Shown: one piece after another, positions 1 to 37,036 of the stretch | Position numbering within the stretch: position 1 is the stretch's first letter | Layout: each line of letters begins with the position of its first letter | Origin: a virus | IMG/VR virus record: IMGVR_UViG_3300027872_000016 | Span: 1-37,036 of that record | DNA length: 37,036 nucleotides | Reading direction: 5' to 3' (one strand) | Made by a program: the position numbers and the translations under genes | The notes under the pieces: generated by a model | Databases searched by the model: none | Told to the model about the DNA's origin: nothing | Seen by the model: only the letters and a program-made list of their open reading frames with translations

Positions 1-156
1 CGGTGTTGGACATTAGGTCACGATTACACCTGCGCGGCGTCAGAAGACATTAAGCCAACCCCAGAACAAATTAAAAAAGGTGTCGAAGGGTTCGTTGACT
101 ACGCCACAATGTACTGCAAAAGGTGCGGACATATTTATATACCTGGGAGGAGATAA
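1..156 (+). CDS. Zinc-ribbon-like protein, 3' end only
   Basis: The first frame is open from base 1 to a TAA at 154-156, one base before the next gene's ATG. The visible 51 residues begin RCWTLGHDY and end with YCKRCGHIYIPGRR, so a C..GH pair and a CxxCGH pair could form a zinc ribbon. The 5' end lies outside the window, so the full length is unknown. Another small protein at 7858-8100 has a similar CKHxW/CDECG layout. Function unknown; the metal site is inferred only from the cysteine and histidine spacing. Confidence 0.6.
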   Translation, partial: RCWTLGHDYTCAASEDIKPTPEQIKKGVEGFVDYATMYCKRCGHIYIPGRR

Positions 157-157
157 T

Positions 158-916
158 ATGAAGAGTAGTAATCCGTTTACCGATGAATTTATGAGGCAGG
201 AGATTAAGTTCATGGGTTTAAAGAAAGGACAGAAGCCCTTAACAAAGATGGAGGGTATTGAAATTAGGCACGTGGAAGTGACAATGAGGTGTGATGACTA
301 CCTTAATAAAAACTGGCGAGCCGAGCCGATGGTATGTCCAGTATTTTTAATAGATGGGAGGCTATGGATGAGCTTGACACCGATGGAAGTTGAGTCAAAC
401 TATCTAGCGTGGACCTGCTCTGAAGGAGTAGTAGGGATGGGAGGTCTCGGAATCGGCTATACAATCCTGCGAGCGGCGAACAAAAAAGAGGTCACGCAGG
501 TCATTGTATTTGAAGAAGATATGCGAGTAGTGAACCTGTTCAAGTCGCAGTATGCAGACAGGTCTGAGCTGGCAAAGATAGAGTTTGTGATTGGCGACGC
601 GCGGGAAACAATGAAGGACTACATATTCGATTTCGTATATATGGATATCTACCCTGACATGTTATCGGACGAGGCGTTCAGTGATGTCGAGTTATTTAGG
701 TCCCAGAACAAAATCAAACGGTATAAGTTTTGGGGGCAAGAAAAGGTCGTGCTAGGGGCTCTAAATGAAGGTATGATGGACGTCTTAGATATTGATAGAG
801 AGACTCAGCAATATCTTTCTATGTGGATGAGAACTAAAAAATCAAACATGTACGATGGTTACTGGGGAGACCTTGAAGAAGAAGTTGCTATATTAGAGGA
901 GATTCAATATGCGTAA
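158..916 (+). CDS. SAM-dependent methyltransferase-like protein (class I fold)
   Basis: A 252-residue protein. The frame is open upstream to base 80, but ATG 158 is chosen because GGAGGAGAT sits just before it and the previous gene ends there. Class I methyltransferase landmarks are visible: a glycine-rich loop GMGGLGIG (about residues 93-100), an acidic residue after the next strand (FEED, 118-121), IGDARE (145-150) and DFVYMDIYPD (158-167). This resembles spermidine-synthase-like or small-molecule methyltransferases, but no target-recognition domain is seen and the substrate is unknown. It is one of three methyltransferase-like genes in the first 6.4 kb. Confidence 0.7.
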   Translation: MKSSNPFTDEFMRQEIKFMGLKKGQKPLTKMEGIEIRHVEVTMRCDDYLNKNWRAEPMVCPVFLIDGRLWMSLTPMEVESNYLAWTCSEGVVGMGGLGIGYTILRAANKKEVTQVIVFEEDMRVVNLFKSQYADRSELAKIEFVIGDARETMKDYIFDFVYMDIYPDMLSDEAFSDVELFRSQNKIKRYKFWGQEKVVLGALNEGMMDVLDIDRETQQYLSMWMRTKKSNMYDGYWGDLEEEVAILEEIQYA

Positions 917-1178
917 ATTTATTGAACGCGTAGTACGAGAATGGGCCACCCCGTTTGGAGAGTTAAAATACTTCAGTGAGATCGAGTGCCTAAAGCGGGA
1001 GGCGAAGGGGTGCTATTTGGATGCCACCTACCTGCCCGATCATGTTGACTGTGGTTTGCAAATGTACCACATTCTTCGTCCTGACTTGGCTTGCGCCGCA
1101 ATAAGGTTTAATGAAATTATGGACGAGTTAAAGGAGTTGGGGGAGGACGTTCCAGCACAGCGGTTGCCTGAATTGTAA
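909..1178 (+). CDS. Hypothetical protein, 89 aa
   Basis: It overlaps the end of the methyltransferase gene by 8 bases and has AGAGGAGA upstream of its ATG, so it is likely translated from the same message. The product is soluble, with no membrane segment and a C-terminal helical stretch rich in Glu and Leu. No family recognised. It is followed by a promoter-like gap at 1179-1250, so it probably closes the first transcription unit. Confidence 0.6.
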   Translation: MRKFIERVVREWATPFGELKYFSEIECLKREAKGCYLDATYLPDHVDCGLQMYHILRPDLACAAIRFNEIMDELKELGEDVPAQRLPEL

Positions 1179-1196
1179 TAAACGCCGTTTCATATA

Positions 1197-1225
1197 TTGC
1201 AGGAAGGTGCCGTACACTGTAATAT
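1197..1225 (+). promoter_or_regulatory. Sigma70-like promoter, rightward
   Basis: TTGCAG (1197-1202) and TAATAT (1220-1225) are separated by 17 bases, in a 72-base gap before the gene at 1251. The same TTGCA(A/G) -35 occurs at other promoter candidates here (10714, 12044, 17363, 24330). The call rests on hexamers and spacing only. Confidence 0.5.
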
Positions 1226-1250
1226 ACGGGTATTGGAAAGGAAATAATAA

Positions 1251-1565
1251 ATGGGCGAAATTATTGATCTCTCGAAGTTTAACGTGTCAGGTAAAGTTGC
1301 GGCATGGGCACTTCGGTATCTAATAGATCAAAGGCCCCATGCAATATGGATAGAGAAACGAGGGGCACAAATTTGGCACATAGGATGGGGTGGTCGTTCA
1401 GTAGTGTACACGACATCCGGTCGCTTTGAGCTAAAATCGTTCCGGCGCTTTGAATACCGGATTTTTGAAAACCTGCGTGAGCGGGAGATTGGTATAAGGA
1501 AAACATTCGCTGAATTTAAAAGGCGAGCTTTCCATAATAGAAAGGAGACAGGAAATGACCGATAA
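1251..1565 (+). CDS. Hypothetical protein, 104 aa, basic
   Basis: The ATG follows AAAGGAAATAATAA, a good ribosome-binding site, and is the first gene after the promoter-like site at 1197-1225. The protein has a central beta-rich part (AIWIEKRGAQIWHIGWGG) and an Arg-rich C-terminal half, which would suit nucleic-acid contact, but this is inference. Its 3' end overlaps the next gene by 11 bases. No family recognised. Confidence 0.6.
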   Translation: MGEIIDLSKFNVSGKVAAWALRYLIDQRPHAIWIEKRGAQIWHIGWGGRSVVYTTSGRFELKSFRRFEYRIFENLREREIGIRKTFAEFKRRAFHNRKETGNDR

Positions 1566-1917
1566 AATTGAAGTAAATCTTAAACAGGCTGTAGAATTTG
1601 CAGCCAAGGGCTATGATGTGACGTGCTATGTCGTAACCCAACCGCTCGCAACTAAGAAAAGGGCTAGTGGGGATCAAATTATTTATCAAAAGACCATGTT
1701 GATGTTATCTATGAAGGGTGTTGATCCCACCAAAGGTACAATGGAAGTCGCTTGGAAGAAAACAAAGAAGGATTTATGGTCCAAGGATGTCACGCAGCCT
1801 TACTCACGCTCGGATATAGAAAAGTCTATGTCCAAGCATGGATGTCCTGATTCTAGTTGCGTATCATATTTAACCAATAAGTTAGAAGTATTGCGGAGAG
1901 TGAACGGAGGAGGGTAA
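1555..1917 (+). CDS. Hypothetical protein, 120 aa, Lys-rich
   Basis: The ATG lies inside the end of the previous gene, behind AAAGGAGACAGG. The product is soluble with many lysines, an N-terminal helix (KQAVEFAAKGYDV) and a central run of basic residues. The stop codon directly abuts the next start, so it belongs to a translationally coupled string. No family recognised. Confidence 0.6.
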   Translation: MTDKIEVNLKQAVEFAAKGYDVTCYVVTQPLATKKRASGDQIIYQKTMLMLSMKGVDPTKGTMEVAWKKTKKDLWSKDVTQPYSRSDIEKSMSKHGCPDSSCVSYLTNKLEVLRRVNGGG

Positions 1918-2247
1918 ATGGCTGCACTGTTGGAACACAAGAATTTAACTTTGGATGAGCTCATCCATTACGGCACACTTGGCCAAGTACAATGGCTAGA
2001 CGCTGACATTGCCAAGCGGCTAGAAGAGTACCGGCAAGAGGAAATTGATACGTTGATGGAGGATCGCAAAGAGCAAGATGATTATATCACCGAAATTGAT
2101 AACCTGGAAAGCGATCTAAACTCTTGCGAACATGAAAAGGAATCTATGCGCCATGTCATCAATGTATTGCGTGATGAGTTTGAAAAGTATCCGCAATTAA
2201 AGAACAATATGCCTACCGTGGCTACCGCCATGGAGGAGTTTGATTAG
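1918..2247 (+). CDS. Hypothetical coiled-coil protein, 109 aa
   Basis: It starts immediately after the preceding stop, with GGAGGAGGG as ribosome-binding site. After an N-terminal part (LDELIHYGTLGQVQWLDADIAKRL) it is almost wholly charged heptad-like sequence from about residue 30 to 90, consistent with a coiled coil. No catalytic motif is seen. A structural or adaptor role is possible but not supported by any family match. Confidence 0.6.
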   Translation: MAALLEHKNLTLDELIHYGTLGQVQWLDADIAKRLEEYRQEEIDTLMEDRKEQDDYITEIDNLESDLNSCEHEKESMRHVINVLRDEFEKYPQLKNNMPTVATAMEEFD

Positions 2248-2248
2248 T

Positions 2249-2527
2249 ATGAACCAATTTGCCACAGCATGGATTACAGAAAATATCACAAGTGAGCCGC
2301 TCCAGGTACTCGTGTTCCTATGGCGTGAGGCGGATTTAATACGCGCCCGTCACTATTGCGCCACCAATGGATCTACGCAGATGTATATGGAGTGGACTCT
2401 TCAATGGACTGATAAGAGTTTGGAAGACGGTGCTGGTGAATACCTCGCACAGTGTAAAATAGAGGGGAGTGAAACCCGAGCGGATGTAGAAGAAATATTC
2501 AAAAAACAACTACAAGGTGCTAAATGA
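2249..2527 (+). CDS. Hypothetical protein, 92 aa
   Basis: The frame has a TTG at 2240, but ATG 2249 is preferred because GGAGGAG (2232-2238) is then properly spaced. The product is a small soluble Trp-rich protein (WREAD, MEWTLQWTD), acidic at the C-terminus. It overlaps the next gene by 4 bases. No family recognised. Confidence 0.6.
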   Translation: MNQFATAWITENITSEPLQVLVFLWREADLIRARHYCATNGSTQMYMEWTLQWTDKSLEDGAGEYLAQCKIEGSETRADVEEIFKKQLQGAK

Positions 2528-2793
2528 ACGAGCAAGACATTAAGGTTATAAAAATGAAGGAATGGCTGCGGCATGACGGTATTGTTGATATGCTGGAGTA
2601 TATGTTATCTGAAGCCAAAGCGGGTAACTTAATTGGTGCGGCGGGGGTATTCCTAATCAGTGAGCAGGGTGATGATAAGACTCCCGGCTTAGGTATAATG
2701 AAAACGGATAACATGGATGACAATGTCTTCACTGTCGTCGGTGCTCTTGAGAAAATAAAGCTTCAGTTACTGTTAGACATGGAACCCGAATGA
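2524..2793 (+). CDS. Hypothetical protein, 89 aa
   Basis: ATGA overlaps the preceding stop, and its own stop overlaps the next start in the same way, so it is coupled on both sides. The protein has two helical ends around a Gly/Ala core (AGNLIGAAGVFLISEQG). No recognisable domain or membrane segment. Confidence 0.55.
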   Translation: MNEQDIKVIKMKEWLRHDGIVDMLEYMLSEAKAGNLIGAAGVFLISEQGDDKTPGLGIMKTDNMDDNVFTVVGALEKIKLQLLLDMEPE

Positions 2794-3398
2794 ACCTCGT
2801 CCTTATGACATCGCGCAGTGGTAGCTCTTTAGTGTGCAAAATTCTGGCGGCGCATGGCTTACGGTGGCAGGACGGTAACCTTAACCCTATGCAGCAAACA
2901 CGAGGCGGGGTGGCACCATATTATACCTACGAGCATACTACCATAAAGAGAGCGCTTAAGAGATGCACTCCTGATGGCCACTGGCCTATGGGAGAAATGG
3001 TAGAGGTGACTAACAAACGGTTAGATCTTATGAAGGCAACCATAAATATAAACGGCCTTGATTTTTTGAAAGTGGCCGCAGAGTTCGCTGATTTGTGGTT
3101 AGCGTGGGGCGCCATGATGAGCGAACCTATCAACTTTATTAAAGTTTACCGCCCACCTGAAGACATTGCAGATAGTCTCGTGCGGCGCGGAATTGGTGCG
3201 TGGCAGCTAGGATATGATGTCAGCACAAAACGTATGGAACTAATGGAACCATTGGAAGGACGATGGGTATCGACTCCTCCTTTAGCTAATAGTGATTGGG
3301 AGAGATCTGGAATAGTTCAGGTGCTAGATGAAACGGCCGGATACCACGATGAGAAATTAATCAAAGGCGCGATAGAGAAAGGGAAGTTTCATGTCTAG
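2790..3398 (+). CDS. Sulfotransferase-like P-loop protein
   Basis: A 202-residue protein whose N-terminus (residues 2-20) has a strand followed by TSRSGSSLVCKIL, matching the 5'-phosphosulfate loop of sulfotransferases (S-R-S-G-S-S at 8-13). A later FIKVYRPPEDIADSLVRRG segment resembles the 3'-phosphate-binding strand and helix of the same fold. Family members move a sulfuryl group from PAPS; phage versions are mostly uncharacterised. It lies beside a cupin and methyltransferase-like genes, which hints at small-molecule or surface modification. Substrate unknown; a divergent P-loop kinase is an alternative. Confidence 0.6.
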   Translation: MNLVLMTSRSGSSLVCKILAAHGLRWQDGNLNPMQQTRGGVAPYYTYEHTTIKRALKRCTPDGHWPMGEMVEVTNKRLDLMKATININGLDFLKVAAEFADLWLAWGAMMSEPINFIKVYRPPEDIADSLVRRGIGAWQLGYDVSTKRMELMEPLEGRWVSTPPLANSDWERSGIVQVLDETAGYHDEKLIKGAIEKGKFHV

Positions 3399-3609
3399 AG
3401 GACCAAAGAAGAACTTCTACGCTATTAGAAAAGGATGGCAATGTAATGCTATAGTTGATTCCTGGGAGGAATGCGAACCGCTTGTGAGTGGTTTTAAAGG
3501 ATCGGAGTTCAAAGGGTTTGTGACGTTTGACGAAGCGGAAGACTATTTGGATGAAAATACTCAAATTGCCACTTTAAAGAGGAGACCAGTTGATGAGAAA
3601 AGCGGGTAA
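3391..3609 (+). CDS. Stand-alone RNase H1 N-terminal-type (Cauli_VI/viroplasmin) domain
   Basis: The 72-residue product is almost entirely one domain: FYAIRKGWQCNAIVDSWEEC, then VSGFKGSEFKGF and FDEAEDYL. This is the pattern of the caulimovirus viroplasmin / RNase HI N-terminal domain (the WEEC, V.GF.G..FK.F and EA..YL signatures). In RNase H1 this domain binds RNA-DNA hybrid or double-stranded RNA ahead of the nuclease domain. No RNase H catalytic domain follows here, so it is a free-standing binding module. It overlaps both neighbours. Recognition is strong; the phage role is inferred. Confidence 0.8.
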   Translation: MSRGPKKNFYAIRKGWQCNAIVDSWEECEPLVSGFKGSEFKGFVTFDEAEDYLDENTQIATLKRRPVDEKSG

Positions 3610-3961
3610 AATTTGGGGCGAGACATCGCTCATCCATGCCAACAGTGCGCTGGAGTTCCATCGTGTTAAGATAAAGCATGACGGGTTCTGCTCCAAGCAC
3701 ATGCACGAGTTCAAATGGAATGGGTTCTTTGTTGAGTCAGGTCATTTGGTTGTGCGGGTATGGCAGGATGAATATGACCTCTGTGACATAACACAGCTAA
3801 AAGACGGCGACTTTATGCAAGTTAGACCTGGCCTATATCATTCGTTTCATGCGCTTGCAGACACTGTCGCTTTTGAATTATATTGGGCAGAATTTAATCA
3901 CGATGACATTGTGCGGGAGAGTGTCGGCGGGATGACAGGTGTGGAGGAGGAAAGACAATGA
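3593..3961 (+). CDS. Cupin-domain protein
   Basis: A 122-residue single-domain protein; ATG 3593 is favoured over TTG 3590 because of GAGGAGACC just upstream. The cupin pattern is visible: SKHMHEFKWNGFFVESGHLVV (HxH about residues 34-36, then V..G) and a second motif with PGLYHSFHAL. Cupins are small beta-barrels that often bind a metal or sugar nucleotide. It sits between the sulfotransferase-like gene and two methyltransferase-like genes. Whether it is an enzyme (isomerase or epimerase type) or a binding protein cannot be told. Confidence 0.7.
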   Translation: MRKAGKIWGETSLIHANSALEFHRVKIKHDGFCSKHMHEFKWNGFFVESGHLVVRVWQDEYDLCDITQLKDGDFMQVRPGLYHSFHALADTVAFELYWAEFNHDDIVRESVGGMTGVEEERQ

Positions 3962-4572
3962 GAAAGATAGTAATACCAGACGATGAATCCATGACGTTCC
4001 CCAACATAGATTGGAGGGAAACTTTTGTCTTGGAACTTGGAAATAAGCGAAATGACAAAGGCACTTATCGCAGTTGGTATGAAGTCCAGGGAGCTGATTA
4101 CGAATGTGTCGATTGGAACGGACAAGACGGCGCGCATGAAATTAATATGGGCAGTCCGTTAAATGAGCCCTACTGGGAGTGGTCGCCAGACATCGTTACC
4201 AACTTTGGTTTCACAGAACATGTCTGCTCGGACGGTAGTGCCCAAGAACAGTGTTGGTTTAATCTCCATCAGTGGTTGCGGAAAGTTGGCTCAAGGCTGT
4301 GCTTTGTGATGCCTTATCCGGGGCATTGGGATCACCATGGAGTGTATCAACCAACCACAGAATGGTATAAAACATTCGCAAAGCTCAATGGGTACGAAAT
4401 TGAGTATCTTGTGGTCAATAACAACCGACAGAGGTTCACTATCTGCGGGAGGCTGCGGCGCCTTAATACAGACAAAGTGTTTACGATGCCCTCACCTGAC
4501 TTGGTGTATATAACACCACCAAAGAGGCGAGTCAATAAATCTGAGAAAGAATGTGGGATAGAACCCACTTAA
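3958..4572 (+). CDS. SAM methyltransferase-like protein (type 11-like)
   Basis: A 204-residue protein with FVLELGNKRNDKGTY near residue 25, a divergent SAM motif I, then YECVDWNGQDGAHEINM (acidic residue of strand 2), WSPDIVTNFGFTEHV (motif IV-like) and a RLCFVMPYPGHWDHHG segment. The order matches small type 11 methyltransferases seen in phage and glycan clusters. It overlaps the cupin gene by 4 bases. Substrate unknown. Motif I is less regular than in the gene at 5887, so the catalytic call is weaker. Confidence 0.55.
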   Translation: MRKIVIPDDESMTFPNIDWRETFVLELGNKRNDKGTYRSWYEVQGADYECVDWNGQDGAHEINMGSPLNEPYWEWSPDIVTNFGFTEHVCSDGSAQEQCWFNLHQWLRKVGSRLCFVMPYPGHWDHHGVYQPTTEWYKTFAKLNGYEIEYLVVNNNRQRFTICGRLRRLNTDKVFTMPSPDLVYITPPKRRVNKSEKECGIEPT

Positions 4573-4591
4573 CTTGAAAGGAGAGAATACA

Positions 4592-4915
4592 ATGAAACTA
4601 TTTGCGTATATAACAGACCCCGAGCAATTTATGGAGGGCGGCGATTATAGTCGTGAGCTGTCCGTCCACGTATGTTCAAGCAAGACTATGGAAAGCGCGG
4701 GATGGATATTGCTTCATGAAGTCGAGATACATACGGATACGGTCGATATTGAATCGCTAACCAAGTCGGCACTGAAAAAGATATACATCGAGGAGGAGAG
4801 GGAACGAGCTGACCATGAGGTTAAGACACAAGCGTTCGCAAACCGCCGAGCTAATCTACTGTCGTTGCCCGCCAGTGTCGTGCCTATTGATGACAACATG
4901 GGGGAGCCACTATAA
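4592..4915 (+). CDS. Hypothetical protein, 107 aa
   Basis: ATG 4592 is chosen over the upstream TTG 4574 because AAAGGAGAG lies between them at normal spacing. The protein has an N-terminal beta-rich half (MKLFAYITDPEQF, GWILLHEVEIHTDTVDI) and a charged helical C-terminal half (IEEERERADHEVK). Its last base overlaps the next ATG. No family recognised. Confidence 0.6.
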   Translation: MKLFAYITDPEQFMEGGDYSRELSVHVCSSKTMESAGWILLHEVEIHTDTVDIESLTKSALKKIYIEEERERADHEVKTQAFANRRANLLSLPASVVPIDDNMGEPL

Positions 4916-5193
4916 TGAAAACCTTCGTAACGTTTGGGCAGAGTCATACGCACAGGGTCAATCAAAATACCTTTGACCGTGACTGCGTCGCGGTCATTGA
5001 AGCGCCTACTGCGGCCCGGGGTAGGGAGTTGGCATTCGAATTCTTTGGTCCCCAATTTTGTTTTAGTTACTTTGAAGAACAATGGGTAGAGGAAGACCAA
5101 CTACACTATTTTCCAAGAGGGTATATAAGAGTCAATGGAATAAAAGACGAGGACGGAGCATCATGTTTCGGTCCAGGAGGAACTCCACAATGA
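4915..5193 (+). CDS. Hypothetical protein, 92 aa
   Basis: The start overlaps the previous stop (TAATG arrangement). The product opens with MKTFVTFGQSHTH, then RDCVAVIEAPTAARGRELAFEFFGPQFCFSYFEEQW, an alternating strand-helix-strand pattern. No recognisable catalytic motif. It overlaps the next gene by 4 bases. Confidence 0.6.
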   Translation: MKTFVTFGQSHTHRVNQNTFDRDCVAVIEAPTAARGRELAFEFFGPQFCFSYFEEQWVEEDQLHYFPRGYIRVNGIKDEDGASCFGPGGTPQ

Positions 5194-5564
5194 ATCCACA
5201 AGACCCATTAGTACACGAACAGTTGACACATCTGGTTGAGCAAGGCCGTAAGGCGGTGGTTGCAGATGTCGCTATATTAATCGTAAAAGGATTTGATACT
5301 ACTGTTGGCGCGCCAGTAGTGATGCTGGTGTCGGATACAAAAAATCAACAAGACGACGATGCACATGAAATGGCAGTGGTTATTGATGCTCTCTTTAAAG
5401 GTGTCGATAATCTACTGAAAGCGGCCACAAAGGACGTGGAGTTGATTATTCGGAATAAGTTGACGGGTGAGGAGATGACATTAAATGAAAACAACTTTGG
5501 GCACACCGTCGTTAAGATAGATGAGGAGCATTGGAAAAAGACAATGAAGGGTGTAGATGGCTAA
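5190..5564 (+). CDS. Hypothetical protein, 124 aa
   Basis: The frame is open from 5082, but that stretch lies antisense to nothing and inside the previous gene; ATG 5190 has CAGGAGGAAC upstream and a 4-base overlap with the previous stop, so it is the likely start. The product is a soluble alpha/beta protein (KAVVADVAILIVKGFD, PVVMLVSDTKNQQDDDAHEMAVVIDAL). No family recognised. Confidence 0.6.
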   Translation: MNPQDPLVHEQLTHLVEQGRKAVVADVAILIVKGFDTTVGAPVVMLVSDTKNQQDDDAHEMAVVIDALFKGVDNLLKAATKDVELIIRNKLTGEEMTLNENNFGHTVVKIDEEHWKKTMKGVDG

Positions 5565-5894
5565 ATGGGGAAAAATATTCAAAGACCCAGGTTAGGTCAG
5601 AAGATCCAAGCCCGCGACAGGCTGCGACGTATTACGAGGCGGCAGGGGTTGGGTAGTGCGTTCCGTAGTATGTGGGTGCTGTGTCAGGAAAGGCCTCTTA
5701 AGGCGAAACCTGTTGAAGGAATTTACATCGGCCACCGCACTTATTCAAACGGTCGTAAATGGTACGGTGGGGACGATGAAGGTACCCTGTACCAAGCGGA
5801 TGAATGGTTTGAGGTTTGGCTTATCATTCCAAGCGCACGAGAGAACCCCGTGCCAGTAATGCCAGAAGACACAGTGTGGTTAGAAAATGGTTAA
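5565..5894 (+). CDS. Hypothetical basic protein, 109 aa
   Basis: It begins directly after the preceding stop. The first 40 residues are strongly basic (RPRLGQKIQARDRLRRITRRQGLG) and the rest is beta-rich with a segment GIYIGHRTYSNGRKWYGG and EWFEVWLIIP. A partial resemblance in layout to the leftward protein at 9678-9935 (a VIGH strand near a Cys/Arg-rich start) was noted but is weak. Function unknown. Confidence 0.55.
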   Translation: MGKNIQRPRLGQKIQARDRLRRITRRQGLGSAFRSMWVLCQERPLKAKPVEGIYIGHRTYSNGRKWYGGDDEGTLYQADEWFEVWLIIPSARENPVPVMPEDTVWLENG

Positions 5895-6387
5895 CGATAC
5901 ACGCACACAATGGATTGGTGGGAACGGTTCTATTTGCGGATCTGGATCATCCCTCGAGGCCACTGTGGTGATGCGAGAACGACTCCCAATGCTCGCTAAA
6001 AGGTATGGCATTGAAACTGTCGCGGATGTTGGTTGCGGTGACCAATGGTGGGTAAGAAAGGTTGAGTGGGAGGTTGAGTATGAAGGCTTTGATATCGAAC
6101 ATCAGCCAGTCAAATTCAACTGTATCGTAGACGTGTTACCAAAGGCCTACGATTTAATCATGTGTTTATACGTCACCAACCATATGACGACTTGGAAATA
6201 CATCCAGCAAACGATTGAAAATTTTCAAAAGAGCGGAAGCAAGTATCTTCTGCTCACCTATGCAGACGGTCCAAAGGATCGTGAACCTTGGCATTGCCCA
6301 ATCGAGTGGCCACCGCTTGAATTGTTCCTTGCTAATGATAACCCGAAGTGGAAATGGTGGCATGGACTATGGGAATTAAAACCATGA
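5887..6387 (+). CDS. SAM-dependent methyltransferase, class I
   Basis: A 166-residue protein with a clear motif I, VADVGCGD at residues 45-52, then YEGFDIEHQPV (acidic strand-2 end) and KAYDLIMCLYVTNHM (motif IV region), followed by a helix and the strand KYLLLTYADG. These are the landmarks of compact phage methyltransferases. No DNA target-recognition domain is visible and there is no DPPY or PC motif, so DNA methylation is not implied. It overlaps both neighbours by a few bases and is the third methyltransferase-like gene of this module. Confidence 0.75.
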   Translation: MVNDTRTQWIGGNGSICGSGSSLEATVVMRERLPMLAKRYGIETVADVGCGDQWWVRKVEWEVEYEGFDIEHQPVKFNCIVDVLPKAYDLIMCLYVTNHMTTWKYIQQTIENFQKSGSKYLLLTYADGPKDREPWHCPIEWPPLELFLANDNPKWKWWHGLWELKP

Positions 6388-6554
6388 AAACATTAAACTG
6401 GTCACCCTTACGAGTTAATTTAACACGTGAGCAATTAACAGAACTACAGACTGATTGGTACAGTAGGTTTATACTGTGGCACATTTCAATCTGGTGTAAA
6501 CGATTGGCTAATCACATTCACGCTAAATATAATCCTAAACTGGACTTAACATGA
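6384..6554 (+). CDS. Hypothetical small protein, 56 aa
   Basis: The ATGA start overlaps the previous stop. The open frame extends upstream to a GTG at 6348, but ATG 6384 fits the coupling pattern of the module better. The protein is rich in Trp and His (WYSRFILWHISIWCKRLANHIHAKY), which could form an amphipathic or membrane-associated helix. No family recognised. Confidence 0.5.
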   Translation: MKTLNWSPLRVNLTREQLTELQTDWYSRFILWHISIWCKRLANHIHAKYNPKLDLT

Positions 6555-6739
6555 AAGCGACGTGGTGGGGATACAAACATATGAACGGCAGCATCCAGGT
6601 CAAGCTGTTCTTTGGTAAAATGGATTTGGTAGAGGCAGACGAGTCTCCTTTTGTTAGGAAAGTATTTCAACCCTTCGAGGCGGAAGGCAGAGAAGATGCG
6701 ATCAGCATAATCAAAAAGAAGGAGTCTTCAGATGGGTGA
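6551..6739 (+). CDS. Conserved-looking small phage protein, 62 aa
   Basis: The start overlaps the preceding stop by 4 bases. The sequence MKATWWGYKHMNGSIQVKLFF, then DESPFVRKVFQPFEAEGREDA, resembles a common small phage protein of unknown function (WGYKHxNGSIQVK ... SPFV ... PFEA.gR..A). No catalytic motif. It overlaps the zinc-finger gene at 6732. Confidence 0.6.
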   Translation: MKATWWGYKHMNGSIQVKLFFGKMDLVEADESPFVRKVFQPFEAEGREDAISIIKKKESSDG

Positions 6740-6911
6740 GTGTAAAGAGTGCGGATACGATACTGAGTTTCTATTCTGTGATTACCGTGTGCCTCCGTTG
6801 GCTACTACCGATTGCCTATGCCGTGACTGTGCGGGAGCGGCAGCGGTGGACCGGCTCGAGGAATTAGAAACGGAAATGAACGAAATTAATCAATATGTGG
6901 AACAGCTATGA
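6732..6911 (+). CDS. Small zinc-finger protein, 59 aa
   Basis: Read directly from the bases: ATG 6732 to TGA 6909-6911, in phase with 4-8 base overlaps on both sides, so it fills what would otherwise be a gap. The product has CKECGYD near the N-terminus and CLCRDC around residues 28-33, two cysteine pairs that would bind one zinc, followed by a Glu-rich helix (RLEELETEMNEINQYVEQL). Probably a small DNA- or protein-binding adaptor; function unknown. Confidence 0.6.
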   Translation: MGECKECGYDTEFLFCDYRVPPLATTDCLCRDCAGAAAVDRLEELETEMNEINQYVEQL

Positions 6912-7348
6912 GTGAAGGTCAACTGTGGAGTACGATGCGGCAGCAAATGGGAGCGGGCAAATGTTGGCGTGAGGCGACGCGGCATGAAGATGCTCTGCAA
7001 AAAGGTATCGCAGATGTATCCTACATTTCAATGCTCGGGCAACACGGGTGGATTGAGTTGAAGCAAGTCAACGAGTGGCCAAAGAGGGAGAGTACCATTT
7101 TACGAATCGATCACTATTCGGATGACCAGCGGATGTGGTTGAAGCGTAAAGGAAAATCCGGGGCCTTCACTTGGTTGTTCCTTAAGGTTCATCGTGACTA
7201 CATGCTCTTTGATTGGTTGTCGGCTCAACATGTAGGCACGATGCCTAAGAAGCAGTTGATGGGTGCGGCTTACGGGTTATGGCAAGGTAGGATGGACTGG
7301 GATGAGTTAGGTGAGAAGTTATGCAGAGAAACGAGGTATCTACCATGA
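6908..7348 (+). CDS. PD-(D/E)XK nuclease-like protein
   Basis: A 146-residue protein. Residues GIADVSYI (33-40, Asp36) and GWIELKQV (47-54, Glu50 and Lys52) match the D...ExK catalytic signature, with Glu27 as a possible extra helix residue. DDQRMWLKRKGKSGAFTWLFLKV then follows, as in VRR-NUC or Holliday-junction-resolvase-like folds. Such phage enzymes cut branched or foreign DNA during replication and recombination. The cellular target is not shown by the sequence. It overlaps both neighbours by 4 bases. Confidence 0.7.
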   Translation: MSEGQLWSTMRQQMGAGKCWREATRHEDALQKGIADVSYISMLGQHGWIELKQVNEWPKRESTILRIDHYSDDQRMWLKRKGKSGAFTWLFLKVHRDYMLFDWLSAQHVGTMPKKQLMGAAYGLWQGRMDWDELGEKLCRETRYLP

Positions 7349-7680
7349 AACTATTAGATAAGCTTTTCGGATTATTTGTAAAGAAGGAAGAGCCTAAACC
7401 AAAGAAGAAGGTCAAGCAACCTCACATTATCAGGGTGTCACATAAACCGATACCCTTCATAAAAATAGAGACAAAGAGCGCGGCGAGCTTAATTAGAGAA
7501 TCAAGAGACCATGTCATTAATCCGTGCAGGTGTGGGCTCAGTGATCACGGTATAGTCCATGAAACAAACGATCTTAAATATTATGTGATCTGTGAACCAT
7601 GCGGCCAGCGTATCGATCGCGATTGGGAGACGAGAGGTCTAGCGATCGAGTCATGGAACAGGAGTAGATACTCATTATGA
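7345..7680 (+). CDS. Lar-like zinc-ribbon protein (restriction-alleviation family-like)
   Basis: ATG 7345 is preferred to ATG 7321, since GAGG lies before it and it overlaps the previous TGA. The first 60 residues are basic and variable. The C-terminal 50 residues have CRCG (61-64), YYVICEPCGQRI (79-90; Cys83, Cys86) and AIESWNR (100-106), the layout of the Lar / restriction-alleviation zinc ribbon (C..CG, V.C..CG, AI..WN). In Rac prophage, Lar relieves type I restriction. Many phage proteins share the ribbon without known function, so anti-restriction is only a possibility. Confidence 0.6.
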   Translation: MKLLDKLFGLFVKKEEPKPKKKVKQPHIIRVSHKPIPFIKIETKSAASLIRESRDHVINPCRCGLSDHGIVHETNDLKYYVICEPCGQRIDRDWETRGLAIESWNRSRYSL

Positions 7681-7698
7681 AAAAGTGGAATTCAAATT

Positions 7699-7798
7699 GA
7701 GGAAATTATTCAAAAAAAATTATTCGAATGATTGAAATATTAATATGGGAAAAGTGATTTTGGATTGGAGGAAATTATTCAAAAAAATTATTCAAAAG
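7699..7798 (+). repeat. AT-rich direct repeat, two copies, in a 177-base gap
   Basis: The gap 7681-7857 holds no gene. GAGGAAATTATTC followed by an A-run and TTATTC occurs at about 7700-7726 and again at about 7769-7794, offset by 69 bases. Each copy itself contains ATTATTC twice. The stretch is far more AT-rich than the flanking genes and resembles the array at 14301-14394. It ends in the strong ribosome-binding site of the gene at 7858. Confidence 0.7.
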
Positions 7799-7857
7799 AT
7801 TGAATTTAATTTTGAAATAGTTTCTGGAAAATATTTGGAAAAGTAGGAGGAGATAAT

Positions 7858-8100
7858 ATGGAAGATGATTGTAAACATTCCTGGTTATTCGTCCCTGATT
7901 GGGAGGGTGACCCATCGCTACCGAACGGAGTCAATGATGTATCGTATTGGGTATGCGATGAGTGCGGGCAGGAAACCAACGAGCGACCGGAAGGAATTGA
8001 AGATGACTATCCTGGGCCAGATTTTAAGAAGAAAGAGCTCGGCGATATGATAGATGAGGCGGTTGACTACGTCTACGACCCTTTGGGGCGGGAGCCTTGA
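7858..8100 (+). CDS. Zinc-ribbon-like acidic protein, 80 aa
   Basis: The ATG follows AGGAGGAGATAAT, the same leader as at base 158. An N-terminal CKHSWLFVPDW and a YWVCDECGQET segment (about residues 30-40) give a CxH...CxxC zinc-ribbon pattern. The C-terminal half is acidic and helical (DMIDEAVDYVYDPL). A similar layout is seen in the truncated gene at 1-156. Function unknown. Confidence 0.6.
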   Translation: MEDDCKHSWLFVPDWEGDPSLPNGVNDVSYWVCDECGQETNERPEGIEDDYPGPDFKKKELGDMIDEAVDYVYDPLGREP

Positions 8101-8105
8101 GTTGG

Positions 8106-8200
8106 CATCACTGCGGCTCCACCTTTTTCTGAGCAAACGAAATCTTGTCAGAAAGAGCCTGCGGCCGAGGACCATCACTGCGGCTCCGCCTTTTTCTGAG
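8106..8200 (+). repeat. 28-base direct repeat in the 8101-8224 gap
   Basis: CATCACTGCGGCTCC(A/G)CC followed by TTTTTCTGAG occurs at 8106-8133 and 8173-8200, differing at one base. Between the copies, TCAGAAAGAG (8148 on) can pair with the CTTTTTCTGA of the first copy, so a hairpin is possible. No gene fits here. Confidence 0.75.
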
Positions 8201-8224
8201 AGATAGAAACTATGGGAGATAGAA

Positions 8225-8455
8225 ATGAGAAAGATAACACAACTTCACATTTCAAAGATATATGTCTTCGCTATTTGTGAAGATGGCACATTATGGAGAG
8301 CGAAAATATGGAATGAAGGTAAACCAATCTGGTTGAAGATGGATGGCCCACCTGAAGGCGATGGGCGCGAGCCGCCCTCACTCGAAGAGCAGGCTGAACA
8401 GCTCGCCGAAGGCGGTGGACGAAAATTAATAGTTGGACGAGGTAAAAAAGAATGA
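8225..8455 (+). CDS. Hypothetical protein, 76 aa
   Basis: ATG 8225 follows GGGAGATAGAA. The first half is beta-rich (KIYVFAICEDGTLWRAKIWNEG, a layout common in small phage WD-repeat-like or SH3-like proteins), then PPEGDGREPPSLEEQAEQLAEGGG is a flexible Gly/Glu/Pro stretch. It overlaps the regulator gene by 4 bases. No family assigned. Confidence 0.55.
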   Translation: MRKITQLHISKIYVFAICEDGTLWRAKIWNEGKPIWLKMDGPPEGDGREPPSLEEQAEQLAEGGGRKLIVGRGKKE

Positions 8456-8853
8456 AATTAAGACCGCATGAAGAATTTAGTCTCTGGAGAAGGCGTAACA
8501 ACTACTCACAGGCAGAGATAGCTGAGCGATTTAATATCAGCCAGGGTTACATTTCACATATGGAGCAGGGTGTTCGCCCTGTACCTAAAAAGATAAGAGG
8601 TGAAATGCCCCAGTGGATGAAAACAAGCGAGGGCGATGAGCTTTTGGTACGCATGAAAAGGCAGGGGTTAAATATGAATCTTGCGGTTGCAATGTTCAAG
8701 ATAACTCACACCAAATTACTCAGTTTCATCCGCAATGAAGAACCTGTGCCCACAGAAGTATGGGAGAGGTTGGAGCAGGATGAAAAGAGGTTTCAGGAAT
8801 ACAAAGCTGACCTAAAGGTTGCGGCTAAAACACTGAAAACTAAGGCAAATTAG
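8452..8853 (+). CDS. XRE-type DNA-binding regulator with two HTH-like segments
   Basis: A 133-residue protein. Residues about 9-43 (SLWRRRNNYSQAEIAERFNI, then SQGYISHMEQGVRPVP) are a clear HTH_3/XRE helix-turn-helix. A second segment, ELLVRMKRQGLNMNLAVAMFKITHTKLLSFIRNEEPVP, follows the same plan, so the protein may carry tandem HTH domains. The family includes CI/Cro-type phage repressors. As the last rightward gene before the convergent module, it is a candidate regulator of the box elements at 9.5-17.3 kb (inference). Confidence 0.75.
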   Translation: MKLRPHEEFSLWRRRNNYSQAEIAERFNISQGYISHMEQGVRPVPKKIRGEMPQWMKTSEGDELLVRMKRQGLNMNLAVAMFKITHTKLLSFIRNEEPVPTEVWERLEQDEKRFQEYKADLKVAAKTLKTKAN

Positions 8854-9113
8854 CTGCGGGGGCGGATGCTTTCATCATGCGAGAGCCGCTGTCTATGGCT
8901 ACCTAAGCCACGTTCATATAATACTTGTGCGTGGGTGCTTGTATTATACGGAGGCGAGAGACAGCCACACAGTGCCTTGTACCGTACAACCACCTCTATG
9001 GCTCTCTAAGCGCGGCACGGCAGCACCTACCACTGCTATTGGGTTATATATGAACGTGGCGTGTCGTGCCACTGTCGCAGCGTAATATAGTGGTGAAAGG
9101 TGTGGCGATCCGT
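8854..9113. other. Gene-free convergent region with an inverted repeat
   Basis: No credible gene. GCCACGTTCATATA (8907-8920) is repeated in inverse as TATATGAACGTGGC (9047-9060), 14 bases each, enclosing 126 bases. CTATGGCT occurs at 8893 and 8996, and GAGGCGAGAGACAGC (8951-8965) recurs exactly at 14615-14629. A box-like TTGTATTATACGG lies at 8939. The convergent position between rightward and leftward genes fits a structured transcript end or replication-related site, but no function can be assigned. Confidence 0.6.
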
Positions 9114-9140
9114 AAAAAAGCCCCGCGATGTTCTGCGGGG
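9114..9140 (-). terminator. Intrinsic terminator for the leftward gene 9154-9519
   Basis: On the minus strand a CCCCGC/GCGGGG stem with an 8-base loop is followed by a run of six T. It lies just beyond the stop at 9154. Confidence 0.85.
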
Positions 9141-9153
9141 ATAAATCAAACTA

Positions 9154-9519
9154 CTATGAAGATACGCGGTACTTGTTATCTTCACCTCGTAGTATCTTCA
9201 ACACCGGGCCAGCGGCCCACTTCGGGTTCTTTAAATCAACGATTGCGGTCTCAACTGTATTGGCCTTCACCGTTGAGCATTTGGCCAGGATCTCGTCCAT
9301 CGTGAAAGCTGATTTTTTGTTCTTGAACAACTCACGGATGACAGTTTTGGTTGAAGGTCCGCGTTTCTTTTCGCGGCGTTCGTCCTTCACGGCCGGCAGG
9401 GCTTCAATCTTTGCGATTATCTCAGCCTTCTTACCTTTCGCTTTTTTAACCTTCGTGCCGGCTCTACGATTCAGCTCGGTTGTGAGCTCGACCAGGTTCA
9501 TCTTTTTTAATGCTTTCAT
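9154..9519 (-). CDS. SAP-like N-terminus plus small C-terminal domain; paralogue of 15999-16247
   Basis: A 121-residue basic protein. Residues 1-45 (MNLVELTTELNRRAGTKV, KKAEIIAKIEAL) resemble a SAP or Rho-N-like helix-extended-helix DNA-binding unit. Residues about 56-120 (STKTVIRELF, AFTMDEILAKCS, NTVETAIVDLKNPKW, VLKILRG) align with the whole protein at 15999-16247. The C-terminal part has the strand-helix rhythm of a small winged-helix protein. It has its own promoter and terminator. A DNA-binding regulatory or architectural role is inferred. Confidence 0.7.
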   Translation of the reverse strand: MKALKKMNLVELTTELNRRAGTKVKKAKGKKAEIIAKIEALPAVKDERREKKRGPSTKTVIRELFKNKKSAFTMDEILAKCSTVKANTVETAIVDLKNPKWAAGPVLKILRGEDNKYRVSS

Positions 9520-9576
9520 TTGTAACTCCTTTCTAGGGGTAAACGGCTCATCGCTTTATTGCGAAGTCCGTATTAA

Positions 9577-9604
9577 ATGATACACCCTTTATTCTGAAAC
9601 ACAA
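9577..9604 (-). promoter_or_regulatory. Leftward sigma70-like promoter with box element
   Basis: Minus strand: TTGTGT (9604-9599), a 16-base spacer, TATCAT (9582-9577), upstream of the gene ending at 9154. The -10 lies inside the recurring box, here GTATTAAATGA on the plus strand (9570-9580). Confidence 0.6.
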
Positions 9605-9628
9605 GTAATCATTTATTTTCAATGACCC

Positions 9629-9653
9629 AAAAAAAAGCCTCGTTGACCGAGGC
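9629..9653 (-). terminator. Intrinsic terminator after 9678-9935
   Basis: Minus strand: GCCTCG, 5-base loop, CGAGGC, then eight T. It separates the 9678-9935 unit from the promoter of the next leftward gene. Confidence 0.85.
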
Positions 9654-9677
9654 TAAAATCAGCATCACACTGTGAAC

Positions 9678-9935
9678 TTAAATGACGCTGACCCTTTCAG
9701 TTACCCAAAGATCATCCATTAGAGTTTCAACGGGTACCATCACTTCCTGACGGGGATGCTTTTCAAAAGCGGTGTCCACATGAACTTCAATATGTAAGAA
9801 TAAGACACTGCCAACGTCTGTGTAATGACCGATGACTAAACCTTCAACGTATCGGTCACGTCGTCCTTCGCAGGGCTCGAAATCATAAGCGCGAATCCTT
9901 TGGCCGGGTTCAATGTATTCATATTTTAATGACAT
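9678..9935 (-). CDS. Hypothetical protein, 85 aa, beta-rich
   Basis: It starts behind the module's standard leader (AGAAAGGAGCAAATGAA then ATG). The product is beta-rich: a GQRIRAYDFEP start, then YVEGLVIGHYTDVGSVLFLHIEVHVD and VMVPVETLMDD. This is the shape of small SH3-like phage proteins, but no family was recognised. It is second in the unit after 9969-10640 and is followed by an intrinsic terminator. Confidence 0.6.
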   Translation of the reverse strand: MSLKYEYIEPGQRIRAYDFEPCEGRRDRYVEGLVIGHYTDVGSVLFLHIEVHVDTAFEKHPRQEVMVPVETLMDDLWVTERVSVI

Positions 9936-9968
9936 TTCATTTGCTCCTTTCTAATTGTAAAAAATTAA

Positions 9969-10640
9969 TCAATCTTGCTCGACGTGAGAAGGGTTCATTT
10001 CTCCCGCATCACTAATCATGCGTTTACGGGCGGCAGCGGAAGATGCGTCTTCAGCATCCCATTCACTGTACTTGGTGTTCAACCAACGAACCTTTCCGTG
10101 CTCTCGAAAGTAAATTCTGTACTCGCCATCAACTCCTTTCTCCGGATGGTGGTACCAGAAGATAACGTCACGTAAATCACCTTCATATTGCACTCTTGGC
10201 TTGAACTTACATTCAGGCATGAGGTCCTTTTTAAACTTAGTGACGTGATAAATGTGCGTCACACGATGACGACGTCCTTGCGTCCAGTCGACGATTTCAT
10301 TTCCATCGAAGGCACACATGTGAGCGCGGACAATGATGTAAAACTTCTTTCCCTTAGGCAATTCAGCCTCAAGAGAGTTCACAGTTTTACCTTCAAATGA
10401 ACCGGTCACGTTTACATAATGATGTTTAAGGTCTTCAACTGCGGGCAACCATTGCCCCATGTTCGTACCTTTACCCTTTCTTCGACCACGAGCTTTCAAT
10501 GTGGCGTGGGCGTCATCATATGTGCTGTCTGTGACGAGTGCGAGAGCCTTCACTGAACAGTCGTTGTCCTCGTAAAGCTCGTTGCTTCTATCCCGAAGGT
10601 ACTTGCGCTTTTCTGCGGATGAGTATGTTGCTATTGTCAT
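9969..10640 (-). CDS. Papain-like cysteine-protease-fold protein (putative)
   Basis: A 223-residue protein. Residues NDCSVKALALVTDSTYDDAH place Cys28 at the start of a helix, as in papain/C39-like phage proteins. FYIIVRAHMCAFDGNEIVDW places His107 on a strand with Asp118 near the next one, matching a Cys-His-Asp order. The C-terminal 100 residues are basic and beta-rich. It could be a peptidase, a peptidoglycan-directed amidase or an inactive relative. Its promoter and 5' UTR hairpin lie at 10661-10719. The protease call is inferred from residue order only. Confidence 0.5.
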   Translation of the reverse strand: MTIATYSSAEKRKYLRDRSNELYEDNDCSVKALALVTDSTYDDAHATLKARGRRKGKGTNMGQWLPAVEDLKHHYVNVTGSFEGKTVNSLEAELPKGKKFYIIVRAHMCAFDGNEIVDWTQGRRHRVTHIYHVTKFKKDLMPECKFKPRVQYEGDLRDVIFWYHHPEKGVDGEYRIYFREHGKVRWLNTKYSEWDAEDASSAAARKRMISDAGEMNPSHVEQD

Positions 10641-10660
10641 TTCGTTTGCTCCTTTCTAAT

Positions 10661-10683
10661 AGTAAACAACCAACTTGTCTACT
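10661..10683 (-). promoter_or_regulatory. 5' UTR hairpin, leftward
   Basis: On the transcript strand AGTAGACAA and TTGTTTACT pair (9 pairs, one G-U) around the loop GTTGG, between the -10 and the ribosome-binding site of 9969-10640. The same loop with a different but paired stem occurs at 11992-12012, so base changes are compensated. Confidence 0.7.
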
Positions 10684-10690
10684 GTATTAA

Positions 10691-10719
10691 ATGATAGCAT
10701 AAGAACGTGAGTTTTGCAA
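10691..10719 (-). promoter_or_regulatory. Leftward sigma70-like promoter with box element
   Basis: Minus strand: TTGCAA (10719-10714), 17-base spacer, TATCAT (10696-10691). GTATTAAATGA (10684-10694, plus strand) overlaps the -10. It drives 9969-10640 and 9678-9935. Confidence 0.65.
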
Positions 10720-10753
10720 CCTGTGATTGCAAATGAATTACAAGAAAATAATC

Positions 10754-10780
10754 AAAAAAAAGGGCGGCCGAAACCGCCCC
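10754..10780 (-). terminator. Intrinsic terminator after 10798-11199
   Basis: Minus strand: GGGCGG, loop TTTCGG, CCGCCC, then eight T. It ends the unit that begins at the promoter at 12022-12049. Confidence 0.9.
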
Positions 10781-10797
10781 AAAAGAGTAGGAGCAAA

Positions 10798-11199
10798 CTA
10801 CTCGTCATCAATAATAATGTACTGATCTAAATGGTTGGGTGGAACGAAAATGATCTCTTTAGTCTCGAGTATTTCCATCTTTGCCCACCGGTTATCGAAG
10901 TTCAAAACCTGAAGTTCAAAGCCCCCGTCTGTATAACGAACCTTGGGCAGCGGCTGACCGACAGCGAGGTGTTCTTCGTTAAGAAGGACTAAGCCGGCAT
11001 CGGCATCATCAAGAAACTCCGTAACCCGCTCTGAACGCTCGTCGTCTGTTTCTGAACGCTCTTGCACATGAAGGTCAATCACTGCGTCTATTGCATTTAT
11101 GATCTCACTGCGAGTGGGATGCTGCGGCTCCGCGGCGACCCAAATAATGCCCTTTTCGCAGAGCATCTGAACAATTTTTGTCGATAGCTTAACCATCAT
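10798..11199 (-). CDS. Hypothetical acidic protein, 133 aa
   Basis: The first ATG (11199) overlaps the stop of the upstream gene; a second ATG at 11196 is equally possible. The N-terminal half is helical and acidic (ERSETDDERSERVTEFLDDAD); the C-terminal half is beta-rich (VRYTDGGFELQVLNFDNRWAKMEILETKEIIFVPP) and ends in IIIDDE. No membrane segment or catalytic motif. Last gene of a four-gene unit ending at the terminator at 10754-10780. Confidence 0.6.
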   Translation of the reverse strand: MMVKLSTKIVQMLCEKGIIWVAAEPQHPTRSEIINAIDAVIDLHVQERSETDDERSERVTEFLDDADAGLVLLNEEHLAVGQPLPKVRYTDGGFELQVLNFDNRWAKMEILETKEIIFVPPNHLDQYIIIDDE

Positions 11200-11399
11200 T
11201 CATCTCCGTGTTGATAATCGCGATTGAAGTCATCTTCTGTATAATGCTTCACTACTTTCCCGCCGACGTTATTTGCTGCGCGTCGTGCTTGGCGATAAGT
11301 TTCGTAACCCGGTTCAGTTCCGGGGACCTTTTTGAGCGTGCCGTTGTGAAGATTGTAACCTCCACTTTTAGCTTTAAGTAATACAAAGTATTGATTCAT
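11196..11399 (-). CDS. Hypothetical basic protein, 67 aa
   Basis: The open frame extends to 11444, but the ATG at 11399 has AGGAGCAAAATC directly upstream, so it is the likely start. MNQYFVLLKAKSGGYNLHNG, then a YRQARRAANNVGGKVV segment, gives a small beta-alpha-beta protein in which QARRAA...VGGKVV resembles the ARxxAxxxGGxVV element of short phage host-takeover-type proteins. Function unknown. The last codons overlap the next gene. Confidence 0.6.
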   Translation of the reverse strand: MNQYFVLLKAKSGGYNLHNGTLKKVPGTEPGYETYRQARRAANNVGGKVVKHYTEDDFNRDYQHGDE

Positions 11400-11409
11400 G
11401 ATTTTGCTC

Positions 11410-11742
11410 CTAAAAGTTTCCAGTTTCGTATTCTTCGTATTCAAATACGATCGTTTCGTACTCGTGCTTTTCAGTGTGGTTTAATGCTTCCCAGTATTCA
11501 ATTGCGTCATCACTGATAATGTCGCGCTCGTTGGCTATGGTGACTTCAAAATAGTCGCAGCACATACTAAAAAGCATACTCCGTGAAGTCGTGTTCTCAT
11601 CGATGTCACCTTGAATGTCAGAGGCGAAACTTTGATACATGTGGTCAAATATGTAGACCAATTCAGAATCAATTGTCGGCTCTTCAGGGTTGACGTGCGG
11701 GTCTAAAACTGACACGCCGGGAGGAAGATTAGATTTATTCAT
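11410..11742 (-). CDS. Hypothetical acidic protein, 110 aa
   Basis: The frame runs up to 11889, but that part overlaps the upstream gene; AGGAGG lies 9 bases before the ATG at 11742, which is chosen (11748 is the alternative). The protein is acidic and mainly helical: LVYIFDHMYQSFASDIQG, FSMCCDYFEVTIANERD, then a Glu/Tyr-rich C-terminus (ETIVFEYEEYETGNF). No family recognised; a DNA-mimic-like charge is noted but not tested. Confidence 0.6.
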   Translation of the reverse strand: MNKSNLPPGVSVLDPHVNPEEPTIDSELVYIFDHMYQSFASDIQGDIDENTTSRSMLFSMCCDYFEVTIANERDIISDDAIEYWEALNHTEKHEYETIVFEYEEYETGNF

Positions 11743-11971
11743 GTTCATTTTCCTCCTCTTCCCTAACCACGCCAACGAGATCTTCAATGAAAGTCTCCAG
11801 CGTCTTATCGTAACTATTGCTGCTCCAACCGAAATCGAGGATGCCGTATGCTTTACACTTATTGACTTCGCGCGGGAAGTTCTCTTCAATTATGCCAACG
11901 CATTCGTCATGCACTTCTTTCAACTGGTCTAGCTGCCAGCGTAGTTCTTGGATTGCTTCTTTTTTACTCAT
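11735..11971 (-). CDS. Hypothetical acidic helical protein, 78 aa
   Basis: First gene of its unit, behind the standard leader AGAAAGGAGCAAATGAA and the hairpin at 11992-12012. The protein begins with a charged helix (KKEAIQELRWQLDQLKEVHDECVG) and ends EEEENEHE. No family recognised. It overlaps the next gene by 8 bases. Confidence 0.6.
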   Translation of the reverse strand: MSKKEAIQELRWQLDQLKEVHDECVGIIEENFPREVNKCKAYGILDFGWSSNSYDKTLETFIEDLVGVVREEEENEHE

Positions 11972-11991
11972 TTCATTTGCTCCTTTCTAAT

Positions 11992-12012
11992 GCTAATAAC
12001 CAACTTATTAGC
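11992..12012 (-). promoter_or_regulatory. 5' UTR hairpin, leftward
   Basis: On the transcript strand GCTAATAA and TTATTAGC pair perfectly (8 pairs) around the loop GTTGG, between the promoter at 12022-12049 and the ribosome-binding site of 11735-11971. The loop and position match the hairpin at 10661-10683. Confidence 0.75.
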
Positions 12013-12021
12013 TTGTATTAA

Positions 12022-12049
12022 ATGATAGCACAATGACTCGCATCTGCAA
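12022..12049 (-). promoter_or_regulatory. Leftward sigma70-like promoter with box element
   Basis: Minus strand: TTGCAG (12049-12044), 16-base spacer, TATCAT (12027-12022). The plus strand carries GTATTAAATGA at 12015-12025, overlapping the -10. Confidence 0.65.
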
Positions 12050-12150
12050 CCAATGAATATCTATGAATTTATGCTTTTGAAAACCTCCAAACATTTAGAA
12101 GAAAATAATCAAAATCAGGATTACGACAAAAGGTAGTATGTGACGAGGTC

Positions 12151-12525
12151 TCATTCCCAACTCCTATAATCATTGATGCGCTCGGGGTAAAATCTGTTGC
12201 CCCCATTCGTTTCACTTATCGCATCGTCCAACCAGCGTATACCATACTCCAGACGACTGAGACAGAAATGACTTAGGTCTTTATCGTGTACCGCAAAGAA
12301 AGTGTCGTTCCGGTCACCCGTTCCTTCAACGACATAACCCTGCGATGTTCTGTCAGGACCCGTCTTAACCTCTTCCAGAAATTGTACGCGAGTGTTAAAT
12401 TGTTCCAGCATAAAAGCGACGAACGCTTCCTTCTTATTTTCACCGACGACTGTCGCTTCCCATACGCACACTTGGCTGAAATTCTTGCGGCGTGGTATAT
12501 TATTGCGGCTGCTTGTTTTTTTCAT
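12151..12525 (-). CDS. Hypothetical protein, 124 aa
   Basis: The ATG at 12525 (GAGAGGATC upstream) is chosen over 12570, which lies inside the upstream gene. After a basic start (KKTSSRNNIPRRKNF) the protein reads VCVWEATVVGENKKEAFVAFML, QFLEEVKTGP, YVVEGTGDRND, an alternating strand and helix pattern. No catalytic motif identified. The space to the next leftward promoter (12050-12150) holds an AT-rich copy of the AAGAAAATAATCAA element and no visible terminator. Confidence 0.6.
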   Translation of the reverse strand: MKKTSSRNNIPRRKNFSQVCVWEATVVGENKKEAFVAFMLEQFNTRVQFLEEVKTGPDRTSQGYVVEGTGDRNDTFFAVHDKDLSHFCLSRLEYGIRWLDDAISETNGGNRFYPERINDYRSWE

Positions 12526-12527
12526 TG

Positions 12528-12761
12528 TTAGATCCTCTCCAGAAAAGTTTCGCAGGTGGCACATGCCCAAATCTTCTTTTTGGCGTACCCTGCTTTGAAG
12601 GATGCAAGGATCATCACTATTCCTACGGCCGTTCCCAGGATGGGAAGAAACAACAGCGCGAACCCGAGCAGGAAGAAAATAAGACCGACGAGTTGCTTGG
12701 TCCTACTCTTTTCAATTTTAGATGTTTTCTTCATCTCTGTATTACAATGTTGACATTTCAT
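12528..12761 (-). CDS. Small membrane protein with a split zinc-ribbon pattern, 77 aa
   Basis: It starts behind AGGAGAGCAATT. CQHC (residues 3-6) lies at the N-terminus and CATC (67-70) near the C-terminus. Between them is a hydrophobic stretch (about 24-57: LVGLIFFLLGFALLFLP, LGTAVGIVMILASF) long enough for two membrane helices. If it forms a hairpin in the membrane, the two cysteine pairs would meet on the same side and could bind one zinc. Function unknown; the topology is inferred. Confidence 0.65.
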   Translation of the reverse strand: MKCQHCNTEMKKTSKIEKSRTKQLVGLIFFLLGFALLFLPILGTAVGIVMILASFKAGYAKKKIWACATCETFLERI

Positions 12762-12788
12762 AATTGCTCTCCTGTTTAAAGAAAATAT

Positions 12789-13061
12789 TCAAAGTGATAT
12801 CCGTAGCCTAAAAACTTCAACATCAATATCACGATGCTCGAAGTTGGAGGGGGTGTTTAACGTCACCTCTATTTGCTCGTCGTCAACGAAAACTGTTCTG
12901 AATGTTCCAGCCGTTTGCCCGTTGTCGAGAGCCTCCCCGTAGAAGGTGACCCAAGCCTGAAGCAGGACACGTTCAATCGAGGCGTCTTCATGCGTCTCTA
13001 TCATGTAACCATCCACGTGCTCGCCATCTTCAGACATGACATGTACCTCTGTGCTTTTCAT
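12789..13061 (-). CDS. Hypothetical protein, 90 aa
   Basis: The frame is open to 13172, but GAGGGAGAATAAT places the start at ATG 13061. The protein is beta-rich and acidic (MKSTEVHVMSEDGEHVDGYMIET, TFRTVFVDDEQIEVTLNTP). Its stop codon lies inside the conserved TTTGAATATTTTC element. No family recognised. Confidence 0.55.
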   Translation of the reverse strand: MKSTEVHVMSEDGEHVDGYMIETHEDASIERVLLQAWVTFYGEALDNGQTAGTFRTVFVDDEQIEVTLNTPSNFEHRDIDVEVFRLRISL

Positions 13062-13062
13062 A

Positions 13063-13230
13063 TTATTCTCCCTCGTAAGGTAGAAGGTGATACTTGTCTT
13101 CAAAGTCTGCGATGGGGAGTGTATGTCCTTCACCGTTTTCTTCTTTGATGGTGCAAACGCCCCAGTCTTCATCCTTTGACATAAGTGTGACTTCTATGTC
13201 CGGACAATCAATGTAATAATGTGTACTCAT
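13063..13230 (-). CDS. Small hypothetical protein, 55 aa
   Basis: Read directly from the minus strand: ATG 13230 behind the standard leader AGAAAGGAGCAATATGAA, stop TAA at 13065-13063, one base before the next gene's ATG. The product MSTHYYIDCPDIEVTLMSKD continues to a C-terminal HLLPYEGE. It is acidic with two cysteines. It fills a gap that would otherwise be unexplained. No family recognised. Confidence 0.6.
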   Translation of the reverse strand: MSTHYYIDCPDIEVTLMSKDEDWGVCTIKEENGEGHTLPIADFEDKYHLLPYEGE

Positions 13231-13263
13231 TTCATATTGCTCCTTTCTATTTAAAGAAAATAT

Positions 13264-13479
13264 TCAGCTTGCTGTATCACTGATTAGGTTGCGAAGAAGA
13301 GGCTCAAGAATATCCTCGAGCATATCTTCGTGAACTGATTCGCTGCGGTAGTGAAATGTGGCGCTTACTTCTTCTCCATCGCCATCATATTTAACTTCAC
13401 AGTGGGCGTGTTTTATTGCGTCACTTCGAATCAAATTATTCAAAATTGCTTCCGCGGTTTCTTTTACGTCAATGCTCAT
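13264..13479 (-). CDS. Hypothetical acidic protein, 71 aa
   Basis: ATG 13479 (GGGGTG upstream) is preferred to the GTG at 13485, which overlaps the upstream stop. A helix (DVKETAEAILNNLIRSD), two strands (HCEVKYDGDGEEVSATFHYR) and a C-terminal acidic helix (EDMLEDILEPLLRNLI) are visible. No family recognised. Confidence 0.55.
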   Translation of the reverse strand: MSIDVKETAEAILNNLIRSDAIKHAHCEVKYDGDGEEVSATFHYRSESVHEDMLEDILEPLLRNLISDTAS

Positions 13480-13481
13480 GT

Positions 13482-13697
13482 TCACACCCCGCAGACGAAA
13501 AAGTTATTGTGAGCGTATGCCAGGAGTGAATAGTCGCCGGCCTGAATTACGATTGGTTGATAACGATCGCCTTCAGTCTTCACAATCAAATAACGCATGT
13601 GGCCCTTGCCAAACGATTTGGTAATTGCTGTTTCTGCGTTCTTGCGGCTGGCGTATGTTTTGGCCGCGCCGTTTTCATGGTTTACTAATGTTGCCAT
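13482..13697 (-). CDS. Hypothetical protein, 71 aa
   Basis: ATG 13697 sits behind AGAAAGGAGCAATATGAA; the open frame to 13721 covers only the leader. MATLVNHENGAAKTYASRKN, then AITKSFGKGHMRYLIVKTEGDRYQPIVI, suggests a small alpha/beta protein of the phage host-takeover size class. Function unknown. Confidence 0.6.
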   Translation of the reverse strand: MATLVNHENGAAKTYASRKNAETAITKSFGKGHMRYLIVKTEGDRYQPIVIQAGDYSLLAYAHNNFFVCGV

Positions 13698-13744
13698 TTC
13701 ATATTGCTCCTTTCTAATCAAAGAAAATAATCAATCTCGTCTTC

Positions 13745-13921
13745 TTAATACTCCGAAGCGAGGGCTTGTGTGGCGAGTTTGATGACTGCGGCGCACTGAA
13801 TATCAGTAGGGCGTGGCAGCATTCTTTCCTTCGCTAGTTCTCGAACATAGTGATCATCATGCGGCCCTTCTGTTCCGACGATGACACAGGCGATTTTTAA
13901 GTAGTCTTCTGCAGTCCACAT
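13745..13921 (-). CDS. Small hypothetical protein, 58 aa
   Basis: Read directly from the minus strand: ATG 13921 behind AAAGGAGCAAAGTAAA, stop TAA at 13747-13745. The product MWTAEDYLKIACVIVGTEGP continues through YVRELAKERMLP and ends ALASEY; it is mainly helical. The previous gene's stop lies within its ribosome-binding region (tight coupling). No family recognised. Confidence 0.6.
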   Translation of the reverse strand: MWTAEDYLKIACVIVGTEGPHDDHYVRELAKERMLPRPTDIQCAAVIKLATQALASEY

Positions 13922-13922
13922 T

Positions 13923-14183
13923 TTACTTTGCTCCTTTCTTTAAACGCATCACATGACCGAAAGCATCTTCGAGTTTTGCATGTGAGGCTAAATGACGAAT
14001 GTAACTTTCGTCGAGTTCCTGACCATCGTGGTCAGTGGTGACGATGCTGACCCATTCATAAACGGGAAAGTAGTCAGTGGAGACGCATTGAATGCGAATA
14101 TTGGGGTCCGCTATGAACTCCCATTCGTCATCTTCAAGCAGAGGCTCCGTCGCCGGTACAAATTTAAACTGTTCGTTTGACAT
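13923..14183 (-). CDS. Hypothetical protein, 86 aa
   Basis: First gene of a long leftward unit, behind the standard AGAAAGGAGCAAATGAA leader and the promoter at 14226-14253. Acidic N-terminal half (LLEDDEWEFIADPNIRI), central strands (YEWVSIVTTDHDGQELDESY) and a basic C-terminus (MRLKKGAK), whose codons double as the ribosome-binding site of the next gene. No family recognised. Confidence 0.6.
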   Translation of the reverse strand: MSNEQFKFVPATEPLLEDDEWEFIADPNIRIQCVSTDYFPVYEWVSIVTTDHDGQELDESYIRHLASHAKLEDAFGHVMRLKKGAK

Positions 14184-14225
14184 TTCATTTGCTCCTTTCT
14201 ATTAAAATAAAACTCTTACATAATA

Positions 14226-14253
14226 AGTATAGCAGGTGTGTCGTTTAATACAA
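14226..14253 (-). promoter_or_regulatory. Leftward sigma70-like promoter, box at the -35
   Basis: Minus strand: TTGTAT (14253-14248), 16-base spacer, TATACT (14231-14226). Here the box variant GTATTAAACGA supplies the -35 instead of the -10. It should drive the long unit 14183 to 12151. Confidence 0.65.
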
Positions 14254-14300
14254 GCATTGATTTGTATGAATGCACGAGTGATTTTGGGTTTTGAAATCCT

Positions 14301-14394
14301 CCAAAATATTCAAAGAAAATATTCAAACTCATCAAACTCAGAACTCAAAATCCAGTTTTCAGTTTTGCCAAAATATTCAAAGAAAATATTCAAA
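14301..14394. repeat. 27-base perfect direct repeat, AT-rich
   Basis: CCAAAATATTCAAAG followed by AAAATATTCAAA occurs at 14301-14327 and 14368-14394, identical over 27 bases and offset by 67. Each copy holds AAAATATTCAAA twice, so there are four ATATTC units. A diverged copy with the same preceding TTTTGAAA.CCTCC lies near 12072-12116, and related arrays lie at 7700-7794. Confidence 0.85.
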
Positions 14395-15229
14395 TTCGCG
14401 GATTCGTTTTTCGCAATTTCTACTCAATTTGACTGACGCCGTTTCGAATTTTTTTAGAAAACGATTCAGGATTTGATTTGAATTTAAGTTCAATTTCATT
14501 TGGAGTTAGGGGCGAGTACGCTGCGGCACTGCGCTTGGTTACGCGAGGCTACGAGTATGGCTGCGTGTCGCGTTTCGTTGGTACGTGGGTGGCTGTGCTA
14601 TGCGCGTATATAGCGAGGCGAGAGACAGCGAACGAAGTTTACATACTGAGCGCTAAAGAAGCGGCTACGAGCTTTTGGTTGCGCTGCGGCTGCGGCTGGT
14701 TGGATTTCTTGCGGCTCAGGTTTTTTGAGTCAGATTGAAATCATCCGCGAGGCTGCGGCTGCGGCTCGTGTCATTGCGGCTCGCTTTCTTTCTGACGTTC
14801 TGAAATCAAGACATTTGAAACCTCGATTCAGTCTATCATAGCTGAAACCTATGACTGAGCTGAAAGGTATTGGCTGAAGCTATGCTGCCTCTATGGCTAT
14901 CTGAAAGGCTGAAATCTCACATGTGGATTCATAACTGAAATCATGTGTGGGCTCAGATGTGGAATCACATATGGTTTCATCCATAAGGGCATATGGCTGT
15001 CTGAGCGGCTGAAAGACTGGGCTGGTACTAGCGCTTGGGTATTAAATGAGTGGCGTGTCGGCCGAATGACTGGCACACGATCTTGGCAGAGGCGGGTGGC
15101 AAATGGTGGGCTGGTGCTAGTGTACGGGTATTATTTGAACGCGGGAGAGAGCCACCTCTTTAAGAGGCATATGGTGAAAGAGCTGTGCGCAGTTTGCGCA
15201 CTGGGGCGAGGCATGGTGAAACGCGAGGC
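14395..15229. other. Gene-free region rich in short repeats
   Basis: No convincing gene in about 830 bases. Two open frames on the plus strand (14478-14738 and 14943-15332) have no ribosome-binding site, an unnatural composition and, for the second, run through a leftward terminator. GCTGCGGCT and CTGAAA recur many times, CCTCTATGGCT (14888-14898) matches 8993-9003, and GAGGCGAGAGACAGC (14615-14629) matches 8951-8965. GTATTAAATGA lies at 15039-15049 and a related GGGTATTATTTGAAC near 15126. It could encode a structured RNA; no transcript signal is proven. Confidence 0.55.
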
Positions 15230-15253
15230 AAAAAAAAGCCCGCCGAAGCGGGC
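15230..15253 (-). terminator. Intrinsic terminator after 15274-15489
   Basis: Minus strand: GCCCGC, tetraloop TTCG, GCGGGC, then eight T. Confidence 0.9.
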
Positions 15254-15273
15254 CGAACGAGGATTGGTGAAAA

Positions 15274-15489
15274 TTACTGCTCGCGGTACATGCCGAGTGA
15301 ATATGCGAGGTTACTGCTTTCGATTTTGGTGAAGGCAAGCGCTCCCGTATTATCGAAATCGTCAAAGTGACCGACGAGATCATAATTTTGAAAAATCCAA
15401 ACTGAGCTCCCGTAATCTGAAATTTTGGGCGACCGAAAGATTTTTTTGGCAGCGGTGATGAGCGCGATTTTTGATGTGAATCTTTTCAT
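15274..15489 (-). CDS. Hypothetical basic protein, 71 aa
   Basis: ATG 15489 sits behind AGAAAGGAGCAAATGAA; the longer frame to 15519 runs into a terminator. Basic N-terminal half (MKRFTSKIALITAAKKIFRS), then VWIFQNYDLVGHFDDFDNTGALAF. The intrinsic terminator at 15509-15540 lies immediately upstream of its ribosome-binding site, so expression needs read-through from 15548-15676 or an unseen promoter. No family recognised. Confidence 0.55.
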   Translation of the reverse strand: MKRFTSKIALITAAKKIFRSPKISDYGSSVWIFQNYDLVGHFDDFDNTGALAFTKIESSNLAYSLGMYREQ

Positions 15490-15508
15490 TTCATTTGCTC
15501 CTTTCTTG

Positions 15509-15540
15509 AAAAAAAACAAGCACGTGGTTAAACGTGCTTG
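15509..15540 (-). terminator. Intrinsic terminator between two small leftward genes
   Basis: Minus strand: CAAGCACGT, 6-base loop, ACGTGCTTG, then eight T. The T-run ends a few bases before the ribosome-binding site of 15274-15489, so it can act as an attenuator. Confidence 0.85.
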
Positions 15541-15547
15541 CTGGTGT

Positions 15548-15676
15548 TTACTGAATTGCGTTTAAAACAGCTTCTAATTCAGTGGTATGATTTGCAACTT
15601 TCTCAGAAGCGTTGACAATAAACGTGTAGCCGAGGTAGCTGAAGTATGCTGCGATTGCGATAATTACTTTTTTCAT
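15548..15676 (-). CDS. Very small membrane or secreted protein, 42 aa
   Basis: Read directly from the minus strand: ATG 15676 behind AAAGAAAGGAAACGAAA, stop TAA 15550-15548, with its own promoter (15717-15744) and terminator (15509-15540). The product begins MKKVIIAIAAYFSYLGYTFI, a basic start and a hydrophobic helix that could be a signal or membrane anchor, then NASEKVANHTTELEAVLNAIQ, a short amphipathic helix. The complete transcription unit around so small a frame makes it credible. Function unknown. Confidence 0.6.
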   Translation of the reverse strand: MKKVIIAIAAYFSYLGYTFIVNASEKVANHTTELEAVLNAIQ

Positions 15677-15716
15677 TTTCGTTTCCTTTCTTTGTGTTTG
15701 TTTAAATTACAGTATA

Positions 15717-15744
15717 AGTATAGTAGTTCTGTCATATAATACAA
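15717..15744 (-). promoter_or_regulatory. Leftward sigma70-like promoter, box at the -35
   Basis: Minus strand: TTGTAT (15744-15739), 16-base spacer, TATACT (15722-15717). The box variant GTATTATATGA supplies the -35. The following gap to 15954 holds no gene but has an exact GTATTAAATGA at 15854-15864. Confidence 0.65.
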
Positions 15745-15954
15745 GTCATTTCACCACTCATTTGCCATTCATTTTAGTAAATAATTAACATTTCTTGGAG
15801 CGCTGTCTTAGCCGATACGGGGCTTTCAGGGTGTAACCAATGCACTAGCATGGGTATTAAATGAGCCGGTATACGCAGCCAATGAGTACGGTAGATGTAG
15901 TATATGAGCTTTGGGGGGTGTTTTAAGCAGTGTACTGGTGGGGAATGACGAGGC

Positions 15955-15980
15955 AAAAAAAAGCGCCGACGAGCGGCGCT
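15955..15980 (-). terminator. Intrinsic terminator after 15999-16247
   Basis: Minus strand: AGCGCCG, 5-base loop, CGGCGCT, then about eight T. Confidence 0.9.
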
Positions 15981-15998
15981 AGTAAAGCGGTGGTGAAG

Positions 15999-16247
15999 TT
16001 ACTTGCTAATGACAAATTGCTTTTTCTCATTTTTTGCAAGTACCAGGATATCACCAACTGACCATTTAGGATTTTTAAGGTCGATAATGGCAGTCTCAAC
16101 AGTGTTGGGCTTTACTTGACGAGCAAGGGCAGCGTTACACTTTTTGATTAACTGAGCTATGGTGAACGCTCCTTTAGGTGAAGCGGCATATATAGCGCGG
16201 ATAACTGTTTTGGTTGAACGTGCTTTTGTTTTAGTAGTTTTACTCAT
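15999..16247 (-). CDS. Small basic protein, paralogue of the C-terminal domain of 9154-9519
   Basis: An 82-residue protein with the shared pattern STKTVIRAIY, GAFTIAQLIKKC, NTVETAIIDLKNPKW and DILVLAKNEKK, matching residues 56-120 of the protein at 9154-9519 but lacking its SAP-like N-terminus. It has a complete unit of promoter (16299-16326), leader and terminator. The two paralogues bracket the leftward module. A small winged-helix-like DNA-binding role is inferred from size, charge and its partner. Confidence 0.7.
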   Translation of the reverse strand: MSKTTKTKARSTKTVIRAIYAASPKGAFTIAQLIKKCNAALARQVKPNTVETAIIDLKNPKWSVGDILVLAKNEKKQFVISK

Positions 16248-16298
16248 TTCTATTTCCTTTCTTCGTTTAAGTTAAACATTATTGCTTAACATGTACTA

Positions 16299-16326
16299 AT
16301 TATAGTACCAGTGTCATATAATACAA
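16299..16326 (-). promoter_or_regulatory. Leftward sigma70-like promoter, box at the -35
   Basis: Minus strand: TTGTAT (16326-16321), 16-base spacer, consensus TATAAT (16304-16299). The box variant GTATTATATGA again supplies the -35. Best -10 of the leftward set. Confidence 0.7.
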
Positions 16327-16390
16327 CCATATCACCCAAATGATTATAGTAAATAACGCACATAATCAGGGGTGTGAAAGGGGGTATATC

Positions 16391-16495
16391 GGCATGTATA
16401 TTGCATGGTGATAGAAGGTGAAATCGGCACGGTTATTGCTTAGTATATGATGGTGAAAGGGGCATGGTAATTGCATGTGATTAGTGCGTACTGAC
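16391..16495. repeat. 35-base tandem repeat, three units plus a degenerate fourth
   Basis: GGCA(T/C)G followed by (T/A)ATTGC recurs at 16391, 16426 and 16461, exactly 35 bases apart, with GGTGA and GTGAAA conserved later in the unit. A fourth, diverged unit begins near 16496 (AGCATGTGTATGGCAC). The array lies in the gene-free space between divergent leftward and rightward genes. Confidence 0.7.
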
Positions 16496-16623
16496 AGCAT
16501 GTGTATGGCACAGGGTTGAGCGGGGTTCATTCCCTGCCTCTACGAATTCCGTTCTCAGCGCTCATCGGTCAGCCTTCACTTTCACTGAAACTGAAAGAGC
16601 GGCGACCACACTGCAGACGATAT

Positions 16624-16800
16624 CTTATAGACTGAAGATGGCCTTACAGACTGAAGCAGATAGCAGACAGCCTTACAGACTGAAGCAGAAGGCAGGTGGC
16701 CTTACAGACTGAAGATGATCTTATAGAGTGAGGCAGAAGGCAGACTGAATCTTACAGAGTGCAGAGTGCAGATCTACTCTTACAGACTGAAGCAGAGTGC
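16624..16800. repeat. Seven-copy CTTACAGACTGAAG repeat array
   Basis: CTTA(C/T)AGA(C/G)TGAAG-like units start at 16624, 16643, 16672, 16701, 16720, 16751 and 16779, giving steps of 19, 29, 29, 19, 31 and 28 bases; CAGAAGGCAG or CAGAGTGCAG often follows. Repeat lengths and spacers are irregular, so it is not a CRISPR array. Together with 16391-16495 it makes a long iteron-like stretch upstream of the late genes. Confidence 0.75.
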
Positions 16801-16968
16801 AGACCAGACAGCAGAAGGCAGAGTCCACCAAGGTGGCACAGAAATGAAGAGCAGACCACTTGGATGAACCCCCGCTGAAACAGAAGGGTGCTAGGGTGGT
16901 GAGTATTTGACAAAGAACAGCAACCACAAGCGTTATGCCTGTAGAAAGTGTATAGGGGAGCAATTGTA

Positions 16969-17297
16969 GTTTACTATATTGAGCATGATATCGCAAGCCA
17001 GTTTACAAATGATTTCAAAGACTTAGTTCTGGTTTACCACTTCACGTGTATTAAATGATATCGCAAATATGGCAATTTACCTGGATATTCAACCAATACT
17101 ACTATATTGAATTCAATAACTTACCACTGGTTTACCATGATGAACAGAGCCAGCTTGTCCGGATTACTTAAAGTAAACTGTTCTCGAGCAGACTCCTACT
17201 TGTCGTCCAATACAAATCAATTAATACATGAGAATCGCTTACATACCATTTATCAATGGTTTATATCGGTTTACCTGTTTAGATGTATTGAATGAGC
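16969..17297. promoter_or_regulatory. Repeat-rich control region upstream of the terminase genes
   Basis: GTTTAC(C/T/A) occurs at 16969, 17001, 17032, 17130, 17269 and 17382, and inverted at 17172-17178. ATGATATCGCAA is repeated at 16985-16996 and 17055-17066, and CTATATTGA at 16974 and 17102. GTTTACC, 8 bases, TGTATT(A/G)AATGA occurs twice with identical spacing (17032 and 17269). No gene is credible before 17417. The pattern suggests operators or an origin near the divergent late promoter. Confidence 0.6.
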
Positions 17298-17362
17298 GGT
17301 CACAACTGTGCGTCATTTCTTGGGGTGCGCGACCCTTCTGTCCAAAAGTATTATGCGAATAC

Positions 17363-17390
17363 TTGCAGATCGCTCATAACAGTTTACTAT
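17363..17390 (+). promoter_or_regulatory. Likely late promoter upstream of the small terminase gene
   Basis: TTGCAG (17363-17368), 16-base spacer, TACTAT (17385-17390), 27 bases before the start at 17417. A GTTTACT repeat overlaps the -10. The -35 matches others in this phage. Confidence 0.5.
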
Positions 17391-17416
17391 TGGGCACTGC
17401 AGATGCGGGAGGCATT

Positions 17417-18037
17417 ATGGACCAAGATACCGAAGACAGATATGGCGAGTTGTTGTCCGTAGCAGATACGAATGACAGCAAATGTCGATGGACACCGAAG
17501 AAACGAAGATTCTGTTATTTTATGGCGAGACTCGGAAACTCCCAAGAAGCGACTGAGCGCTCGGGTTACACGAATAGGGAATATGGAACGATCCTGATGC
17601 AGGAGCCCGCTGTTAAGCTACAGGTTCAAAAAGAACTTCGCACACTCCTCCAAGCGGAAACAGAAAACGAAGATAGTGTAATCGCGCGGTGGGCTCGATG
17701 GGCTCAAGTTGATATTGGTGAATATTTCGAGAAAAACTGGGACCTTAGGAATCTTGGAGATTTGTCAGAAGGCGCTCGCAAATGTATTAAGAAGGTTAAA
17801 ATAACTATCAATCAATTCGGCCGGAATGTGGACTTCGAGTTACATGATGCGCATAAGGCGAACAACGATCTCGCGATTATGATGGGTCTGCTCGGAAAAG
17901 TCGATGATTCCCGTCAAGCGCCAGAAGAGACAGCTAAAACAATCCGCACCATGTTGAAGGAGATGAACGAGGTAGATGGCATTCAGGAGCCCCAAATGGA
18001 AAGCGTACCCAGGACCGGAACTAAGCGTACTCACTGA
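17417..18037 (+). CDS. terS: Terminase small subunit
   Basis: A 206-residue protein; the open frame reaches back to 17228, but GGGAGG just before ATG 17417 marks the start. It reads as a Terminase_2-type small subunit: an N-terminal HTH-like part (RRFCYFMARLGNSQEATERSG), then VKLQVQKELRTLL, DSVIARWARWAQVDIGEYFE, DLSEGARKCIKKVKI and DAHKANNDLAIMMGLLGK. This subunit binds the packaging site in concatemeric DNA and loads it onto the large subunit. Its 3' end overlaps terL by 62 bases. Confidence 0.85.
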   Translation: MDQDTEDRYGELLSVADTNDSKCRWTPKKRRFCYFMARLGNSQEATERSGYTNREYGTILMQEPAVKLQVQKELRTLLQAETENEDSVIARWARWAQVDIGEYFEKNWDLRNLGDLSEGARKCIKKVKITINQFGRNVDFELHDAHKANNDLAIMMGLLGKVDDSRQAPEETAKTIRTMLKEMNEVDGIQEPQMESVPRTGTKRTH

Positions 18038-19418
18038 TCGTTGGACCCAGTTACAGTTCCACGCTGAACAAACTCGGCTCTGGCAGTCTCCTGCTCGCTT
18101 CAAGGTCGTACCCGCTGGGCGTCGCTCGGGCAAGACGGAGCGGGCAAAACGAAAAGTGGTTAGATGTTGTCTTTCCACAGAGTCCAGATTCCCTGACCCT
18201 AATTATTTTGCTGCGGCGCCGACTCGTGATCAGGCGAAGCGGATCTACTGGGAAGACCTAAAGGCCCTTTCACCTAAACGAATAGTTCGTCGTGTGAGCG
18301 AAACGGACTTAACAATCTGGTACGCCACGGGCGCGATGCTGAGCGTAGTGGGGATGGACAAGCCAGAACGCATCGAGGGCTCGCCGTGGGATGGGGGTAT
18401 CCTAGACGAGTACGCCAATATGAAGGATACTACCTGGCGCGCCAATGTACGTCCGGCGTTGGCTGATAGAGGTGGGTGGTGCTGGCTTATTGGAGTACCT
18501 GAAGGGCGTAATCATTATTACGACACATGGAACGACGCTATCGGGCCGCTGAATCTAAAGAACGGCGGTGACTGGGATGGCTTCACTTGGTTCAGCGCAG
18601 ACATACTACCACCCGAAGAAATAGAGTCTGCGAAAAGGGATTTAGATGAGTTAACCTTCCGTCAAGAGTACGAAGCCAGTTTTGTAAATTTCGAGGGCCA
18701 GGCATATTACCCATTCGATAGGGTGGTCCATTGCGCTGAATTAAAATCCAATTACAATCCAAGCGCAGATTTGATGCTATGCTTGGACTTCAATGTTGAT
18801 CCAGGCATCGCTGTTGTGGCTCAGGAGATGGCTTTTCCGCGTCAAGTCCACAAGGCTGCGGCGATCACTATTAAGGGCCACGCTATGTTCAGGAATGTAG
18901 CGCAACCCGCTGAACAGGGGACAGGAGTAATTGGTGAAGTCTATATTCCGCGCAACTCCAACACGCCGGCAGTCTGCGACAGGTTCATTAAAGACTGGGG
19001 TAGCCATAACGGGGACGTTTATATCTACGGTGACGCCACGGGCGGTGCTCGAGGCACTGCTCAAACTGAAGGAAGCGACTGGGATCTGGTCAAACAGAAA
19101 TTATATGGTCACTTCGGATCAGACAGGGTGTACTTTAAAGTCTCGAGATCCAACCCGACAGAACGGGCAAGAATCAATGCAGTCAACACTCGTCTCCGCG
19201 CGGGTGATGGCACGGTACGGTTTATGATAGATCCTGCCGTGGCGCCAATGACAATTAAGGATTTTGAAGGTGTTCGCTTACTCGCGGGAGGCAGCGGCGA
19301 ACTTGATAAGAAATCGGACCCAAAGCTGACGCATTTAACGGACGGCGTGGGATATTACATTGCAGAAGAGTGGCCCATTCGTGAACGTGGTGCCGTCGTA
19401 CAGCGAGTCGATATATGA
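17976..19418 (+). CDS. terL: Terminase large subunit (ATPase-nuclease)
   Basis: A 480-residue protein that powers DNA packaging and cuts concatemers. The Walker A is GRRSGKT (48-54); the Walker B is GGILDEYANM with Asp144-Glu145. The C-terminal RNase-H-like nuclease carries CLDFNVDPG (Asp271), YIYGDATGG (Asp353) and THLTDGVGYYI (Asp456), the expected acidic triad. The start overlaps terS in another frame with AAGGAG upstream, and the stop overlaps the portal start by 4 bases. All key residues are present. Confidence 0.95.
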   Translation: MAFRSPKWKAYPGPELSVLTDRWTQLQFHAEQTRLWQSPARFKVVPAGRRSGKTERAKRKVVRCCLSTESRFPDPNYFAAAPTRDQAKRIYWEDLKALSPKRIVRRVSETDLTIWYATGAMLSVVGMDKPERIEGSPWDGGILDEYANMKDTTWRANVRPALADRGGWCWLIGVPEGRNHYYDTWNDAIGPLNLKNGGDWDGFTWFSADILPPEEIESAKRDLDELTFRQEYEASFVNFEGQAYYPFDRVVHCAELKSNYNPSADLMLCLDFNVDPGIAVVAQEMAFPRQVHKAAAITIKGHAMFRNVAQPAEQGTGVIGEVYIPRNSNTPAVCDRFIKDWGSHNGDVYIYGDATGGARGTAQTEGSDWDLVKQKLYGHFGSDRVYFKVSRSNPTERARINAVNTRLRAGDGTVRFMIDPAVAPMTIKDFEGVRLLAGGSGELDKKSDPKLTHLTDGVGYYIAEEWPIRERGAVVQRVDI

Positions 19419-21124
19419 CAGAGAAAAATCCAGTTGCTACCCCTTCAGCCCAGTGGACTCGACAGAACACGACGTGGGATTTGGTTGATACGCTATGGGG
19501 TGGAACACAAGCGATGCGGTCCGCGAGTAAAGTATACCTCCCGCAGGAACCCGCCGAACCCGAAACGGCATATTTCAATAGGTTAAGTAAAAGCGTCCTG
19601 ACACCCATCTACCCTGATACTATCAAGAAGCTAATGGGTAAGATCATGCGGCAACCCGTAGTGTTAGAAGACGATGTGCCACCGACAATCATGCGGTACA
19701 TGGATGACGTGGATTCTGAAGGAACTGACATAAACGAGTGGACGAAGCAGATAGGTATTGCGGCACTGAACCATGGAGTGACATATATCTTGGTTGATAG
19801 TCCTAATGTCGATGCCATCGAAGCAGAAAGAGCTGAACCCGTTACCCGCGCGGATGCGATCAATGGAACGATGCGACCTTACGCGGTTCATGTTAAGGCG
19901 CCCCAGCTCATAGGTTGGAAGAGTAAAGTTGTCAATGGCCAAGTTGTCTTGACTCAAGCGCGGATCGTTATTACTACTGGTGAAGACTCTACAGAAGATG
20001 AGTTCAGTCAAGCTCTTGTCGTGCGTATCCACGTATGGGAGATCGGCCGCAAACGTATCTACCGCAAGGTTACTGATGAAGAAGGTAACGAAGATTGGGT
20101 GATTGAAAGTGACAACGCAGTCGAATTAGATATGATACCCCTGATACCCGTTTACGGCTGGCAAGTTGGCTTCATGGTAGGAGTTCCACCGCTGCTAGAC
20201 GTCGCTTACCTGAACATCACACATTGGCAAAGCGATAGTGATCAACGCCATATTCTTCATGTGGCGCGGGTACCTCTCTTGTTCGGTAGTGGTCTAGGTG
20301 ACGATGAAAGGGGTGACTTCCAGTTACAGATTGGCCCCAACACCATGACGCGTGGACCACAGGGCAGTGACATGAAATATGTGGAGCATACTGGCGCAGG
20401 CATTGAGGCCGGCCAAGTAGATCTTGAAGTATTAGAGTCCCGCATGGCGAAACTAGGCTTGAACATGGTTATCCGCAGGCCGACTGGTGATGTTACTGCG
20501 ACCAGCAGGGCTTTGGACCAAGCTGAAACAGATAGCCCGTTAGGCATGTTCGCGAGGCAGATTGAAGGTGCCCTAGAGCAGATGCTTGACTTATTTGGTA
20601 TAATTCTAGACTTGGGTGAGGATGATGGTGGAAGTGTAACGGTATTCAAGGACTTTAGTATCACTCAACGAGACGCCAATGATATTAAGGCACTTGGCGA
20701 AATGAGGTCACGCAACGACATCAGCCAGACTACTTACTGGCAAGAGCTTAAACGTCGTGGTTTACTCAATGATGATTTCGACCATAAACTGGAAATCGAT
20801 CTACTAGATCTTGAATTCCAAGACGGTCAGTCAGGTTTTACAGAAGAAGAATTTGACTCCGGCAATCAAATAGGGGATGAAACGGAGGAGGCTGGAGGCC
20901 ATATTCATGTCTTGCAAGCGGGTGGCTTCACTAATATAGTTGATGACCATCGTCACAGTTGGGAAGCCACGGGAAGTGAAACCTCTCTAGTTGACGGTCA
21001 TACTCACAAATTAAGAGGAATTGCAGATGGCCAAACGAACCGTAGCGAAGGGGAACAGCAGGAGAGCAACACGTCAACCGGGACGAGCGGACAGGAACGT
21101 CAAGACGGGAACGGCGGAAGCTAA
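19415..21124 (+). CDS. Portal protein (DUF4055-type) with His-rich tail
   Basis: A 569-residue protein directly after terL. The body has the DUF4055/portal flavour: YFNRLSKSVLTPIYPDTIKKLMGKIM, GVTYILVDSPN, PPLLDVAYLNITHWQSDSDQRHILHVARVPLLF, and LEVLESRMAKLGLNMV. As the dodecameric ring of one capsid vertex it is the DNA gate and the docking site for terminase and neck. The last 100 residues are unusual: GGHIHVLQ, DDHRHSWE and DGHTHKL motifs, then a Ser/Gly/Gln-rich end. The end is overlapped in another frame by 21027-21224. Confidence 0.88.
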   Translation: MTEKNPVATPSAQWTRQNTTWDLVDTLWGGTQAMRSASKVYLPQEPAEPETAYFNRLSKSVLTPIYPDTIKKLMGKIMRQPVVLEDDVPPTIMRYMDDVDSEGTDINEWTKQIGIAALNHGVTYILVDSPNVDAIEAERAEPVTRADAINGTMRPYAVHVKAPQLIGWKSKVVNGQVVLTQARIVITTGEDSTEDEFSQALVVRIHVWEIGRKRIYRKVTDEEGNEDWVIESDNAVELDMIPLIPVYGWQVGFMVGVPPLLDVAYLNITHWQSDSDQRHILHVARVPLLFGSGLGDDERGDFQLQIGPNTMTRGPQGSDMKYVEHTGAGIEAGQVDLEVLESRMAKLGLNMVIRRPTGDVTATSRALDQAETDSPLGMFARQIEGALEQMLDLFGIILDLGEDDGGSVTVFKDFSITQRDANDIKALGEMRSRNDISQTTYWQELKRRGLLNDDFDHKLEIDLLDLEFQDGQSGFTEEEFDSGNQIGDETEEAGGHIHVLQAGGFTNIVDDHRHSWEATGSETSLVDGHTHKLRGIADGQTNRSEGEQQESNTSTGTSGQERQDGNGGS

Positions 21125-21224
21125 TCCTGGCGGACATTCCGCTGATGGTGGTGGTTCCGGCAGTACCATGAAGTCTGGTACCACAGGTGGTTCCAGTAAC
21201 GCGATGATGTCTGGTACGCCGTGA
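21027..21224 (+). CDS. Small basic Gly/Ser-rich protein, 65 aa
   Basis: ATG 21027 follows AAGAGGAATTGCAG and lies in another frame over the portal 3' end. Basic N-terminus (MAKRTVAKGNSRRATRQPGR) and a flexible C-terminus rich in Gly and Ser (GGHSADGGGSGSTMKSG). Its stop overlaps the next GTG start (GTGA). Low complexity makes the call less certain; a small virion or DNA-contacting protein is possible. Confidence 0.5.
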   Translation: MAKRTVAKGNSRRATRQPGRADRNVKTGTAEANPGGHSADGGGSGSTMKSGTTGGSSNAMMSGTP

Positions 21225-21406
21225 AGCGTGCCGCGATTTGTGGCCTTGGGCTAGTTGTCCTTTGGTTTTACCGACCTGATATAGTTCTTTGGATTGCGGC
21301 GGGCATTATCGTTGGGTGGGGCTTCATTCCTCAACCAGAATGGGCGCAGAAGTACATGGACGCTCTAAAAAATAAACTTGAAGAAATTACAGGAATACCT
21401 CTATGA
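21221..21406 (+). CDS. Small membrane protein, 61 aa
   Basis: A GTG start overlapping the previous stop. The protein has one or two hydrophobic segments (AICGLGLVVLWFYRPDIVLWIAAGIIVGWGF) followed by a short charged amphipathic helix (WAQKYMDALKNKLEEITGIPL). Size and layout resemble small phage membrane proteins, including holin-type proteins, but nothing specific identifies it. It opens a run of envelope-directed genes. Confidence 0.6.
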   Translation: MKRAAICGLGLVVLWFYRPDIVLWIAAGIIVGWGFIPQPEWAQKYMDALKNKLEEITGIPL

Positions 21407-21783
21407 GAATCTTGCTATTGCTCTTTGGGTTTCTAGTTATGGGTGTCATTCATGCGAGCGGATCGTATGATCCCACCCCTCCCATTGTCAATAACTATGA
21501 AACCAACAACTATTATTCCGAGACATTTAATGTTCTGGATGATGATGCTCTTTCTGACGTATTGGCAGCTAGTATGGCCGCTGATGCCATCTCCTTTGGT
21601 ACGAATACTCGTAAATGGCAACTCGGCCTTGGTGCTGGCTATCATGAGGGAGCAGAAGCCTGGGCTGTTGGTATGGGTAAAATGGTAGAGACCGAAAAGA
21701 TGGAATTTCTTTTTAGTTTAAAAGGAGCCCACTCTAACAGCGACTGGGGAGTTGGTATCGGGGCGACGATACAACTTGACTAA
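21403..21783 (+). CDS. Signal peptide plus YadA-type outer-membrane anchor, no passenger
   Basis: A 126-residue protein. Residues 1-19 (MRILLLLFGFLVMGVIHAS) look like a secretion signal. A short linker rich in Asn and Tyr leads to DALSDVLAASMAADAISFGT and then strands RKWQLGLGAGYHEGAEAWAVGMGK, EFLFSLKGA and WGVGIGATIQ. This matches the C-terminal anchor of trimeric autotransporters (helix, then four strands, G.G.Y...AvAvG). Anchors trimerise into an outer-membrane barrel; here nothing is attached to export. It ends in LD rather than the usual aromatic residue. Role unknown: entry exclusion, lysis or surface change are possible. Confidence 0.6.
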   Translation: MRILLLLFGFLVMGVIHASGSYDPTPPIVNNYETNNYYSETFNVLDDDALSDVLAASMAADAISFGTNTRKWQLGLGAGYHEGAEAWAVGMGKMVETEKMEFLFSLKGAHSNSDWGVGIGATIQLD

Positions 21784-22286
21784 TGAGCCCAGAAGAAGAG
21801 GAAGATTGGGAGGTTCCAGACCCCACATTTATCGAAAGGATCATCGGCTGGGGCAAAATTTTATGGACTGTGAAGAAAACGGTAATGATTCTATTAGGAA
21901 TCGGTGCCGTCAGTGTCGGGGGTAATGTTGCGGAGGTTAATCCCTGGAAAGAAGCAGCCATAGAGATCGTTCTAACTGAACGCGATGCCATCCCAGAAGA
22001 TGCCATACAATCAGTATATGACCCGAAACACGAACACAACATGGACCATCGCCACCCACCGCAGGAGTTTGTCATGCCAGAGCATAGTCATCCGCAAGTT
22101 GAATTTACTTTGCCCAAACATACCCATGCCCAGGTGGCTCATTCGCATCAATATGCTGAGGTGAGCCACAGTCACCCACTCCCACCAGCGCAAGATCTTG
22201 CGGCTGCTACCAAAGAATTCATTGCGGCTACGGTTAAGACTCAGATAGAGATTCTCGTACCCCCAGATCATTTGAAGTTACACTGA
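21783..22286 (+). CDS. Membrane protein with His-rich HxH tracts, 167 aa
   Basis: The ATG overlaps the preceding TAA. An acidic N-terminus (SPEEEEDWEVPDP) and amphipathic WGKILW region precede one membrane helix (VMILLGIGAVSVGGNVA, about 34-50). After it comes a 60-residue tract with HEHNMDHRH, EHSHPQVEF, KHTHAQVAHSHQY and VSHSHP, and a helix (AAATKEFIAATVKTQIEIL). HxH repeats bind metal in phage fibres such as T4 gp37; here they follow a membrane helix. The portal C-terminus carries the same kind of HxH motifs. Function unknown. Confidence 0.6.
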   Translation: MSPEEEEDWEVPDPTFIERIIGWGKILWTVKKTVMILLGIGAVSVGGNVAEVNPWKEAAIEIVLTERDAIPEDAIQSVYDPKHEHNMDHRHPPQEFVMPEHSHPQVEFTLPKHTHAQVAHSHQYAEVSHSHPLPPAQDLAAATKEFIAATVKTQIEILVPPDHLKLH

Positions 22287-22459
22287 TGAGCATAAGGAAT
22301 ATCAATCGCGGTGGTGCTGGAAGTTTCGCTAATCGGTTTCCACCCCATCCAACGAACATAGGCCGACGCCAACGGTTTCGTCAACTACGATTCTTCAGTC
22401 GTGGCCCAGCCTCCTTTAGCAAGGTGATGACACAAAGTGGCCAATCTTTCCGCAGGTAG
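22286..22459 (+). CDS. Small Arg-rich protein, 57 aa
   Basis: Read from the bases: ATG 22286, overlapping the previous TGA by one base, to TAG 22457-22459. The product MSIRNINRGGAGSFANRFPP continues with GRRQRFRQLRFFSRGPASF and is strongly basic and Phe-rich. It fills the gap between 21783-22286 and 22437-22667. It may be a DNA- or RNA-contacting head protein; this is inference from charge. Confidence 0.45.
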   Translation: MSIRNINRGGAGSFANRFPPHPTNIGRRQRFRQLRFFSRGPASFSKVMTQSGQSFRR

Positions 22460-22667
22460 ATTTTCTAGGACCTCCCGCTTAGGTATGTTTCTGGTAACCA
22501 ATCCAGGACGAACCACAACACAGACTTTCAGAACTCGCAATGTCCGCGTCAGTGGCGGACGACATACTCCAGCAAACAGGTTTCCCAGCGCATCAGCGCA
22601 ACGAATTCTAACGAATTTTCCTTCCCGTGCTCGTTTCGGGAATCGCAGACCAGGTCTGCGAAACTAA
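22437..22667 (+). CDS. Small Arg-rich protein, 76 aa
   Basis: A GTG start with AAGGTGAT upstream, overlapping the previous frame by 23 bases. Very basic and Thr/Phe/Asn-rich (SAGRFSRTSRLGMF, TTTQTFRTRNVRVSGGRH, ANRFPSASAQRIL, FPSRARFGNRRPGLRN). It shares the ANRFP string and composition with 22286-22459, so the two may be related. No family recognised. Confidence 0.45.
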   Translation: MANLSAGRFSRTSRLGMFLVTNPGRTTTQTFRTRNVRVSGGRHTPANRFPSASAQRILTNFPSRARFGNRRPGLRN

Positions 22668-22713
22668 TGCTGTGCTACACTTGCACCTTAGGCAATAGAT
22701 CGAGCAATAGATA

Positions 22714-22761
22714 ATGCCCAAACATAAAAGGCGTCGCAGCCGTAAACGTAGGAGAAACTAA
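22714..22761 (+). CDS. Putative 15-residue Arg/Lys peptide
   Basis: ATG 22714 to TAA 22759-22761 encodes MPKHKRRRSRKRRRN, 11 of 15 residues Arg or Lys. The next gene's ATG overlaps the stop (TAATG). No clear ribosome-binding site is seen, so it could be a leader peptide or chance, but its coupling to the next gene argues for translation. Confidence 0.3.
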   Translation: MPKHKRRRSRKRRRN

Positions 22762-22943
22762 TGGCACTTCAAAGACAAACACCATCTGCTGGCGGGTTTG
22801 CATCTACCGCAGGGCAACCGATTACCAAACCACTGATAACCTCTGTGGACGCGAATGGTAACGCACGAAAGAGTCTCGGCACCAGTTACAAGCGGCCGAA
22901 CAATTTCAAGAACTCAGGCCCAACGGGCAAACGTGGCCGATAG
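22761..22943 (+). CDS. Small hypothetical protein, 60 aa
   Basis: The ATG overlaps the previous TAA, behind GTAGGAGAAAC. The product is Gly/Ser/Thr/Asn-rich and basic at the end (KRPNNFKNSGPTGKRGR), with no regular hydrophobic core, so probably extended or disordered. It is in the head-gene series just before the MuF-like genes. Confidence 0.5.
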   Translation: MALQRQTPSAGGFASTAGQPITKPLITSVDANGNARKSLGTSYKRPNNFKNSGPTGKRGR

Positions 22944-23265
22944 TGCAGCCGTTGAAATACGCGATGATCTGATTCAACAGGAAGTCCTGTATCGTCGCGT
23001 TGACGCAGGCGTACGGAGTGATGTCAATAAGCGCCTTACGCAGTTAGGGCGTGACTTGAAGGATCTTATATTTAGTATTGATATTCATGGAACCTCTCGC
23101 AAAGGCGCACGTGAACGCCGGCTTAAGAAACTCAACGCTGAATCCAGGACTATGATACGAACCGCCTATTCAGAAATTGGAGGTATCATGCGGGCATCGG
23201 TAAGACGTATTGCGAAAGTGGAAACCAAGAAGACGACTGATGTTGTCAGGAAGCATGTACCATGA
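22933..23265 (+). CDS. MuF-like head protein, N-terminal part
   Basis: The frame opens at ATG 22855, but that would overlap the previous gene by 89 bases; GTG 22933 (110 residues, 11-base overlap) is preferred, and neither has a strong ribosome-binding site. The protein is helical: EIRDDLIQQEVLYRRVDAGV, RLTQLGRDLKDLIF, LNAESRTMIRTAYSEIGGIM, VRRIAKVETKKTTDVVRK. This is the layout of the N-terminal half of SPP1 gp7/Mu F-type proteins, whose conserved C-terminal half is encoded separately at 23556-24326. Confidence 0.6.
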   Translation: MADSAAVEIRDDLIQQEVLYRRVDAGVRSDVNKRLTQLGRDLKDLIFSIDIHGTSRKGARERRLKKLNAESRTMIRTAYSEIGGIMRASVRRIAKVETKKTTDVVRKHVP

Positions 23266-23543
23266 TAAAATTTAATGATATGTCGAAGTCCATTAAACTG
23301 ATAATCACCGCTGGCGCTGTTTCTACCGCGATGGTTGCCGTTGTCGTGCCCACAGTATGGGCGCTGGATACTCGGTATATCACAATCGGTTCTTTTGAAC
23401 AAGCTCTTGATAAGCGGGATATTCGAGATCTTAAAAGAGACATAAGAAAACTCACCTATTTGAAGGACAGTGGACAAGCCACTGACCGCCAACTTTGGGA
23501 ATTAGAAGACTTAACTCAAGAGCTTGATGAACTGACTCAGTGA
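23262..23543 (+). CDS. Small membrane protein with coiled coil, 93 aa
   Basis: ATG 23262 overlaps the previous TGA and has AGGAAG upstream. One membrane helix (KLIITAGAVSTAMVAVVVPTVWAL, about residues 11-34) is followed by a charged helical tail (LDKRDIRDLKRDIRKLTYLKDSGQAT, then WELEDLTQELDELTQ). This anchor-plus-coil layout is common in small phage membrane proteins, including spanin-like ones, but no family is certain. It lies between the two parts of the MuF-like protein. Confidence 0.6.
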   Translation: MIKFNDMSKSIKLIITAGAVSTAMVAVVVPTVWALDTRYITIGSFEQALDKRDIRDLKRDIRKLTYLKDSGQATDRQLWELEDLTQELDELTQ

Positions 23544-23555
23544 CGTAGTAATTTA

Positions 23556-24326
23556 ATGGCTGATGTTTTAATAGAGTTTAACTCCGACGCACTCCCCGCT
23601 GAAGTAACGAATTCCATATCAAGTAGCCTATCGTTTGAAGGAGCCTCCCTTACTTCCTGGTGGCAACGACAATCAACCCGATTCCATCAAAGCTTCATGG
23701 ACGAGATACGGGTTTCGTTAGAAAACGGTGAATCTGTTCAGCAGGCAGCGACGCGTATTGTGGGGGGTACAGTTGATGGTATTGCTGTGGCGGGCATTAT
23801 GCAGACGAGCAGGCGGAGTGCTGAAGCTATTGTCCGTACCGCCATAAATGAAATTGTAAACCAAGTTCGATTAACCAGCCTTCAGGATATGGATGATGTT
23901 GTGAAGGCGATCCAGCAGGTATCCACACTTGATTCCAGGACCAGCGATATCTGCATAGCATACTCTGGCCTCGTGTGGGATATCGAGGACTTGTCACCCA
24001 TAGACCATGCATTACCCTTTAATGGTGGGCCACCCAGACACATTAATTGTCGCAGCACAATCGTACCTGTCTTACGGTCTTTTGATGAACTTGGTATTGA
24101 TGCGACCGACATTCCAATGGCAACTCGCGCGAGTATGGACGGAGAAGTTCCAGGTGACATTACTTTTTCTGATTGGTTGCGAGGTAAATCTACTTCTTTT
24201 CAAAATCAGTTATTGGGGCCTGGCCGCGCAGAGCTTTGGCGTGAAGGGAAGATCACTCTCACTCAGCTTGTAGACATGCGAGGTAATCCGTTGACTTTGG
24301 ACCAGTTAGAGAATCTGGGGAATTAA
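23556..24326 (+). CDS. MuF-like head protein, conserved C-terminal domain
   Basis: A 256-residue protein. A helical N-terminal part (FHQSFMDEIRVSLENGESVQQAATRIVGG) is followed by the SPP1 gp7/Mu F signature: SRRSAEAIVRTAINEIVNQVR, then STLDSRTSDICIAYSGLVWD and GGPPRHINCRSTIVPVLRS, with the PP.HxNCRS string. MuF proteins are minor head components packaged in the capsid and needed for normal assembly or DNA ejection. Its upstream partner is a separate gene, so the family protein is split. No clear ribosome-binding site precedes ATG 23556. Confidence 0.85.
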   Translation: MADVLIEFNSDALPAEVTNSISSSLSFEGASLTSWWQRQSTRFHQSFMDEIRVSLENGESVQQAATRIVGGTVDGIAVAGIMQTSRRSAEAIVRTAINEIVNQVRLTSLQDMDDVVKAIQQVSTLDSRTSDICIAYSGLVWDIEDLSPIDHALPFNGGPPRHINCRSTIVPVLRSFDELGIDATDIPMATRASMDGEVPGDITFSDWLRGKSTSFQNQLLGPGRAELWREGKITLTQLVDMRGNPLTLDQLENLGN

Positions 24327-24329
24327 GTC

Positions 24330-24359
24330 TTGCAAATTAATACAGATTTCAAATATAAT
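24330..24359 (+). promoter_or_regulatory. Sigma70-like promoter for scaffold and capsid genes
   Basis: TTGCAA (24330-24335), 18-base spacer, perfect TATAAT (24354-24359), in the only clear gap of the head module. A GTTTACC copy lies just downstream (24371-24377), as in the region before terS. Confidence 0.7.
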
Positions 24360-24399
24360 GGCGAACTAGTTTACCAATAACCCGGGAAGGGAGAACGAA

Positions 24400-25206
24400 A
24401 TGCCACTACAAGCCACCTTGGATAGTCTTGAAGGACTATCCGAAGATTTACATGATGAATACGAAGCTGATGCAGAAGGAAAGTTTCAGCTAAAATTACT
24501 CAAAGGATTGGTCTCGGCCGATAAGGTCGAGGACGTGACAGGATTGAAGTCCGCGCTCCAAAAGGAACGCGAAAACAATAAAACCCTGACACAGTCAAGA
24601 CGCGCACTAGAAGAACAGTATGCGGGCTATGACCCTGAAGAGTTCACTCGCTTAAAGGAGTTAGAAGATAAGGACAACGAGAACAAAGCAGAAAAGAAAG
24701 GCGAGTGGGATAAACTCAAAGTACAAATGACAGACAAGCACACGGAAGAGCTTGGTAAGAGGGATACAAGGGAGCAGAAATTGCTAACCGCATTGGAGCG
24801 CAAAACGATTGACGCTGAAGCGGTTGCTGCATTGAATGAATTTAAGGGTAATGTCACGTTACTCTTACCTCACGTGAAGGGTCACGTGAAGATGGTCGAG
24901 GAAGATGGCGCGTTCGTGGCGCGGGTGGTTGATGACGCTGGCAACCCCCGTGTGAACGGAGATGGCAATTTTCTTACCGTTCGTGAACTGGTTAGCGAGA
25001 TGCGAGATCAGGATACCTATGCTACTGCGTTTGACAATACGGTGAAGTCGGGAGGTGGGACACCCCCAGGTGGAGGCGGTGAAGGACCCGGTGGCAAAAA
25101 GGGAGTGATTCCCTCGGACCTTAAGCGAAGCACGATGATAACGAAGGACAAAGTCGCGTTCATTAAAGAGCACGGCGAAGACGAGTTTATGAAACTGCCC
25201 GCTTAA
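24400..25206 (+). CDS. Capsid scaffolding protein
   Basis: A 268-residue highly charged protein directly before the major capsid gene, behind GGGAAGGGAGAACGAA. Long helical coiled-coil segments span about residues 45-145 (LKSALQKERENNKTLTQSRR, RLKELEDKDNENKAEKKGEW), then a Gly/Pro hinge (SGGGTPPGGGGEGPGGKKG) and a basic, helical C-terminus (KRSTMITKDKVAFIKEHGED), as expected for a coat-binding end. Scaffolds guide procapsid assembly and then leave. No separate prohead protease gene is seen nearby. Confidence 0.8.
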   Translation: MPLQATLDSLEGLSEDLHDEYEADAEGKFQLKLLKGLVSADKVEDVTGLKSALQKERENNKTLTQSRRALEEQYAGYDPEEFTRLKELEDKDNENKAEKKGEWDKLKVQMTDKHTEELGKRDTREQKLLTALERKTIDAEAVAALNEFKGNVTLLLPHVKGHVKMVEEDGAFVARVVDDAGNPRVNGDGNFLTVRELVSEMRDQDTYATAFDNTVKSGGGTPPGGGGEGPGGKKGVIPSDLKRSTMITKDKVAFIKEHGEDEFMKLPA

Positions 25207-25236
25207 GGCTTACTAGTTCAGATAGAGGATACTTAA

Positions 25237-26250
25237 ATGCCAGAAGGTACACGCGAGTCCTTTGCTGGAGTTGGTCGTCTTCCAGAGGGTATTATCTACC
25301 CAGAGCTGGTGCATGGTGGTATGGTAGAAACGTTGGTGCAAAACACTGACGCGTTCAACGCCGCATCACTTAACACCATTCGCCTGGTAACACAGCGCCG
25401 CAGGGGTGATTTTCACCAGGAATCGTTCTTTAAGAATGTTTCCAGTCTCATTAACCGCCGGGATGTAAACGTTTCACCGGCCAACCCAACCGTATCGTCT
25501 AGTCCAGTGCCAATCGACGAGAACATTAGCGTGAAGCTAAACCGTCGTGTCGGTCCTGTCGATCAGACTTACGATTCATTCCGCAAGCTCGGTGATAGCG
25601 CCGACCTCGAGGTTCTTAGCTTTTTGCTCGGTGAGCAGATTGCGAAAGCCATGCAGGTCGAGATGCTTGATTCAGGTCTGCGGTCCGTTGTCGCATCGAT
25701 CACCGCGAACGCTTCGTTGATCCACACGGGCGCAGCAGGTCTCACCACTGATGACCTGGTCAGCGGCCTTGCCACATTTGGTGACGCATCCAATCGCGTC
25801 AGTATGTGGGTGATGCACTCCAAGCCGTTCTTCGAACTGATCCAAAGTCAGATCACTGCCAACATTGACGGAATCTCGAACTTCAACATCGCACAGGCCT
25901 CCCCTGTCACGTTGAACCGTCCTGTCCTGGTTACAGACTCTACGGCATTGCTCGATACGAGCGTATCTCCGCAGAAATATATCACGCTAGGTCTGGTGGA
26001 TAGTGGAGTGGTGATGGAAGATAGTGAAGAGGAACTGATGTATACCGATGTTATCACCGGTAAGGAAAACATCGTTGCTCGCCTGCAAGGTGAATACGCC
26101 TACAATGTAGGTTGTAAGGGTAGCAAGTGGGATGTCACTAATGGTGGCGTCAACCCTAACGATGCAGCTCTTGGCACCAGCACCAACTGGGATATTGTCA
26201 TGGACGACGTGAAAGATCTGAGTGGTTTTGCCATTCGGTCGGACTTCTAA
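25237..26250 (+). CDS. Major capsid protein (HK97-fold expected)
   Basis: A 337-residue protein between scaffold and a strong terminator, the usual place for the coat gene. Supporting features: a GDFHQESFFKNVSSLINRRDV segment in the N-arm region, a central helix (DLEVLSFLLGEQIAKAMQVEML), VSMWVMHSKPFFELIQ and PVLVTDSTALLD, typical of P-loop and A-domain regions of phage coats. No long cleavable N-terminal delta domain is apparent. The fold is inferred from context and length rather than from a diagnostic motif. Confidence 0.85.
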   Translation: MPEGTRESFAGVGRLPEGIIYPELVHGGMVETLVQNTDAFNAASLNTIRLVTQRRRGDFHQESFFKNVSSLINRRDVNVSPANPTVSSSPVPIDENISVKLNRRVGPVDQTYDSFRKLGDSADLEVLSFLLGEQIAKAMQVEMLDSGLRSVVASITANASLIHTGAAGLTTDDLVSGLATFGDASNRVSMWVMHSKPFFELIQSQITANIDGISNFNIAQASPVTLNRPVLVTDSTALLDTSVSPQKYITLGLVDSGVVMEDSEEELMYTDVITGKENIVARLQGEYAYNVGCKGSKWDVTNGGVNPNDAALGTSTNWDIVMDDVKDLSGFAIRSDF

Positions 26251-26262
26251 GTCCCATACGAC

Positions 26263-26290
26263 GGGCGGCCTTAATCGGCCGCCCTTTTTT
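26263..26290 (+). terminator. Strong intrinsic terminator after the major capsid gene
   Basis: GGGCGGCC (26263-26270), 6-base loop, GGCCGCCC (26277-26284), then six T. It would let capsid mRNA be made in excess of downstream genes. Confidence 0.95.
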
Positions 26291-26307
26291 AATAACGAGG
26301 AATAGAA

Positions 26308-26799
26308 ATGCCAAAGCCACTAGCAATACTCTACTTCACACGTGATAGAACTGACACCGCGAAAGACATTGCGGCTGCGGTCCGTACTGAAGGCAATTTA
26401 GTCAATATGGTTTTCGCTGCGGGGTTTAAAGGAAATCAACATTGCATTAAATGTGAAGCCGTTGTGATCCAGGAGTCCTATGGAAAATCTGAGTTTATCG
26501 CAGATGCATATCGCGCCCTGTGGCCCGAAGCGGAAATCCACTTCTATGACGACGATGGTAAGTTTCTTGATGAGGGAGTGGCGCCATCCGATCCTGAACC
26601 TTCCACAGAGGTAGTGCCTGAAGATGAGAAACCTGACGTTGCCAAAGAAGAGGTTGTCGACTCCGGTTCTGAAACAGAGCCCGTTGATACCCCCACTGCT
26701 GAAGAGGCAGAAGCTAAACCTGCAGACGCTCCTTCCACTCGTAAAAAATCAACAACTAAAAAACGATCCACTAAGAAAAAGTCAACCGGATCTAAATAG
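26308..26799 (+). CDS. Hypothetical head-region protein with acidic linker and Lys-rich tail
   Basis: A 163-residue protein behind AACGAGGAATAGAA. Residues 1-90 form an alpha/beta domain (LAILYFTRDRTDTAKDIAAA, HCIKCEAVVIQESYGKSEF, DAYRALWPEAEIHFYDDDG), a layout found in small proteins just after many phage capsid genes. Residues 91-140 are an acidic Pro/Glu linker and the last 20 are Lys-rich (RKKSTTKKRSTKKKSTGSK). The next reading frame seems to continue from this tail in another phase. Function unknown. Confidence 0.7.
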   Translation: MPKPLAILYFTRDRTDTAKDIAAAVRTEGNLVNMVFAAGFKGNQHCIKCEAVVIQESYGKSEFIADAYRALWPEAEIHFYDDDGKFLDEGVAPSDPEPSTEVVPEDEKPDVAKEEVVDSGSETEPVDTPTAEEAEAKPADAPSTRKKSTTKKRSTKKKSTGSK

Positions 26800-27214
26800 T
26801 TTAATTTTCACTGTCTGCCGAGGCCCTGTTTGGAAGAAGGGTTTAACGGTTATCTCTGGCATTTTAGGATTCAATGATCCCATCAGTGTTATCGCCAGTA
26901 GAAAACGCCCTGTCGTTTGTTACGATACTGAAGATGCTAGAATAAACTCAAAGTTGGGTGGTCATCTTAAAGCTTTCAGTGTTCCTGCTCGTGCTTCTAA
27001 TGTAGAATTTTATTTTAAATCAACCCAACCCGTAGATCCAGTATCTACCCTATTTTTGTTTAAAGATATTCCACTGCCTTGCATGGAGTTACTCAAAGGC
27101 GCTAAAATCGTTGGAAGTTTGGATTGCCTCGTTAAATTCTTTAAAGGCAGAGATGAAGAATTTTACCTGGTCGCGTATTGGCGTGATTTCGTAGCAGTGG
27201 AGATCGTAAATTGA
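26624..27214 (+). CDS. Head-region reading frame without a credible start
   Basis: The frame is open from 26624, but its first 58 codons overlap the previous gene and look like its shadow (runs of Lys, Pro, Leu). From 26801 on the product looks real: CRGPVWKKGLTVISGILGF, ASRKRPVVCYDTEDARINSK, EFYFKSTQPVDPVSTLFLF, FYLVAYWRDFVAVEIVN. After 26800 there is no ATG or GTG in frame until about 27084, only a TTG at 26954 without ribosome-binding site. A +1 (or -2) shift in the A-rich tail of the upstream gene would join the two. Function unknown; possibly a fused head accessory domain. Confidence 0.45.
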   Translation: MRNLTLPKKRLSTPVLKQSPLIPPLLKRQKLNLQTLLPLVKNQQLKNDPLRKSQPDLNSLIFTVCRGPVWKKGLTVISGILGFNDPISVIASRKRPVVCYDTEDARINSKLGGHLKAFSVPARASNVEFYFKSTQPVDPVSTLFLFKDIPLPCMELLKGAKIVGSLDCLVKFFKGRDEEFYLVAYWRDFVAVEIVN

Positions 27215-27741
27215 GTGGAACGAATCTTTCATCCGTTGGTGGCAGTGATCCTGCTGCGGCGGGTAGTGGCGGATTTACTGGTTTAGGTTTGTGGAGATAC
27301 CGAACTGATATAACCAGTACCCCAGCCGCAGGGAGATTACAGTTTGATGATACAACTGTTGACGATGCCACTGAGTTATATGTTAATGTAGTTAACGATG
27401 GTGGTACTGACATGACCACCTTTCTTGCGCTTATAAAGTCTGGCGATTTGGTTTATGTTCAGGATCAGGGAGATGCAAGTAAATTTGTAATTGCTGAAGT
27501 AGGTGCGTCTTCATTATTGTCTGGTGTTTTCACATTTGCGCTGGTAAATGTAGAATCACAGGGAACAGCGATTGCGAATAATACGACGGTTGCTTTTGTA
27601 ACTTCACATTCAGGTAGTAATTCTGGATTGATAATTCCCTTTTTCAATGAAGATACCACGCAGGATAATATCAATTTAATAGATGGGGAGATTCCATTTT
27701 TTAATGAAGATACCACTCAGGATAATATTGGACTGGTGTAA
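27211..27741 (+). CDS. Fibre-like virion protein, 176 aa
   Basis: A TTG start with GGAG 8 bases upstream. A Gly/Ala-rich start (SSVGGSDPAAAGSGGFTGLG), then GLWRYRTDITSTPAAGRLQFDD and LALIKSGDLVYVQDQGDASKF, a beta-rich pattern frequent at the attachment end of phage fibres and collagen-like virion proteins. The C-terminus contains a 15-residue internal repeat, PFFNEDTTQDNI(N/G)L, twice (bases about 27638-27673 and 27692-27727). It is followed by a larger fibre protein. Confidence 0.6.
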   Translation: MSGTNLSSVGGSDPAAAGSGGFTGLGLWRYRTDITSTPAAGRLQFDDTTVDDATELYVNVVNDGGTDMTTFLALIKSGDLVYVQDQGDASKFVIAEVGASSLLSGVFTFALVNVESQGTAIANNTTVAFVTSHSGSNSGLIIPFFNEDTTQDNINLIDGEIPFFNEDTTQDNIGLV

Positions 27742-29129
27742 TGGCTGATGAGATTCCCTTAAAGGTAAGACGGACTGCGGGAGATACTGACGCACTCGCA
27801 GAAATGGAGGTCGGTGAATCGGTTGGTCTTGATCATGGAGGAACAGGGGCTGTCACCGCAGGAGCCGCGTTAGGTAATCTAGGTGGTGAACCTGCCAATG
27901 CAAATATCCAAGCTCACATCGTTGATACAGCTAATCCACACGCGGTGAGTGCCGCGCAGGTGGGGGCTGAACCTGCCAATGCAAATATCCAAGCGCATAT
28001 TGCTGATACGGCCAACCCACATTTGACGCCAACCTTCCCTTTGGAGGTTGAAGACGAGGGAGTCTCGCTGACTGTTGCGGCTGCAAAGATTAATTTCGCA
28101 GGGGCGGGCGTTACCGCTACAGAACCTGTCGCTGATGAAATTCTTGTAACGATTCCTGGCGGAGGTGGAGGTGCGGCAGCAGAATTTGCTGATTATTATG
28201 CCAACGCCGCCACGACGATTACTGGGGCGGCGGTAACAGTAGGGCTAGATGTAAATCGCCAAGAAACCGCAGCGTTTACTCGATCTGGTGATGAAGTAAC
28301 GATTAACACAGATGGCGATTATGGGGTCCAATACGATGTCACCTTAGATGAAATAGCCGCTCCCCCAGCCACGATTGAAGCATGGTTAGAATTAAATTCT
28401 GTCGAGATAGCAGGAACAAGGGGCAGGATTTATCACGATGACCCAGATGAGGAAGGTTCGACCCATGCGTTCATTATTCCTAGTTTGGTTAATACTGATG
28501 TCATTCGAATTCGTGCCCAGCGAGTAAATGGAGCGCAGGATTGTGATACCCATGCCAACGGTGTTCGGTTATCTTTCTTTTCTATTGGCGCAAATGGCCC
28601 ACCAGGGCCAACAGGCCCACCAGGTGCTGGTAGCACAGTAATTATAGAAGATGAAGGTGGTGTGGTTGCAGGTGGCCCACATGATACATTAAATTTTATT
28701 GGAGCAGGAGTAGTCGCAAGTGATGCTGGGGGTGGGACAGCTGATGTTACAATTCCTGGTAGCGAGCCGGTAGTTACTGAGGCGAGCGCGACTGGCATCA
28801 CGACGACCACCAGCGGGTCAGACGTCCTCGTCCCTGGCATGACAATCACACCCGGCCCTGGTAATTATAAGGTCGAATTTAATACTTCGTGGGAAAACAG
28901 TGGTGCCGAAGATATGTTCGTTTCGATCTATGTCAATGGCGTTCAGATTCCTCACACTGAACGGATAACCGAAATGGAGAGCTCGATTACTGACGCCGAG
29001 TTGGCATGTGTGACTCACGGCCTTGCGATTAACGTCCTCGCGGCGCAGGCGATCGAGATTAGATTCCGGACAACTGGTGGGACTTTGACGATGTTAAACA
29101 GGACGATGTTAGTAACTAAGGTGACATAG
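27741..29129 (+). CDS. Fibre protein with repeats, collagen-like stretch and jelly-roll-like head
   Basis: A 462-residue protein. N-terminal GLDHGGTGAVTAGAALGNLG and a tandem NANIQAHI.DTANPH repeat are typical of tail-fibre shafts. A beta-rich domain follows (about 145-285: TITGAAVTVGLDV, GDYGVQYDVTLDE), then GPPGPTGPPGAGS, a short collagen-like link, and a C-terminal domain (GNYKVEFNTSWENSG, MFVSIYVNGVQIP, IEIRFRTTGG) with a C1q/TNF-like jelly-roll rhythm. Its position just after the capsid gene suggests a head fibre or decoration rather than the main tail fibre; this is inferred. Confidence 0.7.
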   Translation: MADEIPLKVRRTAGDTDALAEMEVGESVGLDHGGTGAVTAGAALGNLGGEPANANIQAHIVDTANPHAVSAAQVGAEPANANIQAHIADTANPHLTPTFPLEVEDEGVSLTVAAAKINFAGAGVTATEPVADEILVTIPGGGGGAAAEFADYYANAATTITGAAVTVGLDVNRQETAAFTRSGDEVTINTDGDYGVQYDVTLDEIAAPPATIEAWLELNSVEIAGTRGRIYHDDPDEEGSTHAFIIPSLVNTDVIRIRAQRVNGAQDCDTHANGVRLSFFSIGANGPPGPTGPPGAGSTVIIEDEGGVVAGGPHDTLNFIGAGVVASDAGGGTADVTIPGSEPVVTEASATGITTTTSGSDVLVPGMTITPGPGNYKVEFNTSWENSGAEDMFVSIYVNGVQIPHTERITEMESSITDAELACVTHGLAINVLAAQAIEIRFRTTGGTLTMLNRTMLVTKVT

Positions 29130-29564
29130 ATGACTTGGGAACAACTCAATGTATTAGTTCCAAATCCTGATTGTGATACTGATGGTGGTGTGGTTACTGC
29201 GTGGAGGGATGTTAGGGCAGAACCAACCCAAGCTCAAATTGATGCCGTAACACAAGCACAAGTTGATAATCAGGAATTATTAGATTTTCGTGAACAAGCC
29301 AAACTTGCACCTGACATTTTAGGTAGTCATTTAGGCGTTCAAGCCAGAGCACTGATTGAAATGTTCAACCGCCGCGATAACTTCTTAACAAATCGAATTA
29401 TTGAATTGCAAGATGCGATGGATGCAATGAAGGCGAGTACCGGTGCGGTGGCTAATCTTAGGGCTGCAATCCCTGGCACCTTTTTGGCAACCGCTACACG
29501 GCCACGCGCCGATGCCATTCAGGATTATAAGGATGAGATTGATTCTGGTGATGCGGATAGTTAA
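29130..29564 (+). CDS. Hypothetical helical protein, 144 aa
   Basis: The ATG directly follows the fibre stop, behind AAGGTGACATAG. N-terminal WEQLNVLVPNPDCDTDGGVV, then Gln-rich helices (QAQIDAVTQAQVDNQELLDFREQAK) and NRIIELQDAMDAMKAS. It could be a fibre-associated or connector protein by location; no family was recognised. Confidence 0.55.
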   Translation: MTWEQLNVLVPNPDCDTDGGVVTAWRDVRAEPTQAQIDAVTQAQVDNQELLDFREQAKLAPDILGSHLGVQARALIEMFNRRDNFLTNRIIELQDAMDAMKASTGAVANLRAAIPGTFLATATRPRADAIQDYKDEIDSGDADS

Positions 29565-29582
29565 AATGATTGGTAGTCTATA

Positions 29583-29891
29583 ATGGCTTTGCCACAAAAC
29601 GTCGCAGCATGGTTTTTTGATCAGACTGCCGGTGGTGGTCCAGCGATTGGAATGTCACCTTTGCCTACAATCCGTATTCGTAGGATAAGTGATAACACAC
29701 TAGTGGTGACAGATGCTACTATGACCGAACTCGGAGATGGGTGGTATACCTTTGACTTTACTTCCTTATTCGATGAAGGCGAATCGTACGTTATTCTCGC
29801 AGATGCTGCGGCTTTGAATAATTCACGTGATCGTTTAAAGTTTGGGACGATTGATTCGAGAGGATTCACGCCCAATATTAGAGTTAACTGA
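29583..29891 (+). CDS. Small Ig-like (BppU-like) virion protein, 102 aa
   Basis: An all-beta protein: WFFDQTAGGGPAIGMSPLPT, RIRRISDNTLVVTDATMTEL, GDGWYTFDFTSLFDEGESYVILAD. The D-x-T and GxGWY.F.F elements are those of BppU-like baseplate or fibre upper domains. First of a series of related beta proteins up to 31519. Exact virion position unknown. Confidence 0.6.
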   Translation: MALPQNVAAWFFDQTAGGGPAIGMSPLPTIRIRRISDNTLVVTDATMTELGDGWYTFDFTSLFDEGESYVILADAAALNNSRDRLKFGTIDSRGFTPNIRVN

Positions 29892-29905
29892 AACAGGAGA
29901 GTAAG

Positions 29906-30280
29906 ATGGGAGCAACACAAGTAGGACAGAACAGTACGGCGCGGAGAACTTTTACCCTGCGAGATAGTGCTGGAGATCGGGTGGCGCCAGATGGTGCTTC
30001 ACCACAATCCCCGACAATTGAGGAAATTCATCTCAACGGAGCGGTCGATATAACAATCGTCGCTACAATCGACCAGTTGATTGATGATGCTACGTCACCT
30101 GGTACGCCTATAGTGGGTTTGTATGAGGTGTCATTTCCAACCAATTATGCAGGTGTAGCAACGAATGACTTAGTTGCTGTCAGTATCGAGGCCACACTTT
30201 CTGGTACGTCCAGGAAGGCGACGATGGAATTCATTATTGACCAAGTCAGCGAGAAGCAGCCGTTCATTGACGTGAGCTAA
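29906..30280 (+). CDS. Ig-like (BppU-like) virion protein, 124 aa
   Basis: Behind CAGGAGAGTAAG. QNSTARRTFTLRDSAGDRVA, then GLYEVSFPTNYAGVATNDLVAVSIEATL, a single beta-sandwich module. Its RxFTLRDxxGxxxAxD and SPxxPT pattern recurs in the second half of the next protein (FTLRDGQGQSIAAD, SPENPTG), so the two come from a domain duplication. Confidence 0.6.
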   Translation: MGATQVGQNSTARRTFTLRDSAGDRVAPDGASPQSPTIEEIHLNGAVDITIVATIDQLIDDATSPGTPIVGLYEVSFPTNYAGVATNDLVAVSIEATLSGTSRKATMEFIIDQVSEKQPFIDVS

Positions 30281-30281
30281 G

Positions 30282-30989
30282 TTGAGCAACTTTCCGCTTC
30301 AACCTGGTGAGACCTTTTATCGCAAGTTTGCAATACGGGGGCCTGATAACGCCAGGATTACTGCGGATGCTCTCCCTTCAGTAACGGTATACCGTAACGG
30401 GGCGGCTACGTCTATCCCCGTTACGGTTGCTCAATTGAGCCCGATTGAATACGACACGTCTTTTGTCGTACCAAGTAATGCCGTTACTGGTGATTCGTGG
30501 CAATACTTAGTTGAAGCGACTGTAAGTGGATTTGGGGTGACGCAATTTGCGCACCTGAGTCAGTACATGTTCGCAGGGGATGCTGTACAACGAGGTTTCA
30601 CCCTGCGGGATGGGCAAGGTCAATCCATTGCGGCTGATGTAACTAGCCCAGAAAATCCGACAGGCGTAATAGTCAGGAATAATGTAGATGAGTCGACAAT
30701 CATTACAATTATCGCAGATCCAAACTCTCCGACGCAGGGAAGATATATTTTTGTGTTCACTGTCGACGTTTCGTGGGATGTTGGTGATGAGCTTCAGATG
30801 CGGCTTAGTGCGACAATTGACGGTCTTGCTTTGGAAAGATTGTGGTTCCTGGGCCAGATTCAAGATGCTACACTTAACATTATCACTATTTCCGCATTAC
30901 GGGTGGAAGAAGAAACTCTGGACATAGAGGTTGAAGATGTGGCGCCGGAAATTGTCGTTGAGGAAATCGTTGAAGATATTGTATGTTGA
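30282..30989 (+). CDS. Two-domain Ig-like virion protein, 235 aa
   Basis: A TTG start, the only one available near the preceding stop. Two beta modules: residues about 5-100 (GETFYRKFAIRGPDNARITA, DSWQYLVEATVSGFGV) and about 105-200 (QRGFTLRDGQGQSIAAD, GRYIFVFTVDVSWDVGDELQ). The C-terminal 30 residues are acidic (EEETLDIEVEDVAPEIVVEE) and are partly duplicated in the next mini-gene. A virion accessory protein; host-contact role inferred only from the module type. Confidence 0.6.
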   Translation: MSNFPLQPGETFYRKFAIRGPDNARITADALPSVTVYRNGAATSIPVTVAQLSPIEYDTSFVVPSNAVTGDSWQYLVEATVSGFGVTQFAHLSQYMFAGDAVQRGFTLRDGQGQSIAADVTSPENPTGVIVRNNVDESTIITIIADPNSPTQGRYIFVFTVDVSWDVGDELQMRLSATIDGLALERLWFLGQIQDATLNIITISALRVEEETLDIEVEDVAPEIVVEEIVEDIVC

Positions 30990-31001
30990 GGAAGTTTGCG
31001 G

Positions 31002-31127
31002 ATGGCCGAAGCCATAGAAGAGATCCAAGTGGAATCCGAAACCATTGATATTCTGGTTGATGCTGCGGCGCAGGATATCATTGTCGAGGATGTTATTATT
31101 GATATTGATTTGAGGAAAGTTTGCTAA
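31002..31127 (+). CDS. 41-residue acidic mini-protein, duplicate of the preceding C-terminus
   Basis: Read from the bases: ATG 31002 to TAA 31125-31127. The product MAEAIEEIQVESETIDILVD ends IDLRKVC. Its VESETIDILV and DIIVEDV strings mirror VEEETLDIEV and EIVVEEIVEDI at the end of 30282-30989, and the following bases TTGAGGAAAGTTTGC(TA)ATG mirror TTGAGGAAGTTTGCGG ATG before it. It therefore looks like a tandem duplication of about 120 bases including the ribosome-binding site. Function unknown. Confidence 0.5.
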   Translation: MAEAIEEIQVESETIDILVDAAAQDIIVEDVIIDIDLRKVC

Positions 31128-31519
31128 TGGCTGAATGTGACGAGAATAGTCTTGAAATATGCCGGTTCCGCGGCGACACGAAACCAATCAGTCGTCGTAT
31201 AACCGATCCTAATGCTTCACCTACTGCTATCGATCTTGTTGGATACACTTTTCTTTTGACTGTTAATACAGAAAAAGACCCAGATATATCTGTGAGTCCT
31301 GTCATTGGTCAAGAATTGTTTGAGATAACTGGCGTTATACGAAGTCCTGGTGGTTTAGGGATTGTTGATTTTCCGTATGACCAGTCATCACCAAATCCTT
31401 CGCAGATTGTGCCACCAGGTGGATTCTTTTATGATATCCAAATGATTGATCCTGGCGGTATAGTACGCACCATCGCGAAAGGTAAGTATACTATAAAACA
31501 GGACATCACGAAAAATTGA
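31127..31519 (+). CDS. Ig-like (BppU-like) virion protein, 130 aa
   Basis: ATG 31127 overlaps the previous TAA; TGAGGAAAG is the ribosome-binding site. EICRFRGDTKPISRRITDPN, IDLVGYTFLLTVNTEKDP, GLGIVDFPYDQ, GGFFYDIQMIDPGGIVRTIAKG, KYTIKQDIT: this is the full strand order of a BppU-type N-terminal domain (RGDT..i, Dltg..., G.v.F, G.y.YDIq..d..g...Ti..G). Such domains attach receptor-binding parts to baseplates or fibres; here they sit in the neck region. Confidence 0.7.
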   Translation: MAECDENSLEICRFRGDTKPISRRITDPNASPTAIDLVGYTFLLTVNTEKDPDISVSPVIGQELFEITGVIRSPGGLGIVDFPYDQSSPNPSQIVPPGGFFYDIQMIDPGGIVRTIAKGKYTIKQDITKN

Positions 31520-31527
31520 GGTAAGTC

Positions 31528-32124
31528 ATGGCACTCATAGTTGAAGACGGAACAGTAGTCACAGACGCGCAGTCGTATGTCACGCTTGCAGAAGCGAACG
31601 CTTTCTTTAAACCATATGGCGAAGCGTCAAGTTGGAACATAGCTGACAACGCAAATAAAGAGTCAGCTCTTATCTCTGGCGCTCAGTATATGCAGCAGAA
31701 ACTTCGGCTATTGTGGAAGGGTAGTCGTGTAAACGCATTTCAGTCTTTGGATTGGCCTCGGCGCGGTGTAGATGTTCCCGATTTCTTCGATCCTTTCTTT
31801 CGTCAAGTAAACGTTCCTTTGCAATTCCAGGATACTGTTTTTATTCCTGAGAACGTCGTACCGGATGAAGTAAAAGACGGGCAGATGCAGATTGCGGTTT
31901 TGACAATAAGCACTGAGGGGGTCGCAGGCAATACACAGAGCCTCCAGCCATTCTACGGGAGAAAAACAAAAAGAGAGAAAGTAGGTGATCTTGAAGTTGA
32001 GTATATGACAGCTGAGGATGGCGGTAATACGAGGCAAACGAATACCTACTGGGATGCTATGAAAATCGTTGAGCCATTCCTTAGGCCTTCTGCACCCCAG
32101 ACAGGAACTGTGGTAAGAGCGTAA
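31528..32124 (+). CDS. Head-tail connector, DnaT-like family
   Basis: A 198-residue protein behind GAGGTAAGTC. MALIVEDGTVVTDAQSYVTL, then ALISGAQYMQQKLRLLWKGS and SLDWPRRGVDVPD match the phage DnaT-like / head-completion adaptor family (ALIVEDGT.V..A.SY, A..Y, W.G, Q.LdWPR). Members sit at the portal as the first neck ring; the ssDNA-binding name is historical. Followed by head-closure and tail-completion genes, in the standard order. Confidence 0.8.
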   Translation: MALIVEDGTVVTDAQSYVTLAEANAFFKPYGEASSWNIADNANKESALISGAQYMQQKLRLLWKGSRVNAFQSLDWPRRGVDVPDFFDPFFRQVNVPLQFQDTVFIPENVVPDEVKDGQMQIAVLTISTEGVAGNTQSLQPFYGRKTKREKVGDLEVEYMTAEDGGNTRQTNTYWDAMKIVEPFLRPSAPQTGTVVRA

Positions 32125-32125
32125 T

Positions 32126-32524
32126 ATGGTAGGTTTACTTGATAACATAATGCGACCCGTGGCTGAGAGGCTGATAGAGAGCTTTGGTGGACCTCTCACC
32201 TATATCCGTACCACAGAGACCTTTGATGCCACGACAGGCAAAACCTCGCAGACTGAGGTGGAGTCTACAGTTATAGGCACACCACCTGTTCCGCTGAGCA
32301 AGCGACTAGCCTCGGGAGAGAACTTTCGGGCCGTATATGGTGAGGTCTTTGATACTGTGCAAGCGGGCGATCTTATAACGACTTTAAAAGCTTTGAATCT
32401 AGGATTCACCCCGATCATCGGTGATAAGGTTATATTTCAAGGAACCCGTTGGCAAATTGTTAGAATCGATCCGCTGTATAGTGGAGCCTTAGCAGCCGCC
32501 TACACGATCCAAATGCGTCAGTGA
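32126..32524 (+). CDS. Head-closure (stopper) protein
   Basis: A 132-residue beta-rich protein: GGPLTYIRTTETFDATTGKT, VIGTPPVPLSKRLA, DLITTLKALNLGFTPIIGDKVIFQGTRWQIVRIDPLYSGA. The final motif, in which a strand is followed by W.I..idplys, is usual for SPP1 gp16-like stoppers that seal the neck after packaging. Assignment relies on order and this pattern. Confidence 0.7.
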   Translation: MVGLLDNIMRPVAERLIESFGGPLTYIRTTETFDATTGKTSQTEVESTVIGTPPVPLSKRLASGENFRAVYGEVFDTVQAGDLITTLKALNLGFTPIIGDKVIFQGTRWQIVRIDPLYSGALAAAYTIQMRQ

Positions 32525-32525
32525 T

Positions 32526-32927
32526 ATGGCTGTCCGCATCAAGAATTTAAAAAGCTTCAATCGTGAGATAAAAACGTTTGGTGTTGAAGTCATGCCCACG
32601 GACCATCTTAAATTGCAAAAAAGGATTGCGGTGGATCTTTTAAGGCGTATAGTGTTTCGTACACCAGTTGATACGGGACGGGCTCGTGGAAATTGGCAAG
32701 TGTCAAGAGGTGGTGGTGGTGGTTCTCCACTTGAAAGTTTTGATAAAAGTGGTGCAGCCACATTTGCAAAGGGCGCATCGGCTATCAGCGGGCTGAAACC
32801 TTTTGGGATTATATCCATTTTTAATAATGTGGAATACATAAACCTTCTTGAAGGAGGTAGTAGTAGCCAATTCCCAAGCGGGATGGTTGCTATATCATTG
32901 GCAGAGACGGAGGCTCAGTTTAGATAA
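32526..32927 (+). CDS. Tail-completion/neck protein, HK97 gp10-like
   Basis: A 133-residue protein. IAVDLLRRIVFRTPVDTGRARGNWQVSRG is the characteristic gp10 motif (l...i...TPVDTG..r.nW.vs). A flexible GGGGGSPL loop and FNNVEYINLLEGGSSSQFP (the NN..Yi..lE.G..s.q.p element) follow. In HK97 and relatives it joins head to tail. Confidence 0.85.
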   Translation: MAVRIKNLKSFNREIKTFGVEVMPTDHLKLQKRIAVDLLRRIVFRTPVDTGRARGNWQVSRGGGGGSPLESFDKSGAATFAKGASAISGLKPFGIISIFNNVEYINLLEGGSSSQFPSGMVAISLAETEAQFR

Positions 32928-33338
32928 ATGGGATTCGCTAGTGACAGCCAAACTATTCGCGATAGGTTTAATACACAGTGGCCTGTTGAACAACCCACTA
33001 TACCTTTCTCCTTCGCAGATGTAGACTTTATTCCACCCCAGGATTTAACTTGGGTGCGATTAAATGTGTTACCTGGTAACCAGACTCAGGTGGGTATGGG
33101 AATCAGGAGACGATTTCGGCGCGTAGGTGTCGTACTTGTCCAAATATTTATACCAGCGGGAAGCGGTGATGGTTTAGCGAAAGAATTAGCAGACAGCGTA
33201 GCTGATATTTTCATGGGCCGAACAGTAAACGGGGTCATCTTTCGAGGAACGTCAGTTGACCGATTGGGCGTGGATGGATCGTGGGCGGTATGGCGCGCCA
33301 CAACTTCATACCAAGCTGATGAATGTATTGCAATTTAG
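32928..33338 (+). CDS. Tail terminator protein
   Basis: A 136-residue alpha/beta protein directly after the stop of the gp10-like gene. TIRDRFNTQWPVEQPTIPFS, LTWVRLNVLPGNQTQVGMG, FRRVGVVLVQIFIPAGSGDG and AKELADSVADIFMGRTVNGVIF match phage tail terminators of the DUF4128 type (wvr..i..g...q...G....r..G...v.if.p.g.G). It caps the tail tube at its head-proximal end. Confidence 0.8.
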   Translation: MGFASDSQTIRDRFNTQWPVEQPTIPFSFADVDFIPPQDLTWVRLNVLPGNQTQVGMGIRRRFRRVGVVLVQIFIPAGSGDGLAKELADSVADIFMGRTVNGVIFRGTSVDRLGVDGSWAVWRATTSYQADECIAI

Positions 33339-33350
33339 AGGAAATGAAAA

Positions 33351-34595
33351 ATGAGTGACTCCAGTTCAGTTCAACTATTTTTCGTGGAGGAAACTATATG
33401 GGGCGAAATTCCCAATGACGGCGCATCTCCTGAAGGCGCGCCTAATTTAGACGAATTTCGTTTCACAAATGATTCTCTCACGCAAACGACTGAGACCGCC
33501 GTCACAGAGGAAATCCGCAGCGACCGACAAGTATCTGATATCATCCGAACCGCAGTATCCGCTGGTGGTGAGGTTGGCATTGAGTTATCTTTCGAGTCGC
33601 ATGATGCTCTTCTAGCTGGCGCGCTCTATCGTGATTTTTCAACCGAAGTAAATGAGACAGGTGTCGTCGCAAGCTTCACCACAACGTCTCCAGGGCCTGG
33701 TACTTTCACGCTCGCTGCTTCTCCACTCCCGTCGCCTAACTGGCTATTGAATGTCATACCTGGGCAATTTTTACGGATTAGTGGTTCGGCCAACTCACCC
33801 ACCAATGATGGTTTTTTCAAGGTCGCGAGCGTCGATGCTGCGGCGGGCACAATTATTTTCACTAGTGGCCCAGCCAGTGATGAAGTTGCGGGTACGTTTG
33901 ATGTACGTGGCCAGTTCGTATTTAACTCTGTCATCCGTAAGAGCTTCACGATTGAGAAGCAATTTAGTGATGTCATCGTTGACACGGACTCGCCGGAAAC
34001 GGGCGTCTTCCATTACTTCACGGGTATGCGGGTTGGTACTGCATCCTTAACCATTGCACCTGGAGCCATTATCAATGGATCGTTCACCTTTGAAGGCAAG
34101 CAAGCCTTTAGCGTTGGTGCAACCATTGGTGATGGCGCGCCTACTGAAGTATCAGCGGCAGATGTTCTAAATGCTGTTGACAATATTACCGACATCCTGA
34201 TAGATGGGGTGGAGGATCCAGATTGTTCGTTCACCAATGTAGAGTTCTCAATAGAGAATAACCTACGAGCTCAACCGTGTATCGGTCAGTTAGCCAATAG
34301 CGGTATTGGACTCGGGCGGACGAATGTAACGGGAACCATTGAAGCATATCTGCTCGATAGAGCCTTTTTCGAAAGGTATCTGAATTTTGATACTGTTAGC
34401 TTGAGTTTCCGAGCCACCCTCGCTGATGACAGTTACATCTTCGATTTTCCTGCAATTAAGTTTATCTCCGGTACAGCGGAGACGTCAGGAAATGATGCAG
34501 ATGTTCTTGTTAGCGTCGAGTTTAACGCCAAAAGGGATCCAACGAGTGACTTCATGGTTGCTATCAATAAATTCCCTGCTGGCACTACACCGTAA
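33351..34595 (+). CDS. Major tail tube protein
   Basis: A 414-residue protein behind AGAGGAAATGAAAA. FRFTNDSLTQTTETAVTEEI, SDRQVSDIIRTAVSAGGEVG and LSFESHDALLAGALYRDF match the Phage_tube_2 family. Residues about 110-200 (GTFTLAASPLPSPNWLLNVI, FFKVASVDAAAGTIIFTSG) look like an inserted Ig-like domain, after which the tube fold resumes (VIRKSFTIEKQFSDV, FEGKQAFSVGATIGDG, VNVTGTIEAYLLD-like). It forms the stacked rings of the long tail. Confidence 0.85.
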   Translation: MSDSSSVQLFFVEETIWGEIPNDGASPEGAPNLDEFRFTNDSLTQTTETAVTEEIRSDRQVSDIIRTAVSAGGEVGIELSFESHDALLAGALYRDFSTEVNETGVVASFTTTSPGPGTFTLAASPLPSPNWLLNVIPGQFLRISGSANSPTNDGFFKVASVDAAAGTIIFTSGPASDEVAGTFDVRGQFVFNSVIRKSFTIEKQFSDVIVDTDSPETGVFHYFTGMRVGTASLTIAPGAIINGSFTFEGKQAFSVGATIGDGAPTEVSAADVLNAVDNITDILIDGVEDPDCSFTNVEFSIENNLRAQPCIGQLANSGIGLGRTNVTGTIEAYLLDRAFFERYLNFDTVSLSFRATLADDSYIFDFPAIKFISGTAETSGNDADVLVSVEFNAKRDPTSDFMVAINKFPAGTTP

Positions 34596-34615
34596 TGATA
34601 TGAGAGAAGCCACCA

Positions 34616-35011
34616 ATGAAAATCAGTACGTTTGCCACAGACCTCGATCTCGAGGAGAACGGCGTCTGGGTTGATATAGGTGACGGCGGTATGCTATTAG
34701 TGGGGCGGTTAGGAAACCCGCGCCACCAAGCTGCCATCCGTCGTATATCAAAACCCCACAAAGCCCTAATCCGGAATAAAACCATTAATGAAGAGCTCAG
34801 CGATGAGCTCCTACTTAGAGCGATGGCTGAAGCTATACTCCTGGATTGGAAGGGAATTGAAGACGATAAAGGTAAAGCAATCAAATACAGTAAGGATGCT
34901 GCCTACGATCTTTTACGTGATCTAAGGGATTTTCGTAATTTGGTTACTGAACTTGCGAATGAGCAAGTTACCTTTAGACGCGAGGAACAGTTACAAGAGG
35001 GAAACGTTTAA
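34616..35011 (+). CDS. Tail assembly chaperone, short form (G-like)
   Basis: A 131-residue protein between tail tube and tape measure. DLEENGVWVDIGDGGMLLVGRLGNPRHQ, then LDWKGIEDDKGKAIKYSKDAAYDLLRDL, matches tail-chaperone N-terminal domains (the W..ie.d.g...~ys.e.a..ll...~dl pattern). Translation usually ends at TAA 35009-35011, while a fraction shifts at 34999-35005. The product is an assembly factor that coats the tape measure and is not part of the virion. Confidence 0.85.
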   Translation: MKISTFATDLDLEENGVWVDIGDGGMLLVGRLGNPRHQAAIRRISKPHKALIRNKTINEELSDELLLRAMAEAILLDWKGIEDDKGKAIKYSKDAAYDLLRDLRDFRNLVTELANEQVTFRREEQLQEGNV

Positions 35012-35400
35012 AGGAGCTTCTTGAATGGGACCTAGAATTTGGTCCCAGTTACGATAAGCTCCTAGCCCTTCGTGAATCTGGGAAGGAGGTACCTGCGTTA
35101 GACCGCAGACCAGAATTACCCATCACGCTTGAGTGGGCGTGGAGCGCGTATGCAGAAATGACGAAAGGCAGGAGTTGGATTATGGGTTCACCACAATCAA
35201 TTCCATTGTCTGAAATTATTGCGTACGGAGAGTTGACATTACTAAAGCGCGATGAAGTAGAAGAACTGTTACGCTTTATAAGATTGCTGGATGATGTATA
35301 CTTTAAACATTTAGAGAAAAGGACGAAAACGAAAAATGGCAGAGCTGGAAGTCACAATCGACGGACGGGGAGCCCAAAGAGGGGCCGGAATAGTCGTTAA
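34616..35400 (+). CDS. Tail assembly chaperone, frameshifted long form (GT-like)
   Basis: A -1 shift at GGGAAAC adds 131 residues in another frame, giving about 261 residues in all. The extension has RLKELLEWDLEFGPSYDKLL, LPITLEWAWSAYAEMTKGRS, QSIPLSEIIAYGELTLL and EELLRFIRLLDDVYFKHLEK, a typical T-domain (W..Y..m...R, P....ei..y......, f...~~~lD~~y). The frame is open from 34981 to TAA 35398-35400. The T part recruits the tail tube protein. It overlaps the tape-measure start by 65 bases. Confidence 0.85.
34999..35063 (+). promoter_or_regulatory. Programmed -1 frameshift signal
   Basis: The heptamer G GGA AAC (34999-35005) lies in the zero frame two codons before the stop. Six bases later AGGAGCTT (35012-35019) pairs with AAGCTCCT (35056-35063), enclosing TGGGACC (35026-35032) paired with GGTCCCA (35041-35047). 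The outer stem also contains the AGGAG sequence. Confidence 0.9.
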
Positions 35401-37036
35401 AGGCCTTCAGAATATTCGTAAGGGTGCAGCACAGACTAACGAATCTTTAAAAAGAACCAACCGCGCATTTCGGCAAACATCAAAATCAAGCGCTAATCTC
35501 GGGCAAGCCATAGGCGCATTGGGTGGCATCCTTGCGATCGGTAAAGTCATAGCCTACGCAGATGCCTGGACCTTAGTTAATAACAGAATTCGTCTTGTTA
35601 CTGATGGGCAAGATGAACTTAATGCCGTAACTGAACAAGTATTTAGGATCGCGCAAGAAGCTCGTGTTGGTTTAGCGAGCACCGCAGAACTTTATCAAAG
35701 AATCGCTCGATCAGCGGAACTCCTAGGCATCAGTCAACAACGTGTTCTTGATGTTACCAAATCCGTTTCAAAAGCTATTACCATATCAGGTGTTTCAGCT
35801 ACCGCAGCAAATGCCGCAATCGTTCAGTTGGGACAGGGCCTAGCGTCTGGAACACTGCGGGGTGACGAACTGCGTTCCGTACTTGAGCAAACTCCAAGGC
35901 TTGCTAGGGCTATCGCTGATGGTTTGCAAGTACCAATCGGCGCTCTACGTGAATTAGGTAAAGCAGGCAAGTTGAGCGCCCAGGACGTCATTGCGGCGCT
36001 GGAATCTCAGAAGGATGTTCTCGAGGCCGAATTTGGTAGTATCGATGTGACTATCGGTCAAGCGTTTGTTACGTTAGAAAGTTCCTTAATTCGATTTGTT
36101 GGTCGATTTGGTGAAGCTACAGGATTTTTCGCTCAGGGTGCCAAATCAATACAGTTGGTGGGAACCAGCCTCGACAATACGAGTGATAGTTTCTTTGAGG
36201 GTGCCTTCGCAGTATCTCAATTCATTAGTGCGTTGGCTGGTGGGCTTTCAGTGGTAGATGAACAATTCGCTTTATTTAAGAACACAGTTTTAACCACCCT
36301 TACTGAAACTTTTGAGTCAGCAAGACAGTTGGTGGAGGACTCTGTGTTTTTCCAATTCTCACCCGTCGGTGCTGCCACGGGTATTATTGATCATTTCTTT
36401 GGCGGCGATATTGATGCACTATCCGCTGCGGCCTCAGAAGAACGAGTTAGGCTTCAAGCAGAATTAGATAGGGCCAATACAGTTGTTGCTGAGGGTCTTG
36501 ATGAACAGCGGCGCATATTTGAAGAAAACCGCAAGCGCCGTCAGGCTGCCGCGGACCTCGATTTAAGTGAAGATCCCGCACCTTCCAATATGCTTGGACG
36601 GATGACTGAGAGGCAAGTTGCGGCTGCGGAACGTTTAAGGAAAAGCCTTGAAAAACTGGGTGAAACTATGACAGCCAGTTTACAAACACCACTCGAAGAG
36701 TTTGAATCCAGTTTGGAACAAGCTAATAGACTTCTGGATGCGGGTGTCATTAGCACAGAAACATATCAACGTAATTTGGCCGCCCTAACAGAAACATACC
36801 GTGAACAATTGCCGGCAGTGATTGAGTACAATGATCAGCTAGAACGTGGTGTGGGCATTACTGAAGAGTTCCTTACTCCACAAGAACAATTTATTGAAAA
36901 GCAACGGGAACTCAACGAGTTATTAGGAGTTGGTGCGATAAACCAAGAAACATTTAACCGCGCCCTTGTTGCGGCTCAGGAAGAGCTCGCAGAAGCAATT
37001 AATAAAGATGATGAGTTTGCAAAATTTTTAGAACAG
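35336..37036 (+). CDS. Tape measure protein, 5' part
   Basis: ATG 35336 opens a frame that runs to the end of the window (567 codons, no stop). AIGALGGILAIGKVIAYADA, NRIRLVTDGQDELNAVTEQVF, RIAQEARVGLASTAELYQRI, LGQGLASGTLRGDELRSVLEQTPRLARAI and ALRELGKAGKLSAQDVIAAL match the conserved tape-measure domain (TMP_3-like). Hydrophobic segments and long coiled-coil helices follow (ERVRLQAELDRANTVVAEGL, LEEFESSLEQANRLL). The protein sets tail length and is ejected ahead of DNA. The 3' end is outside the window. Confidence 0.93.
   Translation, partial: MAELEVTIDGRGAQRGAGIVVKGLQNIRKGAAQTNESLKRTNRAFRQTSKSSANLGQAIGALGGILAIGKVIAYADAWTLVNNRIRLVTDGQDELNAVTEQVFRIAQEARVGLASTAELYQRIARSAELLGISQQRVLDVTKSVSKAITISGVSATAANAAIVQLGQGLASGTLRGDELRSVLEQTPRLARAIADGLQVPIGALRELGKAGKLSAQDVIAALESQKDVLEAEFGSIDVTIGQAFVTLESSLIRFVGRFGEATGFFAQGAKSIQLVGTSLDNTSDSFFEGAFAVSQFISALAGGLSVVDEQFALFKNTVLTTLTETFESARQLVEDSVFFQFSPVGAATGIIDHFFGGDIDALSAAASEERVRLQAELDRANTVVAEGLDEQRRIFEENRKRRQAAADLDLSEDPAPSNMLGRMTERQVAAAERLRKSLEKLGETMTASLQTPLEEFESSLEQANRLLDAGVISTETYQRNLAALTETYREQLPAVIEYNDQLERGVGITEEFLTPQEQFIEKQRELNELLGVGAINQETFNRALVAAQEELAEAINKDDEFAKFLEQ

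Follow-up and report, generated by a model that had tools for sequence, protein, structure and literature searches.

The 11-letter box GTATTAWAYGA, which recurs through the leftward gene module of this phage DNA, is probably the operator of a phage-encoded regulator that acts as a repressor; judged from sequence comparison, we place the probability of this reading at roughly 0.64. The window, as we call the entire stretch of 37,036 bases that was analysed, probably represents part of the genome of an uncultured tailed phage. Its genes run rightward up to 8853 and leftward between 16247 and 9154; from about 17.4 kb onwards, head and packaging genes run rightward. The asymmetric box would be read by a single DNA-binding regulator encoded by the phage, with one box overlapping each sigma-70 (host-type) promoter in the leftward module. 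Boxes that run opposite to transcription span about −10 to +4, and those that run with transcription about −32 to −22. RNA polymerase would cover either position, so that a bound regulator would block initiation. Repression is the simplest reading because one protein at all six promoters, in either of these positions, would collide with the polymerase. We infer that the genes of the module would be transcribed on entry and shut down together once the repressor accumulates, and that a pair of predicted winged-helix genes, each having its own box, would be autoregulated.

Box copies and promoters of the leftward module

The first-pass annotation had reported six exact copies of GTATTAAATGA on the plus strand, and all of them are present (9570, 10684, 12015, 15039, 15854, and 17048), versus an expectation of 0.03–0.08 copies (0.026–0.075 under Markov models of order 1–4, both strands). 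A dozen variants accompany them within positions 8914–17348. When the window is scored with a matrix trained solely on the promoter boxes of the relatives, 17 sites reach the cut-off of 9 bits, 16 of which fall within the same interval, compared with a mean of 3.5 and a maximum of 9 in 60 simulated sequences. The one-mismatch copies described earlier also exist, at 17285 on the plus strand and at 14241–14251, 15732–15742, and 16314–16324 on the minus strand (the 5′ ends had been quoted), and are joined by previously unlisted one-mismatch copies at 8914 and 17217 (both minus) and weaker ones at 8941, 15128, 15897, and 17348. Their location outside genes holds, as the plus-strand ORFs that overlap them are either antisense or spurious. 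The copy at 17285 precedes the likely start of the terminase small subunit near 17418.

Intrinsic terminators divide the leftward block into six operons (our own delimitation), which start at sigma-70-like promoters near 16314, 15732, 14241, 12015, 10684, and 9570 with exactly one box apiece (Table 1). In class A (9570, 10684, and 12015), the box is oriented opposite to transcription and lies over the −10/+1 region in the layout TTGCAR-16/17-TATCATTTAATAC; the −35 of 9570 is weak. In class B (14241, 15732, and 16314), it runs with transcription over the −35 (TTGTAT-16-TATAMT), which is the geometry originally described for the minus-strand copies; the layout is TTGTATTATATGA-9-TATAAT, with most of the −35 included in the box and a spacer of 16 bp in all three. 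The same box serves both orientations and two promoter positions. The −35/−10 geometry argues for host polymerase at the box promoters; a search for a phage RNA polymerase (RNA_pol) gave no match, and its control gave none either.

The class B promoters, in which the box replaces most of the −35 hexamer (TTGTAT) next to a 16-bp spacer and a good −10, are also consistent with a target of an activator or an RNA-polymerase-modifying factor that directs the host polymerase from a position comparable to that of the T4 MotA box. This explanation is quite improbable, given that the class A box covers about −10 to +4, which leaves hardly any room for an activator, and stands beside an acceptable −35.

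Table 1. Coordinates of boxes, terminators, and candidate reader genes in the window
Feature	Position	Strand	Remarks
82-aa predicted winged-helix protein, candidate reader	15999..16247	-	First gene of module; AlphaFold2 pLDDT 78, winged-helix topology
121-aa winged-helix paralogue, candidate reader	9154..9519	-	Last gene of module; 45% identical to 15999–16247 over 76 aa
133-aa XRE-type protein, two tandem helix-turn-helix domains	8452..8853	+	Structure model and sequence matches; candidate of the first-pass annotation
Box GTATTAAATGA, class A	9570..9580	+	Over −10/+1 of leftward promoter, gene 9154–9519; TATCATTTAATAC on minus strand; identical in orthologous promoter G2 24341
Box, class A	10684..10694	+	Leftward promoter TTGCAA-17-TATCAT, genes 10640–9678; identical at G2 25166
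Box, class A	12015..12025	+	Leftward promoter TTGCAG-16-TATCAT, genes 11971–10798; identical at G2 26207, where the −10 is 3 bp more distant
Box GTATTAAACGA, class B	14241..14251	-	Over −35 of TTGTAT-16-TATACT, genes 14183 leftwards; identical in L001
Box GTATTATATGA, class B	15732..15742	-	TTGTAT-16-TATACT, peptide gene 15548–15676; identical at G2 29031
Box GTATTATATGA, class B	16314..16324	-	TTGTAT-16-TATAAT, gene 15999–16247; identical at G2 29662, L001 2997
Leftward intrinsic terminator	9121..9140	-	After 9154–9519
Leftward intrinsic terminator	9636..9654	-	
Leftward intrinsic terminator	10761..10780	-	
Leftward intrinsic terminator	15237..15254	-	
Leftward intrinsic terminator	15962..15980	-	After 15999–16247
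Class C box, exact	15039..15049	+	Downstream of leftward terminator 15237–15254; identical in L001
Class C box GTATTATTTGA	15128..15138	+	In repeated CTAG...GGGTATTA context; exact box in L001 1815
Class C box, exact	15854..15864	+	Downstream of leftward terminator 15962–15980; drifted to GTAATATTTGA in G2
Class C box GTAGTATATGA	15897..15907	+	
Class C box GTATTATATGA	8914..8924	-	Between XRE gene and leftward terminator 9121–9140; GTATTACATGA in G2 23677
Class C weak box GTATTATACGG	8941..8951	+	
Class D box, exact	17048..17058	+	Upstream of terminase small subunit; identical in L001
Class D box GTATTAATTGA	17217..17227	-	Identical in L001
Class D box GTATTGAATGA	17285..17295	+	Identical in L001

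About half of the copies (15039, 15128, 15854, 15897, 8914, 8941, and 17048–17285) are not at a recognisable promoter. Those of class C are located just downstream of the leftward terminators near 9121, 15237, and 15962; they are often preceded by CTAG and GGG and have no convincing −35. Those of class D (17048, 17217, and 17285) are interspersed with GTTTAC repeats upstream of the terminase. The clustering of copies beside these repeats, ahead of the terminase genes, would fit iterons of a replication origin or a packaging signal, but this reading is very improbable, since the best conserved copies are found at promoters, one per operon, over 7 kb and with irregular spacing. A role of the box as structured RNA was considered and rejected, as the folding z-scores of the class C regions range from −1.6 to +1.1 and Rfam gave no match.

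Conservation of the box in related phages

Relatives of the window include L001, whose terminase is 97% identical, and the 42-kb record G2 (IMG/VR 3300022226_000012; terminase 79% and XRE protein 63% identical), whose leftward block is largely syntenic with that of the window. At five orthologous promoters, 55 of 55 box bases are identical between the window and G2, versus only 280 of 478 (59%) in the aligned flanks, a count that leaves out the ribosome-binding site (Fisher p = 1e-12). The presence of an identical box at the orthologous promoters of a relative supports the proposal of the first-pass annotation that one element serves the differently placed promoters of the whole leftward module. 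The class C copies have drifted (53 of 66 bases identical to G2 across six pairs, counted by hand).

It had also been proposed that the box supplies the −10 of the class A promoters. This is half right: in the window the box overlaps the −10 (TATCAT), but orthologous promoters speak against it. Two class A promoters of G2 (26207 and 27762) possess a complete −10 (TATACT or TATAAT) followed by an intact box, which is located 3 bp further from the −35/−10 than at 12015 in the window. Because a complete −10 lies upstream of the intact box, the box is an element separate from the −10 hexamer; this shift in spacing and the identity of the box over diverged flanks indicate that it is maintained as an element of its own.

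The same comparison bears on an explanation without any operator, in which the box would belong to a promoter-leader cassette that has been duplicated (AATTCAT, TTGCAR, TATNNT, box, leader hairpin, and ribosome-binding site) and its conserved bases would act in the −10, the discriminator, and the start of the transcript. The class A promoters indeed have further parts in common (AATTCAT upstream, TTGCAR, and 5′ leaders that mostly start with a small hairpin and end with AGAAAGGAG), and one promoter-leader cassette occurs at position 4211 of L126. However, the spacer has diverged and the box has not, the distance between box and −10 has changed, and neither the reversed class B box over the −35 nor the non-promoter copies are accounted for, which makes the cassette improbable. 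The exact-type box at L126 4211 was rejected as a case of independent conservation, as recombination or assembly may have carried it over: L126 and G2 stem from one metagenome and have 119 bases at 100% in common about 2 kb from this box.

Weaker box variants are found at three rightward promoters of G2 (173, 14981, and 20021) and perhaps at the rightward promoter at 1190 of the window, so the regulon may extend past the leftward module. The earlier claim that the box controls this whole module is supported but incomplete in this respect. A search of 2.9 million viral contigs yielded 21 stretches with the class B pattern and 3 with the class A pattern plus ribosome-binding site; several copies at promoters occur only in the two known relatives, and the remaining stretches are taken as chance matches. 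For neither the terminase nor the winged-helix protein did the bacterial genomes searched yield a relative, and a literature search on promoters or transcription control of this phage group found no paper.

Candidate readers of the box

The two predicted winged-helix genes bracket the leftward module, with a box of their own ahead of each, and show weak structural matches to PhoB/AdeR-type domains. The family is present in exactly three records, the box-bearing window, L001, and G2, but is not found in four relatives without the box family, nor among the annotated phages of the collection searched. The family's predicted recognition helix (NTVETAIIDLKN) hardly varies across paralogues and phages, as is true of the box. 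The pair may be the reader of the box, although we consider this somewhat less probable than even odds. Its co-distribution with the box is partly trivial; the association is not independent because the winged-helix genes sit inside the module.

The first-pass annotation had instead raised the XRE protein as a possible reader; its two domains would recognise an asymmetric site. The gene adjoins the module, and the structure model of the protein, with two lambda-repressor-like domains (pLDDT 87) that each carry a helix-turn-helix, suits a site without symmetry. The window and G2, which both bear the box, have the same first recognition helix (QGYISHME), whereas L003, in which the recognition helix has changed, possesses a variant repeat, GTAYACNSTTGAGC, at two corresponding places (a hand reading of two copies only). 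By contrast, at least eight relatives have an XRE homologue close upstream of the terminase but not the box family (L003, L124, L125/L126, L129, L130/L131, L133, L140, and L146). A scan of these stretches with a degenerate pattern revealed none with at least two boxes, and the longer records of L124, L125, and L126 contain one exact-type copy among all three. The XRE protein is thus more widespread than the box, with homologues in eight or more relatives that have no box or a single one. Moreover, the repeat AACAGTTTACTATTGG upstream of the terminase tracks the XRE protein at least as well (in the window, L001, G2, and L003). The distribution of the box does not single out the XRE protein, which is an unlikely reader, but matches that of the winged-helix family, whose two members appear to be the better, if unproven, candidates.

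Phage group and comparison with known systems

The genes of G2 include QueC/QueE-like genes, GTP cyclohydrolase, a tRNA-ribosyltransferase-like gene, a clamp, and DNA polymerase, a set that resembles those of the Queuovirinae phages 9g and NP1. Searches of the window, L001, G2, and two other relatives detected no integrase of either the tyrosine or the serine type; all of these records may be fragments. Lysogenic immunity is less likely than early-gene shut-off in a phage with a lytic life style, with the same reservation that the records may be fragments. In L124 and L125/L126 (terminase 72%), the slot between the XRE and terminase genes is filled by operons of one rightward gene apiece, all of which have a promoter of the TTGACA-17-TATAAT type and the near-palindromic, lineage-specific word GTGTTATAATTATAACAC over −10/+1. 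This suggests that phages of the group habitually use this slot for a module of small genes with an operator-like word of its own.

Regulons of uncultured phages can be recognised without experiments from dispersed operators. Here a highly conserved box is paired with two small groups of candidate readers, and the searched collection of annotated phages yielded no relative of either group. The regulon would amount to a network for shutting off early genes in a lineage with a relative that carries genes for 7-deazaguanine DNA modification. A further-reaching scenario is unlikely to be correct. It would involve the shut-off of an early module in a phage without detectable lysogeny genes by means of an asymmetric operator in either orientation and at either promoter end; the reader would be a new winged-helix family, two genes of which bracket and autoregulate the module, and the copies behind terminators would be roadblocks to read-through.

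In all middle promoters of phage T4, a MotA box centred near −30 substitutes for the −35 and is accompanied by a good −10. Only the three class B promoters share this likeness, whereas those of class A keep a −35 of their own and have the box over −10/+1.

The box resembles the SPBRE of Bacillus prophage SPbeta, which likewise recurs at many phage promoters and was recognised from sequence. The SPBRE is a 15-bp motif bound by the master repressor MrpR, a protein with a tyrosine-recombinase fold from a temperate phage (PMC10516654). A search for the Phage_integrase family gave no match in the window, L001, and G2, records that may be fragments and in which a diverged MrpR-like protein could be missed.

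The operators and stoperators of cluster A mycobacteriophages (L5 and TipsytheTRex) are likewise numerous short, asymmetric sites at promoters and in other intergenic places. The box copies away from promoters may recall stoperators. The reader in these temperate phages is an immunity repressor that acts as a monomer with two DNA-binding domains (PMC9283540); the XRE protein, a less probable reader of the box, has two predicted helix-turn-helix domains. The orientation of L5-type stoperators follows transcription, and reversal abolishes repression (PMC9283540), whereas three of the six co-directional leftward promoters have a reversed box and three do not; the sequence of the box also differs from that of the stoperator. 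Because this defining correlation between orientation and transcription is absent, the box does not belong to the stoperators of the L5 kind, although it would work like the dispersed operators of L5-type phages or the SPBRE. As expected of repressor operators in general, it overlaps core promoter elements, is conserved beyond its flanks, and is located at the promoters of one module.

Repeats between XRE and terminase

Four phages have kept the repeat AACAGTTTACTATTGG upstream of their gene for the terminase small subunit, its copies partly forming an inverted pair with a spacing of about 200 bases; the window has additional GTTTAC copies. These sites may represent a late promoter, a packaging site, or a target of the tandem helix-turn-helix protein XRE. 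The same position is taken by repeated TTCTCGTTTTG words in L124 and L126, two relatives with an XRE homolog upstream of the terminase. In L003, a third such relative, AGAGAGTAYACRSTTGAGCTA occurs twice downstream of the XRE gene and upstream of the terminase, in places that correspond to those of the candidate operator box in the window, and is possibly its counterpart.

L124 and L126 carry a set of single-gene operons, most of which occupy the same XRE-to-terminase slot. The promoters of this set are nearly identical to each other (TTGACA-17-TATAAT type), with a palindromic GTGTTATAATTATAACAC-type word spanning −10/+1.

Positions of the repeats, operons, and genes
Feature	Record	Position (strand)
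AACAGTTTACTATTGG	window	17173 (−), 17382 (+)
AACAGTTTACTATTGG	L003	823 (−), 1017 (+)
AACAGTTTACTATTGG	G2	30703
Additional GTTTAC	window	16969–17382
TTCTCGTTTTG	L124	~2340–2640
TTCTCGTTTTG	L126	~8940–9070
AGAGAGTAYACRSTTGAGCTA	L003	~790–820, ~940–990
Single-gene operons	L124	~1005, ~1411, ~2001, ~10812
Single-gene operons	L126	~7564, ~7886, ~8375
AAAATATTCAAAG-type words	window	14300–14400, 7690–7850
CTTACAGACTGAAGCAGA array	window	16607–16823
Putative modification genes	G2	3113–8573
Identical segment	G2	1–119
Identical segment	L126	6361–6479

Other repeated words

AAAATATTCAAAG-type words, located in the two tabulated stretches and between leftward genes in the window and similarly in its relative G2, rank among the most frequent repeated words of both phages (4–10 copies per genome, depending on word length). 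The window also contains a non-coding array of degenerate CTTACAGACTGAAGCAGA units; the comparable array of G2 consists of other words (GACATCTGAAGAC). Strong repeats, each specific to its lineage, are present in the phage records L005 and L128 (ACCGGGCAGGGTAG-type words, n = 12; CTTAACATAAT words, n = 11).

Gene content and shared sequence of G2

G2 and L126, which originate from one metagenome, share 119 bases with 100% identity at a contig end but are only ~66% identical elsewhere, reflecting either a recombination junction or an assembly artefact. G2 carries genes resembling those for QueE, QueC, and queuine tRNA-ribosyltransferase, together with a GTP cyclohydrolase gene, which suggests a 7-deazaguanine modification of its DNA.
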